Shown: positions 1 through 64,000, numbered from the stretch's first letter. The stretch is 64,000 nt of DNA from Halococcus hamelinensis 100A6 (GCF_000336675.1 NZ_AOMB01000043.1:34201-98200), one strand, 5' to 3'. Program-made: numbers and translations. The notes: a model not told the origin generated them from the letters alone.

Positions 1-163
1 GCGAAGCTCCGCGAGGTCCAAAAGAGTCGGAGACTCTTTTGACGATCACGAGAGAGCTTTGCTCTCTCGAACGACCACGAGGCGAACGGCGACCGCAGGA
101 AGCCGTGAGCGAAGTGAACCGTGAGCGGGAGCGAGCCGAGATCGCGGTTGCGGGACGCGATTC
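1..163. other. Non-coding, hairpin-rich spacer
   Basis: I see no credible gene here. The stretch is built from short perfect hairpins, for example 20-40 (arms AAAAGAGT/ACTCTTTT around CGGAG) and 50-68 (GAGAGAG/CTCTCTC), followed by low-complexity GCGAGCGAA-type sequence. The open frames crossing it have no recognisable protein character. Confidence 0.6.
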
Positions 164-393
164 CTGGCGGATGAAGGGCGAGCGAACGCCGAAGGCGTGA
201 GCGAGGGCTTCGGCGGTGCTGTGCGGGGCGGTTGCGGAGTTGTTCGCGGAGGTGGTCGGTGATCTCACCGCGAGCGAACGGAGTGAGCGAGCGGGCCGAG
301 GAACCCCTGAAAGGGGTGACGACGGCTTTTGATCCACATTTTGCCAGCGAGTGAGCGAGCATCGCGAGCGAACGAGCGCAGCAAAAGGTGGGT
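164..393. repeat. Left arm of a large inverted repeat around the SRP RNA gene
   Basis: Four blocks of this arm occur in reverse complement, in mirrored order, on the other side of the SRP RNA gene. 164-180 matches 1201-1217 (17/17). 245-295 matches 1087-1137 (50/51 by eye). 326-344 matches 873-891 (19/19). 381-393 matches 765-777 (13/13). The order is fully nested, so the two sides can fold on each other with the SRP RNA in the loop. The intervening sequence differs in length between arms. Confidence 0.85.
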
Positions 394-395
394 TT

Positions 396-410
396 CGAAA
401 GGTCCTTATG
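396..410 (+). promoter_or_regulatory. Archaeal promoter of the SRP RNA gene (BRE/TATA)
   Basis: A BRE-like CGAAA (396-400) is followed by a CTTATG TATA element (405-410). The element lies about 24 nt upstream of 434, the usual haloarchaeal TATA-to-start spacing, and it supports the 5' end chosen for the RNA. Confidence 0.5.
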
Positions 411-433
411 GGCGACTCGGCTACCCTGAGATC

Positions 434-739
434 GGACTAGGCCGGGCAGTTAGGCCCTGCTCGCAACCCGCACTACGGTCTTCAGCGGGGGCCGAACCCC
501 GGGTGCGTCCGCGCCGACCGGCGCGGGCCCCGCAAGCCAACGTCGAAGCCTCGTCCGTCGGGGGCGGCGGTCCGCGGCTGTTCGTCTGCAGGGACGACCC
601 GCCGCGGTTAATCGGCGGCAGCCCGTCAGGCACGGAAGTGAGCAGCGGACCGCCGGACAGCCGTCGCTCGCCGGATCGCGGGGTGGAGGAGGCACGCGGG
701 CTTCCCCGCGCCGGAACGCCGGGCAATCCCGGGCCGTCC
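434..739 (+). ncRNA. ffs: Archaeal signal recognition particle 7S RNA
   Basis: This is the RNA scaffold of SRP, which binds SRP54 and SRP19 and delivers nascent membrane proteins to SecYEG. The S-domain helix 8 hairpin is clear at 631-640: stem CAC/GTG closed by a GGAA tetraloop, flanked by GTCAGG and AGCAGC as in the conserved SRP54-binding site. The Alu-domain end carries GGCCGGGCAGTTAGGCC near 440-456. The first bases (GGAC, 434) pair with the last (GTCC, 736-739). The length of about 306 nt fits haloarchaeal 7S RNA. The ends are approximate. The gene sits between two arms of an inverted repeat. Confidence 0.9.
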
Positions 740-764
740 ACTTCCACATACCCACCTTCTACAT

Positions 765-1217
765 ACCCACCTTTTGCTACGCTCAGTCGCTACGCTCACG
801 GCTCACTTCGTTCCCCGTTCGCAGCCGAGGTTCTCCCTTCAGTCGAACCTCGCGCCGCTCGCTCCTTCACTCGCAAAATGTGGATCAAAAGCGCGTCGGG
901 TTCCCACCGGAAGAGCGAGGCTCTCCCGTGCTGCTCGAAAACGCTCCGCGTTTTCGGCAGTGCAAGAACCCGGAGAGTTCTTGCTTGCAATCAGAACACT
1001 CCGCGTTCTGATCACATCGCGAAACGCCTCCGGCGTTTCGAGCGATCTCGCTCGCTCCGCTCGCGAGAACGATGGTCACCCTCGCGCCCGCTCGCTCACT
1101 GCGTTCGCTCGCGGTGAGATCACCGACCACCTCCGCGACCGCAACCGCACAGCACCGCCTCCGCCGAAGCCCTCAGCCCACTCACTCCGTTCGTGGGCTT
1201 CGCCCTTCATCCGCCAG
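765..1217. repeat. Right arm of the inverted repeat around the SRP RNA gene
   Basis: Mirror partner of 164-393 (the blocks are listed there). It is about twice as long as the left arm because a run of short hairpins lies between the 873-891 and 1087-1137 blocks. The innermost block is partly duplicated: ACATACCCACCTT occurs at 746-758 and again at 761-773. Confidence 0.8.
937..1053. repeat. String of short CTCCG-loop hairpins
   Basis: Four near-perfect hairpins follow one another at 937-955, 963-983, 992-1010 and 1020-1040, with a short palindrome at 1040-1053. Each has 7-8 bp arms of different sequence, but all share CTCCG or its complement CGGAG at the tip. The same design is seen at 20-40. 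No coding function is evident. Confidence 0.7.
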
Positions 1218-1232
1218 GCCTGCACCGCCCGG

Positions 1233-1643
1233 CTACACCAGTCCAAGCGTGCGGGCGTACCACACTCCACTCGCGGGGATCACCAGCGAACACAGCGCCA
1301 GCACCCAGCGGTGATATTCGAGGGCGGAGTCGGTCGAGAGCTGAAAGACGACGGCCTCCGGGACCGTAAGCGCCCAGACCAACGAGACGAGCGCGACCAC
1401 GATACCGAAGACGAGGGTCACGCCAGCGGCGGTCGCGGGGTCGGTCCGACCGGCCCGACCGGCGGCGAAGACGACGACGGCGACGACGGCGAAGAGCCCG
1501 CCGACGAGCGGGGATATCGCGCCGGTGGCGTAGTAGGTGCCGGCGGCTCCCGCCTCGGTGGTGAGATACGGTACGACGAGCGCGACCAGCACCGCGAGAC
1601 AGCCGACGATGCCGACGACCGGGGCGACCCGCGAGGCGTTCAT
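1233..1643 (-). CDS. Small four-helix membrane protein, haloarchaeal, function unknown
   Basis: A 136-residue protein starting MNASRVAP. The frame stays open further upstream, but that extension has no hydrophobic or conserved character and runs into the neighbouring divergent gene, so this ATG is preferred. Four hydrophobic segments are visible, roughly residues 6-24, 36-58, 68-92 and 115-132, with short polar loops. It resembles a family of short conserved haloarchaeal membrane proteins without assigned function (possibly DUF7548, not certain). No catalytic motif is seen. It ends beside the SRP RNA repeat region and is divergent from the coiled-coil gene at 1731. Confidence 0.65.
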   Translation of the reverse strand: MNASRVAPVVGIVGCLAVLVALVVPYLTTEAGAAGTYYATGAISPLVGGLFAVVAVVVFAAGRAGRTDPATAAGVTLVFGIVVALVSLVWALTVPEAVVFQLSTDSALEYHRWVLALCSLVIPASGVWYARTLGLV

Positions 1644-1730
1644 GGGCTCGATTCCGGTGGGCGGCGTCTTAATCGGCGCGTTCGGCGGGCGAACACAAAA
1701 GCCAGGTAACTCCGTCCCAAGGGAGCGGGT

Positions 1731-2066
1731 ATGGGACTCGGAAACACCGCGAAGAAACTCCAGCGTGTGGCCGACATGGCCGAGACGCTCTATCAGAAGA
1801 TCGACGAACTCCGGAGCCAGGTCAACGAGGTCAGAGAGCACGTCGAGGCCACGAGCCAGCGCGTCGAACGGATCGAACGCGACCTCGACGACCAGCGTGC
1901 GGTGCTCGACGCGCTGGCACGCGAACAGGGGATCGACGTCGACGCGGCCGCGGCCTCGGCCGCGATCGAGGAGGCCGAACCCGGGAAGACGGTGGCCGAC
2001 GCCGAAGCGACGGACGGCACGGCCGACGACGCGCCGAGCGCCGACGACACCGCGGCCGCCGAGTAG
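1731..2066 (+). CDS. DUF5798-type coiled-coil protein
   Basis: 111 residues starting MGLGNTAKKLQ. Residues 5-70 form a continuous charged helix with heptad spacing, expected to be a coiled coil. The tail (about 75-111) is an Ala/Asp/Glu-rich disordered acidic segment typical of haloarchaeal proteins. The N-terminus matches the haloarchaeal DUF5798 family as I know it, which has no assigned function. The gene is convergent with the CoA-binding protein gene at 2073-2480, only 6 nt away. Confidence 0.8.
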   Translation: MGLGNTAKKLQRVADMAETLYQKIDELRSQVNEVREHVEATSQRVERIERDLDDQRAVLDALAREQGIDVDAAAASAAIEEAEPGKTVADAEATDGTADDAPSADDTAAAE

Positions 2067-2072
2067 TGCTCC

Positions 2073-2480
2073 CTACCCGAGCCGCTGGTGTTCGACCTTC
2101 ATGCACTTGTCCTCGACCACCTGCCGACCCGCGTCCTCGGCGCGCTGGGTCGCCTCGGGGTCGCGGATGCCGAGCTGGGTCCAGATGACGTCCGCGTCGT
2201 CGCGGTCGAGCGCGTCGTCGACGATCCCGCTCACCTCGTCGCTCGGGCGAAACACGTTCACGATGTCGATCTCCGCCTCGACGTCGGCGAGCGAGTCGTA
2301 GGCCCGACGGTCGAATACCTCGTCGGCGGTTGGATTGACGGGGACCACGTCGTAGCCGTGGTCGAGGAGATACCGCGGGATCTCGTGGGCGTCCTTGCCG
2401 GGTGTCGACGAGCAGCCGACGACCGCCACGGTATCGAGGTCGAGGATCGCCGCGAGTTCGTCGTCGTCCGTGATTGGCAT
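2073..2480 (-). CDS. CoA-binding domain protein (YccU type)
   Basis: 135 residues with a Rossmann-like CoA-binding fold. The N-terminal nucleotide-binding turn is VAVVGCSSTPGKDAHE (about 18-33). It is followed by VVPVNPTADEV, the FRP segment near residue 77 and the GIRD segment near residue 104 that mark this family. Members resemble the CoA-binding domain of succinyl-CoA ligase but stand alone, and their physiological role is not established. The length is normal. Confidence 0.85.
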   Translation of the reverse strand: MPITDDDELAAILDLDTVAVVGCSSTPGKDAHEIPRYLLDHGYDVVPVNPTADEVFDRRAYDSLADVEAEIDIVNVFRPSDEVSGIVDDALDRDDADVIWTQLGIRDPEATQRAEDAGRQVVEDKCMKVEHQRLG

Positions 2481-2515
2481 ACCCCTTCTACGTCGGGCGA
2501 CGACAAAAAGATCCC

Positions 2516-3355
2516 CTACAACGCCACCGCGAGCCGGCCGACCACGAACGCGCCGCCCGCGAGGAACATCGCGTAGCTCAGCCGCTCTTGACCCGTCGTC
2601 GGGTCGGTGAAACTGTTGACGGCGGCGATAGCCATCACGAGGTCCGCGACCGCGACCACCGCGAGGTAGGGCCAGCCGAGGGTCCCCTGGAGGTAGGGAA
2701 GCGGGCTGGCGAGGAGCGCGACCGCGAGGAGCACGGTGGCACTCCAGAGCGCGGGCCGCTCGCCCACCGCGATCGGGAGGGTGTTGAGCCCCTCGCGCCG
2801 GTCGCCCGCGACGTCCTCGACGTCCTTGATTATCTCGCGGGCGACCGTCGAGAGCGCCGCGAGCGCGAACAGTACGACGACCGCGCTCGTGATCCGCCCC
2901 ACCGCCGCCGCGCCGAACAGGAAGGTGCTCCCACCGAGGTAGCCGACGACGACGTTGCCGACACCGGGGAGTCCCTTGAAGAACTCCGTGTACGCCACGA
3001 GCGCGACGAGGTTGACGACCGCGATGGCGATGGCGAGCGGCGGGAGGGTGAGCGCGAGGACGACCGCCCCGACGAACAGGAGGAGGCTGAATCCGAGCGC
3101 TTCGCGGGCCGTGACCGCACCGCGGGGGATCGGCCGATCGGGCTGGTTGATCCGGTCGATCTCCCGGTCGAAGTAATCGTTGATGGTGTTGCCCGCGGCG
3201 GTGGCGAGCACGGTCGCGCCGGCCGCCGCCCCGACCGCCCCCCAGGGTCCGAGCCCGCTCGCGACGAACGCGCCGACGAACGTCAGCGCGCCCGCCGCGA
3301 TGGCGTTGATCGGACGCGTGATCTCGACGAAGCCACGAACCCGCTCGCCGGTCAT
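2516..3355 (-). CDS. ubiA: UbiA-family geranylgeranylglyceryl phosphate geranylgeranyltransferase (DGGGP synthase)
   Basis: 279-residue membrane prenyltransferase, predicted to add the second geranylgeranyl chain to GGGP in archaeal ether-lipid synthesis. Both Asp-rich motifs of the superfamily are present: NTINDYFDREIDRIN near residue 60 and KDVEDVAGDRREG near residue 180. About eight hydrophobic helices surround them. The ATG at 3355 is chosen because a TATA element (GTTTATT, 3379-3385) lies 24 nt upstream, which suggests a leaderless transcript. The gene is divergent from tRNA-Arg. Other archaeal UbiA enzymes, such as menaquinone MenA, are alternatives, but length and motifs favour DGGGP synthase. 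Confidence 0.82.
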   Translation of the reverse strand: MTGERVRGFVEITRPINAIAAGALTFVGAFVASGLGPWGAVGAAAGATVLATAAGNTINDYFDREIDRINQPDRPIPRGAVTAREALGFSLLLFVGAVVLALTLPPLAIAIAVVNLVALVAYTEFFKGLPGVGNVVVGYLGGSTFLFGAAAVGRITSAVVVLFALAALSTVAREIIKDVEDVAGDRREGLNTLPIAVGERPALWSATVLLAVALLASPLPYLQGTLGWPYLAVVAVADLVMAIAAVNSFTDPTTGQERLSYAMFLAGGAFVVGRLAVAL

Positions 3356-3378
3356 ACGAGGGGTCCCGCCGGTGGCGG

Positions 3379-3385
3379 AATAAAC
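3379..3385 (-). promoter_or_regulatory. TATA box of the UbiA gene
   Basis: GTTTATT on the minus strand, 24 nt upstream of the ATG at 3355. The spacing implies that transcription starts at or next to the start codon. Confidence 0.5.
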
Positions 3386-3410
3386 CACCCGAAACGCGCC
3401 GACCGCGGGA

Positions 3411-3418
3411 TTTAACTA
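3411..3418 (+). promoter_or_regulatory. TATA box of tRNA-Arg
   Basis: TTTAACTA lies 24 nt before the first base of the tRNA, and GC-rich sequence surrounds it. Confidence 0.55.
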
Positions 3419-3441
3419 CGGCTCGCGGATACGGCTGGTGA

Positions 3442-3516
3442 GGGCGCTTAGCTCAGTTTGGACAGAGTACTTGGCTTCGGACCAAGCTGTCGCGGGTTCA
3501 AATCCTGCAGCGCCCA
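3442..3516 (+). tRNA. tRNA-Arg (anticodon TCG)
   Basis: 75 nt. Acceptor GGGCGCT pairs with AGCGCCC, with A as discriminator and no encoded CCA. The anticodon stem CTTGG/CCAAG closes the loop CTTCGGA, giving anticodon TCG (reads CGA and relatives). The T-arm is CGGGTTCAAATCCTG. No intron is visible. Its 3' end is duplicated downstream at 3673-3694. Confidence 0.95.
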
Positions 3517-3615
3517 TGATTCTGCAACGGTTTCACGAACGAAGTGAGTGAAACGTCGTGACGAGCGAAGCGAAGTCACGGAAAGCGGACGTGAGGAGCG
3601 AATCATGGACCGCGA

Positions 3616-3694
3616 AGGATTTGAATCCCGAGAGACGCAGCCGCGAGCGAAGCGAGCGGACCGTCTCTCTCCGGTTCAAATCCTACAGCGCCCA
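3616..3694. repeat. T-arm hairpin with duplicated tRNA-Arg 3' end
   Basis: 3673-3694 repeats the last 22 nt of the tRNA-Arg gene (3495-3516) with one mismatch, extending to the acceptor end GCGCCCA. An inverted T-arm copy (3616-3637, AGGATTTGAATCC...) faces it and pairs with 3662-3684, so the unit forms a long hairpin with a GCGAGCGAAGCGAGCG loop. It could be an attachment-site scar or a tRNA-derived repeat. A functional second tRNA is excluded because there is no D or anticodon arm. Confidence 0.8.
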
Positions 3695-3978
3695 CTCGTT
3701 CCGTGGGTCACCTCGGATTCGCCGGATGGCGTAGAGGTAGTCCGTAGATCGTACCGGCAGCCCGACCGTTGATTCGAACTTGTGACGACACGGACCCCCC
3801 ACGGTCATGCGTTCTACAAGTAACGAAGTCTTGATGATTAATGTACCGTAGCTCAACGATCGTCTCAGCCCGTGGCCCTCGTCTTCTTCCTTCGGTCTCC
3901 CGGGCTTCGCTCCGTCGAAGTGCAGCCGGACCACGCTCCGAAAGCCAGACTTTTAGCTACGGTGAGAGTACCACCGAC
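3695..3978. other. Spacer with no recognisable gene, lower GC
   Basis: It lies between the tRNA-Arg tail repeat and the winged-helix-like gene. A minus-strand frame (3683-3934, 83 codons) stays open, but its product resembles nothing I know and its codon pattern is unconvincing. A TTTTAG element near 3950 is a possible TATA box for the gene at 3979. Base composition is less GC-rich than the rest of the window. Confidence 0.4.
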
Positions 3979-4242
3979 ATGCCGGTCAGTGGACAAGATT
4001 GGGAGGAAGATGGGATGAAAAGAAACTCTATCGTCGGAAAGATCTCGCGATTCTTGGAAAACGATCATCCGAAAGCGCATAGCATCAGTGACATAATGGT
4101 GGAGTTCAAGGAGAAAAACAGCGACTTCCCCGATAGGGAGTACATCGCTGTCAGGGTCGAACTGCTTTTGAACAGTGGGGATATCGAAGCTCGATACCTG
4201 GAAGACGAGGACCGTTTCTACTACAGGTCAGCGGAGGACTAA
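3979..4242 (+). CDS. Small putative winged-helix protein, hypothetical
   Basis: 87 residues starting MPVSGQDW. A later ATG at 4015 (MKRNSIVG) would give 75 residues. The region around residues 15-80 looks like a winged helix: a basic N-terminal helix (GKISRFLEN), a central helix with SISDIMVEF, a recognition-like helix (EYIAVRVELLLNSG) and a beta-hairpin wing (EARYLEDEDRFYY). No catalytic residues are seen. Its codons use more A and T than neighbouring genes. It stands alone between two gene-poor stretches just beyond the tRNA-Arg tail repeat, a position typical of acquired DNA. DNA binding is an inference. Confidence 0.55.
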   Translation: MPVSGQDWEEDGMKRNSIVGKISRFLENDHPKAHSISDIMVEFKEKNSDFPDREYIAVRVELLLNSGDIEARYLEDEDRFYYRSAED

Positions 4243-4607
4243 CTCAAGCCGTATCCTCTTTCAGGACCATCCGTTGTGCTCTCGGAGGCCACTCGTGTGG
4301 AAGTTGACCGGACAACTCCCGGAGCTCCTCTCGGTTTCTATACGGTCGTTTAGATCCCAAGAATAAGTGTAGCGACGAGGACGTTCGCGTCGACGACCCA
4401 CGTCACCCGTGGAACCACTCCGGCTCGTCCCCAACGTGCTTCCGCACGACTTCCTCGACCCGAACGAACACGCGAAACGTATCCATCTGACCCTTTCCGA
4501 AACGGACCTGTCGTGGAGGACGAACGTCTCGGTACCGCCCGCTCGACGGGAAGTGATTCCTGCGATCATTTCGTCGGCGAAAGACTAAACGACCGTCGGG
4601 CGAACCG
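4243..4607. other. Intergenic stretch, possible gene remnant
   Basis: I find no complete gene. A minus-strand frame ending at 4403 would encode a short tail, MDTFRVFVRVEEVVRKH then VGDEPEWFHG (about 4403-4486), that reads like genuine protein but has no convincing full-length start or partner. It may be a degraded or very small gene. The APC permease promoter should lie near the right end. Confidence 0.35.
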
Positions 4608-6005
4608 GTGTTCGTGTCGGACGAATCCACGAGTGATGTTCTGCAGGGGGTCCTCTCCCGGTGGCAGCTGTTCGCCATCGGGTTCGGGGCGATCGTCGGG
4701 TGGGGTTGGATCATCCAGATGGGCTACTGGATCGACGCGGCCGGCCCGGTGGGGGCGACGCTGGCGTTCGCCGGCGGCGGCCTGCTCGTCGTGTTCGTCA
4801 GCCTCGTCTACGCGGAGCTGGTGTCGGCGATGCCGTACACGGGCGGCGAGCACCACTACAGCCTCCGGGCGTTCGGCCCGAAGGTCTCGTTCGCGTGTAG
4901 CTGGGGGCTGCTCCTCGGCTACGTGGGGGTCGTCGCCTTCCAGTCGATCGCCCTCGGGGTGGCGGTCTCGTATCTGATCCCGGGCTTTCGGATGTTCGAA
5001 CTCTGGACGATCCTCGGCCAGCCGGTCTACGGCAGCGTGGTCGCGGTCGGATTGCTCGGCGTCGTCGGCGTCACCGCCCTCAACTACCGGGGCGTCCGCC
5101 CGACCGCCCAGCTCCAGCTCGTGCTCGCGGCGGTCGTCGCGCTCGCCGGACTGGTACTCGTCACCGGCTCGCTCACGATCGCGCCGCAGGTCTCGAACCC
5201 ACCCTTCGCGGGCGTCGGCCTCGCCGGGGCTTCGGTCGTGGCGATCCAGGTACCGGGGCTGTTCGTCGGGTTCGACGTGATCCCACAGGCCGCCGAGGAG
5301 GCCGATACCTCGCCGCGCTCGCTCGCGACCGTCCTCCTGCTCACGGTGGTCGCAGTCGGCGTGTTCTACATCGTCAGCATCTGGTCGGCGGGTCAGGTCC
5401 TCCCGGCGGCCGTGCTCGGCGAGAGTCCGGTCCCCGCCGCCGCCGCGATGACCGCGGTGTTCGACGACCCGCTGGCCGGGAGGCTCATGACGATAGCGGG
5501 TATCGCCGCCCTCCTGACGAGCTGGAGCGCGTTCCTGATCGGCGCGAGTCGAGTGATCTTCGCGATGGCCGAATCGGGGATGCTCCCCAGCTCGCTCGCG
5601 ACCGTCCACCCCGAGTACAACACCCCCTCGCGCGCGGTGCTCCTCATCGGCGGGGTCACCGCGCTCGCGCCCTGGCTCGGGTCCCAGATGATATCCTCGA
5701 TCATCAACGCCAACTCGCTCGGGATCGTCTTCGCGTGGATCCTCGTCAGCGCCTCCTTCATCTACCTACGCTACGACGAACCCGAGATGGACCGGCCGTT
5801 CGAGCTCCCCGTCGGCTATCTGTTCGGCGGCCTCGCGCTCGTCGGGTCGGTCGCCTTCTTCGCGCTCTACCTCCCGGGCGCACCCTCCGCGCTGGTCTGG
5901 CCGAAGGACTGGGCGATCGTGCTGGTCTGGGCCATCTTCGGGGTCGTTCTCTACTCGATCTCGCGCGCCTCGACCGACGCGCCCGTCCGCGAGGAGACCA
6001 ACTGA
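4608..6005 (+). CDS. APC-superfamily amino acid/polyamine permease
   Basis: 465 residues from a GTG start. About twelve hydrophobic helices fill the protein, with the APC hallmark first helix (AIGFGAIVGWGW, about 22-33) and a loop containing YTGGEHHY near residue 83. This is a cation- or proton-coupled importer family. The substrate cannot be read from sequence. It has no operon partner: upstream is a gene-poor spacer and downstream a convergent gene (arcS). Length is normal for the family. Confidence 0.8.
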   Translation: MFVSDESTSDVLQGVLSRWQLFAIGFGAIVGWGWIIQMGYWIDAAGPVGATLAFAGGGLLVVFVSLVYAELVSAMPYTGGEHHYSLRAFGPKVSFACSWGLLLGYVGVVAFQSIALGVAVSYLIPGFRMFELWTILGQPVYGSVVAVGLLGVVGVTALNYRGVRPTAQLQLVLAAVVALAGLVLVTGSLTIAPQVSNPPFAGVGLAGASVVAIQVPGLFVGFDVIPQAAEEADTSPRSLATVLLLTVVAVGVFYIVSIWSAGQVLPAAVLGESPVPAAAAMTAVFDDPLAGRLMTIAGIAALLTSWSAFLIGASRVIFAMAESGMLPSSLATVHPEYNTPSRAVLLIGGVTALAPWLGSQMISSIINANSLGIVFAWILVSASFIYLRYDEPEMDRPFELPVGYLFGGLALVGSVAFFALYLPGAPSALVWPKDWAIVLVWAIFGVVLYSISRASTDAPVREETN

Positions 6006-6027
6006 CCGGCGGCGGACGCGAGCCGCG

Positions 6028-7770
6028 TCAGCGCTCCTCGACGTGGCGCACCTCGACGGCGATCCCGCGCGTGCTCTCGGTCATCTCGGGGCCGCTCATC
6101 TCGGCGCGCCCGACCGCGAACGCCTTCGGCCCCGAGACCACGACCTCGTCGCCGACGCGGATCCCGTCGGTGGCGTCGACGATCCCCGGCGCGAGCACGC
6201 TGCCGTGGGGGACGAAGCCGTCGATCTCGACGGTTCTCGTCTCGACCTCGCTCTCGACCCACCGGCGGCCACCGGCGAGCGTGAGCGCGAGCACCCCGTA
6301 CTGGGGCACCATCGTGGCGAGGTGCTCGTCCTCGCTGACGCGGAGCTTCGGGTAGCGCCCCTCGGTGGTGATCTCCCCGAACAGCGCATCGCCCGCCCCC
6401 GCACCGAACTGGTAGTCGGCGAGCGCGCGCACGGTGTTGTGCTCGCGTTCGCGTTTGCCGAACTTCGGCTCGCCGTCGAGCGCGTTCGCGAGGTTCGAGA
6501 GCGAATCGGCCGTGGTGGGATGGGCTTCGACGGTGTACTCGAACTCGGTGTCCAGGGAGTCCTCGACCCGCTCGGTGATCGCCCGGTAGTCGTCGGGGAC
6601 GTGGGCGATGACACGGGGGTACTCGTTGCGTTCGAGGTAGGCTTCGAGGACCGACGTCACGAACTCGACCTCGCCCGCGGTCCACTCCCCTGTCACCACC
6701 GAATCGTAGTGCTGGGCGGGGTAGGTGGTTTCGAGCTCTTGCGGGACGACCCCGATGGGCGAGGTCATCGAGACGGTGTGGGCACGGAACCCCGTCGCGT
6801 CGTGGAACTGGCCGTGGCTCTGGGATTCGCTGTAGGGTTTCGTCGCCGAGCACGGCACGAGAACGAGGGGGTTCGAGAAGCGATTTCGGTAGCGGGTCGT
6901 CACCCGGTCGGCGAAGCGCTGGATCTCGACCCGTCGGAGGCTCTCCTCCGAGGCCGCCAGCAGGTCAGCACGGCGGATCACCGGCGTACGCTCTTCGAGG
7001 TAGGCGTACTGCTGGTCGAGACGCCTGAACGCGGCGGTGAGCCACGCCGCGTGGCGCGCCTGACCCTCCAGGTAATCCCGGAGTCGGCCCCGCCGGATCC
7101 GCTCGCGAACCACCCCGAGTTCGGCCTGGAGCGCGTTAACGTTGTGTGCGGCACAGTCAGCTTGGTCGAACTCGTCCCTCGGTCCCCGACACGCCGGACA
7201 GGCGCACGGGAGTTCGGTGAGGTCTTCGAGGAAGTGCTCGCCCTCGCGGGTGAGGTACTTGCCTTCGGTCCCTTTCACCTCGGCGCGCGCGGTGTCGAGG
7301 AGGTCGACACCCGTGTAGGCCAACAATGCGGCGTTCGCGGGCGTCGCCACCCCCGAGAAGTAGAGCGCCGTGTCGGCGGGGGTCGCGTCCTTCACCCCGA
7401 CGATCCCTTCGACGAAGGCCCGTGCGTGGCCGACGAGACCGGGTGCGTCCGAGAGGACGTAGGCGTCGGTGCCGCGGTCGCTCGCGGTCGTCGTCGAGAC
7501 CACCGCGGCGCTCGGACCGTCGACGTCGGTCGGGTCCGTATCGAAGGCCGTCTCGACCTCCTCGGGGGTGCCCGCCGGGGCCGCCCGGTGGGGGAGCACC
7601 GTCAGCTCGCTCGGGTCGCCCTCGGGGGCGTCGCGTTCCGTGGACCAGAGGCTCCCCGCATCCGCCACGATTTCGTCACAGAGCGCGGGCGTCGTCAGCG
7701 ACTCGGTGAGCCGGAGTTCGCCGATCCGGGCCGCGCCGTCGCGCTCGTGAACCTCGAAGAACTCCGTCAT
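6028..7770 (-). CDS. arcS: Archaeosine synthase (ArcS)
   Basis: 580 residues. It carries out the second archaeosine step, acting on preQ0 at position 15 of tRNA (with the RaSEA partner in many archaea). The N-terminal half is a degenerate TGT-like barrel. CACPACRGP (about residue 160) keeps the Cys-rich site. The central ArcS core carries [13 protein letters not shown] near residue 270, the DUF5591 signature. The C-terminal roughly 75 residues form a PUA RNA-binding domain. The start is set by an ATGA overlap with tgtA, so the two are translated as a unit. The frame stays open upstream through tgtA, but that is antisense-like shadow. Confidence 0.92.
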
Positions 7771-9269
7771 GGCTCCGTCTCGTCCTCCCCGTCGTATTCG
7801 TCCGTCGATCCCAGCCGCTCGACCGCGACGCGGTCCGGAACCCGGTCGAGCGCGCGCGCCGGCCAGCCGTGGTGGGCGAGCACGAACTCGACGTCGGGGT
7901 TCGCCTCGGCGAGTTCCCGAACCCCGCGCGCCGCCTGCTCGTAGGCCGCGTCGTCGAGCCGGTCGGGAACCTCGGCGGTGAGCGGGTAGGTCTCCGAGAG
8001 CGCCCGCGGGAACGGGCCGAACGGCGGTACCACCCGCCAGGAGTCGTCGAACGCGTCGTTCTCGTCGCCCTCGGTCAGCAGGACCCGTCCCGCGACCGAG
8101 AGCCGCGAGAGCCGGTCGTGGTGACGGCGGACCTCGGGCCGGCGCGCGCTCTCGCTCGAGAGGTAGAAGAAGGCGTCCTTCGAGGCGGGGTCCGAGGTTT
8201 CGAGCTGGTCGGCGTGGTCGAGCAGCGCGCGGTAGCCGTCGAGCATCGCGGGGTGGCCGCGCGCACGCGTCTCGACGAGTTCGAGGAGGTTCCCGCGGCG
8301 GATCGCCTGCTTGATCCGCCGGAGCTCGCCGAAGCTCACGTGGAGGTTGTGTTCGGCGAGACGCGTCTCGCGCTCGTCGTCTTCCATCCCCTCGATCGCC
8401 TCGGCGGTGTGCTCGACACAGACTGGACACTCACACGGGAGGTACTCGAGGTCGGCGAGACGCTCGGTGCCACGCACGGTCAGGTAGCGGTCGTCGCGGG
8501 CGTAGAGCGCGTAGGCCGCCGAATCGAAGAGGTCACAGCCGAGCGCGACCGCGAGCGCGAACATCATCGGGTGGCCCGCGCCGAAGAGGTGGACGGGGGA
8601 GCCCGCGCCGAGCCCCCGCTTCGCGGCCGCGACTACGTCCACCATGTCGTCGTACCGGTAGCTGTTCAGGAGGGGGACCACGGCCCCGACCGGGAACAGG
8701 TCGAGACCGGTCGCGGCGGCGTCGCGGCCCGCCGCCTCGCGGAGGTCGGGGTAGGTCGACCCCTGGACGGGGGCGTTGACCAACATCTCGCCGGTGTCGA
8801 CCGCTTCCACCGATTCGAGCCGCGACTGAGTGGTCGCGAGGTCGGCCTCGGCACGCTCGCGGTCGGCGTCCGGCGGCGTCGGGAGGTCGACTGGCGTGCC
8901 GATGTCGGCTCCGATTCGATACTGAAAGTCGAGGATCTCGGCGCTCGTGGTGTCTATCTCGCCGTACTCGGCGAGCTGAAACGAACCCGAATCGGTCATG
9001 ACCGCCCCGGAGAAATCGAGGAGTTCGTGGAGGCCGACGTCGAGGGCGGCCTCGCGGAGGTCGTCGTTCTTCGAAATGATATAGCCGTTAGTGATACATA
9101 TCTCCGCGCCGAACTCGGTTTCGAGTCGTTTGGGGGCGACCGTCTGGAGGTTGGGGTTGATGACCGGCATCAGCGCAGGCGTTTCGACAGTCACGCCCGA
9201 CCGGGGAACTCGAAGCTCGCCGATGCGACCCCCGACGTCGGTGCGTCGGAGTTCGAAGACGTCGTTCAT
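7767..9269 (-). CDS. tgtA: tRNA-guanine(15) transglycosylase
   Basis: 500 residues. It exchanges G15 of tRNA for preQ0, the first step of archaeosine formation. The TGT barrel opens with [15 protein letters not shown]. The catalytic Asp is in VMTDSGSFQ (about residue 93). The zinc site is CECPVC with a following His near residue 285. The usual archaeal C-terminal region follows. It precedes arcS with a 4-nt overlap. The start ATG at 9269 gives MNDVFELR, the expected N-terminus. Confidence 0.93.
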
Positions 9270-9299
9270 GACCGGGTTCGACCGTCGCGCGGTCTAAGG

Positions 9300-9863
9300 C
9301 TACCGTTCTGATCCCTCGAACCGGTCGTAGTAGAGCAGACAGAGCGCGCTCCGGCCGTCCCGGAGGTCGTCGACGGCGAGCGCCGAGAGCAGGTCGTCGT
9401 AGTCGGCGGTCTCGACGCGGATCGACTCGTCCGCATCGAGGTTCCGCTCGCCCGTCGGTCGACAGTCGTGGGCCACGAAGTGGTGATGGACAGAGTTCGC
9501 GAGCCCGTTCGACGGCTCGACGGTGGTGAGGGGCTCGACGCGCCCGGCGACGTAGCCCGTCTCCTCCGTCAGTTCGCGCTTCGCCGCGGTTTTCGGGTCC
9601 TCGTCGGGCTCGAGGGTCCCCGCCGGCAGGCCACGGTTGGTCCGCCCGACCGCCTGTCGCCACTCCTCGATGACGACGACCTCGTCGTCCGGCGTGAAGG
9701 CCAGCACCACGACCGCTTCGGGTTCGCGAACGGTGTCGAACCCCGTCTCGGTGCCGTCCGGCAGCCGAACCGACTCGTGGACCACCTCGAACGCCGAACA
9801 GTCGTAGGCCGTCTCGGTGGTCAAAGTCTCCCACGCCTGTGGAACGCCGTTTTCGTCGCTCAT
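9300..9863 (-). CDS. Nudix hydrolase (ADP-ribose pyrophosphatase-like)
   Basis: 187 residues with a complete Nudix box at about 82-104: G, then E seven residues later, then KRELTEETG. The upstream strands (VVVIEEWRQAVGR) match the ADP-ribose/NDP-sugar pyrophosphatase group. It probably cleaves nucleoside diphosphate derivatives using Mg2+. It follows the alpha/beta hydrolase gene with a 4-nt ATGA overlap, so they form a two-gene operon. The exact substrate is unknown. Confidence 0.85.
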   Translation of the reverse strand: MSDENGVPQAWETLTTETAYDCSAFEVVHESVRLPDGTETGFDTVREPEAVVVLAFTPDDEVVVIEEWRQAVGRTNRGLPAGTLEPDEDPKTAAKRELTEETGYVAGRVEPLTTVEPSNGLANSVHHHFVAHDCRPTGERNLDADESIRVETADYDDLLSALAVDDLRDGRSALCLLYYDRFEGSER

Positions 9864-10747
9864 ACGTCCGCTTCGAGGAAGTCACACAAGAGGTCGTTCA
9901 CCCGGTCCGGCGCGTCGTTCTGGACCCAGTGGCTCGCTTCCGAGAGGTGCTCGACGCGGAGGTTCGAGACCCAGCGGTCGAGATCACGTGTCAGACCGAC
10001 CCCGAGCGCGGCGTCGCGATCGCCCCAGATCAGTAGCGTCGGCACGTCCGTTCGCGTGGCCCGCACGGGCGGGTCGAGCCGTCCGAGTCGGCGACGAAGC
10101 CGGGTTCGGACGAGCGCGCGGTAGTAGTTGAGCGCCGCTCGAAGCGCGCCCGGCCGGGCTATCGCACGGCGATACCGCTGGATGTCGCCCGCCGAGAACG
10201 CCTCGGGGTTCGCCGGCCCGGTTTCGAGGAGCCGCCGGAGCCAGCCGTACTCGCCCCGACCGAGAAAGAGCTCGGGGAGCTTCGGGACCTGGAAGGCCCC
10301 GGCGTACCACGACCGTCGGATCTGTCGCGGCGAGCGGAGTTCGCGCGCGAGCGCGTCGAGGTGCGGCGCGTTGCAGACCGCGAGCCGATCGAGGGTTTCG
10401 GGATGCCGATGGGCGAGCTCCCAGGCCACCACACCGCCCCAGTCGTGCCCGACCACCGTGGCACGCTCAGGTCCCATTTCGTGGATCAGTTCGACGACGT
10501 CCCGGGTGAGGTGGGTCAGGCGATACGGTTCGATGCCGGGCGGTTTCGAGGAGCGGTTGTAGCCCCGCATGTCGGGCGCGAGCACGTGATAGCCCGCGGC
10601 CGCGAGGTGGTGGATCTGGTGTCGCCAGGCGTACCAGAACTCCGGAAAGCCGTGGAGGAGGACGACGAGCGGGTCTTCGGGGTCGCCCGCCTCGGCGTAG
10701 TGGAGGACGACGTCCGAGAGGTGGGCGTAGCCGTGGGATTCGTCCAT
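9860..10747 (-). CDS. Alpha/beta hydrolase, soluble epoxide hydrolase-like
   Basis: 295 residues. The oxyanion-hole motif HGFPEFWYAWRHQ (near 38-50) and the nucleophile elbow GHDWGG (Asp, near 112) are those of epoxide hydrolases and haloalkane dehalogenases. An acid-region GDRDAAL and a C-terminal His in ASHWVQND complete the triad. A cap domain lies between roughly residues 145 and 225. The chosen ATG (MDESHGYAH) starts at the first conserved strand. The gene is coupled to the Nudix gene. Confidence 0.82.
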   Translation of the reverse strand: MDESHGYAHLSDVVLHYAEAGDPEDPLVVLLHGFPEFWYAWRHQIHHLAAAGYHVLAPDMRGYNRSSKPPGIEPYRLTHLTRDVVELIHEMGPERATVVGHDWGGVVAWELAHRHPETLDRLAVCNAPHLDALARELRSPRQIRRSWYAGAFQVPKLPELFLGRGEYGWLRRLLETGPANPEAFSAGDIQRYRRAIARPGALRAALNYYRALVRTRLRRRLGRLDPPVRATRTDVPTLLIWGDRDAALGVGLTRDLDRWVSNLRVEHLSEASHWVQNDAPDRVNDLLCDFLEADV

Positions 10748-10802
10748 AGGGGAACCAGTGACGAGTGGTCGATAAATGATCTGTTGCGATACGAAACGAA
10801 GA

Positions 10803-11330
10803 TCAGGACGAGATTCGAAGAACGGCCCACGCGGAGAGGTAGCCGGCAGCGACACCGATGCCGACCGTGAGACCGACGACGGCGAAGGCGACTACGGCGA
10901 AGGCGAATCCGATGGCCAACCCCAGGACGGTGAAATACGTCAAGACCACGACGAGCGAGGCGGGATCGAGCGAGGTTCCGGTTCGAAGGGGGAAGACCGC
11001 GACCCAGACCGCTCCGACGAGATAGCAGCCGAACGCCGTCAGCAGTGGGACGGCGAGGACACCACCGACGACCTTCAGATCGTCCGTCCGGGACGAGCGA
11101 CCCCACCGACGCAGGAGGACGACCGCGAAGAAGACCGCGAGAAACGAGGGGACGGTCAGTGTTTCGAGGTGGTAGATCGGTGTCTCGCTGATGACTTTGT
11201 AGAACGGAACCAGTGCGGGCGAAGCGGCGTTGTACTCGTCGGTAAGGAGCGGAACGACGACGTATCTGAGAAGTCCGACGAGAGCGGTCACCACGCCACC
11301 GAGAATCCCGAGCACTACGCCGCGATCCAT
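10803..11330 (-). CDS. Hypothetical multi-pass membrane protein
   Basis: 175 residues starting MDRGVVLG, with about five hydrophobic helices. I do not recognise the family. A TATA element (11385-11394) places transcription start near 11361, downstream of the longer possible ATG at 11384, so the shorter start at 11330 is used. It stands between the epoxide hydrolase gene and tRNA-Val on the same strand. Confidence 0.65.
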   Translation of the reverse strand: MDRGVVLGILGGVVTALVGLLRYVVVPLLTDEYNAASPALVPFYKVISETPIYHLETLTVPSFLAVFFAVVLLRRWGRSSRTDDLKVVGGVLAVPLLTAFGCYLVGAVWVAVFPLRTGTSLDPASLVVVLTYFTVLGLAIGFAFAVVAFAVVGLTVGIGVAAGYLSAWAVLRISS

Positions 11331-11384
11331 CGGAATCGAACGGTTCGGCAACACAGTGGAGTTTCCAACTCCCACGGCCGGCAT

Positions 11385-11394
11385 CTTATTTATG
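11385..11394 (-). promoter_or_regulatory. TATA box of the membrane protein gene at 10803-11330
   Basis: CATAAATAAG on the minus strand. It lies too close to the ATG at 11384 to serve it, and decides for the start at 11330. Confidence 0.45.
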
Positions 11395-11521
11395 TTCGTT
11401 CGTTGCTGAAATCGGCATGAAGGGTGGGCCCGTGAAGAATGTATTGTGGAGCGCTCTTCTCAACATGCACTCCTCATCACCGTCTCGTGTCGAGCGACTC
11501 TGCGAAGTGGATGTAGGGCAA

Positions 11522-11588
11522 GGCGGATTTGAACCGCGGTCGCTCCCGTTCGCTTCGCTCACCTCCCGCTCCCTGGCTCGAATCCTTC
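11522..11588. repeat. T-arm hairpin downstream of tRNA-Val
   Basis: On the minus strand, reading away from tRNA-Val, an inverted T-arm-like block (11572-11588) is followed by a GCGAAGCGAACG-type loop and then by GCGGTTCAAATCCGCC (11522-11537), the exact T-arm of tRNA-Val. An acceptor-like TTGCCCTA follows. The layout is the same as at 3616-3694 behind tRNA-Arg. It is not a functional tRNA. Confidence 0.7.
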
Positions 11589-11635
11589 CTCCCCATTGCG
11601 CGTTTTCGCTCCGCTGCGCTCCGCGAAAATGCTCA

Positions 11636-11710
11636 TGGGTCGGGGCGGATTTGAACCGCCGACTTCCTCCGTGTGAAGGAGGTATCATAACCAGCCTAGA
11701 TCACCGACCC
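11636..11710 (-). tRNA. tRNA-Val (anticodon CAC)
   Basis: 75 nt. Acceptor GGGTCGG pairs with CCGACCC, with A as discriminator and no encoded CCA. The anticodon stem CCTCC/GGAGG closes loop TTCACAC, giving CAC (reads GTG). T-arm is GGCGGTTCAAATCCGCC. No intron is visible. Confidence 0.95.
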
Positions 11711-11734
11711 TTCACACGCCCTTTCCGACCCCGA

Positions 11735-11742
11735 ATCATAAG
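11735..11742 (-). promoter_or_regulatory. TATA box of tRNA-Val
   Basis: CTTATGAT on the minus strand, ending 25 nt before the tRNA 5' end. Confidence 0.5.
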
Positions 11743-11750
11743 CGTTGTCT

Positions 11751-12284
11751 TCAGTAGTCGGGCGCTTCCTCGCCCACCCCGTCGCGCTGGTTCACTACGC
11801 GCGCGAGGGTGAACAGGAGGTCCGAGAGTCGGTTGAGGTAGACCAGCGCGTGCTCGTTGACGGGCTCCGCCTCGGCGAGCGCGACCGCGCGGCGTTCGGC
11901 CCGCCGGCAGACCGCCCGGGCGTGGTGGAGTCGCGCGCCGTTGTCCCCGCCGCCGGGGAGGATGAACGACCGGAGAGGTTCGAGTTCCTCGTCGTAGGCG
12001 TCCATCCAGGTCTCCAACGCCTCGACCCGGTCCCCGTCCATCTGTGGGTCGTCGTCGTCCGGTTCGGGGTTCGCGAAGTCGGCCTGGACCACGTGGAGGT
12101 GGTTCTGGACCGCCCGGAGGTGGTCGTCGACGTCCTCGTAGCCCGTCGGGCGAACCCGCCCGACGAGGGCGTTCACCTCGTCTACGGTGCCGTAGCTCTC
12201 GATCCGGGGGCTCGTCTTCGGGACGCGGTCCATGGTGCGGAGGTCGGTCCGCCCCTCGTCGCCCCGGCCCGTATAGATCGGCAT
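11751..12284 (-). CDS. pduO: Cob(I)alamin adenosyltransferase, PduO type
   Basis: 177 residues forming the PduO-type four-helix bundle. It transfers adenosyl from ATP to reduced corrinoid. The N-terminal ATP loop is TGRGDEGRTDL (about 5-15). It is followed by GTVDEVNALVG (about 32-42), the RRAERRAVAL helix and the closing YLNRLSDLLFTLAR motif. A TATA box 24 nt upstream of the ATG suggests a leaderless mRNA. It is a single gene. Haloarchaea use it in cobalamin synthesis or salvage. Confidence 0.92.
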   Translation of the reverse strand: MPIYTGRGDEGRTDLRTMDRVPKTSPRIESYGTVDEVNALVGRVRPTGYEDVDDHLRAVQNHLHVVQADFANPEPDDDDPQMDGDRVEALETWMDAYDEELEPLRSFILPGGGDNGARLHHARAVCRRAERRAVALAEAEPVNEHALVYLNRLSDLLFTLARVVNQRDGVGEEAPDY

Positions 12285-12307
12285 ACCCTACCCACGGCCG
12301 ACGACGA

Positions 12308-12317
12308 CTTATATGTC
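12308..12317 (-). promoter_or_regulatory. TATA box of the adenosyltransferase gene
   Basis: ACATATAAGT on the minus strand, 24 nt upstream of the start codon at 12284. Confidence 0.5.
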
Positions 12318-12498
12318 GGCCGGCCCCCGCTGGCGAGAGTCGATTTGATTGCTACCGTATACACGATGGTTTTATGATGAGGAACGGTGAAGATTCGGCG
12401 GGGAGTGAGGCCGATCCAGTCATGCCAGTCCGTGGTACTCACTTCCCGTCGTTCGTCGTCCGACTCAAAACAGCGTACTCGGTGCCGATACCGTTCGA

Positions 12499-12963
12499 TT
12501 ACTCGATGGAGACGTCGTCGTCCGTCGATTCGTCCATCGGTTCGTCGAACGGTGATTCGTCGGCGTCGCTCTCGCTGACCCGCCGTCGTCCGGCGAATAC
12601 GGCATAGACGACCGCGGCCAGCGCCCCGAGGAGGACGGCACGGATGCCGGCCCGCCGACCCGTTCGTTTCGCGCTCGCTACCCGGTGGCTCAGCATGGTC
12701 GAGCGCGACGTCTCGACGGTGGCGACGACCTGGCGGCCGTCCTCGGTTTCGGTGGTCTCGAGGTCCGTGATGGTCTCGCCCTTCCGACCGTCGATCTCGA
12801 AGTCGGGTGCCAGTTTCTCGACCGCCTTCTCGAAGGCGATCGCTCGCGGCCCCTCCTCCGATTCCGGTTCCTCGGCGACCGGCTCGTCGTTCTCGCTCTC
12901 GCCGGTCTCGACGTCGATCGTGACCGGATCGGTCTCGTCCGTCGCTTTCGATGAGTCCGTCAT
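12499..12963 (-). CDS. Hypothetical acidic protein with one membrane segment
   Basis: 154 residues starting MTDSSKATDE. Residues 1-45 are a disordered acidic region. Residues about 45-95 form a small soluble domain (AIAFEKAVEKL...). A basic stretch RTGRRAG precedes one hydrophobic helix (about 112-128), and an acidic tail ends the protein. The charge pattern suggests a membrane-anchored protein with the domain outside or inside undecided. A CTTTAGTAG element about 25-30 nt upstream fits a leaderless start. I do not recognise the family. Confidence 0.7.
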   Translation of the reverse strand: MTDSSKATDETDPVTIDVETGESENDEPVAEEPESEEGPRAIAFEKAVEKLAPDFEIDGRKGETITDLETTETEDGRQVVATVETSRSTMLSHRVASAKRTGRRAGIRAVLLGALAAVVYAVFAGRRRVSESDADESPFDEPMDESTDDDVSIE

Positions 12964-13080
12964 GACACCACAGTTGTCCCCCGCCAACTACTAAAGATTT
13001 CGCCGGCACGTGCCGAAGATCACGTATTTTCACCGGTGTTACAGCGGTTCCGAGCGATATAATCGAGTGGTATTATCAAC

Positions 13081-13088
13081 GTATATAC
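13081..13088 (+). promoter_or_regulatory. TATA box of tenA
   Basis: GTATATAC, 22 nt upstream of the tenA ATG. No TPP riboswitch is visible in between, because the transcript would start at or very near the ATG. Confidence 0.5.
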
Positions 13089-13110
13089 GAACCGGCTACG
13101 AGGTGCGCGT

Positions 13111-13770
13111 ATGGCGTTCAGTGACGACCTCCTCGACTCGCACGCGGCGCTCTGGGACGCACAGAGGGCCCACCCGTTCGTGGTCGAACTCGCCGAGGGG
13201 AGCCTCGACGAGGCCGCCTTCCGGCACTGGGTCGAACAGGACTACCGGTATCTCCTCGATTACGCCCGCACGTTCGCCGTCGCGGGCGTTCGGGCCCGCG
13301 ACGAGGCGACGATGACGCGGCTGCTCGGGATCGCGCACACGACCCTCGCGACCGAACTCGACCTCCATCGAGCGTTCGCCGCCGACTACGGGCTCACGGC
13401 CGCCGACCTCGAAACGGTCGAGAAGACGCCGACCTGCGTCGCGTACACGAACTACCTCCTCCGGGTCGCCCACCAGGGTTCGTTCGCCGAGATCAGCGCG
13501 GCGGTCTACCCCTGCGGCCAGGGCTACCTGGACATCGCCGACCACATGGCGACGCTCGCGACCGACGACCACCGCTATACGCCCTTCATCGAGAAGTACA
13601 CCGGCGACGAGTTCCGCGAGACCGTGGCCTGGCTGCGGTCGTTCGTCGACCGATGTGCCGAGGAGTACCCGGGCGAACGCGACGCGATGCGGGCGACGTT
13701 CGAGCGGAGCGCGCGGCTCGAAGCCGCCTTCTGGGAGATGGCCTACACCGAGGAGGCGTGGCCGGTGTGA
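13111..13770 (+). CDS. tenA: TenA-family thiaminase II / aminopyrimidine salvage enzyme
   Basis: 219 all-helical residues. TenA hydrolyses aminopyrimidine precursors so that degraded thiamine can be reused. The catalytic Cys is in YPCGQGY at residue 135, the same number as in the Bacillus enzyme. The C-terminal ARLEAAFWEMAY carries the conserved Glu near residue 206. Length is typical and no fusion is present. The start is supported by the TATA box at 13081. It is followed by the enolase-like gene on the same strand after a 95-nt gap. Confidence 0.92.
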   Translation: MAFSDDLLDSHAALWDAQRAHPFVVELAEGSLDEAAFRHWVEQDYRYLLDYARTFAVAGVRARDEATMTRLLGIAHTTLATELDLHRAFAADYGLTAADLETVEKTPTCVAYTNYLLRVAHQGSFAEISAAVYPCGQGYLDIADHMATLATDDHRYTPFIEKYTGDEFRETVAWLRSFVDRCAEEYPGERDAMRATFERSARLEAAFWEMAYTEEAWPV

Positions 13771-13865
13771 GTCGGGGCTTTCGAAGCGCACCCCGGAGAA
13801 CGACGGTTGTGTCGAGGTCCTGAAGCCGCCGGAACCGTCATGCTTCGGTACCCCGAATCCCACCC

Positions 13866-14933
13866 ATGTCGTTCTACGACCGGGTCGCCGACCTCCCGCT
13901 GTCGGTCGAGGGCTGTTCGTTCGAGCGCCGCGAGCGCGAGACGTCGAGCGGGTTCGCCCGCGCGACGACGGTGTTCTCGCTCGCCGGCGACGGTCACGTG
14001 GGTCGCGGCGAGGACGTGACCTACGAGACCGACGAACACGACGCGCTCGAGGAGGCCAACCCCAACTGGAACCTCGCCGGCGAGTACACACTGGATTCGT
14101 TCTCGGACGCGCTCGACGACCGCGACCTGTTCGTCGGTCGCGAGCCCGACCGGGTGGACTTCCAGTACTACCGCCGGTGGGGGCTCGAAAGCGCCGCGCT
14201 CGACCTGGCGCTCCGCCAGGCCGAAACGGACCTCGGCAGCGCGCTCGACCGGCGGTATAACCCCGTTCGGTTCGTCGTCAGCACCCGCCTCGGCGAGCCG
14301 CCGACCGCCGACCGCGTCGAGCGGTGGCTCGAGATCCAGCCCGACGCGGAGTTCAAACTCGACCCGACACCGGACTGGACCGACGACCTGGTCGAGACCC
14401 TCGCGGCCACCGGCGCGGTCCGCATCCTCGACCTGAAGGGTGACTACGAGGGAACGGCGGTCGACAACCCGGTCGACCGCGAGAACTACCGGCGCGTGCT
14501 CGATGGTTTCCCCGAGGGCGTGATCGAGGACCCCAGACTCACCGAGGAGACCCGCGAACTCTTCGACGGCGAGGAGGGCAGGGTGAGCTGGGACCATCCC
14601 ATCACGAGCGTGGAGTCCATCGAATCGCTGCCGTTCGAACCGCAGTGGCTCAACGTCAAACCCTCGCGGTTCGGCACCGTCGAGTCGCTGCTCGACAGCA
14701 TCGAGTACGCGCTCGAACGCGACATCCAGTGCTACGGTGGCGGCCAGTTCGAACTCGACGTGGGGCGCGAGCACATCCAGACGATGGCGTCGCTGTTCTA
14801 TCCCGACGGCCCGAACGACGTCGCGCCCAGCGGCTACAACGCGCCGGAACCACAGGCAGGACTGCCCGAGAGCCCGCTCGTCGCGCCCGCCGCACCCGCA
14901 GGGCTCGGGTTCGTCGACGAAGGCGAACCCTGA
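13866..14933 (+). CDS. Enolase-superfamily-like protein
   Basis: 355 residues. It reads as a two-domain enolase-like protein (N-terminal capping domain, then a barrel). Barrel strands are visible at KLDPTPDW, VRILDLKGDY, GVIEDPRL, SWDHPITS and LNVKPSRFG, the places where muconate-lactonizing-like enzymes hold metal ligands. The lysine pairs and the Asp-Glu-Asp set are only partly recognisable, so catalysis cannot be asserted. Related proteins are common in haloarchaea with unknown function. It lies upstream of the DNA methylase gene with 68 nt between. Confidence 0.7.
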   Translation: MSFYDRVADLPLSVEGCSFERRERETSSGFARATTVFSLAGDGHVGRGEDVTYETDEHDALEEANPNWNLAGEYTLDSFSDALDDRDLFVGREPDRVDFQYYRRWGLESAALDLALRQAETDLGSALDRRYNPVRFVVSTRLGEPPTADRVERWLEIQPDAEFKLDPTPDWTDDLVETLAATGAVRILDLKGDYEGTAVDNPVDRENYRRVLDGFPEGVIEDPRLTEETRELFDGEEGRVSWDHPITSVESIESLPFEPQWLNVKPSRFGTVESLLDSIEYALERDIQCYGGGQFELDVGREHIQTMASLFYPDGPNDVAPSGYNAPEPQAGLPESPLVAPAAPAGLGFVDEGEP

Positions 14934-15001
14934 GGGCGGGTTCCGGTTCGAGGATTCGAACCGGGTGCTTATGGAGTGGAGCGAGACAGATCCGACATCG
15001 A

Positions 15002-15898
15002 ATGGCGACACCGATCCTGAAGTGGGCCGGCGGGAAGCGCCAGATCCTCGATGCGATCTACGACCGGTTCCCGCGGAGCTACGACCGCTACCACGAGCCG
15101 TTCCTCGGCGGCGGCGCGCTCTTTTTCGACCTCGCGCCCGAGGACGGGACGGTCAACGACACCAACCCCCGCCTCGTCAACTTCTATCGGCAGGTCCGGG
15201 ATAGTCCGAACAGGCTCGTCGCACACCTCGAATCGTTCGCGGACCCGGAGGCCGACCCCACCTCGGACGAACCGTTCGCCGACGTCGACCGCAAGGGAAA
15301 GCCGATCGAGAACTACTACTACCAGAAACGCGCGCAGTTCAACCGCCGGCCGGCCGGCGAGGCGTTCGACCCGGTCGAGGAGGCCGCCCTGCTGTGTTAT
15401 CTCAACCGGACCGGCTACAACGGGCTCTATCGGGAGAACCGTAGCGGGAGATTCAACGTCCCCATCGGCCGGTACGCCGACCCCGACTGGGTGCGAGACG
15501 ACGCGATCCGGGCGGCGAGCCGTGTGCTCGCCGACGTCGAGGTTCGAAACGAGGACTTCGAGTACGTGCTCGACGCGGCCGAACCGGGCGATCTGGTCTA
15601 CTTCGACCCGCCGTACGAACCGATGAGCCCGACCGCGTCGTTCACCGAGTACAGCGCGAGCGGGTTCGGACGGGACGACCAGGACCGGCTCCTCGACGCC
15701 GCGGCGGCGCTCGACGACGCGGGGGTGGACGTCATCCTGAGCAACAGCGGCGTGCTGGCCGAGCGGTACGAACGACGGGGGTTCGACGTGGCGCTCGTGG
15801 GTGCGGCGCGGGCGATCAACAGCGACGCCGACAATCGAGACGAAGTCGACGAGCTGGTCGCGACGAACGTGCCCTCCGAGAAGCGAACCGAGCGGTGA
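15002..15898 (+). CDS. D12-class DNA adenine N6-methyltransferase
   Basis: 298 residues. It methylates adenine in DNA using SAM. The N-terminal LKWAGGKRQ (6-14) is the Dam-type motif. EPFLGGGALFF (32-42) is the SAM-binding site. DPPY (202-205) is the catalytic motif IV. The chosen ATG gives exactly the conserved N-terminus. No restriction endonuclease or specificity gene is nearby, so it is an orphan methylase. The target site cannot be read (GATC is typical of the class). Confidence 0.9.
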   Translation: MATPILKWAGGKRQILDAIYDRFPRSYDRYHEPFLGGGALFFDLAPEDGTVNDTNPRLVNFYRQVRDSPNRLVAHLESFADPEADPTSDEPFADVDRKGKPIENYYYQKRAQFNRRPAGEAFDPVEEAALLCYLNRTGYNGLYRENRSGRFNVPIGRYADPDWVRDDAIRAASRVLADVEVRNEDFEYVLDAAEPGDLVYFDPPYEPMSPTASFTEYSASGFGRDDQDRLLDAAAALDDAGVDVILSNSGVLAERYERRGFDVALVGAARAINSDADNRDEVDELVATNVPSEKRTER

Positions 15899-15979
15899 CG
15901 GCGGACGGGGACTTGGCGGGAGAGGACGACACAGCGTCGACGGAGGTTTATATCCCACCGAGGTTCGATCACACCAACA

Positions 15980-17242
15980 GTGACCCCCGTCGCGCAGTTC
16001 GCGGTCCCGCTCTCGAACCCCGTCGCGCACATCGTGCTCGCGGGCGCGCTCGGGCTCTTCCTCGGGCTCGAACGCGAGTGGTCGGACAAACCCGCCGGCA
16101 TCCGGACATTCTCGCTGATCAGCCTCCTCGGGGCGGTCTTCACCATCCTCGATTACCCCGAACTCCTCGCGGTCGGCGGCCTGCTCGTCGTCGTTTTGGG
16201 GACCGTACTCGCCATCAGAGGCCTCCGCGACGTGGATTTCGGGCTCTCGCTCACCACCTCGGTCTCGATGCTGGTGGCCTACGGCGTCGGCGCGCTGGTC
16301 GCCGCGGGCTACGTCATCGAGGGCGTGACGGTCGCGGTGGTCTCCTCGCTCCTGCTCGTGCTCAAACGCGAACTCCACAGCTTCGCCGGCGGGCTCTCGC
16401 GGGCGGAGCTCCGCTCGACCACCGAGTTCGCGGTCCTCGCGTTCGTGGTCTATCCGCTGCTCCCCGGTGGCGACGTCACCCTCGGCTCGGGCCGCCTCGC
16501 GGTCGAGATCGAACCCCGGGTGGTCTGGCTGATGGTGGTCGCGGTCGCCGCCATCGGCATCGTGAACTACGCCATCGTGAAGAATTACGGGGGACGGGGC
16601 ATCGCCGTCACGGGTTTCTTTGGTGGTCTCGCCTCCTCGACAGCCGTCGTGGGATCGATGCTCGACGCGGTCCGCCAGCGCCCCTCGGCGGCCTCCTACG
16701 CCGTCGCCGCCGTGTTGCTGGCCGACGCCGCGATGGCGCTCCGAAACCTCGCCATCGTGCTCGCGTTCACCTTTCCGACGGTCCTCGTCGGCGCGTTGAT
16801 CCCCCTGGTCGTCATCGTGATCGGGAGCATCGTGGTCGCCGCGCTCACCGCCGACTGGAACGAAGCCGTCGAGATGGACCTCGACAGCCCGTTCTCCCTC
16901 CGGAACGCGCTCGCCTTCGGCGTGATGTTCGCGGTGGTGGTGGTCGCGGGCGGGGTCGCCCAGGCCGAGTTCGGCCGGATCGGTTTCTACGTGACCGCGG
17001 TCCTCTCGGGTGTGGTTTCGAGCGCCGGCGCGACCGCTTCGACCGTGTCGCTCTATCGCACCGGCAGCCTCGGCTACGAGACCGCGGTGGTCGCCGTCCT
17101 GCTCGCGACGGCGTCGAGCGTGCTCGTCAAGGTCGCTCTCACGATCGCCAGCCCGAACCGACAGTTCGCCACCCGGGTCGCGGTCTGGAGCGGTGTGTTG
17201 CTCGCGGCCGCACTCGTCGCGGCGGTCCTCGTGACGTTATAA
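15980..17242 (+). CDS. MgtC/SapB-DUF4010 membrane protein
   Basis: 420 residues from a GTG start, with roughly twelve hydrophobic helices. The N-terminal part has the MgtC-like signature LGLFLGLEREWSDKPAGIR (about 24-42). The rest is the DUF4010 region, with GFFGGLASSTAVVGSM in the middle. The family is linked to Mg2+ or acid adaptation in bacteria, but the role in haloarchaea is unknown. It ends 6 nt inside the convergent phosphoesterase gene. Confidence 0.8.
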   Translation: MTPVAQFAVPLSNPVAHIVLAGALGLFLGLEREWSDKPAGIRTFSLISLLGAVFTILDYPELLAVGGLLVVVLGTVLAIRGLRDVDFGLSLTTSVSMLVAYGVGALVAAGYVIEGVTVAVVSSLLLVLKRELHSFAGGLSRAELRSTTEFAVLAFVVYPLLPGGDVTLGSGRLAVEIEPRVVWLMVVAVAAIGIVNYAIVKNYGGRGIAVTGFFGGLASSTAVVGSMLDAVRQRPSAASYAVAAVLLADAAMALRNLAIVLAFTFPTVLVGALIPLVVIVIGSIVVAALTADWNEAVEMDLDSPFSLRNALAFGVMFAVVVVAGGVAQAEFGRIGFYVTAVLSGVVSSAGATASTVSLYRTGSLGYETAVVAVLLATASSVLVKVALTIASPNRQFATRVAVWSGVLLAAALVAAVLVTL

Positions 17243-18232
17243 CCCGTTCGACGGGGAGCGGGCCGGCGCGCCCGGGGGATCCCGGGGACGGAGCGCTGTG
17301 CCGTCGTCGGACTCGTCGACCTGCGGGAACCCTCGGAAGTAGCCGTCCTCCGTGGCGGCGACGAACGCCGCCCCACGACCCTGGCCGCCGACGTGGCGGT
17401 AGGCCTCTTCGAGCCCCCGTCGGCCGGCGAGCGGCAACAGCGAGACCGTCGTCCCGCGGGGTTCGACGTGGACGAGCAGCGCGGCGGGCGGGAACGAACA
17501 CGCCGCCGGCGCGATGACCTGGCGAACCCCTCCCACCCGGTCGACTGCCGGCCAGTGGACGTGTCCCGAGAGCACGAGACCGACGCCGTGGCCGGCCAGG
17601 AGGTCCACGAGCGCGTCGGCGTTTCGGAGCCGGTAGTGTGGACTGGGTTCGAGCGCGTCGACGCGTTCGGCCACCCGCCCTACGGGGTGATGACAGACCA
17701 CGACCGGCGTCTCGCACCCGTCGAGCACCGAGTCGAGCCACGCCAGCTGGTCCGCCGAGACCGCCCCCTCGTGGCTCTCGAACAGCGACCCGTCGGAGGC
17801 CGTGTCGATCCCAACGAGATCGACCCCGCCGACGCCGATGACGTACGGTAGCGTGCCCACCCCGTACCGCTTCGCGAACCGTTCGACCGACGGCGTCTCG
17901 TGGTCGTCCATCGCCTTCGGGACGTCGTGGTTGCCCGGAACCGCGACGAGCGGGGCGTCGAGGTCGCCGAGGATCGAGTCCACCCGGTCGAACTCCGCGG
18001 GCGCGCCGTCCCTCGTGAGGTCGCCGGTCGAGACGACGGCGTCGACGCCGAGTCGGTTGGCGCTCGCGACCGCGCCCCGAAGGCGGGCCTCGGTCCGGTG
18101 GAAGACCTTCCAGGTCCCCTCGGCCTCGGGGGTGACGTGCGGGTCGGCGACGACGGCGAACGTGGTCGACCGGCCGGCCGGGCGGGCGAACCGGGCGAGC
18201 ACCAACCCCTCGCCACGTACTGCGTCGTTCAT
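17237..18232 (-). CDS. Calcineurin-like metallophosphoesterase
   Basis: 331 residues. The five metal-binding motifs are present in order: ADPHVT (about 30), STGDLTRDG (about 65), PGNHDVP (about 95), VVCHHPVG (about 180) and SGHVHWPA (about 225). It hydrolyses phosphomono- or diesters, and the 3',5'-cAMP phosphodiesterase-like subgroup is the closest by appearance. The ATG at 18232 is chosen because conservation begins with the following strand, and the longer frame is arginine/cysteine-rich noise overlapping the zinc-finger gene. It is convergent with the MgtC-type gene. Confidence 0.85.
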   Translation of the reverse strand: MNDAVRGEGLVLARFARPAGRSTTFAVVADPHVTPEAEGTWKVFHRTEARLRGAVASANRLGVDAVVSTGDLTRDGAPAEFDRVDSILGDLDAPLVAVPGNHDVPKAMDDHETPSVERFAKRYGVGTLPYVIGVGGVDLVGIDTASDGSLFESHEGAVSADQLAWLDSVLDGCETPVVVCHHPVGRVAERVDALEPSPHYRLRNADALVDLLAGHGVGLVLSGHVHWPAVDRVGGVRQVIAPAACSFPPAALLVHVEPRGTTVSLLPLAGRRGLEEAYRHVGGQGRGAAFVAATEDGYFRGFPQVDESDDGTALRPRDPPGAPARSPSNGL

Positions 18233-18275
18233 CGGGTGCGTGAGCGGTCGTGACGTTTGGACGTGGCTGTGTGGC

Positions 18276-18401
18276 TCACAGCGTCGCACCGACGCCGTCA
18301 TCGTTGAACAACACGCCACACTCCCCACAGCGGCGCTGGTAGCCCGTCATCCAACTCAGCTGGACGTTCTCGCTCGTCTTGCAGATCGGGCAGGATCTCA
18401 T
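18276..18401 (-). CDS. 41-residue zinc-finger microprotein
   Basis: A very short gene encoding MRSCPICKTSENV then a middle stretch, CGECGVLF and DDGVGATL. Two Cys pairs, CPIC near the start and CGEC at about residues 26-29, form a zinc-ribbon-like four-Cys site. It matches the CPxCG-related small zinc-finger proteins known in haloarchaea, some of which affect motility, biofilm or stress. It lies 43 nt upstream of the phosphoesterase start on the same strand and may be co-transcribed. Confidence 0.75.
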   Translation of the reverse strand: MRSCPICKTSENVQLSWMTGYQRRCGECGVLFNDDGVGATL

Positions 18402-18529
18402 GGTGAGTTCTTCGTGCGCACGTAGAGCGTGACTCCCGACCGTCCTTGCTGTGGCGTCCGTACACTCACCATGTCACAGTAGCACACGCTACCGAAACCA
18501 CTACCCCACGTCGAACCCAACGGCGCGCC

Positions 18530-19570
18530 ATGCAGGCAGTCCAGTTCACGGACCACGGCGACCGCGACGTCATCGAGTACGGCGAGTTCCCGGACCCCGA
18601 ACCCGAACCCGACGAAGCGGTCATCGAGGTGAAGGCGGGGGCGCTGAACCACCTCGACGTCTTCACGCGCCGGGGGCTGCCGGGCGTCGACCTCGAGATG
18701 CCACACATCCCGGGAAGCGACGCGGCCGGCGTGGTACGGGAGGTCGGGGAGAGCGTCAGTCGCGTCGACCCCGGCGATAGGGTGGCAGTGACGGCGGGGG
18801 TCTCCTGTGGGGAGTGCGAGTTCTGTCGCCACGGCGAGCACTCGCTGTGTGAGTCCTACCACATCATCGGCGAGCACGTCCGCGGGGTGCACGCCGAGTA
18901 CGCCGCCGTCCCCGCCGCGAACCTCGTCCCGATACCGGACCACGTCGACTGGGAGACCGCCGCGGCCTCCCCGCTCGTCTTCCAGACCGCGTGGCGAATG
19001 CTGATGACCCGCGCCGACATCGAGGCCGGCGAGTCGGTGCTCGTGCTCGGGGCGTCGGGCGGGGTCGGCCAGGCCGCCGTCCAGATCGCCGACTACGCGG
19101 GCGCGGAGGTCTACGCCACCGCGAGCACCGACGAGAAGCTCGACTACGCCGAGGAGTGCGGGGCCGACCACGTCATCAACTACGCCGAGAACGACTTCGC
19201 GAGCGAGATGCGCGAGATGACCGGGGGCCGCGGCGTCGACGTGGTGGTCGATTACGTCGGCCCCGAGACCTGGGACGACTCTACGAAGTGTCTCGCGAAG
19301 GGCGGACGGCTCGTGACCTGCGGGGCGACCACCGGCCCCATCGCCGAGACCAACATCAACCGGGTGTTCTGGAAACAGATCGACATCCTGGGCTCGACGA
19401 TGGCCACCCTGGGCGAGGTCGACGACGTGCTCTCGCTGGTCTGGGACGGGACGTTCGAACCCCGGATCCGGGAGACCCTCCCGATGAGCGAGGCCGCGCG
19501 TGCCCACGAACTCCTCGAGGAGCGCGAGGGGTTCGGCAAGGTAGTCGTCGTCCCCGACAGCGAGCGATAG
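18530..19570 (+). CDS. Zinc-dependent MDR alcohol dehydrogenase / quinone oxidoreductase-like
   Basis: 346 residues of the medium-chain dehydrogenase family. The N-terminal GroES-like domain holds the structural zinc cysteines in CGECEFCRHGEHSLC (about 90-104). The Rossmann domain has LGASGGVGQAAVQIA (about 168-182). The conserved IPGSDAAG comes before. The catalytic-zinc position after HLDVFTR lacks the classic Cys-His pair, so it may act like a quinone reductase. NADP(H) use is likely. Single gene. Confidence 0.85.
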   Translation: MQAVQFTDHGDRDVIEYGEFPDPEPEPDEAVIEVKAGALNHLDVFTRRGLPGVDLEMPHIPGSDAAGVVREVGESVSRVDPGDRVAVTAGVSCGECEFCRHGEHSLCESYHIIGEHVRGVHAEYAAVPAANLVPIPDHVDWETAAASPLVFQTAWRMLMTRADIEAGESVLVLGASGGVGQAAVQIADYAGAEVYATASTDEKLDYAEECGADHVINYAENDFASEMREMTGGRGVDVVVDYVGPETWDDSTKCLAKGGRLVTCGATTGPIAETNINRVFWKQIDILGSTMATLGEVDDVLSLVWDGTFEPRIRETLPMSEAARAHELLEEREGFGKVVVVPDSER

Positions 19571-19702
19571 CACACTGTTCGTATCGGTTCGACGCGCACA
19601 GGCGGGCGGCATCGAGAACGGTACGACATTATCCTGGGCGAACGGTTCTGGATTCTATGGTGCCGTTCATTTTGATGGAAAATCCGGCTTCGATCTGTTT
19701 GA

Positions 19703-19716
19703 TATTAGAACTAATA
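19703..19716. promoter_or_regulatory. Candidate operator upstream of the sugar ABC operon
   Basis: Perfect 6-2-6 inverted repeat TATTAG-AA-CTAATA in an AT-rich island (about 19660-19770). Another GATTAG half-site follows at about 19721. It sits about 30 nt upstream of a TATA-like ATTTAGC (19745-19751), a position suited to an activator or repressor. No regulator gene is adjacent. Confidence 0.4.
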
Positions 19717-19744
19717 CTTTGATTAGAAATATGATCACGAAAGA

Positions 19745-19751
19745 CATTTAG
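19745..19751 (+). promoter_or_regulatory. TATA box of the sugar ABC operon
   Basis: ATTTAGC, 27 nt upstream of the ATG at 19779, suggesting a short or absent leader. Confidence 0.4.
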
Positions 19752-19778
19752 CACGGACTTTCAAATAGCCGATGGATC

Positions 19779-21146
19779 ATGACAGATTCGGACTATTCGC
19801 GGCGAACGTATCTGAGGCGTGCAGCTGCGGCGAGCGCCATCGGAATGGCTGGGCTTGCCGGCTGTACGAGCGGGGGCGATGGAAACAACGGCAACGGAAG
19901 CGGCGGCGGAAACGGGAGCGGCGGCGGCAGTGGGAACGGCAGTAGCGGGAGCGGCGGGGGTGGGTCGGGCGCGGCGCTGGAGGTGCTTCACGGGTGGACC
20001 GGTGGCGACGGGGCCGACGCGGTCGACAAGCTCACGACGATGTTCGAGAACCAACACCCGCAGGTCTCCGCGAACTTCAGGGCCATCGGTGGTGGGGGGA
20101 ACGTCAACCTCAACTCGCGCGTGGCACAGCGGCTCGCGAACAGCGACCCGCCGAGTTCGTTTGCGGGCTGGCCGGGAGCGAACCTCGTACAGTACGACGG
20201 TGTCCTGATGGATATCGGGTCGGTATGGAACCAGGCCAACCTCGCCGACACCATCGTCGGCCCCGCGGCGGAGGCCTCGAAGTTCAACGGGAAGTACGTC
20301 ACGGTCCCCATCGGCTCCCATCGACTCAACAACCTCTATTTCAACAACCAAGTGGTCGAGGAAGCCGACGTCGATCCCTCCTCGATAAGCGACATGGATG
20401 GCTTCGTCAGCGCACTGAAGAAGGTTCAACAGAACACCGACAAGGTCCCACTCTCGAAAGGCATGAAGTCGCCGTTCTTGGGTATCCAGTTCTGGGTCGA
20501 GGTCTTCCTCTCCGAGTTCGGAAAACAAGCGTACACGAAGTACACCCAGGGCAACGGCGACAGGTCGAAGGTCAAACAGAGCCTGCAGGCCACGAAGCCC
20601 ATACTCGAAAACTACATCAATCAGGACGCCTCCACCATCGGCTACACGGAGGCCGCCCAGAAGCTCATCAACGGGGAGGCGGCGTTCATGCACAACGGCA
20701 ACTGGGTGGCGGGGATGTTTCGGGCCGCGGAGGGCTTCGATTTCAACGACGCATGGGGATGGCAGGCGTTCCCCGGAACGGAGCAGATGTACGTCTTCCA
20801 CCTCGATTCGTTCATCGCGCCCTCGAACAACCCCTCGCCGGATGCGACGAAGACCTGGGAGAAGTTCGTCGGCTCGAAACCGGCCCAGGTCCAGTACAAC
20901 AAACGGAAGGGCTCGGTTCCGGTCCGAACGGACGTCGACGGGAGCAAGCTCGGGGAGTATCTCGAGATCACGTACAACGACCTCGTCGACGCACAGGACA
21001 TGCCGCGCACGCTGGCACACGGCCTCGCGGTGCCGCCGGAGACGCTCGGTAACGTGAAGTCCGCGTTCGGGAACAACTTCATGGGCCCCTACCAGGTCGA
21101 CGCCGCCGCTGACGCACTCATGCAAGCCGTTCAGGGGCAGTCGTAA
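19779..21146 (+). CDS. Sugar ABC transporter substrate-binding lipoprotein
   Basis: 455 residues. A Tat signal (SRRTYLRR, residues 7-14) is followed by a lipobox LAGC with Cys29 as lipid anchor. A Gly/Asn/Ser linker runs to about residue 60. The mature part is an extracellular solute-binding protein of family 1 (CUT1), with the typical VLHGWTGGDGADAV start and an INGEAAFMHNGNW ligand-region motif. It resembles glucose-binding TsgA-like proteins of haloarchaea. It is the first gene of a four-gene operon with two permeases and an ATPase. Confidence 0.9.
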   Translation: MTDSDYSRRTYLRRAAAASAIGMAGLAGCTSGGDGNNGNGSGGGNGSGGGSGNGSSGSGGGGSGAALEVLHGWTGGDGADAVDKLTTMFENQHPQVSANFRAIGGGGNVNLNSRVAQRLANSDPPSSFAGWPGANLVQYDGVLMDIGSVWNQANLADTIVGPAAEASKFNGKYVTVPIGSHRLNNLYFNNQVVEEADVDPSSISDMDGFVSALKKVQQNTDKVPLSKGMKSPFLGIQFWVEVFLSEFGKQAYTKYTQGNGDRSKVKQSLQATKPILENYINQDASTIGYTEAAQKLINGEAAFMHNGNWVAGMFRAAEGFDFNDAWGWQAFPGTEQMYVFHLDSFIAPSNNPSPDATKTWEKFVGSKPAQVQYNKRKGSVPVRTDVDGSKLGEYLEITYNDLVDAQDMPRTLAHGLAVPPETLGNVKSAFGNNFMGPYQVDAAADALMQAVQGQS

Positions 21147-21193
21147 CGACACATGACTGCTGGTGAAAACACCACACGTGGGGACCGCTAACG

Positions 21194-22168
21194 ATGCGGA
21201 TTCCGGGCCTGAGCGGTTCTCGCTCGGACGACGACGATGCCGTACGGACCGACGGCGGAGTGCGAACCAATCGTGTCTCGCGACTGCGGTCGATCTCGGA
21301 GAGCGACTTCGTTCGCTCGATGCCCTACTGGTTCGTTCCGTTCGTCATCATGGGGTTTTTCGTCTACGGCGGTATCGGCTGGAACCTCCTCGTCTCGCTG
21401 ACCGACTACACCGGGTTCGGCTCCGCCGACTACGGGGACCTCGACTTCGAGATGTACGTGCAGGCTCTCAGCAGCCCCGACGTCATCGCCGCCTCCCGAA
21501 ACACGTTCGTTCTCCTCGTCGTCTTCACCGCCGTTTGTCTCGTGCTCGGGTTGGCGCTCGCGATCGTTCTCGACCGCCAGATTCGGTTCAAAGAGCAGAT
21601 ACAGACGATCTATCTCCTGCCGATGGCGTTGTCGTTCGTCGTAACGGCGCAGTTCTGGCTCTGGATGTACAACTACAACAGCGGTGTCATCAACATCATC
21701 CTCGATGCGGTCGGGATCGGACGAATACAGTTCATCGGCGATCCCCGGTTCGTTCTCGGTGCCGTCATCTTCGCGCTGATCTGGCAGTTCAGCGGCTACA
21801 CCATGATCGTCTATCTCTCGGGGCTCCAGTCGATCCCGCAGGACCAGTTCGAGGCCGCGGCGACCGACGGCGCGAGCACGGTCAAGATCTACTGGCGAGT
21901 CATCATCCCGCAGCTGAAGTCCGCCTCGGTCAGCGCGGCCGTCGTGTTGATGATCTTCGCGCTGAAGGCGTTCACGTTCCTCTACTCGATGTTCGGGACG
22001 TACCGACCGCCGAACGGCTCCGACATCCTCGCGACGTTGATGGTGCGCCAGGCGTTCAAATTCCAGGAGTGGTCCTATGCGGCGGCCGTCGCGACGTTGC
22101 TCCTGTTGATGGCGCTCGTCGTCATCGGTCCGTACCTCTACTACCAGTACCAGCGGGGGAGCCTCTGA
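21194..22168 (+). CDS. Sugar ABC transporter permease 1
   Basis: 324 residues, six membrane helices after an N-terminal cytoplasmic stretch of about 45 residues (MalF-like). The EAA loop that contacts the ATPase is EAAATDGASTVKIYWRV, about residues 217-233. It lies 47 nt after the binding protein gene and one base before the second permease gene. Confidence 0.9.
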   Translation: MRIPGLSGSRSDDDDAVRTDGGVRTNRVSRLRSISESDFVRSMPYWFVPFVIMGFFVYGGIGWNLLVSLTDYTGFGSADYGDLDFEMYVQALSSPDVIAASRNTFVLLVVFTAVCLVLGLALAIVLDRQIRFKEQIQTIYLLPMALSFVVTAQFWLWMYNYNSGVINIILDAVGIGRIQFIGDPRFVLGAVIFALIWQFSGYTMIVYLSGLQSIPQDQFEAAATDGASTVKIYWRVIIPQLKSASVSAAVVLMIFALKAFTFLYSMFGTYRPPNGSDILATLMVRQAFKFQEWSYAAAVATLLLLMALVVIGPYLYYQYQRGSL

Positions 22169-22169
22169 G

Positions 22170-23087
22170 ATGAGTCGTGGAACGACAGACCGAACGCTGT
22201 TCGACAGGCTTCCCGGCTTCGACCTGTCGCGAGCACTCCTCTATCTCCTGATCCTGTTCTTCGTGGCGTTCTTCCTCGTGCCGCTTGAGACGGGGCTGAT
22301 GACCGCGTTCAAGACGACGCAGGGGGTCACGAACACGCTCCCGTTCTTCCCGCCGCTCGGGGAGGCGTTCACGTTCCAGAAGTGGGTGGACGCCTTCGAC
22401 ATGCTCGGTCGGGGACTCGTCAATAGTATGGTGCTGACGGTCCCAGCGACCCTGCTCTGTCTCCTCTTCGGGAGCACTGCGGCCTACGGCCTCACCCTCA
22501 TCAACTGGCGGGGACAGATCTTCGTTCTCGTCCTGTTCCTGATCGGGATCTTCATCCCCTACCAGGCGGTGTTGGTGCCGCTCTCGCGGTTCTGGTCGAT
22601 GGTGCCGCTCGAAGAGTGGCTCTCGCCACTCTACGTGTTGTCGTTCGTCCAACCCGAACACGCCCAGCTCGTCGAACTCATCATCACCGACGCCGCGTAC
22701 GGCATCCCGATCTGTACGCTGCTGTTCCGGGGGTACTACCTGAGCCTTCCGGGCGACCTCATCGAAGCGGCGAAGCTAGATGGAGCGAGCGTCACCAGCA
22801 TCTATCGCCGCATCGTGCTCCCGCTGTCGACGCCCATGATCGGCGTGGTCTTCATCTATCAGTTCACCCAGATCTGGAACGAGTTCCTGTTCACGCTGAC
22901 CATCGTGGGGAGCGCGGACAGCCCCGCTGCGCCGGTGACGCTCATCCTGTCCGGACTGGGTTCGTCGCTTTCGGGCGTCGACTTCGGGATGCGGATGGCC
23001 GGGGCCTTCATCGCCGCGCTTCCGACCCTCGTCATCTACGTCCTGTTCGCCGAACAGTTCGCCGAGGGTCTGGAGACCGGTGGATGA
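22170..23087 (+). CDS. Sugar ABC transporter permease 2
   Basis: 305 residues, six membrane helices (MalG-like). EAA loop EAAKLDGASVTSIYRRI, about residues 200-216. Together with the preceding permease it forms the membrane channel of a CUT1 importer. It is encoded directly after permease 1 with a single base between the genes. Confidence 0.9.
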   Translation: MSRGTTDRTLFDRLPGFDLSRALLYLLILFFVAFFLVPLETGLMTAFKTTQGVTNTLPFFPPLGEAFTFQKWVDAFDMLGRGLVNSMVLTVPATLLCLLFGSTAAYGLTLINWRGQIFVLVLFLIGIFIPYQAVLVPLSRFWSMVPLEEWLSPLYVLSFVQPEHAQLVELIITDAAYGIPICTLLFRGYYLSLPGDLIEAAKLDGASVTSIYRRIVLPLSTPMIGVVFIYQFTQIWNEFLFTLTIVGSADSPAAPVTLILSGLGSSLSGVDFGMRMAGAFIAALPTLVIYVLFAEQFAEGLETGG

Positions 23088-23163
23088 GAGGATCGCCCAT
23101 CATTAGTCCGAGACCACGAGAACGGAACGTACAGCGAAGAAACAACGAGAACGAGATCAACAA

Positions 23164-24336
23164 ATGGCAAACCTGCAACTAAACGACGTAACGAAAACGT
23201 TCACCGAGGACGACGGCAACGAGATCGTCGCGGTCGACGACCTCTCGCTTACGATCGAGGACGGCGAGTTCCTCGTACTCGTTGGCCCATCGGGATGTGG
23301 AAAGTCGACGACGCTCCGGATGGTCGCGGGGCTCGAAACCGTCACCGACGGGACCATCAGCCTCGAAGATCGGGTCATCGACGACCGTCAGCCGGCGGAC
23401 CGCGACATCGCGATGGTGTTCCAGTCCTACGCGCTCTACCCCCACATGACGGTTCGTCAGAACATGAGCTTCGGACTGGAAGAGAGCACGACGATGCCCG
23501 ACGACGAGATCCGAGACCACGTCGAGTCCACCGCCGAGATGATGGGTATCGAACAGCTCCTCGATCGGACCCCCGGGGAGCTCTCGGGCGGGCAACAGCA
23601 ACGCGTCGCGCTCGGGCGGGCGATCGTCCGGAACCCGTCGGTCTTCTTGATGGACGAACCGCTCTCGAACCTCGACGCGAAGCTCCGTTCACAGATGCGG
23701 ACCGAGCTCCAGCGCATCCAGGAAGACCTGGGGGTCACGACGATGTACGTCACCCACGACCAGACCGAGGCGATGACGATGGGCGACCGGATCGCGATCC
23801 TGAACGGCGGGAAACTCCAGCAGGTCGCCACCCCGCTCGAAGCCTACCACGAACCCGCGAATCGGTTCGTGGCGAGCTTCATCGGCGAGCCCTCGATGAA
23901 CTTCTTCGAGACCGAGCTCCAGGGCGACCGGCTCGTCCACGACCACTTCGAGTACCCGCTCTCGGAGAACGTTCGGAGCAACCTCGGCGATACCACTCAC
24001 GTCACGCTGGGGATCCGACCCGAGGACATCGAACTCGTGAACACGGCTGAGGACGACCACGACTTCCGAACGGTCGTTGACGTGGTCGAGCCCGTCGGGA
24101 GCGGAAACAACATCTATCTCGCGTTCGAGGGGACCGAGAGCGATAGCGGCGAACTCGAAACCGATGATTCCCGGACCTTCGTGGCCACCATCGGCGGACT
24201 TCGCCAGGTCGAGGCGGGCCAGCCCGCGATCGCGCGGATCCCCGAGGAAGCGGTTCACCTCTTCGATTCCGAGACCGGGCGGGCGCTCCGGAATCGGAGC
24301 CTCGACGACGCCGAACTCGTCGAACCCCAGGTGTAG
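23164..24336 (+). CDS. Sugar ABC transporter ATP-binding protein (MalK/UgpC type)
   Basis: 390 residues. Walker A GPSGCGKSTT (about 41-50), signature LSGGQQQRVALGRA (about 140-153), Walker B VFLMDEPLSNLDAK (about 160-173) and the H-loop in YVTHDQTEAM. The C-terminal third is the TOBE/regulatory domain of sugar importers. It energises the transporter encoded upstream. The gene ends 11 nt before the convergent GT4 gene. Confidence 0.92.
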   Translation: MANLQLNDVTKTFTEDDGNEIVAVDDLSLTIEDGEFLVLVGPSGCGKSTTLRMVAGLETVTDGTISLEDRVIDDRQPADRDIAMVFQSYALYPHMTVRQNMSFGLEESTTMPDDEIRDHVESTAEMMGIEQLLDRTPGELSGGQQQRVALGRAIVRNPSVFLMDEPLSNLDAKLRSQMRTELQRIQEDLGVTTMYVTHDQTEAMTMGDRIAILNGGKLQQVATPLEAYHEPANRFVASFIGEPSMNFFETELQGDRLVHDHFEYPLSENVRSNLGDTTHVTLGIRPEDIELVNTAEDDHDFRTVVDVVEPVGSGNNIYLAFEGTESDSGELETDDSRTFVATIGGLRQVEAGQPAIARIPEEAVHLFDSETGRALRNRSLDDAELVEPQV

Positions 24337-24347
24337 CGACCGCGACC

Positions 24348-25589
24348 CTATATCTCCCGGAGGTCGTCGTAGACCGCCCGGAGGCGCGCGCCGTCGCGCT
24401 CCCAGTTGTACTCGTGCTCGGTGGCCCGCCGCCCGTTCGCCCCGAGTTCGCGCGCGAGGTCGGCATCCGCGAGGTCGGCCAGCGCCTCCCCCATCGCCGG
24501 GCCGTCGCCGGCGGGGGCGACCAGTCCGCTCTCGGTTCGGGTGACGACCCGCGCGAGCGGCGCGACGTCGCTCACGAGTACTGGGACGCCCATCGCCATC
24601 GCCTGGAAGAGCTTGTGGGGCACCGTGGTCTCGGTGTGTGGCGTCGAGGCGTGGGGTACGACACAGACGTCGCTCGCGGCGACGTAGCCCGGGACGTCGG
24701 CGAACGGAACCCAACCGGTGAAACGAACCCGGTCGCGAACGCCGAGCGAGGCGGCGAGCGATTTCAGCCGCGCGACGTAGCGTGCGTTGCCCGTCCCCAC
24801 GAGCAGGAGTTCGGCCTCGGGCGTGGTTTCGGCCAGCCGCGCGAACCCCTCGATCAGGCTGTCGAGCCCGCGGTGTTCGGTGAAGTTCCCGATGTAGGAG
24901 ACCACGAACGACTCGTCCGGGTCGAACGGCAGGTCCGGTGCGGTCGCGGTCTCGGGGTCGAAGGCGGTGCGGTCGACGGTGTTCGAGACCACGTCGACCC
25001 GTTCGGGGTCCCCGCCGCAGTCCCGGAGGTAGTGGGCACGGGCCTCCTCACAGACGGTGAGAACCCGGTCGGCGTTCCCGACGGCGTGGCGCTCGGCGCG
25101 TTTCAGCCGCCACGGCGAGAGGAACACGCGCTGGAACAGTGCCTCGAGGTCGCGGGCGATCTCGCGCCAGCCGCGCATCCGCTGGATCTGACGGGCGGCC
25201 TCGGGGTAGTTCTCGTGGAGGTCCGCGACCACCGGGACGTCGAGGCGCTCGCCGCAGACGAGGCCGGTCCGAACCAGCGGCAGGTCGTGGACGTGGATGG
25301 CGTCGATCGGGCGGGCGGCGTCGAGGGTCAGCACCGCCCGCTTCCACGCCGGGTGGACCTGCGTCGAGACGTAGCGTACGCCGTCGAACAACCCCGAGAT
25401 ACCGTCGAACATCCCGTTCGCGGGGAGCCGTTCGACGTCGATACCGTCGACGCGGTCGAAGGTCGGCTGGCTCGCGTCGCCACGACACAGCAGGGTGATC
25501 GAGTGGCCGGCACGGGTCAGCGCGGCGGCTTCCTTCTCGACGCGGATGTCCGGCGGAAACCGTTCCGGGAGGAGCATACAGATGTGCAC
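24348..25589 (-). CDS. GT4-family glycosyltransferase
   Basis: 413 residues with a GT-B fold. A GTG start at 25589 gives MHICMLLPERFPPD, the expected first strand with its Gly-free loop. An in-frame ATG five codons further is possible. The nucleotide-sugar domain has VSYIGNFTEHRG (acceptor/donor hinge) and HKLFQAMAMGVPVLVSD near the C-terminus. Its N-terminal half closely resembles the gene at 29879-31138 (FDGVRY then VHPAW), so the two are paralogues. Likely cytoplasmic assembly of a surface polysaccharide. It opens the polysaccharide locus. Confidence 0.85.
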   Translation of the reverse strand: MHICMLLPERFPPDIRVEKEAAALTRAGHSITLLCRGDASQPTFDRVDGIDVERLPANGMFDGISGLFDGVRYVSTQVHPAWKRAVLTLDAARPIDAIHVHDLPLVRTGLVCGERLDVPVVADLHENYPEAARQIQRMRGWREIARDLEALFQRVFLSPWRLKRAERHAVGNADRVLTVCEEARAHYLRDCGGDPERVDVVSNTVDRTAFDPETATAPDLPFDPDESFVVSYIGNFTEHRGLDSLIEGFARLAETTPEAELLLVGTGNARYVARLKSLAASLGVRDRVRFTGWVPFADVPGYVAASDVCVVPHASTPHTETTVPHKLFQAMAMGVPVLVSDVAPLARVVTRTESGLVAPAGDGPAMGEALADLADADLARELGANGRRATEHEYNWERDGARLRAVYDDLREI

Positions 25590-25720
25590 GACTACCTCGA
25601 TGGTCGCGGCAGGGCGGGTTGTCGGCTCGTCACAGCGGGCGTTCTCGACCACCCATCATGCGTTTTGTGATCCGCATCGCCCATGGCGTCACTTATCCGG
25701 GCCGATGGAGTGGGTCGGAT

Positions 25721-26650
25721 ATGACGCTCGTCTCCGCGATCCTCCCCACGTACAACCGTGCGAGCTACCTCGACGGCGCGATCGAGACGGTACTGGCTCA
25801 GACCCACGAGGACTGCGAGGTCGTGGTCGTCGACGACGGCTCGACCGACGGGACGAGAGAGCGGCTCGCGGCCTACGCCGACGACGACCGGGTGCGCGTC
25901 CGCCACAACGAGGAAAACCGAGGGATCTCCGCGAGCATGAACCGCGCCGCCGAGGTCGCCGACGGCGAGTTCGTCTGCGTCCTCAACGACGACGACCGCT
26001 GGCACGAGACGAAGGTCGAAAAGCAACTGGCGCGATTCGAACGCGCGAGCGAGCGCTGTGGGGTCGTCTACACCGGCGGTGTGGTCCGACAGGGCGATTC
26101 CGTGGTCAAGGTCTACGACCCCGAGCGCCGCGGGGACATCTACCCCGACGTGATCGCGCGCTTCGGCCTCCACCCGCATTCGAGCCACATGCTTCGCGCC
26201 GAGTGTTTCGACCTCGGCGGATTCGACCCCGACTTCCCCCGTGGGGTGGACTGGGACCACTGCATCCGACTCGCGAGGGAGTACGAGTTCGAGTACGTCG
26301 ACGAACGCCTCGTCGAACGGATCTTCCACACCGACAACATCTCCCAGCAGCCGACCCACGGCGTCGAGGTCAACCGACTGATCTGGGAGAAGTACCGCGA
26401 GGAGATCGCCCGGTATCCCGACGTCGAGCGCCGGCTCCGCGAGAAACAGTGCCGGGCGCGTGCCCGCGTCGCGCTCTCGCGCGGCGAGCGCCGCCGCGCC
26501 ATCGGGTTCGCCCGCCGGGCGCTCGGCTACGAGTACTCCGCCGAGAGCGCCTTCATCGTCGTCTTCGCGGTCCTCGGCCAGCGCGCGCTCGGGACCGCGC
26601 GGAAGGCACGCGATTTCGCGATGAACTGGCGGGCGTCCGCGGACGAGTAA
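25721..26650 (+). CDS. GT2-family glycosyltransferase
   Basis: 309 residues. The GT-A nucleotide-binding domain begins SAILPTYNRASYL. VVVDDGSTDGT (about 36-46) and the metal-binding NDDDRW (about 91-96) follow. No membrane helix is seen, so it acts in the cytoplasm or at the inner face of the membrane. It is divergent from the GT4 gene at 24348 with about 130 nt between. The start used is the ATG directly before the first conserved strand. Confidence 0.85.
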   Translation: MTLVSAILPTYNRASYLDGAIETVLAQTHEDCEVVVVDDGSTDGTRERLAAYADDDRVRVRHNEENRGISASMNRAAEVADGEFVCVLNDDDRWHETKVEKQLARFERASERCGVVYTGGVVRQGDSVVKVYDPERRGDIYPDVIARFGLHPHSSHMLRAECFDLGGFDPDFPRGVDWDHCIRLAREYEFEYVDERLVERIFHTDNISQQPTHGVEVNRLIWEKYREEIARYPDVERRLREKQCRARARVALSRGERRRAIGFARRALGYEYSAESAFIVVFAVLGQRALGTARKARDFAMNWRASADE

Positions 26651-26669
26651 GCAGCGTATAGAGCGTCGA

Positions 26670-27161
26670 TCACTCCACGACGAGTTCGCCGCCACAGTCG
26701 GGGCAGACGAGAGCGGTGCCCGTATCCGGGATCCGCATCTCGCCACGACCACAATCGGGACACGCTATCTCCCCCACACCGGGGATCCGCGCGATCCGAA
26801 CGTCGTCGGTTCCGCGTGGCGCACCGAACGCGAGTGCCCTTACTCGTTCGCTCGAATCGTTCTCACCCCGCTGGAACTCGCCGGGTTCGAACCGGACCGC
26901 CTCGCCCGTCCCCACAGTTGTCTTTCGGCTCGTTCCGTCCCCGGACCCCCGAACCTCGAACGTCGCCGTGCCGTCGAGCACCACGAAGACCTCCTCTTGG
27001 TCCATGTGGGCGTGAACCGACTCGGCGAATCGCTCGCCGGGTTCGAGAGCGTAGTGGTTGATCGCGACGTCGGTCGTTCCGAGTACGTTCCCGATCCGCC
27101 GCCGGTCGACACCGGTTTCGGTGGGCGAGGACTCGACGTTCCGGATCGACGTTTGCTCCAT
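26670..27161 (-). CDS. Cupin protein with C-terminal zinc ribbon
   Basis: 163 residues in two parts. Residues about 25-110 are a cupin barrel with AESVHAHMDQEEVFVV, which holds His and Glu ligand candidates, and EPGEFQRG. Residues about 130-160 form a zinc ribbon with CPDCGRGEM and CPDCGGEL. The combination suggests a small sugar- or metal-binding regulator or enzyme. The family is not one I can name. It lies between two glycosyltransferase genes. Confidence 0.8.
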   Translation of the reverse strand: MEQTSIRNVESSPTETGVDRRRIGNVLGTTDVAINHYALEPGERFAESVHAHMDQEEVFVVLDGTATFEVRGSGDGTSRKTTVGTGEAVRFEPGEFQRGENDSSERVRALAFGAPRGTDDVRIARIPGVGEIACPDCGRGEMRIPDTGTALVCPDCGGELVVE

Positions 27162-27220
27162 GACCCGGGCTTTCGATGGACGGGTAAAAGGGTTCGTTGC
27201 GGCACGATAGCCCCGAGATC

Positions 27221-28117
27221 TCATCCGATAAGCGAGTAGACCCGCTGTATCGCGTCCATCCCCGGTCGGCCGAACAGCGAGGCACCCAGCGGAACCGCGG
27301 TCCGGACCGAGGGCGCGTGATAGCACGCCAGCGCGAACGCCTTGATCGTCTCCTTCGACCACTCCGTCTCGCGGAGCTCCATCCGCCCCTCCAGTCGGTA
27401 GGTGTTGGCGAGCGCGTTCGCGCGGACGGAGGGGGGTGCGGCGCGGTAGAGGTCGTCGTACTCTCGAACGATCTCCTTTCGACCCCGGACGAGGCCGTCG
27501 GACTTCCCCCTGGAGCCCTCGACGACACCTCGCCGCACCAGCGAGTCGTCCACGAACTCGAAGTCGTACTCGCGCGCGAGGTCGATCATGAACCCGAGGT
27601 CGTCGCCGCCCGGTCGGTCGGGGAACGGGAGCACGCCGTCGAGCGCTTCCGTGGAGACGAGCATCGTCGTGGTGAGACACGGCGAGACGTCGAATTCGAG
27701 CGCGCGGTGGAGCACGTCGCCGCGCACGGCGGGGTCGGGGAGAATCGTGGTACCCGTCTCGTAGGTCATCCCGCAGTAGGCCACGCCCGCGCCCGTCCGT
27801 TCGAGGAGCGCGACCTGGCGAGCGAGTTTCCCCGGCAATAGCCGGTCGTCGTCGTCGAGGAACTGGACGTAGGTCCCCGAGGCGCGGTCCGCGCCGACGC
27901 TCCGGGCGGGGTTCGAGCCGAGGTTGGTTTCGAGTTCGACGTAGGTCACGTCGTGGGCCTCGGCGACCGAGGCGGCGTGGCCCTCGCCGGAGTCGTCGAC
28001 CACGATGGTCTCGGTGGGGTGGTCCTGGTCGGCGACGCTCTCGATGGCTCCCGGGAGCCGGTCGTTCCGGAAGTAGGTGGGAATCACGACCGAAACCAGT
28101 CGGTCCGCGGCGGTCAT
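27221..28117 (-). CDS. GT2-family glycosyltransferase
   Basis: 298 residues. The GT-A domain starts VSVVIPTYFRNDRL, then TIVVDDSGEGH, and the DxD-like FLDDDDRLLPG (about 90-100). The C-terminal helical region has no transmembrane segment. The start ATG (MTAADRLV) precedes the first strand. The upstream continuation of the frame crosses the divergent gene and is discarded. It is divergent from 28170. Confidence 0.85.
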   Translation of the reverse strand: MTAADRLVSVVIPTYFRNDRLPGAIESVADQDHPTETIVVDDSGEGHAASVAEAHDVTYVELETNLGSNPARSVGADRASGTYVQFLDDDDRLLPGKLARQVALLERTGAGVAYCGMTYETGTTILPDPAVRGDVLHRALEFDVSPCLTTTMLVSTEALDGVLPFPDRPGGDDLGFMIDLAREYDFEFVDDSLVRRGVVEGSRGKSDGLVRGRKEIVREYDDLYRAAPPSVRANALANTYRLEGRMELRETEWSKETIKAFALACYHAPSVRTAVPLGASLFGRPGMDAIQRVYSLIG

Positions 28118-28169
28118 ACCGGAAGGAGCGAAGGAGTAGGTAAATGTGTGCCGGGAGAGCACCACGGCC

Positions 28170-29960
28170 ATGCCCCGCGACGCCACCCTCCGGAAGTGGG
28201 TGTCCCAGCCCCCGACCAGCCCGATCATGCAGTCCCTCCGCGACGAGGAACGCCGGCGCGCGCTCGCCCGCCTCGACGGGGGGCGGGTGCTCGACCTCGC
28301 GAGCGAGGCACGCGTCACCGGCGGGATCGAGGCCGACTCGGTCGCGCGCGTCGACTTCTCGCCCGCCGCGAGCGAGTACGCGAGGGAGGTCGTCGACGAC
28401 GACGTCGAGTTCCACACGGCGGACCCCGGGAACCCCGAGCTGCCGTTCGAGAACGACGCCTTCGACGCCGCGGTCTCCATTGGCCCGTACGACTGGCGGT
28501 TCCTCGACGTCGACGACCTCACCGCCGAGGTCCACCGCGTGCTCCGTCCGGATGGGAAGTTCGTCTTCTCGGTGCCGACGCCGCGCTCGCCCTACGCCGT
28601 CAACGGCTGGACCGAGAACCGCTACTACGACCCCGCAGACGCGCATTCATTGGTCGCACCCGACTGGCGGCTGCAGAGCGTGGAGTCGTTGTTCCAGTAC
28701 CCCTACTACGTCCACATGGGGCTCAATCGGCTCCCCGAGCGGTATCAGGAACCCTTCGTCGAGTTCGCGGGTCGGGCGAGCGACGAACTCACCCGGCTGG
28801 ATCGCCAGGACCTCGCCTCGTACCTCGTGCTCACCGCCGAACCGCTCGCCTATCGAGAGTATCTCGACGAAGGGCTCGAAAGCCTGTTCCGACCCGCGAC
28901 GGAGAACGGCTTCTGGGACCCCGACGAGGGGAAGTTCACCCGGGGGCTGGAGTACGACCTCGTTGGCGAGGGCGTTCGACCAGGGGACTTCGCCTGGTCG
29001 CGCGACGACGGCGTGCTCTGGCGCTACGCGCCGTTCGCGTTGATGGGCGCGCTCCAGTGGCGAACCTCGGCCGTCGGCGACGAGCGCTACGACGAGCGGA
29101 TCCGGCGGGCGCTCGCGTACTTCGAGGGGAGGATCGACCTCGCGCTCGACGAGATGCCGAGCTACGGCATCGGCCCCCTGACCTGCGCGTTCGCGCTCGC
29201 CGACGACGTTTTCGACGGGGACCGGCTCGCGGTCGCGCACGAGCTCTTCGAGCACGCCCACGAACGGTTCGACTTCTCGCACGCGGAAGACGCGCTGCTG
29301 GCCTACGGCTGGTCGTACCTCGCCGAGCGCGCCGACGATTCGACCGTGCACGAGGCGCTCTCGGAAGCGGTGTGGGAACTGAACGACCGGCTCACCGGCC
29401 ACGGCGTGTTCGTCTTCGAGAACCACACCACCCGCCGCCACCAGAACCAGATGTACGCCTGCTGGGGGCTCGCCCGCGCGGCCGGCGTCGCCGGTCAGAC
29501 GGGCTACGTCGAGAACGTCGGACGGGTACTCGATCGAACCGTCGAAAAGCGGATGCGCCCCGACGGCGCGTTCATCTGGGAGGACGTGCCGGCCACCCAG
29601 CGCGCCCGTCGGGCGGCGACCAAACGCCTCGGTTTCCGGCCGCCCCACTGGGACTTCCTCTATTCCTGTCACCAGACGTTCTTCGTCAACGCGGTCGCGG
29701 AGTACGCCGCGGCGGGCGGCGAGCGCGACTTCGACCCCGCGGTCGCCCGCGCGATGGCGTGGGTCTACGGCGACAGTAGCCGGGGTGACCTCGTGGAGAC
29801 GAGCGGCATCGGGGTCCCCCTCCGGTTCCTGACGACCGACGACCGGCTCGACGTCCCCGACCAGACCTACAAGGGCTCCTACGAGGTCGGTTCGTACGTG
29901 ATGGCGCTCACGAACCTGCTCGCGGGGCCGCTCTCGGGTCGCGCCCGAACCCACTCGTAA
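28170..29960 (+). CDS. SAM methyltransferase fused to a helical-barrel-like domain
   Basis: 596 residues. Residues about 20-190 are a class I methyltransferase: VLDLASE in place of the usual GxG loop, an acidic position before FSPAASEYA, and FDAAVSIGPYDW then LRPDGKFVFSVPTPRSP. Residues about 230-580 are a repeated helical region rich in Trp and Tyr (LWRYAPFALMGALQW, FVFENHTTRRHQNQMY, WDFLYSCHQTFF), resembling alpha/alpha-toroid glycan-active proteins. A GTG at 28146 is an alternative start. The C-terminal end overlaps the convergent GT4 gene by 82 nt. A glycan-modifying role is inferred from context. Confidence 0.75.
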   Translation: MPRDATLRKWVSQPPTSPIMQSLRDEERRRALARLDGGRVLDLASEARVTGGIEADSVARVDFSPAASEYAREVVDDDVEFHTADPGNPELPFENDAFDAAVSIGPYDWRFLDVDDLTAEVHRVLRPDGKFVFSVPTPRSPYAVNGWTENRYYDPADAHSLVAPDWRLQSVESLFQYPYYVHMGLNRLPERYQEPFVEFAGRASDELTRLDRQDLASYLVLTAEPLAYREYLDEGLESLFRPATENGFWDPDEGKFTRGLEYDLVGEGVRPGDFAWSRDDGVLWRYAPFALMGALQWRTSAVGDERYDERIRRALAYFEGRIDLALDEMPSYGIGPLTCAFALADDVFDGDRLAVAHELFEHAHERFDFSHAEDALLAYGWSYLAERADDSTVHEALSEAVWELNDRLTGHGVFVFENHTTRRHQNQMYACWGLARAAGVAGQTGYVENVGRVLDRTVEKRMRPDGAFIWEDVPATQRARRAATKRLGFRPPHWDFLYSCHQTFFVNAVAEYAAAGGERDFDPAVARAMAWVYGDSSRGDLVETSGIGVPLRFLTTDDRLDVPDQTYKGSYEVGSYVMALTNLLAGPLSGRARTHS

Positions 29961-31138
29961 CCCCGCCGGAGCCGCACCGCATCGGTCGCCGGGTCGTAGG
30001 CGGTCCCGGCCGCGTGCCGGCCGTTCGCCCCGAGTTCGGCCCGGGTTTCGGTGTCGGCCAGTGCGACGAGCGCGTCGGCGAGCGGTCGCGTTCCATCGTC
30101 GACGACGCGTCCGGCCTCGGTCTCGGCGAGCACACGTCGGATGGGGGCCGTGTCGGGGGCGACCACCGGCACGCCGACCGCCATCGCCTCGTAGAGTGCC
30201 GCCGGGACCACGGTTTCGGGGTCGATGGGTTCCGACGGGAACACGCACGCGTCGCTCGCGGCGACGTAGTCGGTCGGATCCCCCTCCGTACGGAATCGGA
30301 TCCGACCCCCGGCGAGGCGTCGCCGTGCGAGGGTTTCGAGGTCGTCGAGCGTCGCTCGTCCGGGGTCGCCGACGACCACCACGCGGAGCGAGACCGCCTC
30401 GTCCGCGGCGCGCGCCACGGCCTCGACGAGGGGTTCGAGGCTATCGCCCGACGAGTCGTCCGCGAGCGCGGTGACGACGAACGCGTCCCCCTCGAACCCC
30501 AGCTCCTCCCGGACCTCGGAGACGGTCGCGGGGTCGACCACGCTCGGCGCGACGGTGTCCCGGACCACCGACAGCCGCCGGGGGTCGACGTCCCGCTCGC
30601 GGACGTAGGCCGCGCGCGCCTCCTCGCAGGTCGTGACGAGCCACTCGGCGTCGGTAAGCCGCTTTACGAGCCGGCCACGTCGCCACCGCGGCTGGAAGAC
30701 ACGACGCGCGATCCCGCGGAGTCGCCCGCCGCGGGACGGGTCGCTGGCCACCGCGGCCGTCGGGCCGGGGAGGTCACAGACGGCGGGAACGTCGAACCGC
30801 TCGCCGAGCGCCAGCCCGGTCTTCACGAGCGAGAGGTCGAAGACACAGACGACGTCGACGTCCTCCTCGTCGTCCACCGCGCTCGCGGCGCGGAGCCACG
30901 CGGGGTGGACGAACCGAAGCGCGTAGCGCACGCCGTCGAGAACCCCACGGGGGCCGGCGTAGAGCGAGTCGTCGGCGACCCGTTCGATGTCGATCCCCCT
31001 GTGGAGTTCGTGGTCCGGTTCGTCCACGCCGCGGGCACAGACCGTCACGGCGTGGCCCGCCCGATGGAGCGCCTCGGCGTGGCGTCGGACCCGGCCGTTC
31101 GGCGGATAGCGACCCGCCGTGAGCAGACAGACGTGCAT
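29879..31138 (-). CDS. GT4-family glycosyltransferase
   Basis: 419 residues, GT-B fold. N-terminus MHVCLLTAGRYPPNGRVRRH, C-terminal donor domain with ALYEAMAVGVPVVAPD. It is a paralogue of 24348-25589 in layout and in several motifs. It is last in a minus-strand run from 35946 (membrane protein, phosphatase-like, GT4, GT4). Its 3' end overlaps the end of the methyltransferase fusion gene by 82 nt on opposite strands. Confidence 0.82.
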   Translation of the reverse strand: MHVCLLTAGRYPPNGRVRRHAEALHRAGHAVTVCARGVDEPDHELHRGIDIERVADDSLYAGPRGVLDGVRYALRFVHPAWLRAASAVDDEEDVDVVCVFDLSLVKTGLALGERFDVPAVCDLPGPTAAVASDPSRGGRLRGIARRVFQPRWRRGRLVKRLTDAEWLVTTCEEARAAYVRERDVDPRRLSVVRDTVAPSVVDPATVSEVREELGFEGDAFVVTALADDSSGDSLEPLVEAVARAADEAVSLRVVVVGDPGRATLDDLETLARRRLAGGRIRFRTEGDPTDYVAASDACVFPSEPIDPETVVPAALYEAMAVGVPVVAPDTAPIRRVLAETEAGRVVDDGTRPLADALVALADTETRAELGANGRHAAGTAYDPATDAVRLRRGYEWVRARPESGPASRFVSAITYEPTS

Positions 31139-31174
31139 CGCTATCGGCCTCCCCGCGTGCGGACGGTGTTCACG

Positions 31175-32278
31175 TCAGTCCTCACGCACCCGCTCGGCTT
31201 CGCTCTTGTGGTCGGCGGGGTCGGCGAGCAACCGGTCGTAGATCCCGAGGAGGTCCTCGGTGACGGTCGCCCACTCGTAGCGCTCCTCGACGACGGCGCG
31301 GTTCGTCCGTCCCATCGCGGCGGTCCGTTCGGGGTCGGCGATGAGGTCGGCGAGCGCCTCGGCGAGCGCGTCGGCATCGCGCGGGGCGACCAGGACGCCG
31401 TTCTCCTCGTCGATCACCTCGGGGATCGCGCCCACGGTGGTCGAGACGATGGCGTTGCCCGCCGCCATGGCCTCGAGGATCGCGATCGGTAACCCCTCGG
31501 CGTGGGAGGGCAGCACGAATATCGACCCCGACCCGAGGAGCTCGTGCTTTCGTTCCTCCGAGACGAACCCGAAGTACTCGACGTTCGGGTTGGCCGCCGC
31601 GAGACGTTCGGAGTGGTGCGAGAGGGCCCCCTTCCCCGCCAGCGACACCCGAAAGTCGAGGTCGCGGTCGGTGAGCTGGTCGATCGCGGCGGCGAGTTCG
31701 GCGATACCCTTCCGGCGGAGCTGGTTCGATATCGCGACGATGTGTGGTTTGGTGCCGTCGAACGCCGGAAGGTAGTTCTCGGAGTCGACGGCGTTCGCCA
31801 GCACCACGAGTTTGGCGGGGTCGGTGTGGGCCGCGAGGGTATCACGCCAGTACGCCGAGAGCACGATGATCTCGTCGGCGGCGTCGTAGACTATCGACTG
31901 ATACCACCGGACGAGCGGGTTGTCGGTGGCGACGAAGGTGTCGAACGACGAACCGTGGATGTGGAGCACCACCGGGCAGCCCCAGACGTGTTTCGAGAAC
32001 AGCACGTAAAAGCCCGCCCGGTAGAACGAGAACCGATGCGAGGAGTGGACGTGAACGATGTCGGGCGGCGACCGGGCGGTGTAGCTCACCGCGTTCCAGA
32101 CGATCCGGAGGAGTGAGCGGATGAACGCCACCACCCCCGCCGTGTCGAACGCGCCGCTCCGATGCGAGGAGAGCCGGATCTCGCCCGCGAGGTGGCGGCG
32201 CTGCTCCTTGATGTACTGGCCGATCCCGCCGGGACCGTGGCGACCGACGACGAGGAGCCGGGTTTCGCGGCCCCTCAT
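31175..32278 (-). CDS. GT4-family glycosyltransferase
   Basis: 367 residues. A clear GT4 enzyme: N-terminal GGIGQYIKEQ loop, VHVHSSHRF, HIHGSSFD, and the retaining E-x7-E motif in HAEGLPIAILEAMAAG with TTVGAIPEVI after it. It is coupled to the upstream phosphatase-like gene by a 4-nt ATGA overlap. It probably adds a sugar to a lipid-linked oligosaccharide on the cytoplasmic face. Confidence 0.88.
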   Translation of the reverse strand: MRGRETRLLVVGRHGPGGIGQYIKEQRRHLAGEIRLSSHRSGAFDTAGVVAFIRSLLRIVWNAVSYTARSPPDIVHVHSSHRFSFYRAGFYVLFSKHVWGCPVVLHIHGSSFDTFVATDNPLVRWYQSIVYDAADEIIVLSAYWRDTLAAHTDPAKLVVLANAVDSENYLPAFDGTKPHIVAISNQLRRKGIAELAAAIDQLTDRDLDFRVSLAGKGALSHHSERLAAANPNVEYFGFVSEERKHELLGSGSIFVLPSHAEGLPIAILEAMAAGNAIVSTTVGAIPEVIDEENGVLVAPRDADALAEALADLIADPERTAAMGRTNRAVVEERYEWATVTEDLLGIYDRLLADPADHKSEAERVRED

Positions 32279-33855
32279 TCCACGTAGCCGAGCCCGCGGA
32301 GTCGCTCCTCGACGTCGCTGAAGTCGTCGTCGTCGGTGCCCCGCTGCCCACCCGATCCCGCGTAGTTCGCCGTCGTGACGGCCCGCTCGGCGGTCGGCGA
32401 GCCCGGCGCGAACAGCTCGTCGAGCACTCGCCCGTCGGTGTCGGCGGGCACCGGCTCGCCCATCGCGTGGAGCACCGTCGGCGCGACGTCGACCACGCTG
32501 GCGTCCTCGGGCGTGCTGCCGGGTTCGACGTCCGGCCCTTCGGCGAAGAAGATGCCGTCGGGGCGGTGGTCGGCGGCGTGGGCACCGGGGTCGGAGAAGA
32601 CCTCGGGCGCGAGCGAGGGCTTGACGTAGTAGCCCTCGCGGGGTTCGACGACGAGGTCGGGCGACTTCGGGTCGGTCGGGAACAGGTCGTCGCCGTCGTG
32701 GACGTCGAGCACCTGCTCACCGTCGTCACGGAAGCTCGTGAGCACGTCCGTGAGTTCGGCTTTGAGCCCGTCGACCTCGCTGGGTTCGACGATCCCCTGG
32801 TCGAAGCGCTCGGTGTCGTTGATGTAGAGGGTCCCCTGGGCGTGGACGAAGGCTTTCGTCTCCGTGTAATCGACGTCGTAGCGGACGTTGTCGCCCGGGA
32901 TGCCGGCCGCGACCCGGTCGACGAGCGACTGCGGGAGCCGCTTCGCGAGGCGATCCGTATCGATCCCGAGGTCTTCGAGGGTGCCGAGCACGCGCTCCTT
33001 GGTGAGCCCGACCCGCGAGAGCGTGCTCCGGCTCGCGGTGTCGGATTTCGGGGTGAGGTAGCCCTCGTTCGCCAGCAGCCGGTTGACGTGGACGTTCTTG
33101 TCGATCGGGCCGAAGCCGTGGTCCGAGACCACGAACAGCGTGAGGTCGTGTTCGCGGGCGTACTCGCGGGCGTCGCCGATGACCTCGTCGAGGAGCTTGT
33201 AGTGGTCGATCAGGACCTCCTCCTCCCAGAGGAGGTGCTGGAGTCGGTCGGGGGCGGTGTAGACGAAGAAGAACAGCCGCCAGTCCTCCTCGAGCGCGTG
33301 GTTCATGTACGTCCGACGGGCGTTCACCAGCGCTTCGAGCGCCGCGGGGAACTCGTCGGGTCGGTCCTTGTACTCGTTCCAGTCGAGACCGATATCGTAG
33401 TCGGGCGAGACCCGACCGATCTCGTCGGCGAGTTCCGGCGGGTAGGTGAACCCCTCGTCGCGCGAGGGGGTCATCATCCCGGTCACGATCCGGCCGTCGA
33501 TCTCGCTCGCGGGGTAGGTCATCGGGACGTTCACCGCGGTCGCGGGCGAGACCATCTCCCAGAGCGCGGGGCGGGAGACGTCGGCCCCGGTGTTGACCCG
33601 GTGGCGGTAGTTGGTGCCGAGCTTGTAGAAGGCGTAGACGCCGTGTTTGTCGGGCCAGGTGCCGGTGGCGATCGAGGGCCACGCCAGCGCGGTGTTCGCG
33701 GGCTTGGTGCTCGCGAGCGGGCCGGCCGCGCCCGCCTCGAACAGCGCCGCGACGTTCGGAAGCTCGCCCGCCTCGGCCCATCCGCGGAGGCGCTCGAACG
33801 GCACGCCATCGAGCCCGAGGACGAGCGCGCGGTCGGGTGTGGTGCCGTCGGTCAT
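32275..33855 (-). CDS. Alkaline-phosphatase-superfamily protein (type I phosphodiesterase-like)
   Basis: 526 residues. The metal Asp is in LVLGLDGVPFERL (Asp16). The nucleophile region is PANTALAWPSIATGTWPDKHG (about 52-71, shown here in part by position), followed by NVPMTYPASE, a Trp/Asp-rich middle and VVSDHGFGPID (metal Asp-His). The C-terminus DVAPTVLHAMG and VDGRVLDELF-like segment are typical of nucleotide pyrophosphatase/phosphodiesterase relatives. No signal peptide, so it is probably cytoplasmic. The substrate is unknown. It is encoded between the 13-14 TM protein and a GT4 enzyme. Confidence 0.85.
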   Translation of the reverse strand: MTDGTTPDRALVLGLDGVPFERLRGWAEAGELPNVAALFEAGAAGPLASTKPANTALAWPSIATGTWPDKHGVYAFYKLGTNYRHRVNTGADVSRPALWEMVSPATAVNVPMTYPASEIDGRIVTGMMTPSRDEGFTYPPELADEIGRVSPDYDIGLDWNEYKDRPDEFPAALEALVNARRTYMNHALEEDWRLFFFVYTAPDRLQHLLWEEEVLIDHYKLLDEVIGDAREYAREHDLTLFVVSDHGFGPIDKNVHVNRLLANEGYLTPKSDTASRSTLSRVGLTKERVLGTLEDLGIDTDRLAKRLPQSLVDRVAAGIPGDNVRYDVDYTETKAFVHAQGTLYINDTERFDQGIVEPSEVDGLKAELTDVLTSFRDDGEQVLDVHDGDDLFPTDPKSPDLVVEPREGYYVKPSLAPEVFSDPGAHAADHRPDGIFFAEGPDVEPGSTPEDASVVDVAPTVLHAMGEPVPADTDGRVLDELFAPGSPTAERAVTTANYAGSGGQRGTDDDDFSDVEERLRGLGYVE

Positions 33856-33915
33856 GGCTGGTTCACAATGAATCCACTCCTGCCGTGACGCTCATTACCG
33901 TTTTCATTCGCCCGC

Positions 33916-35946
33916 TCACGAACCCCGGTCCGCGGGGAAGCCCCCGGGGTCGGTGCCGAGGCCGACCGACCGAACGGCGGGGCTCGTCGACGGGGCGACC
34001 GAGGCGGACGCGTTGCCGAACACCGACCCGTTCGTCGCGTTCGCGCCCGACGTCGTTCCGTTCGCTGCGGGCCCCGCGGTGGTGTTCGTGGGCCCCGTCG
34101 CGTTGGTCACGGCGGGGGAGTCAGTGCTGTTGGCGAGCCGGTAGAGGTCGAGCTCGCCGTTGCTCATGACGAGGCTGACGCCGGGCGTGCCTTCGAGCCG
34201 CTCGAAGGCCGTCTCGTTGTAGCGGATCCCGTTGTAGACCTCGATCTCGCGTTCGCGGGCGGCACCCGTCACCGCGAGGTACCTGACGTCCGAGGTCGGG
34301 GTGGTGACGGTAGTGGCGTTGGTGATGTTGATCGTCGAACCGCTGTAGCGGATCTCGTCGGCCTCCTCGTTCGCCTCGACGCCGTAGAGCCCGTGGCTCA
34401 CGCGCCAGGGGCCCTCCCGCACCCCGTAGACCGAGGCGTTGGGTCCGGTGTGGGAGAACGTGTAGTCGTAACCGTCTATCCGGCCCTCGGTGACCTGGTC
34501 GTTCGGGATGAAGAGATAGGGGGAGGGGAATATCACCGCGATCGAGAGCACGAGCATGACCACGATGACGACCACCGTCACCGCACGGACGCCGCCGCCG
34601 GGGACCACCTCCGAGAGACCGGTGATGTACCGATAGAGGGCGATCGTCCCGAGGATCGTCGCGATCACCATGATGAGTCCCACGTTCCGGAAGAAGAGCT
34701 CGGAGACGCTCCCGATGTAGAAGACCAGCGAGTAGGGGATGAGGACCACCAGCCCGATGGTGAAGTACTTCACGAGCGCCGAGGTGTCGGGGGCGTCGCG
34801 GAGTCGCCCGAAGAGGCTCGTGAGCATCAGGAGGCCCGCGAGCGCCGCGAAGACCATGCTCACCCCGAAGAGCTTGAGGAAGAGTTCGGGGATGCTGCCC
34901 CCGGCCTGGGTGAGCGAACTCCCCTGGCTCGCGGTCGTCGAGCCGAGGTTCGTCGATCCACCGGAGAGGAAGCTGAACAGCTCTCTGAGCACCGCGTTCA
35001 CCGAACCCTCGAACCGGCTCCGGCCCAGCGACCACAACATGGACGCCCCGATCAGGTAGACCGTCGGTGCGTAGAGCGGTTTGTGCTCGGCGATCCGGCT
35101 GTTCGGTCGGACGGTTCGGTAGACGAACTGGACCCCCGAGATCGTGATGAAGAGGATGATGAGGTTCGCGGCCTGCTGGGGGTGATAGAGCACCAGCGCA
35201 CTGAGAATCAGCGCGAACGCCCCGCCGGCGGCCGAGACCGGCAGCTGGGTCTCGAAGACGTCGGTCGGGCTCGTGAGGTAGTTTATCAGGAGATAGAGCA
35301 CAACCGGCGTCAGGAGGATGGTGTCGCTGATCGGGTGCGGGGTCATGTAGTTCGTCCCGAAGTGGTTGATCGGCAGGATGAGGAGCCCCGTGAGGCCGCC
35401 GAGCACCATCGCACCCCGGTGGGAGGTCATCGAGCGGATACACAGCGGGATGAACACGACGTAGGCGACGACGAACAGGAGCACGCCGACCAACAGCGAC
35501 CGGGTGATCGGGGTGCCGAGGACGCCGCTGACGAAGAGCCCGACGGTGTGGACGCCGGGATAGAAGTCGCCGAAGATGCTCATCGAGCCGTTGTAGAGGT
35601 CCTTCGTCCACCCGAGGTGGGTCATGCCGTCGGCGGAGCCGTAGTAGTAGTAACTCCGGATCAGCGGGAGCGCCGCGATCGAGATCACCGACCCGCCCGC
35701 GAGGAAGAGCCCCGCGAGGTTGACGTAGCCCTCGGAGACGTAGAGGGTGACGACCACGCCGACGAGGAGCGCGATACCGACGCCGAGCCAGAAACCCCAG
35801 GGCGTCGCGCCGTAGATCGAGACCTCGTAGCCGGTGGTGGGCTCGTCGTAGGCGAACAGCACGCCGCCCGCGAGCGCGAGGTAGCCGACCACGAGCGCGA
35901 GCTTCCGGCCGCGATTCCGTGGGACGGCTTTCGTGAGCGTACTCAT
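33916..35946 (-). CDS. Polytopic membrane protein with sequon-rich tail; candidate polymerase or GT-C enzyme
   Basis: 676 residues starting MSTLTKAVPR. About 13-14 hydrophobic helices lie between residues 15 and 480. Between TM3 and TM4 the loop SADGMTHLGWTKDLYNGS and a following YPGVH resemble the first-loop acidic motif of GT-C enzymes, but I cannot prove it. Residues about 500-620 form an extracellular domain. The last roughly 60 residues carry seven N-x-S/T sequons in a Thr/Ala/Asn stretch. The start is supported by a TATA-like GTTTATAACG about 60 nt upstream. It is probably the polymer-handling membrane component of the locus. Confidence 0.7.
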   Translation of the reverse strand: MSTLTKAVPRNRGRKLALVVGYLALAGGVLFAYDEPTTGYEVSIYGATPWGFWLGVGIALLVGVVVTLYVSEGYVNLAGLFLAGGSVISIAALPLIRSYYYYGSADGMTHLGWTKDLYNGSMSIFGDFYPGVHTVGLFVSGVLGTPITRSLLVGVLLFVVAYVVFIPLCIRSMTSHRGAMVLGGLTGLLILPINHFGTNYMTPHPISDTILLTPVVLYLLINYLTSPTDVFETQLPVSAAGGAFALILSALVLYHPQQAANLIILFITISGVQFVYRTVRPNSRIAEHKPLYAPTVYLIGASMLWSLGRSRFEGSVNAVLRELFSFLSGGSTNLGSTTASQGSSLTQAGGSIPELFLKLFGVSMVFAALAGLLMLTSLFGRLRDAPDTSALVKYFTIGLVVLIPYSLVFYIGSVSELFFRNVGLIMVIATILGTIALYRYITGLSEVVPGGGVRAVTVVVIVVMLVLSIAVIFPSPYLFIPNDQVTEGRIDGYDYTFSHTGPNASVYGVREGPWRVSHGLYGVEANEEADEIRYSGSTINITNATTVTTPTSDVRYLAVTGAAREREIEVYNGIRYNETAFERLEGTPGVSLVMSNGELDLYRLANSTDSPAVTNATGPTNTTAGPAANGTTSGANATNGSVFGNASASVAPSTSPAVRSVGLGTDPGGFPADRGS

Positions 35947-36102
35947 CTGTGTGGAGGTCACGCCGTGTCGCGGCGTGTGGGATACACGGTCTCTTGGGCG
36001 GTCGTTATAAACGGTTTCCGTTCGGGAACGTCGTGTGAGGTGTTCGCACGAGGCGCGACGGACCGTGATGCCTAAGCCACGGAATCGAGAAGGGAACTCA
36101 GT

Positions 36103-37506
36103 ATGCAGCGCCCGAACATTGTCTGGATAACCCTCGAAAGCACTCGGGCCGACCACACCACGATGAGCGGGTACTCGCGCGATACGACCCCGAACATCGA
36201 CCGGATCGCCCGCGGGCAGCGCGGGCGCGCGTTCGACAACTGCCACACCCACGGGATCTGGACGCTCGCCTCCAGCGCGTCGATACTCACCGGCACCGTC
36301 CCGACCCACCACGGTGCGGGGATGGCGAACGACGCGATCCCCGACGAGGTCGAGACGGTGCCCGAACGCCTCTCGGCGGCGGGCTATCACACCGCGTGTC
36401 TCTCGCCGAACTCCCACCTGAGTTCGGCGACGGAGCTCGACCGGGGCTTCGACGAGTTCGTCTGGCTGAGCGCCGACACCCTCCTCGACGCCGCGGGTCC
36501 CCGGATCCTGTTCAAGTACCTCCGGAACTGCCGGCGACACGGCCCCGGCTTCACCACCGACACCAGAAAGCACGGCACCGGCTTCATCATGAACGAGATG
36601 GCGAAGCGCCGGGTCGACGCCGCCGCCGAGGACGACGACCCGTTCTTCCTCTACGCCCACTACGGTGACCCCCACCACCCCTACCAGCCGCCGCGACGCT
36701 ACCTCGAACCCTACGCCGACGACTTCGAGATGAGCGTGGACGAGGCGCTCGAACTCGGCCAGTACCACCACGGCAACTTCCACCAGCTGATCGCCGACGG
36801 CTGCCCGCTCGACGACGACGAGTGGAACGCGCTCCACGCGCTCTACGACGCCGAGATAGCCCACACCGACGAGCTCGTTGGCGACCTCTTCGAGCACGTC
36901 ACGCGACTCGACAACACCGTCTTCGTCGTGACGGCCGACCACGGCGAGCTCTTCGGCGAGCAGGGCATGCTGGCCCACCTCGTCGTCACCGACGACGCCG
37001 TGACCCACGTCCCGCTGGTGACCCACGGCTTCGACGAACTCGTCGACCACGAGAGCGAGACCGTCCAGCACGCCGACGTGATGCGAACCCTCTGTGAGGT
37101 CGCGGGTGCCGGAGTCGAGGGCTTCCACGGGGTCGACCTCCGCGAGGAGACCCGCGATCACACCCTCACCCAGCGCGGCGCGAAGCGCACGCGAAAGAAC
37201 CTCGACCGGTTCGCGGAGCTCAACCCCGATTTCGACCCCACGCCCTACCACACCTCGACCCTGAGCGCGCTCCGCACGGACGAGTTCAAGTATCAGAGAA
37301 GCGACGACCGGGCCGAGCTCTTCGCCCTCCCCGACGAGTGCGAGGACGTCGACGACGACCACCCCGAGGTAGCGGCGGACCTCGACGACGAACTCGAGAC
37401 GATCCTCGAGACCGACGGCCAGCCGGCCTACAGCGGCGAACGCGAGGGGAAGTTCAGCGACGCGATGCGCGACCAGCTCGCGGATCTCGGCTACCTCGTG
37501 GACTAA
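36103..37506 (+). CDS. Sulfatase-family protein without the formylglycine motif
   Basis: 467 residues. The N-terminal NIVWITLESTRADHTTMSGY (metal Asp about 17) and FVVTADHGELFGEQG (metal Asp-His about 287) are those of the sulfatase branch. The activating Cys/Ser-x-Pro-x-Arg site is absent. The equivalent region reads WTLASSAS (53-60) with Thr54 as possible nucleophile, as in phosphoglycerol-transferase relatives. It may hydrolyse or transfer a phosphate or sulfate ester on the glycan. No signal peptide is seen. It is divergent from the membrane protein gene at 33916. Confidence 0.82.
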   Translation: MQRPNIVWITLESTRADHTTMSGYSRDTTPNIDRIARGQRGRAFDNCHTHGIWTLASSASILTGTVPTHHGAGMANDAIPDEVETVPERLSAAGYHTACLSPNSHLSSATELDRGFDEFVWLSADTLLDAAGPRILFKYLRNCRRHGPGFTTDTRKHGTGFIMNEMAKRRVDAAAEDDDPFFLYAHYGDPHHPYQPPRRYLEPYADDFEMSVDEALELGQYHHGNFHQLIADGCPLDDDEWNALHALYDAEIAHTDELVGDLFEHVTRLDNTVFVVTADHGELFGEQGMLAHLVVTDDAVTHVPLVTHGFDELVDHESETVQHADVMRTLCEVAGAGVEGFHGVDLREETRDHTLTQRGAKRTRKNLDRFAELNPDFDPTPYHTSTLSALRTDEFKYQRSDDRAELFALPDECEDVDDDHPEVAADLDDELETILETDGQPAYSGEREGKFSDAMRDQLADLGYLVD

Positions 37507-37512
37507 CGCTGC

Positions 37513-38688
37513 CTACGATTCGGGGTCGAGGTTCGCCGTGGCGGCGAGCGCGAGGCACATCCACGCCTGACTCCAGCGGATGTACGGCGTCTCGTCGTCC
37601 AGCAGGCGGCCGCGGCGGCGGTAGAAGTAGCCGTCCTCGTCGTAGAGGTTCTCGATCGACCACTCGATGACCGAACGGGCCGTCTCGCGACTCTCGGGTC
37701 GGCCGTCGGTGACGAACGTCACGACCGACTGGGCGGCGGCGTGGGCGTCGTAGGGTTTCGAGGTCTCGTGTTCGAACTTCGGCGCGCCGTCGGGTTCGAA
37801 GAGGTGCTCGCGGTAGAACTCGAGGCCGCGCTCGTAGCTCGCCTCCGCGCCCGCGACGTCGCCACCCGAATCGAGGTAGTGCCGGAGGGATTCGAGTACG
37901 AAGCCGGTGTGGAAGTTGTCGTGGCTGATGTGGGAGTCGGCGGCCGGCATCGAGTAGTGCCACGCACCGCTGTCCTCCTGGGCCGACTCGACGAACGTCA
38001 CGAGGGCGTCTGCACGCGCCATGAGTTCCTCGGACCCGTTCTCGGCCGCCACCATCGCGAACAGCCGGGCCGCGAGCGCGTTGACGTTTATCACCACGAA
38101 CTCGTCGTCGGTGGAGTAGGTGTAGGCGTCGAAGCCGTCGATCTCGACGGTGTTGATCTCGGTGCGGATGAACTCGCAGGCCCCCTCCGCGACCGTCAGC
38201 GAGCGTTCGTCGCCCGTGATCCGGTGGTGGCGCACGAACGCCTGGGCGGCGAACACCGTCACGACCACCGACGGCCAGTAGGCTGGGAGGTGGAACTTCC
38301 GGGCGTTCTGCCAGGGGAAGTTGTAGCCCCAGCACGGGCGGTCGAACCGGGTCGACTGGTACTCGGCGAGCCAGTCGAGCAGCCACTCGGCGCGGTCGAG
38401 GTACGTCCCGTCGTCGGTGGCCTCGTAGCGATGGAGGTTCGCGAGCGCGAACAGGGCCATCCCCTTCGGGTTTCGCTCCTTCGGGACCGACAGCGCCGGT
38501 CGGAGGTTGACCGGCGAGAGGTTCACGGTGTGCGTCCAGACCAGTCGCGTGAACCAGTTGTCGACGAGCGTGTCTGAGTGCGGGCTGTTGAGCCCGTCGT
38601 AGGGGTCCCAGCCGGCGTAGTCGCGGTCGTGTGCCCAGTCGAGCGCGCGGTCCGCGACCGCCGCCACGTCGGGGTCGGTCCGGTTCAT
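37513..38688 (-). CDS. Helical-barrel-like protein, paralogue of 42329-43552
   Basis: 391 residues without signal peptide. It is made of repeated helix hairpins rich in Trp, Tyr and His (DYAGWDPYDGLNSP, GMALFALANLHRYE, CWGYNFPWQNARKF, HISHDNFHTGFVLESL, YDAHAAAQSVVTF, WSQAWMCLALAAT), resembling alpha/alpha-toroid enzymes acting on polysaccharides. Several motifs recur in the gene at 42329. It is the fourth gene of the wecB-wecC operon (4-nt overlap upstream). Candidate activities are uronate epimerase, lyase or hydrolase, none of them proven. Confidence 0.7.
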   Translation of the reverse strand: MNRTDPDVAAVADRALDWAHDRDYAGWDPYDGLNSPHSDTLVDNWFTRLVWTHTVNLSPVNLRPALSVPKERNPKGMALFALANLHRYEATDDGTYLDRAEWLLDWLAEYQSTRFDRPCWGYNFPWQNARKFHLPAYWPSVVVTVFAAQAFVRHHRITGDERSLTVAEGACEFIRTEINTVEIDGFDAYTYSTDDEFVVINVNALAARLFAMVAAENGSEELMARADALVTFVESAQEDSGAWHYSMPAADSHISHDNFHTGFVLESLRHYLDSGGDVAGAEASYERGLEFYREHLFEPDGAPKFEHETSKPYDAHAAAQSVVTFVTDGRPESRETARSVIEWSIENLYDEDGYFYRRRGRLLDDETPYIRWSQAWMCLALAATANLDPES

Positions 38689-39782
38689 CGGCGACCACAA
38701 CACGAGTCTATCAGGTCGTTCGTGAGGTCGATGACCTCCTCGCGCACCGCGTGGGCGCGCTCGCGGTCGGGGTCGATGTCCGACTCGTCGAGCGACGCGA
38801 CGTGGTCGATGATCGCTTCGGGGTCGCGCGAGTGGAAGATCCGGCCGTCGGCGACGAGCTCCTGGTCGACCGAGAGCAGCGTGTTCGGGAAGAAGGAGAC
38901 GGCGGGTTTCTCCATGCAGGCGGCTTCGCGCGACATGGTGCCCGAGCCGGTGAGGACACAGCGGGCGTGCCAGGCGAGCTGGAGCCCGTTGACCGCGCCC
39001 TGCGGGACGAACACCTCGTCGTCGGGGTACGCCCCGGCGTGACCCTCGTCGCCGCGGCCCCGCGGGAGGTAGACGACGCCGATGTCGTGGTCGACGGCGG
39101 CCGCGAGGAGCTGGGGGACGATCGAGTCGGCGTCGACGTAGGCCGCCGTCAGCGCCTCCGGACGGAGCACGATGTACTCGCCCGACGCGAACGGGAGCCG
39201 GTCGGGGAAGTCGGGGTCGGGTTCGAAGCCCGCGACGTAGACGTCCTCCTTGTAGCCGTCGTAGGTGTGCACGGAGTCCGTGTCGGCCCCCCATCGGGTG
39301 AGTTCTTCGGTGGCGAACGCCCGGGGCACCACGTTGTGGGTCGCGGCGGCCTCGAAGCGGTTGTAGAGCTCCTCGACCCAGAGCCCGTCGATGTGCGCCG
39401 TGATGTCGTTGTCCGTGAAGTGTATCGAGGGGATCCCGCGGGCCTTCGAGGCGAGGATGCACATCGCGTTGCGCGAGGAGAGCGAGACGTCGCAGTCGGG
39501 GGCCTGGAGCGCGAGCTGGGCGGTCCGGAGCGGGATGCCGAACTTCCGGACGAGGGCGTTGTCGAAGTCACGGCCCACGACCCGGTGGTCGAAGCCGACC
39601 TCCTTCGCGAGCGAGACGGTCTCGGTCTTCTCGCGCACCGTGGTCGTCACCGAGACCCCGTCGAGCCCGCCGACGAGCGCGTCGAAGAAGAACGGGTGTG
39701 AGGGGCTCACGAGGTCGATCCACGCCCGGACGAGGTCGGTACGGGCGGTGGCTTCGGCCTCGGTTCGGGTGCGCCCGCTCAT
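38685..39782 (-). CDS. DUF354-family protein, glycosyltransferase-like
   Basis: 365 residues. The opening AWIDLVSPSHPFFFDALVGG is the DUF354 first-strand motif (D-x2-x-P-x-H). HFTDNDITAH, YDGYKEDVYVAGF and LTGSGTMSREAACM (the donor-binding Gly-Ser-Gly-Thr turn) follow as in GT-B enzymes of the MurG/UDP-GlcNAc epimerase fold. DUF354 genes commonly sit in archaeal and bacterial glycan clusters. It is coupled to wecC and to the next gene by 4-nt overlaps. Confidence 0.8.
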   Translation of the reverse strand: MSGRTRTEAEATARTDLVRAWIDLVSPSHPFFFDALVGGLDGVSVTTTVREKTETVSLAKEVGFDHRVVGRDFDNALVRKFGIPLRTAQLALQAPDCDVSLSSRNAMCILASKARGIPSIHFTDNDITAHIDGLWVEELYNRFEAAATHNVVPRAFATEELTRWGADTDSVHTYDGYKEDVYVAGFEPDPDFPDRLPFASGEYIVLRPEALTAAYVDADSIVPQLLAAAVDHDIGVVYLPRGRGDEGHAGAYPDDEVFVPQGAVNGLQLAWHARCVLTGSGTMSREAACMEKPAVSFFPNTLLSVDQELVADGRIFHSRDPEAIIDHVASLDESDIDPDRERAHAVREEVIDLTNDLIDSCCGRR

Positions 39783-41062
39783 AGTTCGACGACCCTCAAT
39801 CCGGCCGCCTCCCACTCGGCGGCATCGAGGAGGCCCTTCGTATCCACGACGACGTCGCCGGCGAGCCGGCTGGCGACGTCGGTCGGGTCGAGCGCTGCGT
39901 ACTCGTCGTGGTCGGTGGCGATGACGACGGCGTCGGCCCCCGCCAGTGCGTCGTCGAGCGGCGAGAGCGCGAAGCGCTGGTCGGTGACGTGCGGGTCGGT
40001 GAGCCTGACGTCGACCGACGGTTCGTCGGTGCCGTCGTCGACCCCGGGTGCGGTCGCCGCCCGCGCCCGCGTCTGAAGCACCTCCGCGAGGCGGAGGCCG
40101 GGGCTCTCGCGGGCGTCCGCGACGTTGCCCTTGTAGGCCACGCCGAGCACCGCGACCGTCGAGCCCGCGAGCGAGCCCACGCCCGCCGCCACGAGGTCGG
40201 TGACGTAGTCGGCCATCCCGTCGTTGATCGCCCGGGCGCGCTCGATCAGGTCGAGGCGCTCCGAGTGCTGGCCGAGGAACAGCGGGTCGATCGGGATGCA
40301 GTGCCCGCCGACGCCGGGCCCCGGCTGGTGGAGGTCCACCCGCGGGTGGTGGTTCGCGAGCGCGATCGCCTCGCGCGAATCGAGCCCGTAGTCCGCCGCC
40401 ACCATCGCGACCTCGTTGGCGAGCGCGATGTTCACGTCCCGATACGTGTTCTGGATGAGCTTGACGAACTCACAGAGGGTCGGGTCGGTCGTGGTACGGA
40501 GTTCGCCCTCGACGAACGAGCCGTAGAGTTCGGTCGTGCGCTCGACCGCCCGCTCGTCGACGCCGCCCACCGCGCGGTCGTTCCCACGGAGTTCGGCGAC
40601 CACGTTGCCCGGCAGCATCGTCTCGGGCGAGTACGCCAGCGAGAACGCGCCCACGGCGAGCCCCGAATCTTCGAGGATCGGGCCGACGACCTCGGTGGTG
40701 GTCCCCGGCGGCACGGTGGATTCGAGCACCACGGTGTCGTCTTCTCGGAGAACGCCAGCGACGGTTTCGGCGGCCGCCTCCACGTACGAGAGGTCCGCGC
40801 GCCCTCCGTCGAGCGGGGTCGGGACGCAGATCAGGTGGTAGTCGGCGGCGACCGCTTCCGAAGAGACCGAGAGCGAGCCATCGAGCGCGCGCTCGATGAA
40901 CGTATCGAGCCCGGGTTCGTCGACGGGGACGTCGCCGGCGGCGAGCCGGTCGAGCAGCTCGGCGTTCACGTCGTAGCCGGTGACGTCGTGGCCGGCGTCC
41001 GCGAGCATCGCGGCGGTCGGCAGCCCGATGTAGCCGAGGCCGTGGACACAGACCGAACTCAT
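39779..41062 (-). CDS. wecC: UDP-N-acetyl-D-mannosaminuronate dehydrogenase
   Basis: 427 residues. It oxidises UDP-ManNAc twice at C6 to UDP-ManNAcA with NAD. Rossmann GLGYIGLPTAAMLA (about 8-21), PTPLDGG, ESTVPPGTT, the hinge FVKLIQNTYRDVNIALANE, and the catalytic Cys in GGHCIPIDP (about 258). The context with wecB directly upstream (4-nt overlap) fixes the probable substrate. The longer open frame upstream belongs to another reading of wecB and is discarded. Confidence 0.88.
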   Translation of the reverse strand: MSSVCVHGLGYIGLPTAAMLADAGHDVTGYDVNAELLDRLAAGDVPVDEPGLDTFIERALDGSLSVSSEAVAADYHLICVPTPLDGGRADLSYVEAAAETVAGVLREDDTVVLESTVPPGTTTEVVGPILEDSGLAVGAFSLAYSPETMLPGNVVAELRGNDRAVGGVDERAVERTTELYGSFVEGELRTTTDPTLCEFVKLIQNTYRDVNIALANEVAMVAADYGLDSREAIALANHHPRVDLHQPGPGVGGHCIPIDPLFLGQHSERLDLIERARAINDGMADYVTDLVAAGVGSLAGSTVAVLGVAYKGNVADARESPGLRLAEVLQTRARAATAPGVDDGTDEPSVDVRLTDPHVTDQRFALSPLDDALAGADAVVIATDHDEYAALDPTDVASRLAGDVVVDTKGLLDAAEWEAAGLRVVEL

Positions 41063-42174
41063 CCCGAGACCCCCCCGACCGACGTCGCCGGTCCGACCCC
41101 GACGAGGTCGAGGATCCGGTCGGCGGCGCGGCCGTCGCCGAAGGGGTTCTCCCAGTCGGTGCCGGCGTCGAGCGCGTCGCGCGCGCCCGCCGCGATGGCG
41201 TCGGGGCCGACCCCGACGACGCGGTTCGCGCCGACGTCGACGGTCTCGGGGCGCTCGGTGTTGTCGCGCAGGGTGACACACGGCGTCCCGAGGATGCACG
41301 CCTCCTCCTGCACCCCGCCCGAGTCGGTGAAGACGAGCCGGGCGGTGCTTTCGAGCCGGAGGAAATCCAGGAAGTCCTGGGGTTCGACCGTCGTGATCGC
41401 AGACGGGAGGTCGATCTCGAACTCGTCGAGGCGCTCGCGCGCCCGTGGGTGAATGGGGTAGACGACGTCGAGTCCCGATTCGCTGGCGAACCCCGCCACG
41501 CCGTCGAGGAGGCTCGAAAACCGAGCCCGGTCGTCGACGTTCTCGGCGCGGTGGGCGGTCAGCAGACAGAACTCGTCGGCCGTGAGGTCGTTCTCGGCGA
41601 GCACCCGGCTCTTCTCGGCCGCGAGGTCGCGATAGCCGATGACCGAATCCACGATGGTGTTGCCGGTGACCTCGATCCGGTCGACGGGGACGCCCTCCTC
41701 GCGGAGGTAGCGTGCGGCCTGGTCGGTCGGGCAGAAGAGGTAGTCGGCGGCGTGGTCGGCGAGCACCCGGTTGACCTCCTCGGGCATCCCCCGGTCGAAG
41801 CTCCGGAGGCCGGCCTCGACGTGGCCGAGCACGCAGTCGAGCTTGCTCGCGGCGATCGAACCCGCGAGCACGGTGTTGGTGTCGCCCTGGACCAGCACGA
41901 CCTCGGGCTCCTCGTCGAGGAACACCGACTCGATCTCGCGGATCATCGCGCCGGTCTGGGCGCTGTGCGAACCGGACCCGACCGCGAGGTTGTGGTCGGG
42001 GGTCGGGAGTTCGAGCTGGTCGAAGAACACCGCATCGAGTTCCTCGGAGTAGTGCTGTCCGGTGTGGACCACGGAGTAACCGACCCCGCGCTCCTCGCAG
42101 GCGTCGATCACGGGCGCGAGCTTGATGATCTCCGGACGGGTACCGAGGACGATCGTCACGGCGGTATCGCTCAT
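41059..42174 (-). CDS. wecB: UDP-GlcNAc 2-epimerase (non-hydrolysing)
   Basis: 371 residues, GT-B-like fold, interconverting UDP-GlcNAc and UDP-ManNAc. Landmarks: VLGTRPEIIKLAPVI, VVHTGQHYSEELDAVFF, VQGDTNTVLAGS, HVEAGLRSFDRGMPEE, LTAHRAENV and TDSGGVQEEACILGTPCVTLR. All are in family order. First gene of a four-gene operon (wecB, wecC, DUF354, helical-barrel-like protein) with 4-nt overlaps at each junction. Confidence 0.9.
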   Translation of the reverse strand: MSDTAVTIVLGTRPEIIKLAPVIDACEERGVGYSVVHTGQHYSEELDAVFFDQLELPTPDHNLAVGSGSHSAQTGAMIREIESVFLDEEPEVVLVQGDTNTVLAGSIAASKLDCVLGHVEAGLRSFDRGMPEEVNRVLADHAADYLFCPTDQAARYLREEGVPVDRIEVTGNTIVDSVIGYRDLAAEKSRVLAENDLTADEFCLLTAHRAENVDDRARFSSLLDGVAGFASESGLDVVYPIHPRARERLDEFEIDLPSAITTVEPQDFLDFLRLESTARLVFTDSGGVQEEACILGTPCVTLRDNTERPETVDVGANRVVGVGPDAIAAGARDALDAGTDWENPFGDGRAADRILDLVGVGPATSVGGVSG

Positions 42175-42328
42175 CGCCGAACGCCCTCCCTTCCCGCCGT
42201 CGACAGTCGATAGTGTGTGAACTGAGTCATAGGTGTCGTATCGGGGACGCACCGCCACTGCAGACCTCGCCGCGAACCGTAGAACCCGGCATCAAGGGCA
42301 TCATGCGGTCCCTTCATCGGCCCGCTTA

Positions 42329-43552
42329 TCAAACCTGTCGAAACCGGTCGACGGTGTCACGCCGGTCGAGGTAGGTGGCGACCGCGTACGACATCCACGC
42401 CTCACACCACCGCATCAGCGTGACCCGCTTCGTATACCAGCGTTCCTGCCGGTAGAAAAACCGGCCGTCGCCGACGTAGAGCGCCCCGAGCACCCAGCCG
42501 ATGACGCGCTCGGCCAGCTCGAACTCGCCCGCGAGGCTGAAGACGATGATCCCCTGGGCCGCGGCGTGGATGTCGCGGGGGTAGGCGCTCGACTCGTCCC
42601 AGTTCGGCGCGCCGTTCGACTCGAAGAGCTCGTCGCGATAGAACGCGAGCGCGTCGTCGAGAACGTCGGAATACCGGTCCGAACCGGTGAGTTCGGCGTG
42701 CCGGAGGAGGGATTCGATGACGAAACCGTTGTGGTGGCTGTCCATCGAGAGGTGGGAGGCCGAGGGCGGGTCGCGGTACATCCAACCCCCTTCCGGGCGC
42801 TGGCGCGAGACGACGTAGTCGAGGAGCTTCTCGCCGCGCTCGCGGTGGCCCTCGTCGGGGAACCGGTCGTCGAGTTCGAGCAGGGTGGCCCCGCCGAGCG
42901 CGACCGCGTTGAGGGTGAAGTGGTCCGACGACCACGTCGGGACGTACTTCATCCGGGCTCCCTCCTCGATCTCCTCGTACTCCAGGTCCTCGTCGATGAA
43001 GTCGGCGACGGAGCGAACGACCGCCGCGTAGTCCGTCTCGCCGTCGTCGAGCCCGGCGTCGTGGGCGGCCAGCAGCGCCCGCACCGCATAGGAGGTCGAG
43101 ACCATGTCGGGATACTCGGGCAATCCCAGGATGTCGAGGTGCTGGATCTCGTGGCGATGCGCCCCGCAAAAGCCCGCGTAGCCCGGCGTCCGATGCTCGA
43201 CGAGCCACTCCGCGAGGTCGCGGGCCTCGCGTTCGTAGTCCGGTTCCGCGCTCGACCCCTCGCCGAGAACCCGTCCGGCGGTGAGGTTCGCCATCGTGAA
43301 CAGCGCGGTGCCCTTGTAGTTCCGGCGCTGTTCGACCAGAAAGAGGGGCCGGACGTTGACCGGCGCGCGCTTGATGGTCTCTTGAACCGCGATGTTGAGC
43401 CACTTGTTCTCGACCGGGACGGCCTGCAACAGGCGGCTGCTCATGCCGTCGCCGTAGTCCCAGCCGGTGTAGTCGCGCTCGCGCGCGTACCGAAGCGTCT
43501 CGCCGAGAACCCGCCCCGTGACACCCACTCGGGGCTCGCTCGCATCACTCAT
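42329..43552 (-). CDS. Helical-barrel-like protein, paralogue of 37513-38688
   Basis: 407 residues, no signal peptide. Motifs shared with the other copy: RDYTGWDYGDGMSS, RPLFLVEQRRNYKGTALFTMA, HLSMDSHHNGFVIESLL, YPRDIHAAAQGIIVF and LMRWCEAWMSYA, at matching places. The predicted fold is an alpha/alpha barrel. It lies 154 nt upstream of wecB on the same strand and so brackets that operon with its paralogue at the other end. The enzymatic role is unknown and sugar-polymer binding is inferred. Confidence 0.7.
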   Translation of the reverse strand: MSDASEPRVGVTGRVLGETLRYARERDYTGWDYGDGMSSRLLQAVPVENKWLNIAVQETIKRAPVNVRPLFLVEQRRNYKGTALFTMANLTAGRVLGEGSSAEPDYEREARDLAEWLVEHRTPGYAGFCGAHRHEIQHLDILGLPEYPDMVSTSYAVRALLAAHDAGLDDGETDYAAVVRSVADFIDEDLEYEEIEEGARMKYVPTWSSDHFTLNAVALGGATLLELDDRFPDEGHRERGEKLLDYVVSRQRPEGGWMYRDPPSASHLSMDSHHNGFVIESLLRHAELTGSDRYSDVLDDALAFYRDELFESNGAPNWDESSAYPRDIHAAAQGIIVFSLAGEFELAERVIGWVLGALYVGDGRFFYRQERWYTKRVTLMRWCEAWMSYAVATYLDRRDTVDRFRQV

Positions 43553-43650
43553 TTCGTTCCGACCGACACGGTCGCGGTAAATCCATCCATCGGATCCGGA
43601 TCGGTCGAGATGGTCGGCGAACGGGTCGGAAGAACGGGGAGGAAAGTCGG

Positions 43651-45048
43651 TCAGCGCGTACGCCGGGCCGCGATGAGGGCCGCGCCGAGGAGCGCGACGA
43701 CCGCGACCACGGGCCCGAAGCCGGGACCGCCCGCACCGCTGCCGCCGCTCTCGTTGCCCGCGCTGCCGTTACCCTCGCCGCTAGCGTTCCCGCCGGCGGC
43801 CTCCGTCGACGCGCCGCCGCTCGCGTTCCCGCTCGTTCCGGCGTCCGCGTCGATGCTGGTGGCCGTCGAGACGGTCTCACCCGTCACGAAGAAGCTGTCG
43901 TCCTGGAGGCTGGTGGTACTGTCGTTGTCGAGTCCCACGACCGAGCCGTCGTCGATTCGAGTGACGATGTACTGGCCCTCGCCGAGGTCGGCGGTGTCGA
44001 TCGTCGTGGAGCCGTTGGCCGCGGTCTGGAACTGGCTCTGGATACCGCCGATGCTCCCGTTGTCGATCGCGTTGACGCGGTAGCTCGTACCGGGCTCCCC
44101 GGCGAACAGGAGCCGTTCACCCTGTCGGTACTCCTCGCCGGCGGTGAGCCGGCCGCTCGCGACGAGCGTCGTGACGTAGCCGGTGGCGTTCGCCGGCACG
44201 CCGTTGTTCGTGACCACGGCGTCCTGGTCCGGATCGAAGCTCCCGTTGAGCCGCTCGGTCTGGGTGGTGCCGCTCGTCTCGTAGTAGACCACCGCTTCGA
44301 GCGGCTGGCTCTGTGTGACCCGGCCACCGAGGTTCACCGAGTAGTTGCGGTCGTCGTACGTCGCGAGGATCGGCCGGGTGTTGCCGACCAGCTCCCCGCG
44401 CGAGCCGTCGTCGTTCTGCTTGAAGACGGCGACGTAGCCTGCGTTCGGCACCACGCCGGTGATGTTGACCGACTGGTTCGCGGCGAACTGCGAGGCGCTC
44501 TGGTTCGGGAAGGAGATGTTGGCGGCGACCACCTCGTAGCTGACCGGCACCGGGCCGTCGGTTCCGCCGTCGGCCCCGGTCGTCGAGACCCCGATGGCGT
44601 AGCTATCGGACGAGGAGGGCGTCGTCACGTTGCCGACGTCGGCGATGATCCGGTCGCCGGGCTGGACCCCCACCGGCTGCTGGAAGTCAAGCGCCAGCCG
44701 TCCGTTACCCTGTTTCGAGACCTGATACGCGGTCACCGGCTCGACGCCCGTGCCGTTCGAGACGTAGACCGAGACGTCGCTCGAACTCACGTTGCCGAGG
44801 TTGCCGTCGAATCCGTCGCTCGCCGCGTAGTTGAGCGTCATCGACCCCATCCCGTTCTGGGCGATGGCGTCGCCCTGCTGGACGGTGACCGACACCGGGA
44901 AGGAGTCGACGGTGGTGCCCGGCGAGTGCGGGAACGGAGCGGAGGAGCTCGCGTTAAGCGCGGCCGCCGGCCCGCTGACGGTCGCCGCACCGGCCAGTCC
45001 GGTGAGCAGTGCCACTGCGATGATGAGTACGGTACGCCGCGTCGTCAT
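43651..45048 (-). CDS. Secreted surface protein with PGF-CTERM anchor
   Basis: 465 residues. Signal peptide at 1-30 (TTRRTVLIIAVALLTGLAGA). The body is a Thr/Asn/Gly-rich beta protein with many N-x-S/T sequons and two or three immunoglobulin-like repeats. A low-complexity Gly/Ser/Asn linker (about 390-440) leads to GGPGFGPVVAVVALLGAA and a basic end, the tripartite archaeosortase (ArtA) recognition tail. The mature protein should be lipid-attached on the cell surface. It is a tandem paralogue of the next upstream gene. Confidence 0.88.
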   Translation of the reverse strand: MTTRRTVLIIAVALLTGLAGAATVSGPAAALNASSSAPFPHSPGTTVDSFPVSVTVQQGDAIAQNGMGSMTLNYAASDGFDGNLGNVSSSDVSVYVSNGTGVEPVTAYQVSKQGNGRLALDFQQPVGVQPGDRIIADVGNVTTPSSSDSYAIGVSTTGADGGTDGPVPVSYEVVAANISFPNQSASQFAANQSVNITGVVPNAGYVAVFKQNDDGSRGELVGNTRPILATYDDRNYSVNLGGRVTQSQPLEAVVYYETSGTTQTERLNGSFDPDQDAVVTNNGVPANATGYVTTLVASGRLTAGEEYRQGERLLFAGEPGTSYRVNAIDNGSIGGIQSQFQTAANGSTTIDTADLGEGQYIVTRIDDGSVVGLDNDSTTSLQDDSFFVTGETVSTATSIDADAGTSGNASGGASTEAAGGNASGEGNGSAGNESGGSGAGGPGFGPVVAVVALLGAALIAARRTR

Positions 45049-45229
45049 GGATATGCGCTTGTCTGCCTCATTGTCGTACGGTTCGGGACCCACACGCGAT
45101 TTCCGATGGACCGCGCGCGATGGTCGTCGATCCGGATCTCACTCCAGAAGGGCTTTGTTATCCTCATCATACCCGCCGCCGAAGGCCGGGTCGAGTTCGA
45201 AACGAGACGGAAAAATCGAAGCGGACGAT

Positions 45230-46687
45230 TCAGCGTCGCCGAGTCGCGATGAGGGCCGCGCCGAGGAGCGCGACCACCGCGACCACGACGCCGAAGCCGG
45301 GTCCGCCCGCACCGCTGCCGCCACCGCTCTCGTTGCCGTTGCTCGCGTTGCCGTCACCGCCGGCCTGCGTCGACTCGCCGCCCGCCGCACCGGCCGCCGT
45401 CGATTCACCGCTCGTGGCGGCCGTCGATCCGCCGGCCGTCGCCGCCGTGCTCGCGTCGCTGGTCGTGGCGAGCTGCTGGCCGGTGATCACGAAGCTGTCG
45501 TCGCCCGGACCGGTGGTGCTGTCGTTGTCGAGCCCCACGATCGAGCCGTCGTCGACCCGCGAGATCGCGTACTGACCCTGTTCGAGGTCGGCGGTGTCGA
45601 TCACCGCGGTGCCGTTGGCCGCGGTCTCGAAGTTGGTCACGCTCGACCCGAGGCTGCCGTTGTCGACCGTGCTGACCTGGTAGCTCGTCGAGGGCTCGCC
45701 CTGGGAGAACAGGAGGCGCGCGCCCTGGTCGTACTCGTCACCCGCCGCCACCTGGGCGTCGACGTCGAGCGTCGAGACCTGTGCCGTCGCGTTCACGAGG
45801 GTGCCGTTGACGACGAGTCGGTCGTCCTGGGTCGGGTCGAAGGACTCCTCCTCACGGAGGGTCTGCGAGCGACCCTCGGACTCGGTGTACGCGACCGCGA
45901 CGACCTCCTGGCTCTCGGAGATGTTGTTGCCGACGTCCACCGTGTACGACTGCGGCGTCGTGTTGTCGGAGACGTTGGTCGAGCCCACCAGCTGGTCGGG
46001 CGAGCCGTCAGGGCCCGTGGTGAACAGCCCGACGTAGCCGCTGCCCGGCACCGCCGCCGAGACGTTGAGGCTCTGGGAGTCGTCGAACTGTGAGACGCTC
46101 TGGTTCGAGAGCGAGATCGCGGGCTGGCTCAGCGGGTAGCTGTCGGTCGCCGTGGGACCATCGCTCGCACCCGAGGGGTCCGTGAAGGTGGCGTTGACAG
46201 TGTAATCGCCGGGCTGGTTCGGCGTGGTGAAGTTGCCGACCTTGAACGCCACCTCGGCACCCGTTCCGGGGCTGTCCGAGGCGAACTGCGGCTGGACCGG
46301 CCGCGGGAGCTGGATCGTGAGCTCCTTGCCGTTGGCGCTCGTGGAGGTGTTGATACCGGCCACGTCGACGATCGAGCTCTGCCGGTTGGCGATCTCGATG
46401 CGCTCGCCGCCCCGGATCACCATGAAGATGTCGTCGTCGGTCACGTTCTCGAAGCTCCCGGACTCGGTCCGGAGGGTGACCGTGTCGATGCCGTTCTCAG
46501 CCACGGTGTCGTTCGGTCGGGCGACGTAGACGAACGTGCCGAGCGTGTCCGACCCCGGGGTCTGTGGGTACGTCGCCGCCGCACCCGAGTCGAGCGCGGC
46601 CGCCGACCCGGCGAAGCCGACCGTCCCGACTACCGCCGAAAGCACTACCACCACCGCTACCGTTAGACTGCGTTTGGTTCCTGTCAT
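45230..46687 (-). CDS. Secreted surface protein with PGF-CTERM anchor, paralogue
   Basis: 485 residues. Signal peptide 1-33 (SLTVAVVVVLSAVVGTVGFA). Several blocks recur in the paralogue at 43651: a NQSVSQF domain start, a DVG(N)NISESQ/GGRVTQSQ block, the FDPTQDDRLVVNGT segment and the STVDNGSLGSS/AIDNGSIGGI block near the C-terminus. The linker contains repeated TAA/GGEST and ends in GGPGFGVVVAVVALLGAA plus RRR. A TATA-like GATATACC at 46744-46751 lies about 57 nt upstream of the ATG. Confidence 0.88.
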   Translation of the reverse strand: MTGTKRSLTVAVVVVLSAVVGTVGFAGSAAALDSGAAATYPQTPGSDTLGTFVYVARPNDTVAENGIDTVTLRTESGSFENVTDDDIFMVIRGGERIEIANRQSSIVDVAGINTSTSANGKELTIQLPRPVQPQFASDSPGTGAEVAFKVGNFTTPNQPGDYTVNATFTDPSGASDGPTATDSYPLSQPAISLSNQSVSQFDDSQSLNVSAAVPGSGYVGLFTTGPDGSPDQLVGSTNVSDNTTPQSYTVDVGNNISESQEVVAVAYTESEGRSQTLREEESFDPTQDDRLVVNGTLVNATAQVSTLDVDAQVAAGDEYDQGARLLFSQGEPSTSYQVSTVDNGSLGSSVTNFETAANGTAVIDTADLEQGQYAISRVDDGSIVGLDNDSTTGPGDDSFVITGQQLATTSDASTAATAGGSTAATSGESTAAGAAGGESTQAGGDGNASNGNESGGGSGAGGPGFGVVVAVVALLGAALIATRRR

Positions 46688-46951
46688 CTGTGTTGAATCC
46701 GCCAGTTCGTCGGGCGTATCGAATGATACCCCGTAGGCCTGTGGTATATCACTGACGGCTCGGACCCGACCTGTGTTCAGTTCCCTCTCGGAAGTAATTT
46801 TTCCGCACAGCCTTCTTCTCCAGCGTCGGCGGGCAGTACCGCCCCGATCCGGGGATCGTCGCCGGGTCGAGGCCGAACCGACGACGACCTTTTCACGAGA
46901 TTCGACCGACGTGTTTAGAAGCATCGGGGTCGTCGGTCCAGCCAACGGTAC

Positions 46952-48061
46952 ATGAACCACCTCTTTTTTACGAACACCCCCGCTCACGTTCATCTCTACA
47001 AACACGCCATCAACGCCCTCGAATCGCGCGGTCACGACGTCCTAGTGCTCGGCCGTGATTACGGCGTCACGAAACCCCTCCTCGATTACTACGACCTGCC
47101 CTACCGGCTCTACGGCCGGCTGGCGACCACGAAGTGGTCACTGGTGCGCCAGCTTCCCGCCCACTACTGGTCGATACTCCGGCAGACGCGGCGATACGAC
47201 CCGGACACGGTCTTCGGGATGGGAGCCTACGCGGCCCACGCCGGCGCGCTCTCGCGGACGCCCGTGACGCTGATCTTGGACTCCGAACCCACCTCGCTCG
47301 ACCACGCCGTCTCGCGGCCCTTCGCCGACACCATTCTCACGCCCTACGCCTTCGGGAAGGACCTCGGCCCGAACCACTACCGCTTTCGCGGGTTCAAGGA
47401 GTCGGCCTACCTCCACCCGGACGTCTTCACGCCGCGCGACGACATCCGCGAGAAGCTCGGCGTCGGGCCGGACGAACGCTACGTGATCTGCCGGCTCAAC
47501 GCCTTCGGCTCCCACCACGACGTGAGCCAGTCGGGGATCGGACCGAGGAAACGCCGCCAGCTGGTCGAACGCCTCGCGCCCCACGCGACGGTGTTCGTCT
47601 CTGACGAGGGCGGCAAGATGTGCTTCGACGACGTCGACGCACGGCCGTTCGACCTCCACCCGGGGCTGCTCCACGACGCCCTCGCCGAGGCCTCGCTCCT
47701 CGTCGCCGACACCCAGACGATGGTGACCGAGGCCGCCCTGCTCGGGACCCCCGCGATCCGGTCGAACTCCTTCGTCGGCGAGTCGGACATGGGCAACTTC
47801 ATCGAACTCGAACGCGAGGGGCTGATCTACAACATCGCCTCGTTCGACGCCGCGCTCGACCGGGCGTGCTCGCTGCTCGACGACGATTCGGTCGCGGCGC
47901 GGTGGGCGGAGAAGCGCGACGCCTACATGGCCGACATGGTGAACCTCACCGACGTCATCGTCGACCTCGCCACCAACCCCGACGGGCCGTCGGCGGTCGA
48001 GGGGCTCTCGCGCGACGACGCACCGGCCTACCGCCGTGGGACGCCGACGGTAGAACACTGA
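46952..48061 (+). CDS. DUF354-family protein, glycosyltransferase-like
   Basis: 369 residues. The DUF354 start FFTNTPAHVHLYKHAINAL (P-A-H-V-H) is intact. RYDPDTVFGMGAYAA, LDSEPTSLDH and FVSDEGGKM, then LVADTQTMVTEAALLGTPAI (donor-site region) follow. It is a second DUF354 protein beside that at 38685, and is more canonical. Transcription could start near 46944 from a TTTAGAA element at 46914-46920. It is divergent from the surface-protein genes. Confidence 0.82.
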   Translation: MNHLFFTNTPAHVHLYKHAINALESRGHDVLVLGRDYGVTKPLLDYYDLPYRLYGRLATTKWSLVRQLPAHYWSILRQTRRYDPDTVFGMGAYAAHAGALSRTPVTLILDSEPTSLDHAVSRPFADTILTPYAFGKDLGPNHYRFRGFKESAYLHPDVFTPRDDIREKLGVGPDERYVICRLNAFGSHHDVSQSGIGPRKRRQLVERLAPHATVFVSDEGGKMCFDDVDARPFDLHPGLLHDALAEASLLVADTQTMVTEAALLGTPAIRSNSFVGESDMGNFIELEREGLIYNIASFDAALDRACSLLDDDSVAARWAEKRDAYMADMVNLTDVIVDLATNPDGPSAVEGLSRDDAPAYRRGTPTVEH

Positions 48062-48139
48062 CGGCCGACGCTCGGGAAAAGACGTGCGCGGGGCGGGACC
48101 TGCCCACGTTCTACTGGAGGGAACGAGCGCGGAAGGCGT

Positions 48140-49165
48140 CTATCCGAACAGTCGGTCGGCGACGCCGTTCACCAGTTGATAGCCTTCCTTCGCGGCCGCC
48201 ATCGCGGCCCCGCCGGACTCGATGGTGTAGGAGGGCACGAGGTCCGCGCCGAACTTCGCCTTGTACCGACAGAGGTGTTCGGTGTTCGCCCCAACGAGGT
48301 CGTACTCGTGGACCGAGCCCAGGGGCGGGTCGGCGACGACGTCCTCGATCAGCCGCCAGTGGAGCAGGCTGTTGACCCCGGAGTTGCCGCCCGAGCGCGC
48401 GCCGCCGAGCCAGTAGTAGGCCGCGTCGTTCGAGTAGAGCGCGATGATCCCGCCCTCGTAGGCACCGTCCTCGCGCGCGACGTAGACCCGACATCGCTCG
48501 TCGAGGCTCGTCACGAGGTCCTCGACGTACGCCCAGGTCGGCCCGAAGTGTTCGTCCTGTTCGGCGTACCGAGCCGCGACGTCGTCGTAGACCTCCCGGG
48601 CGGCTTCGACGGTGTTCTCGGGCGTCTCGACCGCGACCGCCGACTCCTCCGCCGACCCGATCTCGCGTCGGAGGCTCCGGCTGAACGATTTCAGGACCTC
48701 GTCGGACGAGCGCTCGTCGAGCGGGAGCCGGTAGGTGAAGGTCGGGTCGACCGAGAGCCCCTCCCAGCGGTAGGGTCGCGGGTCCGGGTAGGCGGGGTGG
48801 CCGACGAATCGAACCAGCGTCCGGGGGTCGTCGGCTTCTATCGCGTCGAGCAGGCCGGCGGTGAACTCGCGGTTGACCTTCTCGCGTTTGCGTCGTTTCG
48901 GGCTCGTCGGCATCACCAGCGGGCCGAGACCCGGGATCGCCATCCCCGGCGGCGGCGAGGAGACCACCCGCAGCCCCGCGACCCGCCGGACGAACAGCGG
49001 GACCATCCCCACGAGCTGCTCGCCACGGTAGCCGCCGACGAGGAGTCGGTCGCCCGCGGCGTGGCGGTCGAGCACGTCGAGGGCTTCGGGGGTGTGAAAG
49101 ACCTCGAAGCCCGAGGCGGGAAGTCCGGACCCCCAGGTGTCGAGGTCGAGCCGCTCGAATCTCAT
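48140..49165 (-). CDS. FemX-like GNAT acyltransferase (lipid II:glycine glycyltransferase relative)
   Basis: 341 residues of the Acetyltransf_6/FemAB type. Segments: SPPPGMAIPGLGPLV (about 70-84), the KRRKREKVNREF basic stretch, LKSFSRSLRREIGSA (helix before the acyl site) and the C-terminal YYWLGGARSG, GVNSLLHWRLIED and YDLVGANTEHLCRYKAKFG, which match FemAB C-terminal motifs. Bacterial FemX attaches glycine from Gly-tRNA to peptidoglycan precursors. An archaeon has none, so a carbohydrate amino group is a plausible acceptor. Last gene of the wbp operon, 81 nt after the deacetylase. Confidence 0.82.
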   Translation of the reverse strand: MRFERLDLDTWGSGLPASGFEVFHTPEALDVLDRHAAGDRLLVGGYRGEQLVGMVPLFVRRVAGLRVVSSPPPGMAIPGLGPLVMPTSPKRRKREKVNREFTAGLLDAIEADDPRTLVRFVGHPAYPDPRPYRWEGLSVDPTFTYRLPLDERSSDEVLKSFSRSLRREIGSAEESAVAVETPENTVEAAREVYDDVAARYAEQDEHFGPTWAYVEDLVTSLDERCRVYVAREDGAYEGGIIALYSNDAAYYWLGGARSGGNSGVNSLLHWRLIEDVVADPPLGSVHEYDLVGANTEHLCRYKAKFGADLVPSYTIESGGAAMAAAKEGYQLVNGVADRLFG

Positions 49166-49246
49166 GGCCGGATCGGAGCGAGGTAGCTGCCGTTCATCGT
49201 GGGATTTTCACTCCGGCGACCCGATAAAGCGTTTCCCTTTCGCCGC

Positions 49247-50137
49247 TCAGTCGATGAGTTCGGGCGTGGCGTCGCCCGGTGTCGTGTCGTCGGAGGACCC
49301 GTTCACACGGTCGAGATACGCACCCGGCGAACCGACCCACGCGTCCATCTCCAGGGCGCGCTCGACGAGGCGCTCGTAGAGGTCGCGATAGCCCGGGAAG
49401 TCGGGACCGACATACCGGGGATGCCAGAGCACGGTCATCACGGCGTCGTTCGCGGCCGCCTCTTCGAGGAGTCGCTCGCACTCCCGCCACGCCGCATCGA
49501 AGCTCTCGGTTCCCTCGACGAGCGCGACCTCCATGACCGTCAGCGGGAAGACGGCGAACTCGTCGTCGAAGGGGTGGAGGAGGTCGTAGCCGTGTTCGAA
49601 GCCGTAGGTGGCGCTCGACCCGAGCGAGCTGTCGTACTCCAGCCCGAGCGCACGGTAGTGGGCCCAGGTGTCGGGGCCGCGACGCAGGAAGTGTTGTCGG
49701 CCGCCCCGCACCGGATGGCCGACGACGCCCTCGATCCGCTCCTTTTCGGCCCGGAGCCGCTCGCGGTCGTCGGCGGTGTCGTAGGAGCCGTGGAGGCCGA
49801 CCTCCCAGCCGCCGTCGTCGAGCGCGTCGATGACGTTCGCCATCCGCGGGGCCTCGACGTCGTACCGGCCGAGGTGTTCGAGCCAGTAGCGGGGTCGGAA
49901 CCACTTCGAGGGATGGTGTTCCCCGAGTCCCGGCTCCGAGAGGAAGTAGAACGCCGACCGAACGCCAAAACGTTCCTCGATCCCCATCAGCGTCTCGAAC
50001 TGCCAGTAGGGGTCGTTGCCGAGTCGGAGCGCGTCGAGACGACCCGGGTCGCGTTCGCGGATCGCGTCGTAGACGGCCTGGTAGGTCTTGTACGGCCGGT
50101 CGACGTCGTGGGTGAGACAGAGCGCGAACTCAGCCAT
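49247..50137 (-). CDS. Polysaccharide deacetylase-like protein (CE4/NodB fold)
   Basis: 296 residues. The NodB motifs are recognisable: LTHDVDRPYK (metal Asp pair near residues 9-11), GLHGSYDT (metal His, about 113-120), RGGRQHFLRRGPD (about 143-155) and TVLWHPRYV near the end. No signal peptide, so it acts in the cytoplasm on sugar intermediates. It overlaps wbpI by 8 nt and precedes the FemX-like gene. It could remove an acetyl group from an amino sugar before a different acyl group is added (inference). Confidence 0.82.
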   Translation of the reverse strand: MAEFALCLTHDVDRPYKTYQAVYDAIRERDPGRLDALRLGNDPYWQFETLMGIEERFGVRSAFYFLSEPGLGEHHPSKWFRPRYWLEHLGRYDVEAPRMANVIDALDDGGWEVGLHGSYDTADDRERLRAEKERIEGVVGHPVRGGRQHFLRRGPDTWAHYRALGLEYDSSLGSSATYGFEHGYDLLHPFDDEFAVFPLTVMEVALVEGTESFDAAWRECERLLEEAAANDAVMTVLWHPRYVGPDFPGYRDLYERLVERALEMDAWVGSPGAYLDRVNGSSDDTTPGDATPELID

Positions 50138-51215
50138 CCGACCCGTCCGTCGAACCCGCGTCGCGCTCGATCAGGTCGACCATCCGCTCGGCGGCGTCGC
50201 CGTCGCCGTAGAGCTCGGGCTTTTCGGGCAACGACACCGGCGCGGTGAGTTCGCGGGTGATGGCCTCGCGGTCGGCCCCGACGAGGACGTTCCAGCCCGC
50301 GTCGATGGTCTCGACCCACTCGGTCTCCTCCCGGAGGGTGACACAGTGGGTATCGAGGAAGAACGCCTCCTTCTGGACGCCGCCGGAGTCGGTGGCGACG
50401 CGCTCGGCCCCGTCGAGCAGCCGGACGAAGTCGAGATAGCCCACGGGGTCGATCAGGGTCATCGACGACTCGACCCGCTCGCGCAGGCCGTACTCGTCGA
50501 GACACTCCATCGTCCGCGGGTGGATCGGGAAGACGACCTCCCGGTCGAGTTCGCAGAGCGCACCCATGATCGCCGCGAGGCGGTCGGGGTCGTCGGTGTT
50601 GCCCGCGCGGTGGACGGTCGCGAGGACGTACTCGCCGTCGGCGAGGTCGTTCGCCGCGAGCACCGTAGAGTGTTCGGCGGCGCGCGAACGCGCCCAGCGG
50701 ATGGCGTCGTACATCACGTCGCCCGTGAGGTGGACGTTCCCGACCCCCTCCTTCCGGAGGTTCTCGACGCCGCGGCGGGTCGGCGCGAACAGCAGGTCCG
50801 AGACGTGGTCGGTGAGCTCGCGGTTGACCTCCTCGGGCATCTCGCGGTTGTAGCTCCGCAGGCCCGCCTCGACGTGGGCCAGCCGGGCGTCGGTCTTGGC
50901 GGTCACGACCGCGCTCGCGAGCGTGGAGTTGGTGTCGCCGTAGACCACGACCGCGTCGGGCTCCTCGCGCTCGACGAGTTCGCCGAACCGGGTCACGATC
51001 CGGCCGGTCTGCTCGCCTTGAGTGCCCGAGCCGACCCCGAGGTTGTACTCCGGGGTCGGGATGTCGAGCTCCTCGAAGAAGACGTCCGACATCGACTCGG
51101 AGTAGTGCTGGCCGGTGTGGACCAGCACCTCCTCGTGGCGTTCGCGGAGCACGCGCGAGACCGGGAAGGCCTTCACGAACTGCGGGCGCGCGCCCACGAC
51201 CGAGACGACCTTCAT
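50130..51215 (-). CDS. wbpI: UDP-2,3-diacetamido-glucuronate 2-epimerase (WbpI type)
   Basis: 361 residues. It differs from WecB in the subgroup motifs VGARPQFVKAFPVSR (start), YGDTNSTLASAVV, HVEAGLRSYNREMPEE and LTDHVSDLLFAPT, and LTGDVMYDA, which mark the WbpI class. DSGGVQKEAFFL completes it. Predicted final step: UDP-GlcNAc3NAcA to UDP-ManNAc3NAcA. The other four enzymes of that route lie just upstream in the same operon. Confidence 0.85.
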   Translation of the reverse strand: MKVVSVVGARPQFVKAFPVSRVLRERHEEVLVHTGQHYSESMSDVFFEELDIPTPEYNLGVGSGTQGEQTGRIVTRFGELVEREEPDAVVVYGDTNSTLASAVVTAKTDARLAHVEAGLRSYNREMPEEVNRELTDHVSDLLFAPTRRGVENLRKEGVGNVHLTGDVMYDAIRWARSRAAEHSTVLAANDLADGEYVLATVHRAGNTDDPDRLAAIMGALCELDREVVFPIHPRTMECLDEYGLRERVESSMTLIDPVGYLDFVRLLDGAERVATDSGGVQKEAFFLDTHCVTLREETEWVETIDAGWNVLVGADREAITRELTAPVSLPEKPELYGDGDAAERMVDLIERDAGSTDGSDG

Positions 51216-52261
51216 CGTTCGACCTCGGTTCGCCGCGGGTCGTCGTCGCCGAACCGGTCCTCGTCCACCACTTCGAGCCCCGCGTTGGCCTGGAGGTCGT
51301 AGGCCATCGCCACCGAGACGGCGATGCCGCCGACGACGAGCAGGAGCATCGAGAGCCCGCCCCGGAGGAAGAGCTCGCCGGGACCGAACGCGCTCGCGAC
51401 CGTCACGAGGAGACCGAGCAGCCCGGTGAGCCCGCTCACGACGCCGAAGAAGTAGAGCAGGACCAGCGGGTGGAAGCTGTAGATGACGTACTGTAACACC
51501 AGCCGCCGGACGAAGTTGCGCGCGAGCAGCGTCGAGAGCTTCGGGATGAAGGTCGAGTAGCGGATACCGCTCTGTTCGTCGCCGTAGACCGCGGGATGGG
51601 AGACGTCCGCAACCCGGAAGTCGTGTACGTTGAGGGTCGTGAGCATATCGTTCAGGAAACCGTAATCGTCGTAGAGCGAATCGAGGTCGATCCGCGAGAG
51701 CGCCTCGTAGGAGACGGCGGTGAAGCCGTTCTGGGGGTCGCTCATCCGCCAGTAGCCGCTGGATATCTTGGTGAGATACGTGAGCAGGGAGTTGCCGAAG
51801 AAGCGCCAGTTCGACATCTCCGAGCGGTCGCGGTGGAGGAGCCGGGTTCCCTTCGCGTAGTCGGCCCAGCCGTCGGCGACGGGTTCGATGATCCGCGCCA
51901 GCATGTCGGGGTTCATCTGGCCGTCGGCGTCCATCACCGCGATGACGTCGAGGCCGTCCTCGAGGGCGTGGCGATAGCCCGTCTTGACCGCAGCGCCGCG
52001 TCCCCGATTCGTGTCGTGGCGGATCGCCTCGACGACGGTGTCGGCGTACGCGCCGCCGTCGGTGAGCGGCATGCCGCCGGCGCGTTCGCGGTTGGCGCGC
52101 TCGGCGTGGCGCTGGATCTCCGCCCAGGTCCCATCGCCCGAGCAGTCGTCGACGGCGTACACCCGGTCGACGAACCCGGGCATCGTCTCGATGACGCGAC
52201 CCACGAACGCCTCCTCGTTGTGGGCGGGCACCACGACGCCGACTGTCTTCCCGTTATACAT
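51212..52261 (-). CDS. Membrane GT2 glycosyltransferase (polyprenyl-phosphate sugar synthase type)
   Basis: 349 residues. Catalytic domain VGVVVPAHNEEAFVGRVI, VYAVDDCSGDGT, VMDADGQMNPD (metal DxD) and NGFTAVSYEAL; then two C-terminal membrane helices (about 262-285 and 290-322). This layout is that of dolichol-phosphate-sugar synthases, which load a sugar on a lipid carrier. It sits in the wbp operon between wbpA and wbpI, overlapping both by 8 and 4 nt. The sugar is unknown. Confidence 0.85.
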   Translation of the reverse strand: MYNGKTVGVVVPAHNEEAFVGRVIETMPGFVDRVYAVDDCSGDGTWAEIQRHAERANRERAGGMPLTDGGAYADTVVEAIRHDTNRGRGAAVKTGYRHALEDGLDVIAVMDADGQMNPDMLARIIEPVADGWADYAKGTRLLHRDRSEMSNWRFFGNSLLTYLTKISSGYWRMSDPQNGFTAVSYEALSRIDLDSLYDDYGFLNDMLTTLNVHDFRVADVSHPAVYGDEQSGIRYSTFIPKLSTLLARNFVRRLVLQYVIYSFHPLVLLYFFGVVSGLTGLLGLLVTVASAFGPGELFLRGGLSMLLLVVGGIAVSVAMAYDLQANAGLEVVDEDRFGDDDPRRTEVER

Positions 52262-53618
52262 CGAGTCCGCTCCCTATCGTATACACTCTGTGGGGTGTTC
52301 GGGATAAATCAAGCGTTCCGCGGCCGTCGATGACGACGATCCCCGACTCGAAGCCGTGCCAGTCGACCGCGTCGAACGCTTCGTGGGGGGTCACCATCAC
52401 CGCCGCGTCGAGGTCGCAGTGGGGGAGGTCCTCGATCCCGGTCGGGGTGGCGTCGAAACGCGAGAAATCGTCGAGCAACGGGTCGACGCAGAACACCTCG
52501 GCTCCGGCCTCGCCGAGGCCGTCGACGATCGGCTCGGCCGGCGTCTTCGCGAGTTCGTTCACCCCGGGCCGGTAGGTCAGCCCGAGCACGGCGACGCGCG
52601 CGCCGTCGAGGCTCCGGCCCTCGGCCTCGAACTCCTCTTCGAGTTTCCCGACCACGAACCCCGGCATCGAGTCGTTGACGGCGCGGGCAGTCCGCAGGAG
52701 CGGCGCGTCCTCGGTCCGGCCGTGTGCGAGGAAGTACGGGTAGTAGGGGATGCAGTGGCCGCCGACGCCCGGACCGGGGTCGTGTATCTCACAGAAGGGC
52801 TGTGTGTTCGCGGTCGCGATGGCCTCGGCCACGTCGATCCCGAGGTCGTCGGTGAACCGCGCGAGTTCGTTCGCCAGCGCGATGTTCACGTCGCGATAGA
52901 CACCCTCGAATAGTTTGACTGCTTCGGCCGTCGCCGCGTCGGAGACCGCGAGCACGCCCTTCGCGTTGATCGCCTCGTATATCGCGGTCGCCGCGCGCGT
53001 GCTCGCGTCGTCGACCCCGCCGACGACCTTCGGGTAGGCCCCCCGGATGTCTTCGAGGGCGCGCCCGCTCGACGTGCGCTCGGGACAGAACGCGAGGCCG
53101 AACTCGCCCATCGAGAGGCCCGTCTCGCGTTCGAGCAGGGGGCCCACCACCTCGCGACAGGTCTTCGGCGGCACCGTACACTCCACCACCACGAGGTCGC
53201 CCGCCGCGAGGCCGGTCGCGACGTCCTCGACGACTGATTCGAGGATCGAGAGGTCGGGCGCGTTCCCGGCGTCGAGCTTCGTCGGGACGATGAGGACGTG
53301 GACGTCCGCCATCGCCGCGGCCTCCTGGTTGGTGGTCGCCCGGAGCGCGCCGTCGGCGGCCAGATCCGCCACGAGGTCGTCGAGCCCCGGTTCGCCCGTG
53401 ACGTGACACTCGCCGCGGTTCACCGAGTCGACCACGGCGTCGTCGACGTCCGCGCCGACGACGGCCCCGGAGGTCTCGGCGTAGACCGCCGCGAGCGGCA
53501 GCCCCATCTTCCCCAGCCCGTAGACCGCGACCGGGAGGTCGCCGTTCTCGAACGCCGTCCGACGGCGCTCGACGGACGCATCGTCGCCGTAGGCGGCGGG
53601 CGAGCCGGACGAGCTCAT
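52254..53618 (-). CDS. wbpA: UDP-N-acetylglucosamine 6-dehydrogenase (WbpA type)
   Basis: 454 residues. VYGLGKMGLPLAAVYAE (Rossmann), IVPTKLDAGNAPDLS, ECTVPPKTCREVV, FCPERTSSGRALED, the hinge LFEGVYRDVNIALANEL and the catalytic Cys in GGHCIPYYPYF (about 287). Compared with wecC the loop after the Cys is YYPYFLAHG rather than IDPLFLG. Predicted to oxidise UDP-GlcNAc to UDP-GlcNAcA, the first step toward the diacetamido-uronate. Start ATG overlaps the wbpB stop by 4 nt. Confidence 0.85.
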   Translation of the reverse strand: MSSSGSPAAYGDDASVERRRTAFENGDLPVAVYGLGKMGLPLAAVYAETSGAVVGADVDDAVVDSVNRGECHVTGEPGLDDLVADLAADGALRATTNQEAAAMADVHVLIVPTKLDAGNAPDLSILESVVEDVATGLAAGDLVVVECTVPPKTCREVVGPLLERETGLSMGEFGLAFCPERTSSGRALEDIRGAYPKVVGGVDDASTRAATAIYEAINAKGVLAVSDAATAEAVKLFEGVYRDVNIALANELARFTDDLGIDVAEAIATANTQPFCEIHDPGPGVGGHCIPYYPYFLAHGRTEDAPLLRTARAVNDSMPGFVVGKLEEEFEAEGRSLDGARVAVLGLTYRPGVNELAKTPAEPIVDGLGEAGAEVFCVDPLLDDFSRFDATPTGIEDLPHCDLDAAVMVTPHEAFDAVDWHGFESGIVVIDGRGTLDLSRTPHRVYTIGSGLDV

Positions 53619-54619
53619 CGGGGGTCGGCCTCTATCGGGTTCGGGTCGGCGAGGCGGTCGATCCGTTTGGCGATCCGGAGGGCGCGAAGCCCGTCCGCAG
53701 CGGAGACCACCGGTTCGCGCCCGGTCCGGGCGCACTCGACGAACGAGGCGACCTCCTTTTTGAGCGGTTCGCCGTCGCCGACCACCGGCTGTTCGATGAT
53801 CCCCTCGTTGCTGTCGATCCCGCGCCGCCACACCCCCGACCGGAACTCCGTGTACGGCGCGTCGTCGGGTTCCGGCGGGGACTGTCGGTGGACGTCGATC
53901 GAGCGGTGGATGTAGTCCACGACTATCCAGCAGTCCCGGGCGGTGATCGTGAGCTCGCGGATCTTTCGCTGGGTCACCCGGCTCGCCGTCAGGCTCCCGA
54001 CCGTCCCCCCGGAGAAGCCGAGTTGGGCGTCGACGTACCGCCCATCCTCGGTGCTGACCGCGTTGACGAGGTCTATCTCGTCGTCGACGAGCGAACAGAC
54101 CACGTCGATGTCGTGGATCATGAGGTCCATCACTGCGCCGTCCTTGATGTCGCGCTCGCGGGGCGCACCGAGCCGACGGGCGTCGAACGCGAGGATCTCC
54201 TCGTCGGCGAGCACGCTCGCGACCGCCTCGATGGCGGGGTTGAACCGCTCGATGTGACCCACCTGGAGCGTCACGCCGCGTTCGTCGGCGAGGTCGCAGA
54301 GCTCGCGGCCGTTCTCGGGGTCGGCCACGAACGGCTTCTCGACGAGGACGGCGACGTCCGCCTCGATGCACTCGCGTGCGAGGTCGTAGTGGTAGGCGGT
54401 CGGCACCGCGATCGAGACCACGTCGACCGTCGCGAGGAGGTCGGCCCGCGCCCTCGCGTCGGTGTCGTGTCGCGTGGCGACCTCGTTCGCACGTTTCTCG
54501 TCGGTGTCCGCGACGCCGACGAGTTCGACGTCGGGGAGTTCGGCGTAGACTCGCGCGTGGTTCTGGCCCATGCTCCCGACGCCGATGACGCCGGCCCGTG
54601 TGGTCGCCGCGGCGCTCAC
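53615..54619 (-). CDS. wbpB: Gfo/Idh/MocA-family oxidoreductase (WbpB type)
   Basis: 334 residues, GTG start (MSAAATTRAGVIG). NAD-binding GVGSMGQNHARVYAE (about 11-25), VSIAVPTAYHYDLA, the substrate-site VEKPFVADP (about 92-100, conserved Glu-Lys-Pro) and GHIERFNPAIEA. Predicted to oxidise C3 of UDP-GlcNAcA to the 3-keto sugar. A GTGA overlap joins it to wbpE. Confidence 0.85.
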   Translation of the reverse strand: MSAAATTRAGVIGVGSMGQNHARVYAELPDVELVGVADTDEKRANEVATRHDTDARARADLLATVDVVSIAVPTAYHYDLARECIEADVAVLVEKPFVADPENGRELCDLADERGVTLQVGHIERFNPAIEAVASVLADEEILAFDARRLGAPRERDIKDGAVMDLMIHDIDVVCSLVDDEIDLVNAVSTEDGRYVDAQLGFSGGTVGSLTASRVTQRKIRELTITARDCWIVVDYIHRSIDVHRQSPPEPDDAPYTEFRSGVWRRGIDSNEGIIEQPVVGDGEPLKKEVASFVECARTGREPVVSAADGLRALRIAKRIDRLADPNPIEADPR

Positions 54620-55701
54620 GCCTCGACCCCCGCCGCGGCGACCGCGGCGACGACCTCGTCGATGTCGGCCGACGAGAGGGCGGGGTGGACCGGCAACGAG
54701 AGCACCTCCCGCGCCGCTCGTTCGGCGACCGGCACGTCGGGGTCGACGTCGTCGTAGACGGGCTGTTCGTGTATCGGAACGGGGTAGTAGACGCCGGTGC
54801 CGACCCCCCTGGCTTCGAGGTGGTCGGCGAGCGCGTCGCGGTCGTCGGCGCGGATGGTGTACTGGTGATAGACGTGCCGTCGTCCCGTGGGTTCGACCGG
54901 GGTGTCGACCCAGTCGGGGAGCTCCTCGGTGAGTCGGGCGGCGTTCGCGCGCCGTGCCTCGTTGTTCTCGGGGAGGTCCCCGATCTGCACCCGTCCGATG
55001 GCGGCCAGCAGACTCGTCATCCGGTAGTTCTGGCCGAGCCTCGTGTGTTCGTAGGCCGCGCCGTCGGCGGTCCGGCCGTGGTTGATGAAGCTCCGTGCGC
55101 GGGCGGCCACGTCGGGGTCGTCGGTGAGCACCATGCCGCCCTCGCCGGTGGTCATGTTCTTCGTCGGGTAGAAGGAGAAACACGCGACGTCGCCGAAGGT
55201 GCCGACGCGCTCGTCGTCGATCGCCGCCCCGTGGGCCTGGGCGGCGTCCTCGATCACGAGGAGGTCGTGCTCGTCGGCGATCGCCCGCAAGCGGGGCATG
55301 TCCGCGGGGAGGCCGAACAGGTGGACCGGGAGGATCGCGTCGACGTCCTGCTCGCGGACGACCCGCTCGACGGCGTCGGGGTCGAGGTTGAACGTCTCGG
55401 GGTCGATGTCGGCGAAGACGGGTTCGGCACCTGCGAGCCGTATCGAGTTGGCGCTCGCGATCATCGAGAACGGCGTCGTGACCACGCGGTCGCCGGGGCC
55501 GAGGCCGAGCGCCTCGACCGCGGTGTGGAGGGCGGTCGTGCCGTTGGTGGTCGCGATGCCGTGTGTTGCGCCGCAGAAGTCCGCAAACTCGTCTTCGAAC
55601 GCGCGGACCTCGGGGCCGTCGGCGAGCTGACCGGAGTCGATCACCTCGTCGATACGTGCTTTCTCGCGGTCGCCGAGCTGTGGGTTGGCTATCGGAATCA
55701 T
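54616..55701 (-). CDS. wbpE: DegT/DnrJ/EryC1 sugar aminotransferase (WbpE type)
   Basis: 361 residues, PLP-dependent. ANPQLGDREKARID start, TNGTTALHTAVEAL (phosphate pocket), TPFSMIASANSI, IEDAAQAHGA (PLP Asp) and the Schiff-base Lys in YPTKNMTTGEGGM (about 180-192). It should transfer an amino group to C3 of the 3-keto-UDP sugar. Overlaps wbpD by 4 nt upstream and wbpB by 4 nt downstream. Confidence 0.88.
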   Translation of the reverse strand: MIPIANPQLGDREKARIDEVIDSGQLADGPEVRAFEDEFADFCGATHGIATTNGTTALHTAVEALGLGPGDRVVTTPFSMIASANSIRLAGAEPVFADIDPETFNLDPDAVERVVREQDVDAILPVHLFGLPADMPRLRAIADEHDLLVIEDAAQAHGAAIDDERVGTFGDVACFSFYPTKNMTTGEGGMVLTDDPDVAARARSFINHGRTADGAAYEHTRLGQNYRMTSLLAAIGRVQIGDLPENNEARRANAARLTEELPDWVDTPVEPTGRRHVYHQYTIRADDRDALADHLEARGVGTGVYYPVPIHEQPVYDDVDPDVPVAERAAREVLSLPVHPALSSADIDEVVAAVAAAGVEA

Positions 55702-56288
55702 ATGGCGTTCTCACCGGAAAGGGAGTCGGGGAGCGGTTCGTGGCGTGCGGGGACGCCGAGCGCGAGGGTCTCGGGCGGGACGTCGCGGGTGACGACCGCG
55801 CCGGCGGCGACGAACGACCCCGCCCCGACGGAGATGCCGGGCAACAGCGTGGCGTTCGCGCCGACCGAGACGCCGTCGTCGAGCGTCGGGCCGGCGAGGT
55901 CGGCCTCGCGGCGGACGGGATGGGGGTCGTTCGTGAGAACGGCTCGCGGGCCGACGAACACCTGGGACCCGACCGTCGTGTTCGTCGGGAGGTAGACGCC
56001 GGTCTGGAGGCTGACGTGCGAGCCGATCGTGGTCGTGCCGTCGATCACCGCGTCGGTGCCCACCAGGACGTCGTCGCCGATACGGGTGTCCTCGCGAACG
56101 AGGGCGTTGTGGCCCGTGGTGAAGCCGTCGCCGACCTCGACGTCGGCGTAGACGATGGTGCCGGCGCGAACCGTGGCGTCGTCGCCGAGTCTGGCCGGCG
56201 GGGCGTCGGGGTCGTGTGAGTAGCCGACGGTCGCGCCGTCGTCGATGGTCGCGTTCGCTCCGGTTCGGGCGCGTGTTTCTCCCGTCAC
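55698..56288 (-). CDS. wbpD: Hexapeptide-repeat N-acetyltransferase (WbpD type)
   Basis: 196 residues. A left-handed beta helix made of V/I-G-D-x-x-x repeats from about residue 25 to 170, with ALVREDTRIGDDVLVG and VTRDVPPETLALGVPA at the end. It would acetylate the new 3-amino group from acetyl-CoA, giving the 2,3-diacetamido sugar acid. First gene of the eight-gene minus-strand operon ending at 48140. Confidence 0.85.
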   Translation of the reverse strand: MTGETRARTGANATIDDGATVGYSHDPDAPPARLGDDATVRAGTIVYADVEVGDGFTTGHNALVREDTRIGDDVLVGTDAVIDGTTTIGSHVSLQTGVYLPTNTTVGSQVFVGPRAVLTNDPHPVRREADLAGPTLDDGVSVGANATLLPGISVGAGSFVAAGAVVTRDVPPETLALGVPARHEPLPDSLSGENAI

Positions 56289-56683
56289 GGCCGTACACCT
56301 CGGTCGCGGGTCGTGCGAACCGGGTCGGCGATCCGTGCGGGGACACGTGGCTCCACCGGGACGAGTACCGTCGTTGGAGGGGGGGAGTGGTCGGTCATCG
56401 GTGGGCGGTTTCGGTCAGGACGATCGAGTGACTGTCACTGCGTGTGGTCTCGTCCGGGTAGAGTCCGTTCTCACATATGTGTTTTCCCATCCGATAGCCA
56501 GCACCGACCGGTTCGGGACACGAGGCGGCGCGGGCCCGCCGGGACCCGACAACGGCGGTCCGTTTCGGCGGGCCGTTCCCGTCGGATCGGTAGATTCACG
56601 GCCGGCGACCGGATTAGGGCGCACAACCGACGCATGGCCACGGACCACACCCCGACCGACCCCGCCGGCGGACGGACCGACGG
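56289..56683. promoter_or_regulatory. Divergent promoter region between wbpD and the phosphatase-like gene
   Basis: 395 nt with no convincing gene. It holds a 10-bp palindrome CACATATGTG (56472-56481), a possible operator or TATA site roughly midway between the two starts. The GC-rich flanks are open in several frames without protein likeness. Confidence 0.4.
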
Positions 56684-58297
56684 ATGAAGACGCTGCTCGT
56701 CGGGCTGGACGCAGCGTGTGAGCCGGTGTTCGAGACGCTCGCAGCCCAGGGTGCCGACCTCCCCGCGATCGACGGGATCCGCGCCGACGGGGCGAGCGGG
56801 CCGCTCGAATCCCAGATCCCGCCGTGGACCCCGAGCGCCTGGCCGTCGCTCTACACCGGCGTGAACCCGGGTAAACACGGCGTCTACGGCTTCCTCGACT
56901 TCGAGGGCTACGACTGGGACGTCGTGAACGCGACCCACGTCCGCGAGCGCGCGCTCTGGGAACTCCTCGATACGGAGGGAACGAGCAGCGTGGTCGTCAA
57001 CGTGCCCGTCACCCACCCCCCGCGGGAGTTCGACGGCGCGTTGATCCCCGGCTACACCGCCCCCGACTCGCCGACGTGCCAGCCCGAGGGGCTCCTCGAC
57101 GAGGTTCGGCGCGAGATCGGCGGCTACCGGGTCTATCCCCGCCACACCGGCGGCGGGGAGACGACCGCCGAGGAGAAGGTCGCGGAGTACCGCGAGACGG
57201 TCCGAATGCGCGGCGAGGCCTTTCGGTATCTCGCGGACCGGTTCGACCCCGAGTTCGGCTTCGTCCAGTTCCAGAACACCGACACCGTCTTTCACGAGTG
57301 TCCGGGCGACCGCGACGCGCTTCGGGCGGTCTACGAGGCGGTCGACGACCAGATCGGCGCGACCCTCGAATCGTGCGACCCGGACGTCGTGGTGCTGGCG
57401 AGCGACCACGGCATCGGGAAGTACGAGGGCTACGACGTGCGCGTGAACACCCTCCTCCGCGAGGAAGGATTCGTCGAGACCACACAGGGCGGCGGGATGC
57501 CCTCGTGGGACGTCATCCGGGACGAGGAGTTCCTCGACGACCGTGCCGAGAGTGACGATGGAAATGCGCTCCTCGAACGCGCGATGGGGCTGGCGACGCG
57601 CGCAGGGGTCACCAGCCAGCGGGTCGACGCCGCGCTCTCGCGGCTCGGCCTCGCGGAGTTCGTCGTGCGCCACGTCCCGAAGTCGATGGTCCGCGCCGGC
57701 ACCGAGGGGGTCGATTTCCCGCGTTCGACCGCCTACGCCCGCTCGCACATCGAGTGTGGCGTCCGGCTCAACGTCGCGGGTCGCGACCCCGAGGGTGTGG
57801 TGGCTCCCGAGGAGTACGACGCGGTTCGGGAACGGCTGGTCGAGCTGTTGTCTGGGGTCGAAACGCCGGACGGGGAGCCGGCCTTCGACGACGTCGCACC
57901 GCGTGAAGAGTACTTCGAGGGGCCGCACGTCGAGCACGCGGTCGACATCGTGCTCGTGCCGCGTGCGTTCGACAACTTCCTCGCGACGGGGCTCCGCGAG
58001 TCGGTGTTCGGGCCGCCCACCGAACCCTACAACCACAAACGCGACGGTTTCGTTGCCGTCTCGGGGGCGGGCGTCGACGCCGACGCGTCGCTCGACGGGG
58101 CGCACCTGTTCGACGTCGCCCCGACGGTGCTCGCGGCGCTCGGCCTCCCGCGCGGCGACCACATGGACGGCGAGGTGCTGCCGGTGGTGGAGGCCGCCGG
58201 CGAGCGGACGTACCCGGAGTTCGAACCGCGAACGCGCGAATCGACCGACGAGCGGGCCGTCGAAGCACGACTCTCGGACCTTGGATACCTCGAATGA
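56684..58297 (+). CDS. Alkaline-phosphatase-superfamily protein (type I phosphodiesterase-like)
   Basis: 537 residues. Metal Asp in LLVGLDAACEPV (Asp9), nucleophile region PPWTPSAWPSLYTG (about 47-60, Thr49), GKHGVYGF, NVPVTHPP, FVQFQNTDTVFHE (metal Asp-His) and VLASDHGIGKYEG (metal Asp-His). A cap-like insertion lies at about 265-340. C-terminus DVAPTVLAALGLP. Paralogue of 32275-33855 in motif order. Coupled by ATGA to the FemX-like gene, so the two proteins probably work together. Confidence 0.85.
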   Translation: MKTLLVGLDAACEPVFETLAAQGADLPAIDGIRADGASGPLESQIPPWTPSAWPSLYTGVNPGKHGVYGFLDFEGYDWDVVNATHVRERALWELLDTEGTSSVVVNVPVTHPPREFDGALIPGYTAPDSPTCQPEGLLDEVRREIGGYRVYPRHTGGGETTAEEKVAEYRETVRMRGEAFRYLADRFDPEFGFVQFQNTDTVFHECPGDRDALRAVYEAVDDQIGATLESCDPDVVVLASDHGIGKYEGYDVRVNTLLREEGFVETTQGGGMPSWDVIRDEEFLDDRAESDDGNALLERAMGLATRAGVTSQRVDAALSRLGLAEFVVRHVPKSMVRAGTEGVDFPRSTAYARSHIECGVRLNVAGRDPEGVVAPEEYDAVRERLVELLSGVETPDGEPAFDDVAPREEYFEGPHVEHAVDIVLVPRAFDNFLATGLRESVFGPPTEPYNHKRDGFVAVSGAGVDADASLDGAHLFDVAPTVLAALGLPRGDHMDGEVLPVVEAAGERTYPEFEPRTRESTDERAVEARLSDLGYLE

Positions 58298-59298
58298 GCA
58301 TCACCATCAGGAACGCGACGGACGACGATCTGGAACAGTGGGATTCGTACGTGGACCGGTCACCGCACGCGAACCCCTTTCACTACCGGAGGAGCCTCGC
58401 GGCGCTCGCCGACTACGCGAACGCCGAGTGCCACCACCTGGTCGGCTACAAGGGCCAGGAGGTCGTGGGGATCTTCCCCGTCTTCGAGGTCACGCGGTTC
58501 GGGGTCTCGACCGCCTTCTCGCCCCCGCCGGGCCTCCTCGTACCGTATCTCGGCCCCGCCCTCCTCAACATGGGGAAGCTCAAACAGCGCAAACGCGAGC
58601 GCCGTCACGAGCGCTTCGTCGACGGCTGTTTCGAGTGGATCGACAAGGTGGTCGACCCGCGCTACACCCACGTCCGGAGCGATTATCGCTACACGGACCT
58701 CCGGCCGCTCGAATGGAACGAGATGCGGGTCTCGCTCGGGCACACCTACACGGTGGACCTCTCGGTTGGCGAAGACGCGCTGTTGAAACGGTTCAGCTCC
58801 GACGCCCGGAGCAACGTCCGCGACGGCCCGCCCGAGAACTGCGTGGTCGAGGAGGGCGGCGAACGCGCGATCCGCCGGATCGTCACCCAGGTCTACCGGC
58901 GCTACGAGTCCCAGGGTAAGTCCTACGGCGTCACGCCGGGGCTCGTGCTCGCCCTCCGCGACGGGCTCGACGAGGGCCGCCTCCGGCCCTACGTCTGCCG
59001 GGTCGACGGTCGGTTCGCCGGCGGGATGATAACCCTCGAAGACGACGACACGATCTACCGGTGGCAGGGCGGCGCGAAACACGACGCGGGCGTCCCGGTG
59101 AACGACCTCGTCGACTGGCACATCATGCGCGACGCGATGGACCGCGGGATCGATTCCTACGACCTCGTGGGAGCCGACGAACGCCGACTCAATCGGTACA
59201 AAGCGAAGTTCGACCCCGAACTCAGGACCTACCACGAGGCCGAGCGCGCGGGCCCCGCGATGGCGCTGGTGCGCGAGGCCTACACTCGGTTGCAGTAA
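58294..59298 (+). CDS. FemX-like GNAT acyltransferase, second copy
   Basis: 334 residues. Same architecture as 48140-49165: SPPPGLLVPYLGPALL, basic KQRKRERRHERF, LKRFSSDARSNVRDG, then YRWQGGAKHDAG, NDLVDWHIMRDAM and YDLVGADERRLNRYKAKFD. The two copies are clearly diverged. ATGA overlap with the upstream phosphatase-like gene. Acceptor and donor are unknown. An amino-acid-to-amino-sugar transfer is inferred. Confidence 0.82.
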   Translation: MSITIRNATDDDLEQWDSYVDRSPHANPFHYRRSLAALADYANAECHHLVGYKGQEVVGIFPVFEVTRFGVSTAFSPPPGLLVPYLGPALLNMGKLKQRKRERRHERFVDGCFEWIDKVVDPRYTHVRSDYRYTDLRPLEWNEMRVSLGHTYTVDLSVGEDALLKRFSSDARSNVRDGPPENCVVEEGGERAIRRIVTQVYRRYESQGKSYGVTPGLVLALRDGLDEGRLRPYVCRVDGRFAGGMITLEDDDTIYRWQGGAKHDAGVPVNDLVDWHIMRDAMDRGIDSYDLVGADERRLNRYKAKFDPELRTYHEAERAGPAMALVREAYTRLQ

Positions 59299-59567
59299 CG
59301 CGGTCTAAGGGGATTGACGAGTTTTCGATAGCGCCACGAATCGTCGTCGGTGCCGTCCTCGACCTGTGCTTCGTCCCGAGCGCCCGTCGGCCCGCCGTCG
59401 TCCGGGCTGGCGGGCGTGTTCTCCTCGTTCTCGTCGCCGTCATCGGTAGTCGTTCGATCGCTCGTACCGGGAGGTGGTCCTCGGTACGAATACGCGCACG
59501 ACCCGAAGGAAGATGGAAGAACGGAGCGGGAGACGATGGAGAACCGAAACGCCGGTCGCTTCGGTAG
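59299..59567. other. Spacer between convergent FemX-like gene and secY
   Basis: 269 nt. A minus-strand frame ending just inside the FemX-like gene reads as an acidic tail (DDGDENEENTPASPDDGG) but has no clear start. I do not count it as a gene. No terminator hairpin of note was seen. Confidence 0.4.
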
Positions 59568-61004
59568 TCAGCCGAACATCTGCCGCATCACGGGATGCAT
59601 CTCCATCAGCTGTTCCTCGGCGATCTCCTCGTAGAGCTTGTAGGTGATCGACACCGTGAGCAGGAGGCCGGTCCCCGAGACCAGCCCGATGGTGCCGAGC
59701 ATGTTCGCGCCGACCGCGAGCACGCCCACGAGCGCCCCGCCGATCACCGTGACCTGCGGGATGTAGCGTTCGAGCACCTTCTCGATCACGCCGGGGTTCT
59801 GGCGGAAGCCCGGGATCTGCATCCCGGAGTTCTGGATCTGCTGGGCGGTGGATTCCGGACCCATGTCCGCGGTCTCGACCCAGAAGATCGCGAAGATCGC
59901 GCCGCCGACCACCATGAACGTGAGGTCGACGCCGACGCGAATGAGCACCTGCCAGACCTCGGCGCTCACGCTCCCGGCCCACCACTGCCAGTCCTGTGGC
60001 TGGTAGATCGGGGCGAGGTAGTAGAACAGCCCGCCCGTGGGCTGGCCCTGGCTCCCGTAGACACCGAGCCACGGCGGCAAGCCGATCTGGGAGTTGAGGA
60101 TGCGCCCGATGAACTGGATGTTGGCCTGGAGCGCCCGCACGAGGATCATCGGCAGGACGCTCGCGTAGATGAGCTTCACCGGGAAGCGTCCCCGCGCGCC
60201 CTTGACGCGGGCGTGCGAGAGCGGGATCTCCACCCGGACGCTCTCGGCGTAGACGACCACCACGAAGATCAACACCGTGGTGAGGAGCGCGACGATCTGT
60301 CCGGGGCCGAAGAGGATCGTCTGGAGCCCGTCGGCCGTCAGCGGCGAGGCCTCGATCGACCCGGTGAGGATCCCGAACCAGCCGGCGAGGAGCTGTCCCT
60401 GCCCGAAGATCCCGAGCATCAGCTGCTCGCTGATACCCGCGATGATGAACAGCCCGATCCCCGAGCCGACGCCCCACTTCGAGACGACCTCGTCCATGAA
60501 CAGGATGAGGACGCCGCCGACGAATATCTGGGCGAACAACACGAGCTGAACGCCGAGCGTACCGATACCGAGCGAGGCGGCCACGTCGCCGCTCGGGGGC
60601 AGAAAGCCCGAGAACACGATCGGGAGGCCGGTGATGCAGATCATCACCAGCACGAGGAACTTCTGGAGCCCCTGATAGAGCACCTGGTCGCGCGGGTCGT
60701 TGGTGTCGAGGCCGAGCAGGTTGGCACCGCCGAGGAGCTGGAGCACGATGCTCGCGGTCACGATCGGGCCGATCCCGAGCTGGAGGACCGTCCCCTGACT
60801 CAGCGCGAGGATCGACCCGAACTGGCCGAACGGGTTGCTCCCGGTGCCCTGTAGCCCGTACAGCGTGACGTTCGTCAGGAAGAAATACAGTACGAGCACG
60901 CCCGCGGTCCACGCGAGCTTGCGTCTGAACGGGATGTGGCCCTCGGGCTGTGTGACCGAGGGCATCCGCGTCAGAACCGGTTCGGCGGTCTCCTTCCAAC
61001 CCAT
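59568..61004 (-). CDS. secY: Preprotein translocase subunit SecY
   Basis: 478 residues, ten membrane helices. The start MGWKETAEPVLTRMPSV has the archaeal amphipathic helix. The plug region LALSQGTVLQLGIGPIVTAS and QLLGGANLLG follow. The C-terminal IAEEQLMEMHPVMRQMFG tail is typical of haloarchaeal SecY. It forms the protein-conducting channel with SecE and Sec61-beta. Last gene of the spc run, 7 nt after rpl15. Confidence 0.95.
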   Translation of the reverse strand: MGWKETAEPVLTRMPSVTQPEGHIPFRRKLAWTAGVLVLYFFLTNVTLYGLQGTGSNPFGQFGSILALSQGTVLQLGIGPIVTASIVLQLLGGANLLGLDTNDPRDQVLYQGLQKFLVLVMICITGLPIVFSGFLPPSGDVAASLGIGTLGVQLVLFAQIFVGGVLILFMDEVVSKWGVGSGIGLFIIAGISEQLMLGIFGQGQLLAGWFGILTGSIEASPLTADGLQTILFGPGQIVALLTTVLIFVVVVYAESVRVEIPLSHARVKGARGRFPVKLIYASVLPMILVRALQANIQFIGRILNSQIGLPPWLGVYGSQGQPTGGLFYYLAPIYQPQDWQWWAGSVSAEVWQVLIRVGVDLTFMVVGGAIFAIFWVETADMGPESTAQQIQNSGMQIPGFRQNPGVIEKVLERYIPQVTVIGGALVGVLAVGANMLGTIGLVSGTGLLLTVSITYKLYEEIAEEQLMEMHPVMRQMFG

Positions 61005-61011
61005 TTAACGG

Positions 61012-61524
61012 TTACTCGGACTCCGCGTTTGTAGCTTCTTCGTCCGAGTCCTCGTCGTCGTCCGCCTCCGCGTTGCGTTCCTCGCCGCGCTCGCTCAGGG
61101 TCGCTTCCCCGCCCGCGTCGGCGAGCAGGTCGCGCGCGCTCTCGGAGAACGCGTCGGCGGTCACGTCGAGCGACTGGCGGACCTGTCCGCCGCCGAGCAC
61201 CTTCACCACGTCGGCGTCGTAGCCGTCCTCGACGATGTCGCGGGCGTCGAGCGCGAACCCGTCACCCGTCTCCTCGGCGAGGCCGTCGGCGGCGTAGAGC
61301 GCCGCGTCCTCGTCGAGTTCGCGGACGTCGACCGTCCGCACGTCCTCGGTGGTCTTCTCGGGCCGGCTGAAACCGTGCTTGCCGAGCGGCCCGTAGTTGT
61401 GCTTTTCGTGCTTGTCGCGTCCCGCACGACCGCGCCCGCCACGGTGGCCGGCCCCACGTCGGTTCTTGTGGGTGCCGCCGCTGTGGGTGCGCGAGCCGCG
61501 CTGGCGTCGTTTTTTGGAAGTCAT
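61012..61524 (-). CDS. rpl15: Ribosomal protein uL15
   Basis: 170 residues, longer than bacterial L15 through an acidic tail (EERNAEADDDEDSDEEA). The N-terminal KKRRQRGSRTHSGG and GRGRAGRDKHEKHNYGP stretch binds rRNA. Between rpl30 and secY in the standard archaeal order. Confidence 0.95.
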   Translation of the reverse strand: MTSKKRRQRGSRTHSGGTHKNRRGAGHRGGRGRAGRDKHEKHNYGPLGKHGFSRPEKTTEDVRTVDVRELDEDAALYAADGLAEETGDGFALDARDIVEDGYDADVVKVLGGGQVRQSLDVTADAFSESARDLLADAGGEATLSERGEERNAEADDDEDSDEEATNAESE

Positions 61525-61534
61525 CGTCGTGTGG

Positions 61535-61999
61535 TCACCGCATCGCGCTCAACAGCGCGTCGATCTCGTCCGAACTGTGCTTGCCGAGTTCGCCGCCCTC
61601 GGCGGTCGGGTGTTTCACGCCGTTGTGTCCGCCGCGCGGCGGGTGGAGCCGGAGCGAGGGCGAGAGCCCGGCGTCCTGAAGCGTGGTCTCCTCGGCGAGC
61701 AGCGCCTCCGCGAGCGCCGAGAGGTCGTCGTAGTCGGTGTTCTCGCCCACCCACTCGTCGTCGACGTCCTCGTCGCCCTCGGCGGGTTCGCCGCGGGTTT
61801 CGAGCACCGTCGCGAGCACGCCCGGGCTGGGTTCGCCGTAGGCCACGTAGTCGTTGACCTTCGTGATCATGCCCCGGTAGGTGTCCGTCTCGGGCACCAG
61901 CGTACAGTGGTTGGTGCTGTGCATGTTGAGCATCGAGAGGGTGTCCCGAACGCCCTGCTCCATGTTGACCTCGCCGCGGACCTGCACGAGCGCTTGCAT
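61535..61999 (-). CDS. rpl30: Ribosomal protein uL30
   Basis: 154 residues, archaeal long form. VQVRGEVNMEQGVRDTLSML (start), NDYVAYGEPSPG and the C-terminal LHPPRGGHNGVKHP are typical. It starts one base inside the rps5 stop (TGATG). The region further upstream in the same frame is shadow. Confidence 0.95.
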   Translation of the reverse strand: MQALVQVRGEVNMEQGVRDTLSMLNMHSTNHCTLVPETDTYRGMITKVNDYVAYGEPSPGVLATVLETRGEPAEGDEDVDDEWVGENTDYDDLSALAEALLAEETTLQDAGLSPSLRLHPPRGGHNGVKHPTAEGGELGKHSSDEIDALLSAMR

Positions 62000-62634
62000 C
62001 ACTCGACCACCTCGCGTCGCTTCTCGCGGGCACGTTGTGGCATCCGGGACTGTGAACCGTTCCGGAGCGCGTTGTACGTCGCCTTCGCGAGGTTGACCGT
62101 CGTCCGGGTGTTGCCGTTCGACTTCGTCCAGGCGTCCTGGACGCCAGCGAGTTCGAGGATGTGCCGAACCGTCTCGGCGGCCGCGAGGCCGAGCCCCTGC
62201 GGAGCGGGGATGACCTCGACGGTGACCGAGCCGGCCTTGCCCTCGGTGCGGCGGGTCAGGGAGTTCACACCGCCCGCGCGGTCCTCCCACGAGCCCGAGC
62301 CGCGGTCGACGCTGATGATGTTGAGCTTCGCGACCTCGATGGCCTTCTGGATCGCCGAGCCGACCTGGTCGTCGCGGCCCTCGGCGTAGCCCACGTAGCC
62401 GTTCCGGTCGCCGATCACGACCACACACCGGAACTTCACCCGCCGACCGGAGTCGGTCATCCGCTGGACCATGTTGATGTCGAGGACCTCGTCCTCGAGC
62501 GAGAGCAACTGGTCGGTGATCTCCGGTTCCTTCAGGGGGAGCCCCGAGTTGAGGGCGTCCTCCATCGTGGTGATCTCCTCTTCGGCGACCAGTTTGCCGA
62601 GCCGCGTGCGCGGCTCCCAGCCGCGTCTACTCAT
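61999..62634 (-). CDS. rps5: Ribosomal protein uS5
   Basis: 211 residues. S5 double-stranded RNA-binding domain: [36 protein letters not shown], then the C-terminal [18 protein letters not shown]. Overlaps rpl18 by 8 nt and rpl30 by 1 nt. Confidence 0.96.
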
Positions 62635-63208
62635 CGTCGCCTCCGAGTTCGTGGTCGAATTCGTCCATGATGGTCTGTCGTGTCTCCTCGAAGTGCTCGG
62701 GGAGGTCGGTCGCGTCGAACTCGCCCGAGTAGAGCGGCTCGTCGCGTGATTCGGCGTAGTCGGCGATGTGCTCCCCGCTGGTGCGTTCCCAGTCGGCGAA
62801 CACCGATTCGTTGTGCGGCACGTCGAGGCCGGCGTCGATCGCGCCCTCCTGCATCGCGAACAGCTTGTTGCCGGGCGTCGCGGTGTTGAGGCCGATGTCG
62901 AGCACCGCCTCGTTCACGCCGTTCCCCTTCGCGCGCAGTCCGGCGAGCAAGCCCGTGAGGTACGCGCTCGGGAGGTTCCCCGTGGGGGCCTCCCAGCCGA
63001 ACTCGGCGAGGTCCGCCGAGTTCGCGCCCGCGTGCGTTTCGTCGCCGTCGGGACTGGGGCTCACCAGCTGCGCCCTGACGTGGCGATTGCTTTTCCGCGC
63101 AACCAGTCGGGGTTTGCCTGATTTCAACAGGCGCAACCGCTGATGGTAGTCCGTCCGGACCTCGCGCCGGCGGCGCATCGGTACGTTGTATCGTGGTCCT
63201 GTGGCCAT
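62627..63208 (-). CDS. rpl18: Ribosomal protein uL18
   Basis: 193 residues, archaeal long form that binds 5S rRNA. N-terminus [20 protein letters not shown], then [33 protein letters not shown] and [12 protein letters not shown] at the end. The start overlaps the rpl19e stop by one base (TAATG). Confidence 0.95.
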
Positions 63209-63675
63209 TAGTCGTCCTCCGTTTCGATGTCGATGTCGTAGCTGTTCTCGGCGAAGGCAACGAGGCGCGCCACGCTGTCGAACTCGCCCCCACCCGCCTT
63301 GTCGTAGAGCGTGCGGTACTGGGTGCGGTCGAGCGTGCCGTCGGCTCGAAGCTCCTTCAGCCGGCGGCGCTGGGCGCGGATCCGCGAGACCCACGCGTCC
63401 TTTCGGTTCTGGCGCGCGCCGGCGGTCCCGCGTCGCGTGCCGGGGCCGCTGCGGTGGCCGGCGGCGCGCTGGGCGTCGCGTTCGCGCGCCCGACCGCGGG
63501 AGTTCGTCTTCGCGTTCTTCGATTCTATCGTGCCGTCGGCGACCAGCTCGCGGACGTCCTCGCGGGTGATCGCTTCCGCGATCTCGTCCTGGTTCTCGGG
63601 GTCGAACCAGACGCGGTTCTCCCCGACGTCGAGGACGTCGGCGGCGAGCCGGCGCTGTGCGCTGAGGTCACTCAT
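63208..63675 (-). CDS. rpl19e: Ribosomal protein eL19
   Basis: 155 residues. The archaeal/eukaryal-specific protein: [20 protein letters not shown], then the basic [40 protein letters not shown] and [13 protein letters not shown]. The start overlaps the end of rpl32e by 8 nt. Confidence 0.96.
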
Positions 63676-64000
63676 CTGTTTCCACCTCGACTTCGACGTA
63701 GGTCGGGTTCAGTACCCGGATCCCGTCGCTCTCGGCCTGCTCTTCGATGCGTTCTCGCTTCCGACCGCCGACCGACGAACCGATCCGCACGGCCTGGGTG
63801 TCGCCGTCGACGCCCTCCAGGTCGTCGGTGTTCTCGACGCGGACCTCCTCGAACCCGCTGGGGTGGAGACCGCGAACGGCCTCGGTGGTGCGGTAGCCCG
63901 CCGAGACCTTCGCGCCCTTGCCCTTGATGCCGCGGCGCTGTTTCGAGAGCGTCCCGCGGGGTCGCCGCCACGAGGTCGAGACCCGCTTTTTCTTGTGGTG
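63668..64000 (-). CDS. rpl32e: Ribosomal protein eL32, partial (5' end outside the window)
   Basis: The last 110 codons of eL32 are present. The sequence reads [20 protein letters not shown], then [58 protein letters not shown] and ends [11 protein letters not shown]. The basic core and the acidic haloarchaeal C-terminus match the family. The start lies beyond base 64000. Confidence 0.95.

Follow-up and report, generated by a model that had tools for sequence, protein, structure and literature searches.

Two helical-barrel proteins flanking wecB-wecC in Halococcus hamelinensis are candidate C5-epimerases of aminouronic acid residues

D-ManNAcA and L-GulNAcA differ at C5 alone, and the walls of halococci raise the question of how the L-gulo sugar is made. 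L-gulosaminuronic acid is attributed to halococcal walls in a passage of PMC3210612 citing Reistad 1974, and 2-amino-2-deoxy-guluronic acid is reported at 110 nmol/mg in Hcc. morrhuae, the only Halococcus with a measured value for gulosaminuronic acid there, a second being given as not determined (PMC4187196); to that extent the wall chemistry invoked in the original prediction has its basis in the literature. No enzyme for the formation of L-gulosaminuronic acid was found in the literature that we searched. The locus analysed here lies in a stretch of 64,000 nucleotides from Halococcus hamelinensis 100A6 (hereafter the window), in which two related genes, A and B, flank a wecB-wecC pair:

36103-37506, plus strand: gene convergent with A whose product has a sulfatase fold and, from analogy with Hbt. 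salinarum VNG1056C/VNG1057C (PMC11980604), is a candidate sulfotransferase of glycans
37513-38688, minus strand: gene A (391 aa, intact), single-domain alpha/alpha-barrel protein of the A subfamily, cytoplasmic as predicted (BLASTP, model, tree)
38685-39782, minus strand: DUF354 type 1, predicted GT-B glycosyltransferase of the subtype that accompanies wecB/wecC (Pfam, 80 bits, cut-off 22)
39779-41059, minus strand: wecC-like nucleotide-sugar dehydrogenase (TIGR03026, 378 bits)
41059-42177, minus strand: wecB, non-hydrolysing UDP-GlcNAc 2-epimerase (TIGR00236, 382 bits, cut-off 210)
42329-43552, minus strand: gene B (407 aa, intact), single-domain alpha/alpha-barrel protein of the B subfamily, cytoplasmic as predicted (BLASTP, model, tree)
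46952-48061, plus strand: second DUF354-type glycosyltransferase (type b), of the subtype that accompanies wbpI/X49250
49247-50137, minus strand: X49250, weakly VimE-like (UDP-diacetamido-glucuronate deacetylase; 50.5 bits, cut-off 440)
50130-51215, minus strand: wbpI-like UDP-sugar 2-epimerase
51212-52261, minus strand: GT2 glycosyltransferase inside the wbp-like operon
52254-56414, minus strand: wbpA-, wbpB-, wbpE- and wbpD-like genes

The genes from B to A all lie on the minus strand in the transcription order B, wecB, wecC, DUF354, A, and are tightly packed: the ATG of gene A (38688) overlaps the stop of the DUF354 gene, which the original prediction did not mention. Pfam and NCBIfam assign wecB firmly, the DUF354 gene likewise to its family, and the dehydrogenase to subfamily level; because the latter scores under the UDP-ManNAc-dehydrogenase equivalog cut-offs, it is only probably wecC, converting UDP-ManNAc to UDP-ManNAcA. 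Besides wecBC and its DUF354 gene, the window carries a second set, the wbpD/E/B/A-GT2-wbpI-X49250 operon with the DUF354 gene at 46952. The wbpA/B/E/D-like genes probably form a UDP-GlcNAc3NAcA pathway, from which wbpI would then yield UDP-ManNAc3NAcA; X49250 frequently adjoins wbpI and B.

A and B are the only two copies of their family in the genome and are homologous over their full length (BLASTP, 32% identity, 162 bits, E 2e-50, residues 11-382 of A covered), which bears out the claim that a homologous pair brackets wecB-wecC. The order B-wecB-wecC-DUF354-A is kept in seven further Halococcus genomes, with protein identity of about 70-85% for those six that are more distant; an eighth genome has a contig end inside wecB. 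Halococcus thailandensis falls in the genus group of the window. Purifying selection acts on both genes (dN/dS about 0.09-0.42 for A and 0.09-0.20 for B).

Neither protein scores above cut-off against any curated Pfam or NCBIfam model, the sub-threshold Pfam matches of gene A being three (GH127, C5-epim_C and GH88), and both belong to an unnamed, previously undescribed family. Searched with a two-sequence profile, 120 of 392 haloarchaeal genomes contain this family; besides recovering it from named haloarchaea, a 28-sequence profile extends it to bacteria (Planctomycetota, Gemmatimonadota, Zixiibacteriota, Omnitrophota, sulfate reducers, Pseudomonadota and others). In a maximum-likelihood tree, the archaeal A-type (support 100/99) and B-type (100/100) proteins form separate groups with the bacterial proteins between them. 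Recent tandem duplication is ruled out by this topology, and A and B are ancient subfamilies, assembled or retained in one cluster. The two types also differ around the rim of the barrel: A-type and bacterial proteins have in common N34, R48, W120, T261 and mostly Y122 and H256 (A numbering), where the B-type has S38, N53, G130, N275, H132 and M270 (B numbering). These differences suggest distinct specificity, so that A and B probably act on different residues or different neighbours, whereas the original prediction treated the pair as sharing one function.

What these proteins might do can be approached from their fold. AlphaFold2 models built on 60-sequence alignments (pLDDT 95.1 for A and 95.2 for B, pTM 0.94) are both single-domain alpha/alpha barrels, as had been anticipated from the sequence. 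The structure comparison that had been proposed ranks cellobiose 2-epimerases first among PDB matches for A and B alike (Foldseek, TM about 0.6, E values near 3e-9 and 3e-8, respectively), followed by GH76, GH88, lyase (5noa) and AGE structures. The fold alone cannot choose between epimerase, lyase and hydrolase, because the barrel is common to GH76, GH88, polysaccharide lyases and 2-epimerases. Across the 60 sequences, 20 residues do not vary, and 17 of them lie in loops and N-termini entering the six inner helices (49% expected, p 0.0009), the opposite face of the barrel carrying none. In particular, the conserved polar residues (D31, R63, N73, Q127, Y191, Y245, D257, H260, D314, H316 and R371, A numbering) lie, all 11, on that one rim and, judging from the topology of the models, would line a single pocket; the conserved polar face that the original prediction looked for is thus present. 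Its statement that both proteins lack signal peptides is equally sound: we found none in A or B and no hydrophobic N-terminus, the highest Kyte-Doolittle mean over 19 residues in that region being 0.17 and 0.29, respectively.

These features bear on the possibility that both proteins cleave aminouronic glycans, either as glycoside hydrolases or as polysaccharide lyases, and so trim or proof-read them at the membrane or in the cytoplasm. Such a role would have a parallel in AlgL, which accompanies alginate synthesis. Weak Pfam matches to GH76, GH88, GH127 and pectic lyase occur across family members, the hydrolase and lyase structures just named are among the Foldseek matches, and the conserved Tyr, His and Arg would fit a lyase too. 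However, the invariant residues do not include an adjacent Asp-Asp pair of the GH76 type, an exported polymer would be out of reach of proteins that lack a signal peptide, and tight pairing with a biosynthetic glycosyltransferase (see below) suggests assembly and not degradation; we consider such a role rather unlikely.

Alternatively, the barrels might catalyse a different isomerisation or epimerisation, in the manner of AGE or AglQ, either with C2, C3 or C4 as the site or with a free or nucleotide sugar, not yet transferred, as the substrate. This would agree with the closest folds (cellobiose 2-epimerase and AGE), with the 95.8% probability that hhalign gives A3 against haloarchaeal AGE proteins, and with the proposal that the soluble AglQ of Haloferax volcanii is an isomerase (PMC3827465). 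Yet the AGE motif HLHLMEA, which holds the His-x-x-Glu pair, aligns to T144-A150 of A, where no His or Glu is conserved; the AGE catalytic set is absent because these positions are occupied by hydrophobic or small residues throughout the family. Moreover, C2 epimerisation is already supplied by WecB and WbpI, and we regard this alternative, too, as unlikely.

Genomic context gives the family a biosynthetic setting. Over the haloarchaeal class, 119 of the 120 genomes that carry the family encode a WecB-type UDP-GlcNAc 2-epimerase (E <= 1e-40), against 115 of the 272 that lack the family (Fisher p 7e-33), a genome-level count that is inflated by relatedness and not independent of phylogeny; by genus, the figures are 38/38 and 25/48 (p 7e-8). 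The genes that recur around haloarchaeal members are wecB or wbpI, wecC, wbpA/B/E/D, X49250 and DUF354, the DUF354 glycosyltransferase being the commonest neighbour: it is found inside 40 of 48 archaeal and 18 of 22 bacterial loci, against none of 39 aglB control loci. The A/B family itself is absent from those 39 aglB loci, and an STT3-like WWDxG motif occurs near one family locus only (L045). The DUF354 subtype tracks the sugar pathway, WecBC or WbpABDEI: type 1 accompanies 7/7 wecB/C loci and 0/33 wbpI/X49250 loci, and type b 30/33 of the latter, many of these loci coming from close Haloferax relatives. A strict pairing of barrel and pathway, in which A would go with wec and B with wbp, is ruled out, B being found with wecBC as well (L084, L062). 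In bacteria, the loci instead comprise DUF354, the barrel and genes that, judging from sequence appearance, are asparagine-synthase-like, methyltransferase-like and, in the case of a large one, oxidoreductase-like. None of the 22 bacterial loci has a wecB or wbpI match; therefore the bacterial substrates, at least, may differ. Neighbourhood and genome-wide co-occurrence connect the family with DUF354 glycosyltransferases and with the synthesis of D-manno aminouronic acids.

So close a partnership could also mean that the barrels are not enzymes at all, and serve DUF354 glycosyltransferases as carbohydrate-binding or scaffold partners: in 27 of 49 archaeal barrel-DUF354 pairs the nearest DUF354 gene is no more than 0.5 kb away, and the link persists in bacteria. 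Against this, the 20 residues that are invariant from archaea to bacteria look catalytic, His, Asp, Tyr and Arg among them sharing one rim, and we hold a purely non-catalytic role to be improbable.

In our opinion, the best single explanation, at a little under an even chance, is that A and B are cytoplasmic enzymes that epimerise D-mannosaminuronic residues at C5 before export. This reading is adopted because the two sugars differ at C5 only, because the L-gulo sugar is present in halococcal walls, and because Agl32 provides a precedent (see below); it makes A and B good candidates for the step that turns ManNAcA into L-gulosaminuronic acid. From the genes, their fold, the one-sided polar face and the genomic linkage, we infer the substrate, the point of action and the C5 chemistry as follows. 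A and B would be tailoring enzymes for N-acetylated aminouronic acids in glycans. WecB/WecC would provide UDP-ManNAcA and the WbpA-B-D-E-I-like set UDP-ManNAc3NAcA; the DUF354 glycosyltransferase matching each pathway would transfer the residue onto a lipid-linked or growing chain, and A or B would then invert C5 of the transferred residue, ahead of export. In the pocket, Arg and polar residues could hold and neutralise the carboxylate, one of H260, H316, Y191 and Y245 could abstract the proton from C5, and reprotonation by another group from the other face would give L-gulo residues.

The DUF354 pairing, the match of subtype to pathway, the WecB co-occurrence and the absence of signal peptides support this C5-epimerase reading, as does the fold class, cellobiose 2-epimerases having also been reported nearest to Agl32 (PMC13308652). 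A genome-wide search for other C5-epimerases, which covered GlcE-type and heparinase II/III-type proteins, returned no GlcE-type (PF06662) protein above cut-off, gene A being the sole weak match, and no heparinase II/III or DSE-type match. What the original prediction proposed, an aminouronic C5-epimerase, is therefore favoured by fold, polar face, wall sugar and genomic ties, and weakened in that the fold is shared with other enzymes and that no sequence membership of A or B in a proven C5-epimerase family was found. Also against it, Haloferax denitrificans carries wbpDEBAI-X49250-B (L087), yet its published exopolysaccharide consists only of galactose and D-gluco GlcA2,3NAc, a diacetamidouronic acid (PMC3191746). 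Haloferax gibbonsii has the same cluster and a neutral exopolysaccharide (PMC3191746); the cluster may therefore make another polymer.

A bolder version of the C5-epimerase reading, which is possible but somewhat more doubtful, is that the whole barrel family consists of dedicated C5-epimerases (ManNAcA to L-GulNAcA, ManNAc3NAcA to L-GulNAc3NAcA) paired with DUF354 in archaea and bacteria, Halococcus having one enzyme for each aminouronic pathway of its sulfated wall polysaccharide. If confirmed, C5-epimerase activity would add a family of aminouronic C5-epimerases and give functions to the DUF354 subtypes in diverse bacteria as well as in about a third of the haloarchaeal genomes sampled. The question is now directly testable, since two genes are at hand together with their fold, their candidate catalytic residues and a glycosyltransferase partner that is conserved.

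How do A and B compare with known systems? Membership in the DSE/heparinase II-III family (PF07940) is ruled out, neither protein having a Pfam match to it. GlcE (PF06662, C5-epim_C) has, like A and B, a helical catalytic domain, but it adds beta-hairpin and beta-sandwich domains that both helical models lack; gene A scores 18.9 bits (cut-off 23.3), gene B has no match, GlcE is not within the best 50 Foldseek folds of either, and membership is ruled out by the sub-cut-off score and the missing beta domains. GH76 and GH88 resemble A and B in their alpha/alpha barrels and weak profile similarity (GH88: 17.9 bits for gene A, cut-off 26.6, no match for gene B), GH76 membership being ruled out since an adjacent Asp-Asp is not among the invariant columns. 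AGE and cellobiose 2-epimerases (PF07221) have the barrel fold in common with A and B, but their catalysis uses His-x-x-Glu and two further His, and the lack of these residues rules out membership. AglQ of Haloferax volcanii, compared by description, is soluble, barrel-type, required for a uronic-acid-containing glycan and a proposed isomerase, but it acts in the aglB pathway, unlike A and B (PMC3827465); the residue pattern of its mutagenesis positions was not found in any locus examined, and neither AglQ nor Agl32 was recognised in the aglB neighbourhoods of about 20 genomes, PF07221 matches near aglB included. Agl32, finally, is a proven D-glucuronyl C5-epimerase of Halobacterium salinarum N-glycosylation, predicted to be a single alpha-helical domain, with cellobiose 2-epimerase and AGE as best PDB matches, and the glycan on which it acts is lipid-linked and not yet exported (PMC13308652). 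Its genes lie in aglB N-glycosylation clusters, whereas A and B occur in 0/39 aglB loci; its substrate is GlcA, and its authors note few His, Glu or Tyr in the aligned active-site regions (PMC13308652), whereas A and B have invariant His, Tyr, Asp and Arg. Compared by description only, Agl32 and A/B are nonetheless alike in being haloarchaeal single helical domains with the same top PDB class, and the lipid-linked stage before export at which Agl32 acts is the stage that we propose for A and B.

The PF13480 gene adjoining the wbp-like operon belongs to a type repeatedly found close to members of the alpha/alpha-barrel family of genes A and B, and gene B itself has two surface proteins as neighbours, both kept in other Halococcus:

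48140-49165, - strand, PF13480 acetyltransferase/FemAB-like gene
43651-45093, - strand, PGF-CTERM surface protein with weak DUF7282 similarity, adjoining gene B
45230-47035, - strand, PGF-CTERM surface protein with weak DUF7282 similarity

Because halococcal walls contain glycine, within N-glycyl-glucosaminyl bridges (PMC4187196), our guess is that the PF13480 gene encodes a candidate enzyme for transferring glycyl or acyl groups.

In bacteria (L091, L100, L058, L049 and other loci), the barrel gene stands in a module, found across several phyla, with DUF354, asparagine-synthase-like, methyltransferase-like, large oxidoreductase-like and hexapeptide transferase genes, most of these names being assigned by sequence appearance. 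Three barrel-family copies occur per genome in G069 (locus L176), G178, G257 and G272, spanning at most ~15 kb where positions are listed. On Halomarina halobia plasmid unnamed2, matches to the A and B families abut or overlap at a single site (L051, 10001-11567), possibly reflecting a fusion or a frameshift.

Heavy sulfation is a trait of the halococcal wall. The wall-type cluster of the window holds three proteins of the alkaline-phosphatase superfamily:

32275-33855, - strand, Phosphodiest protein
36103-37506, + strand, Sulfatase protein
56618-58297, + strand, Phosphodiest protein

In Hbt. salinarum, proteins of this superfamily work as glycan sulfotransferases (PMC11980604).
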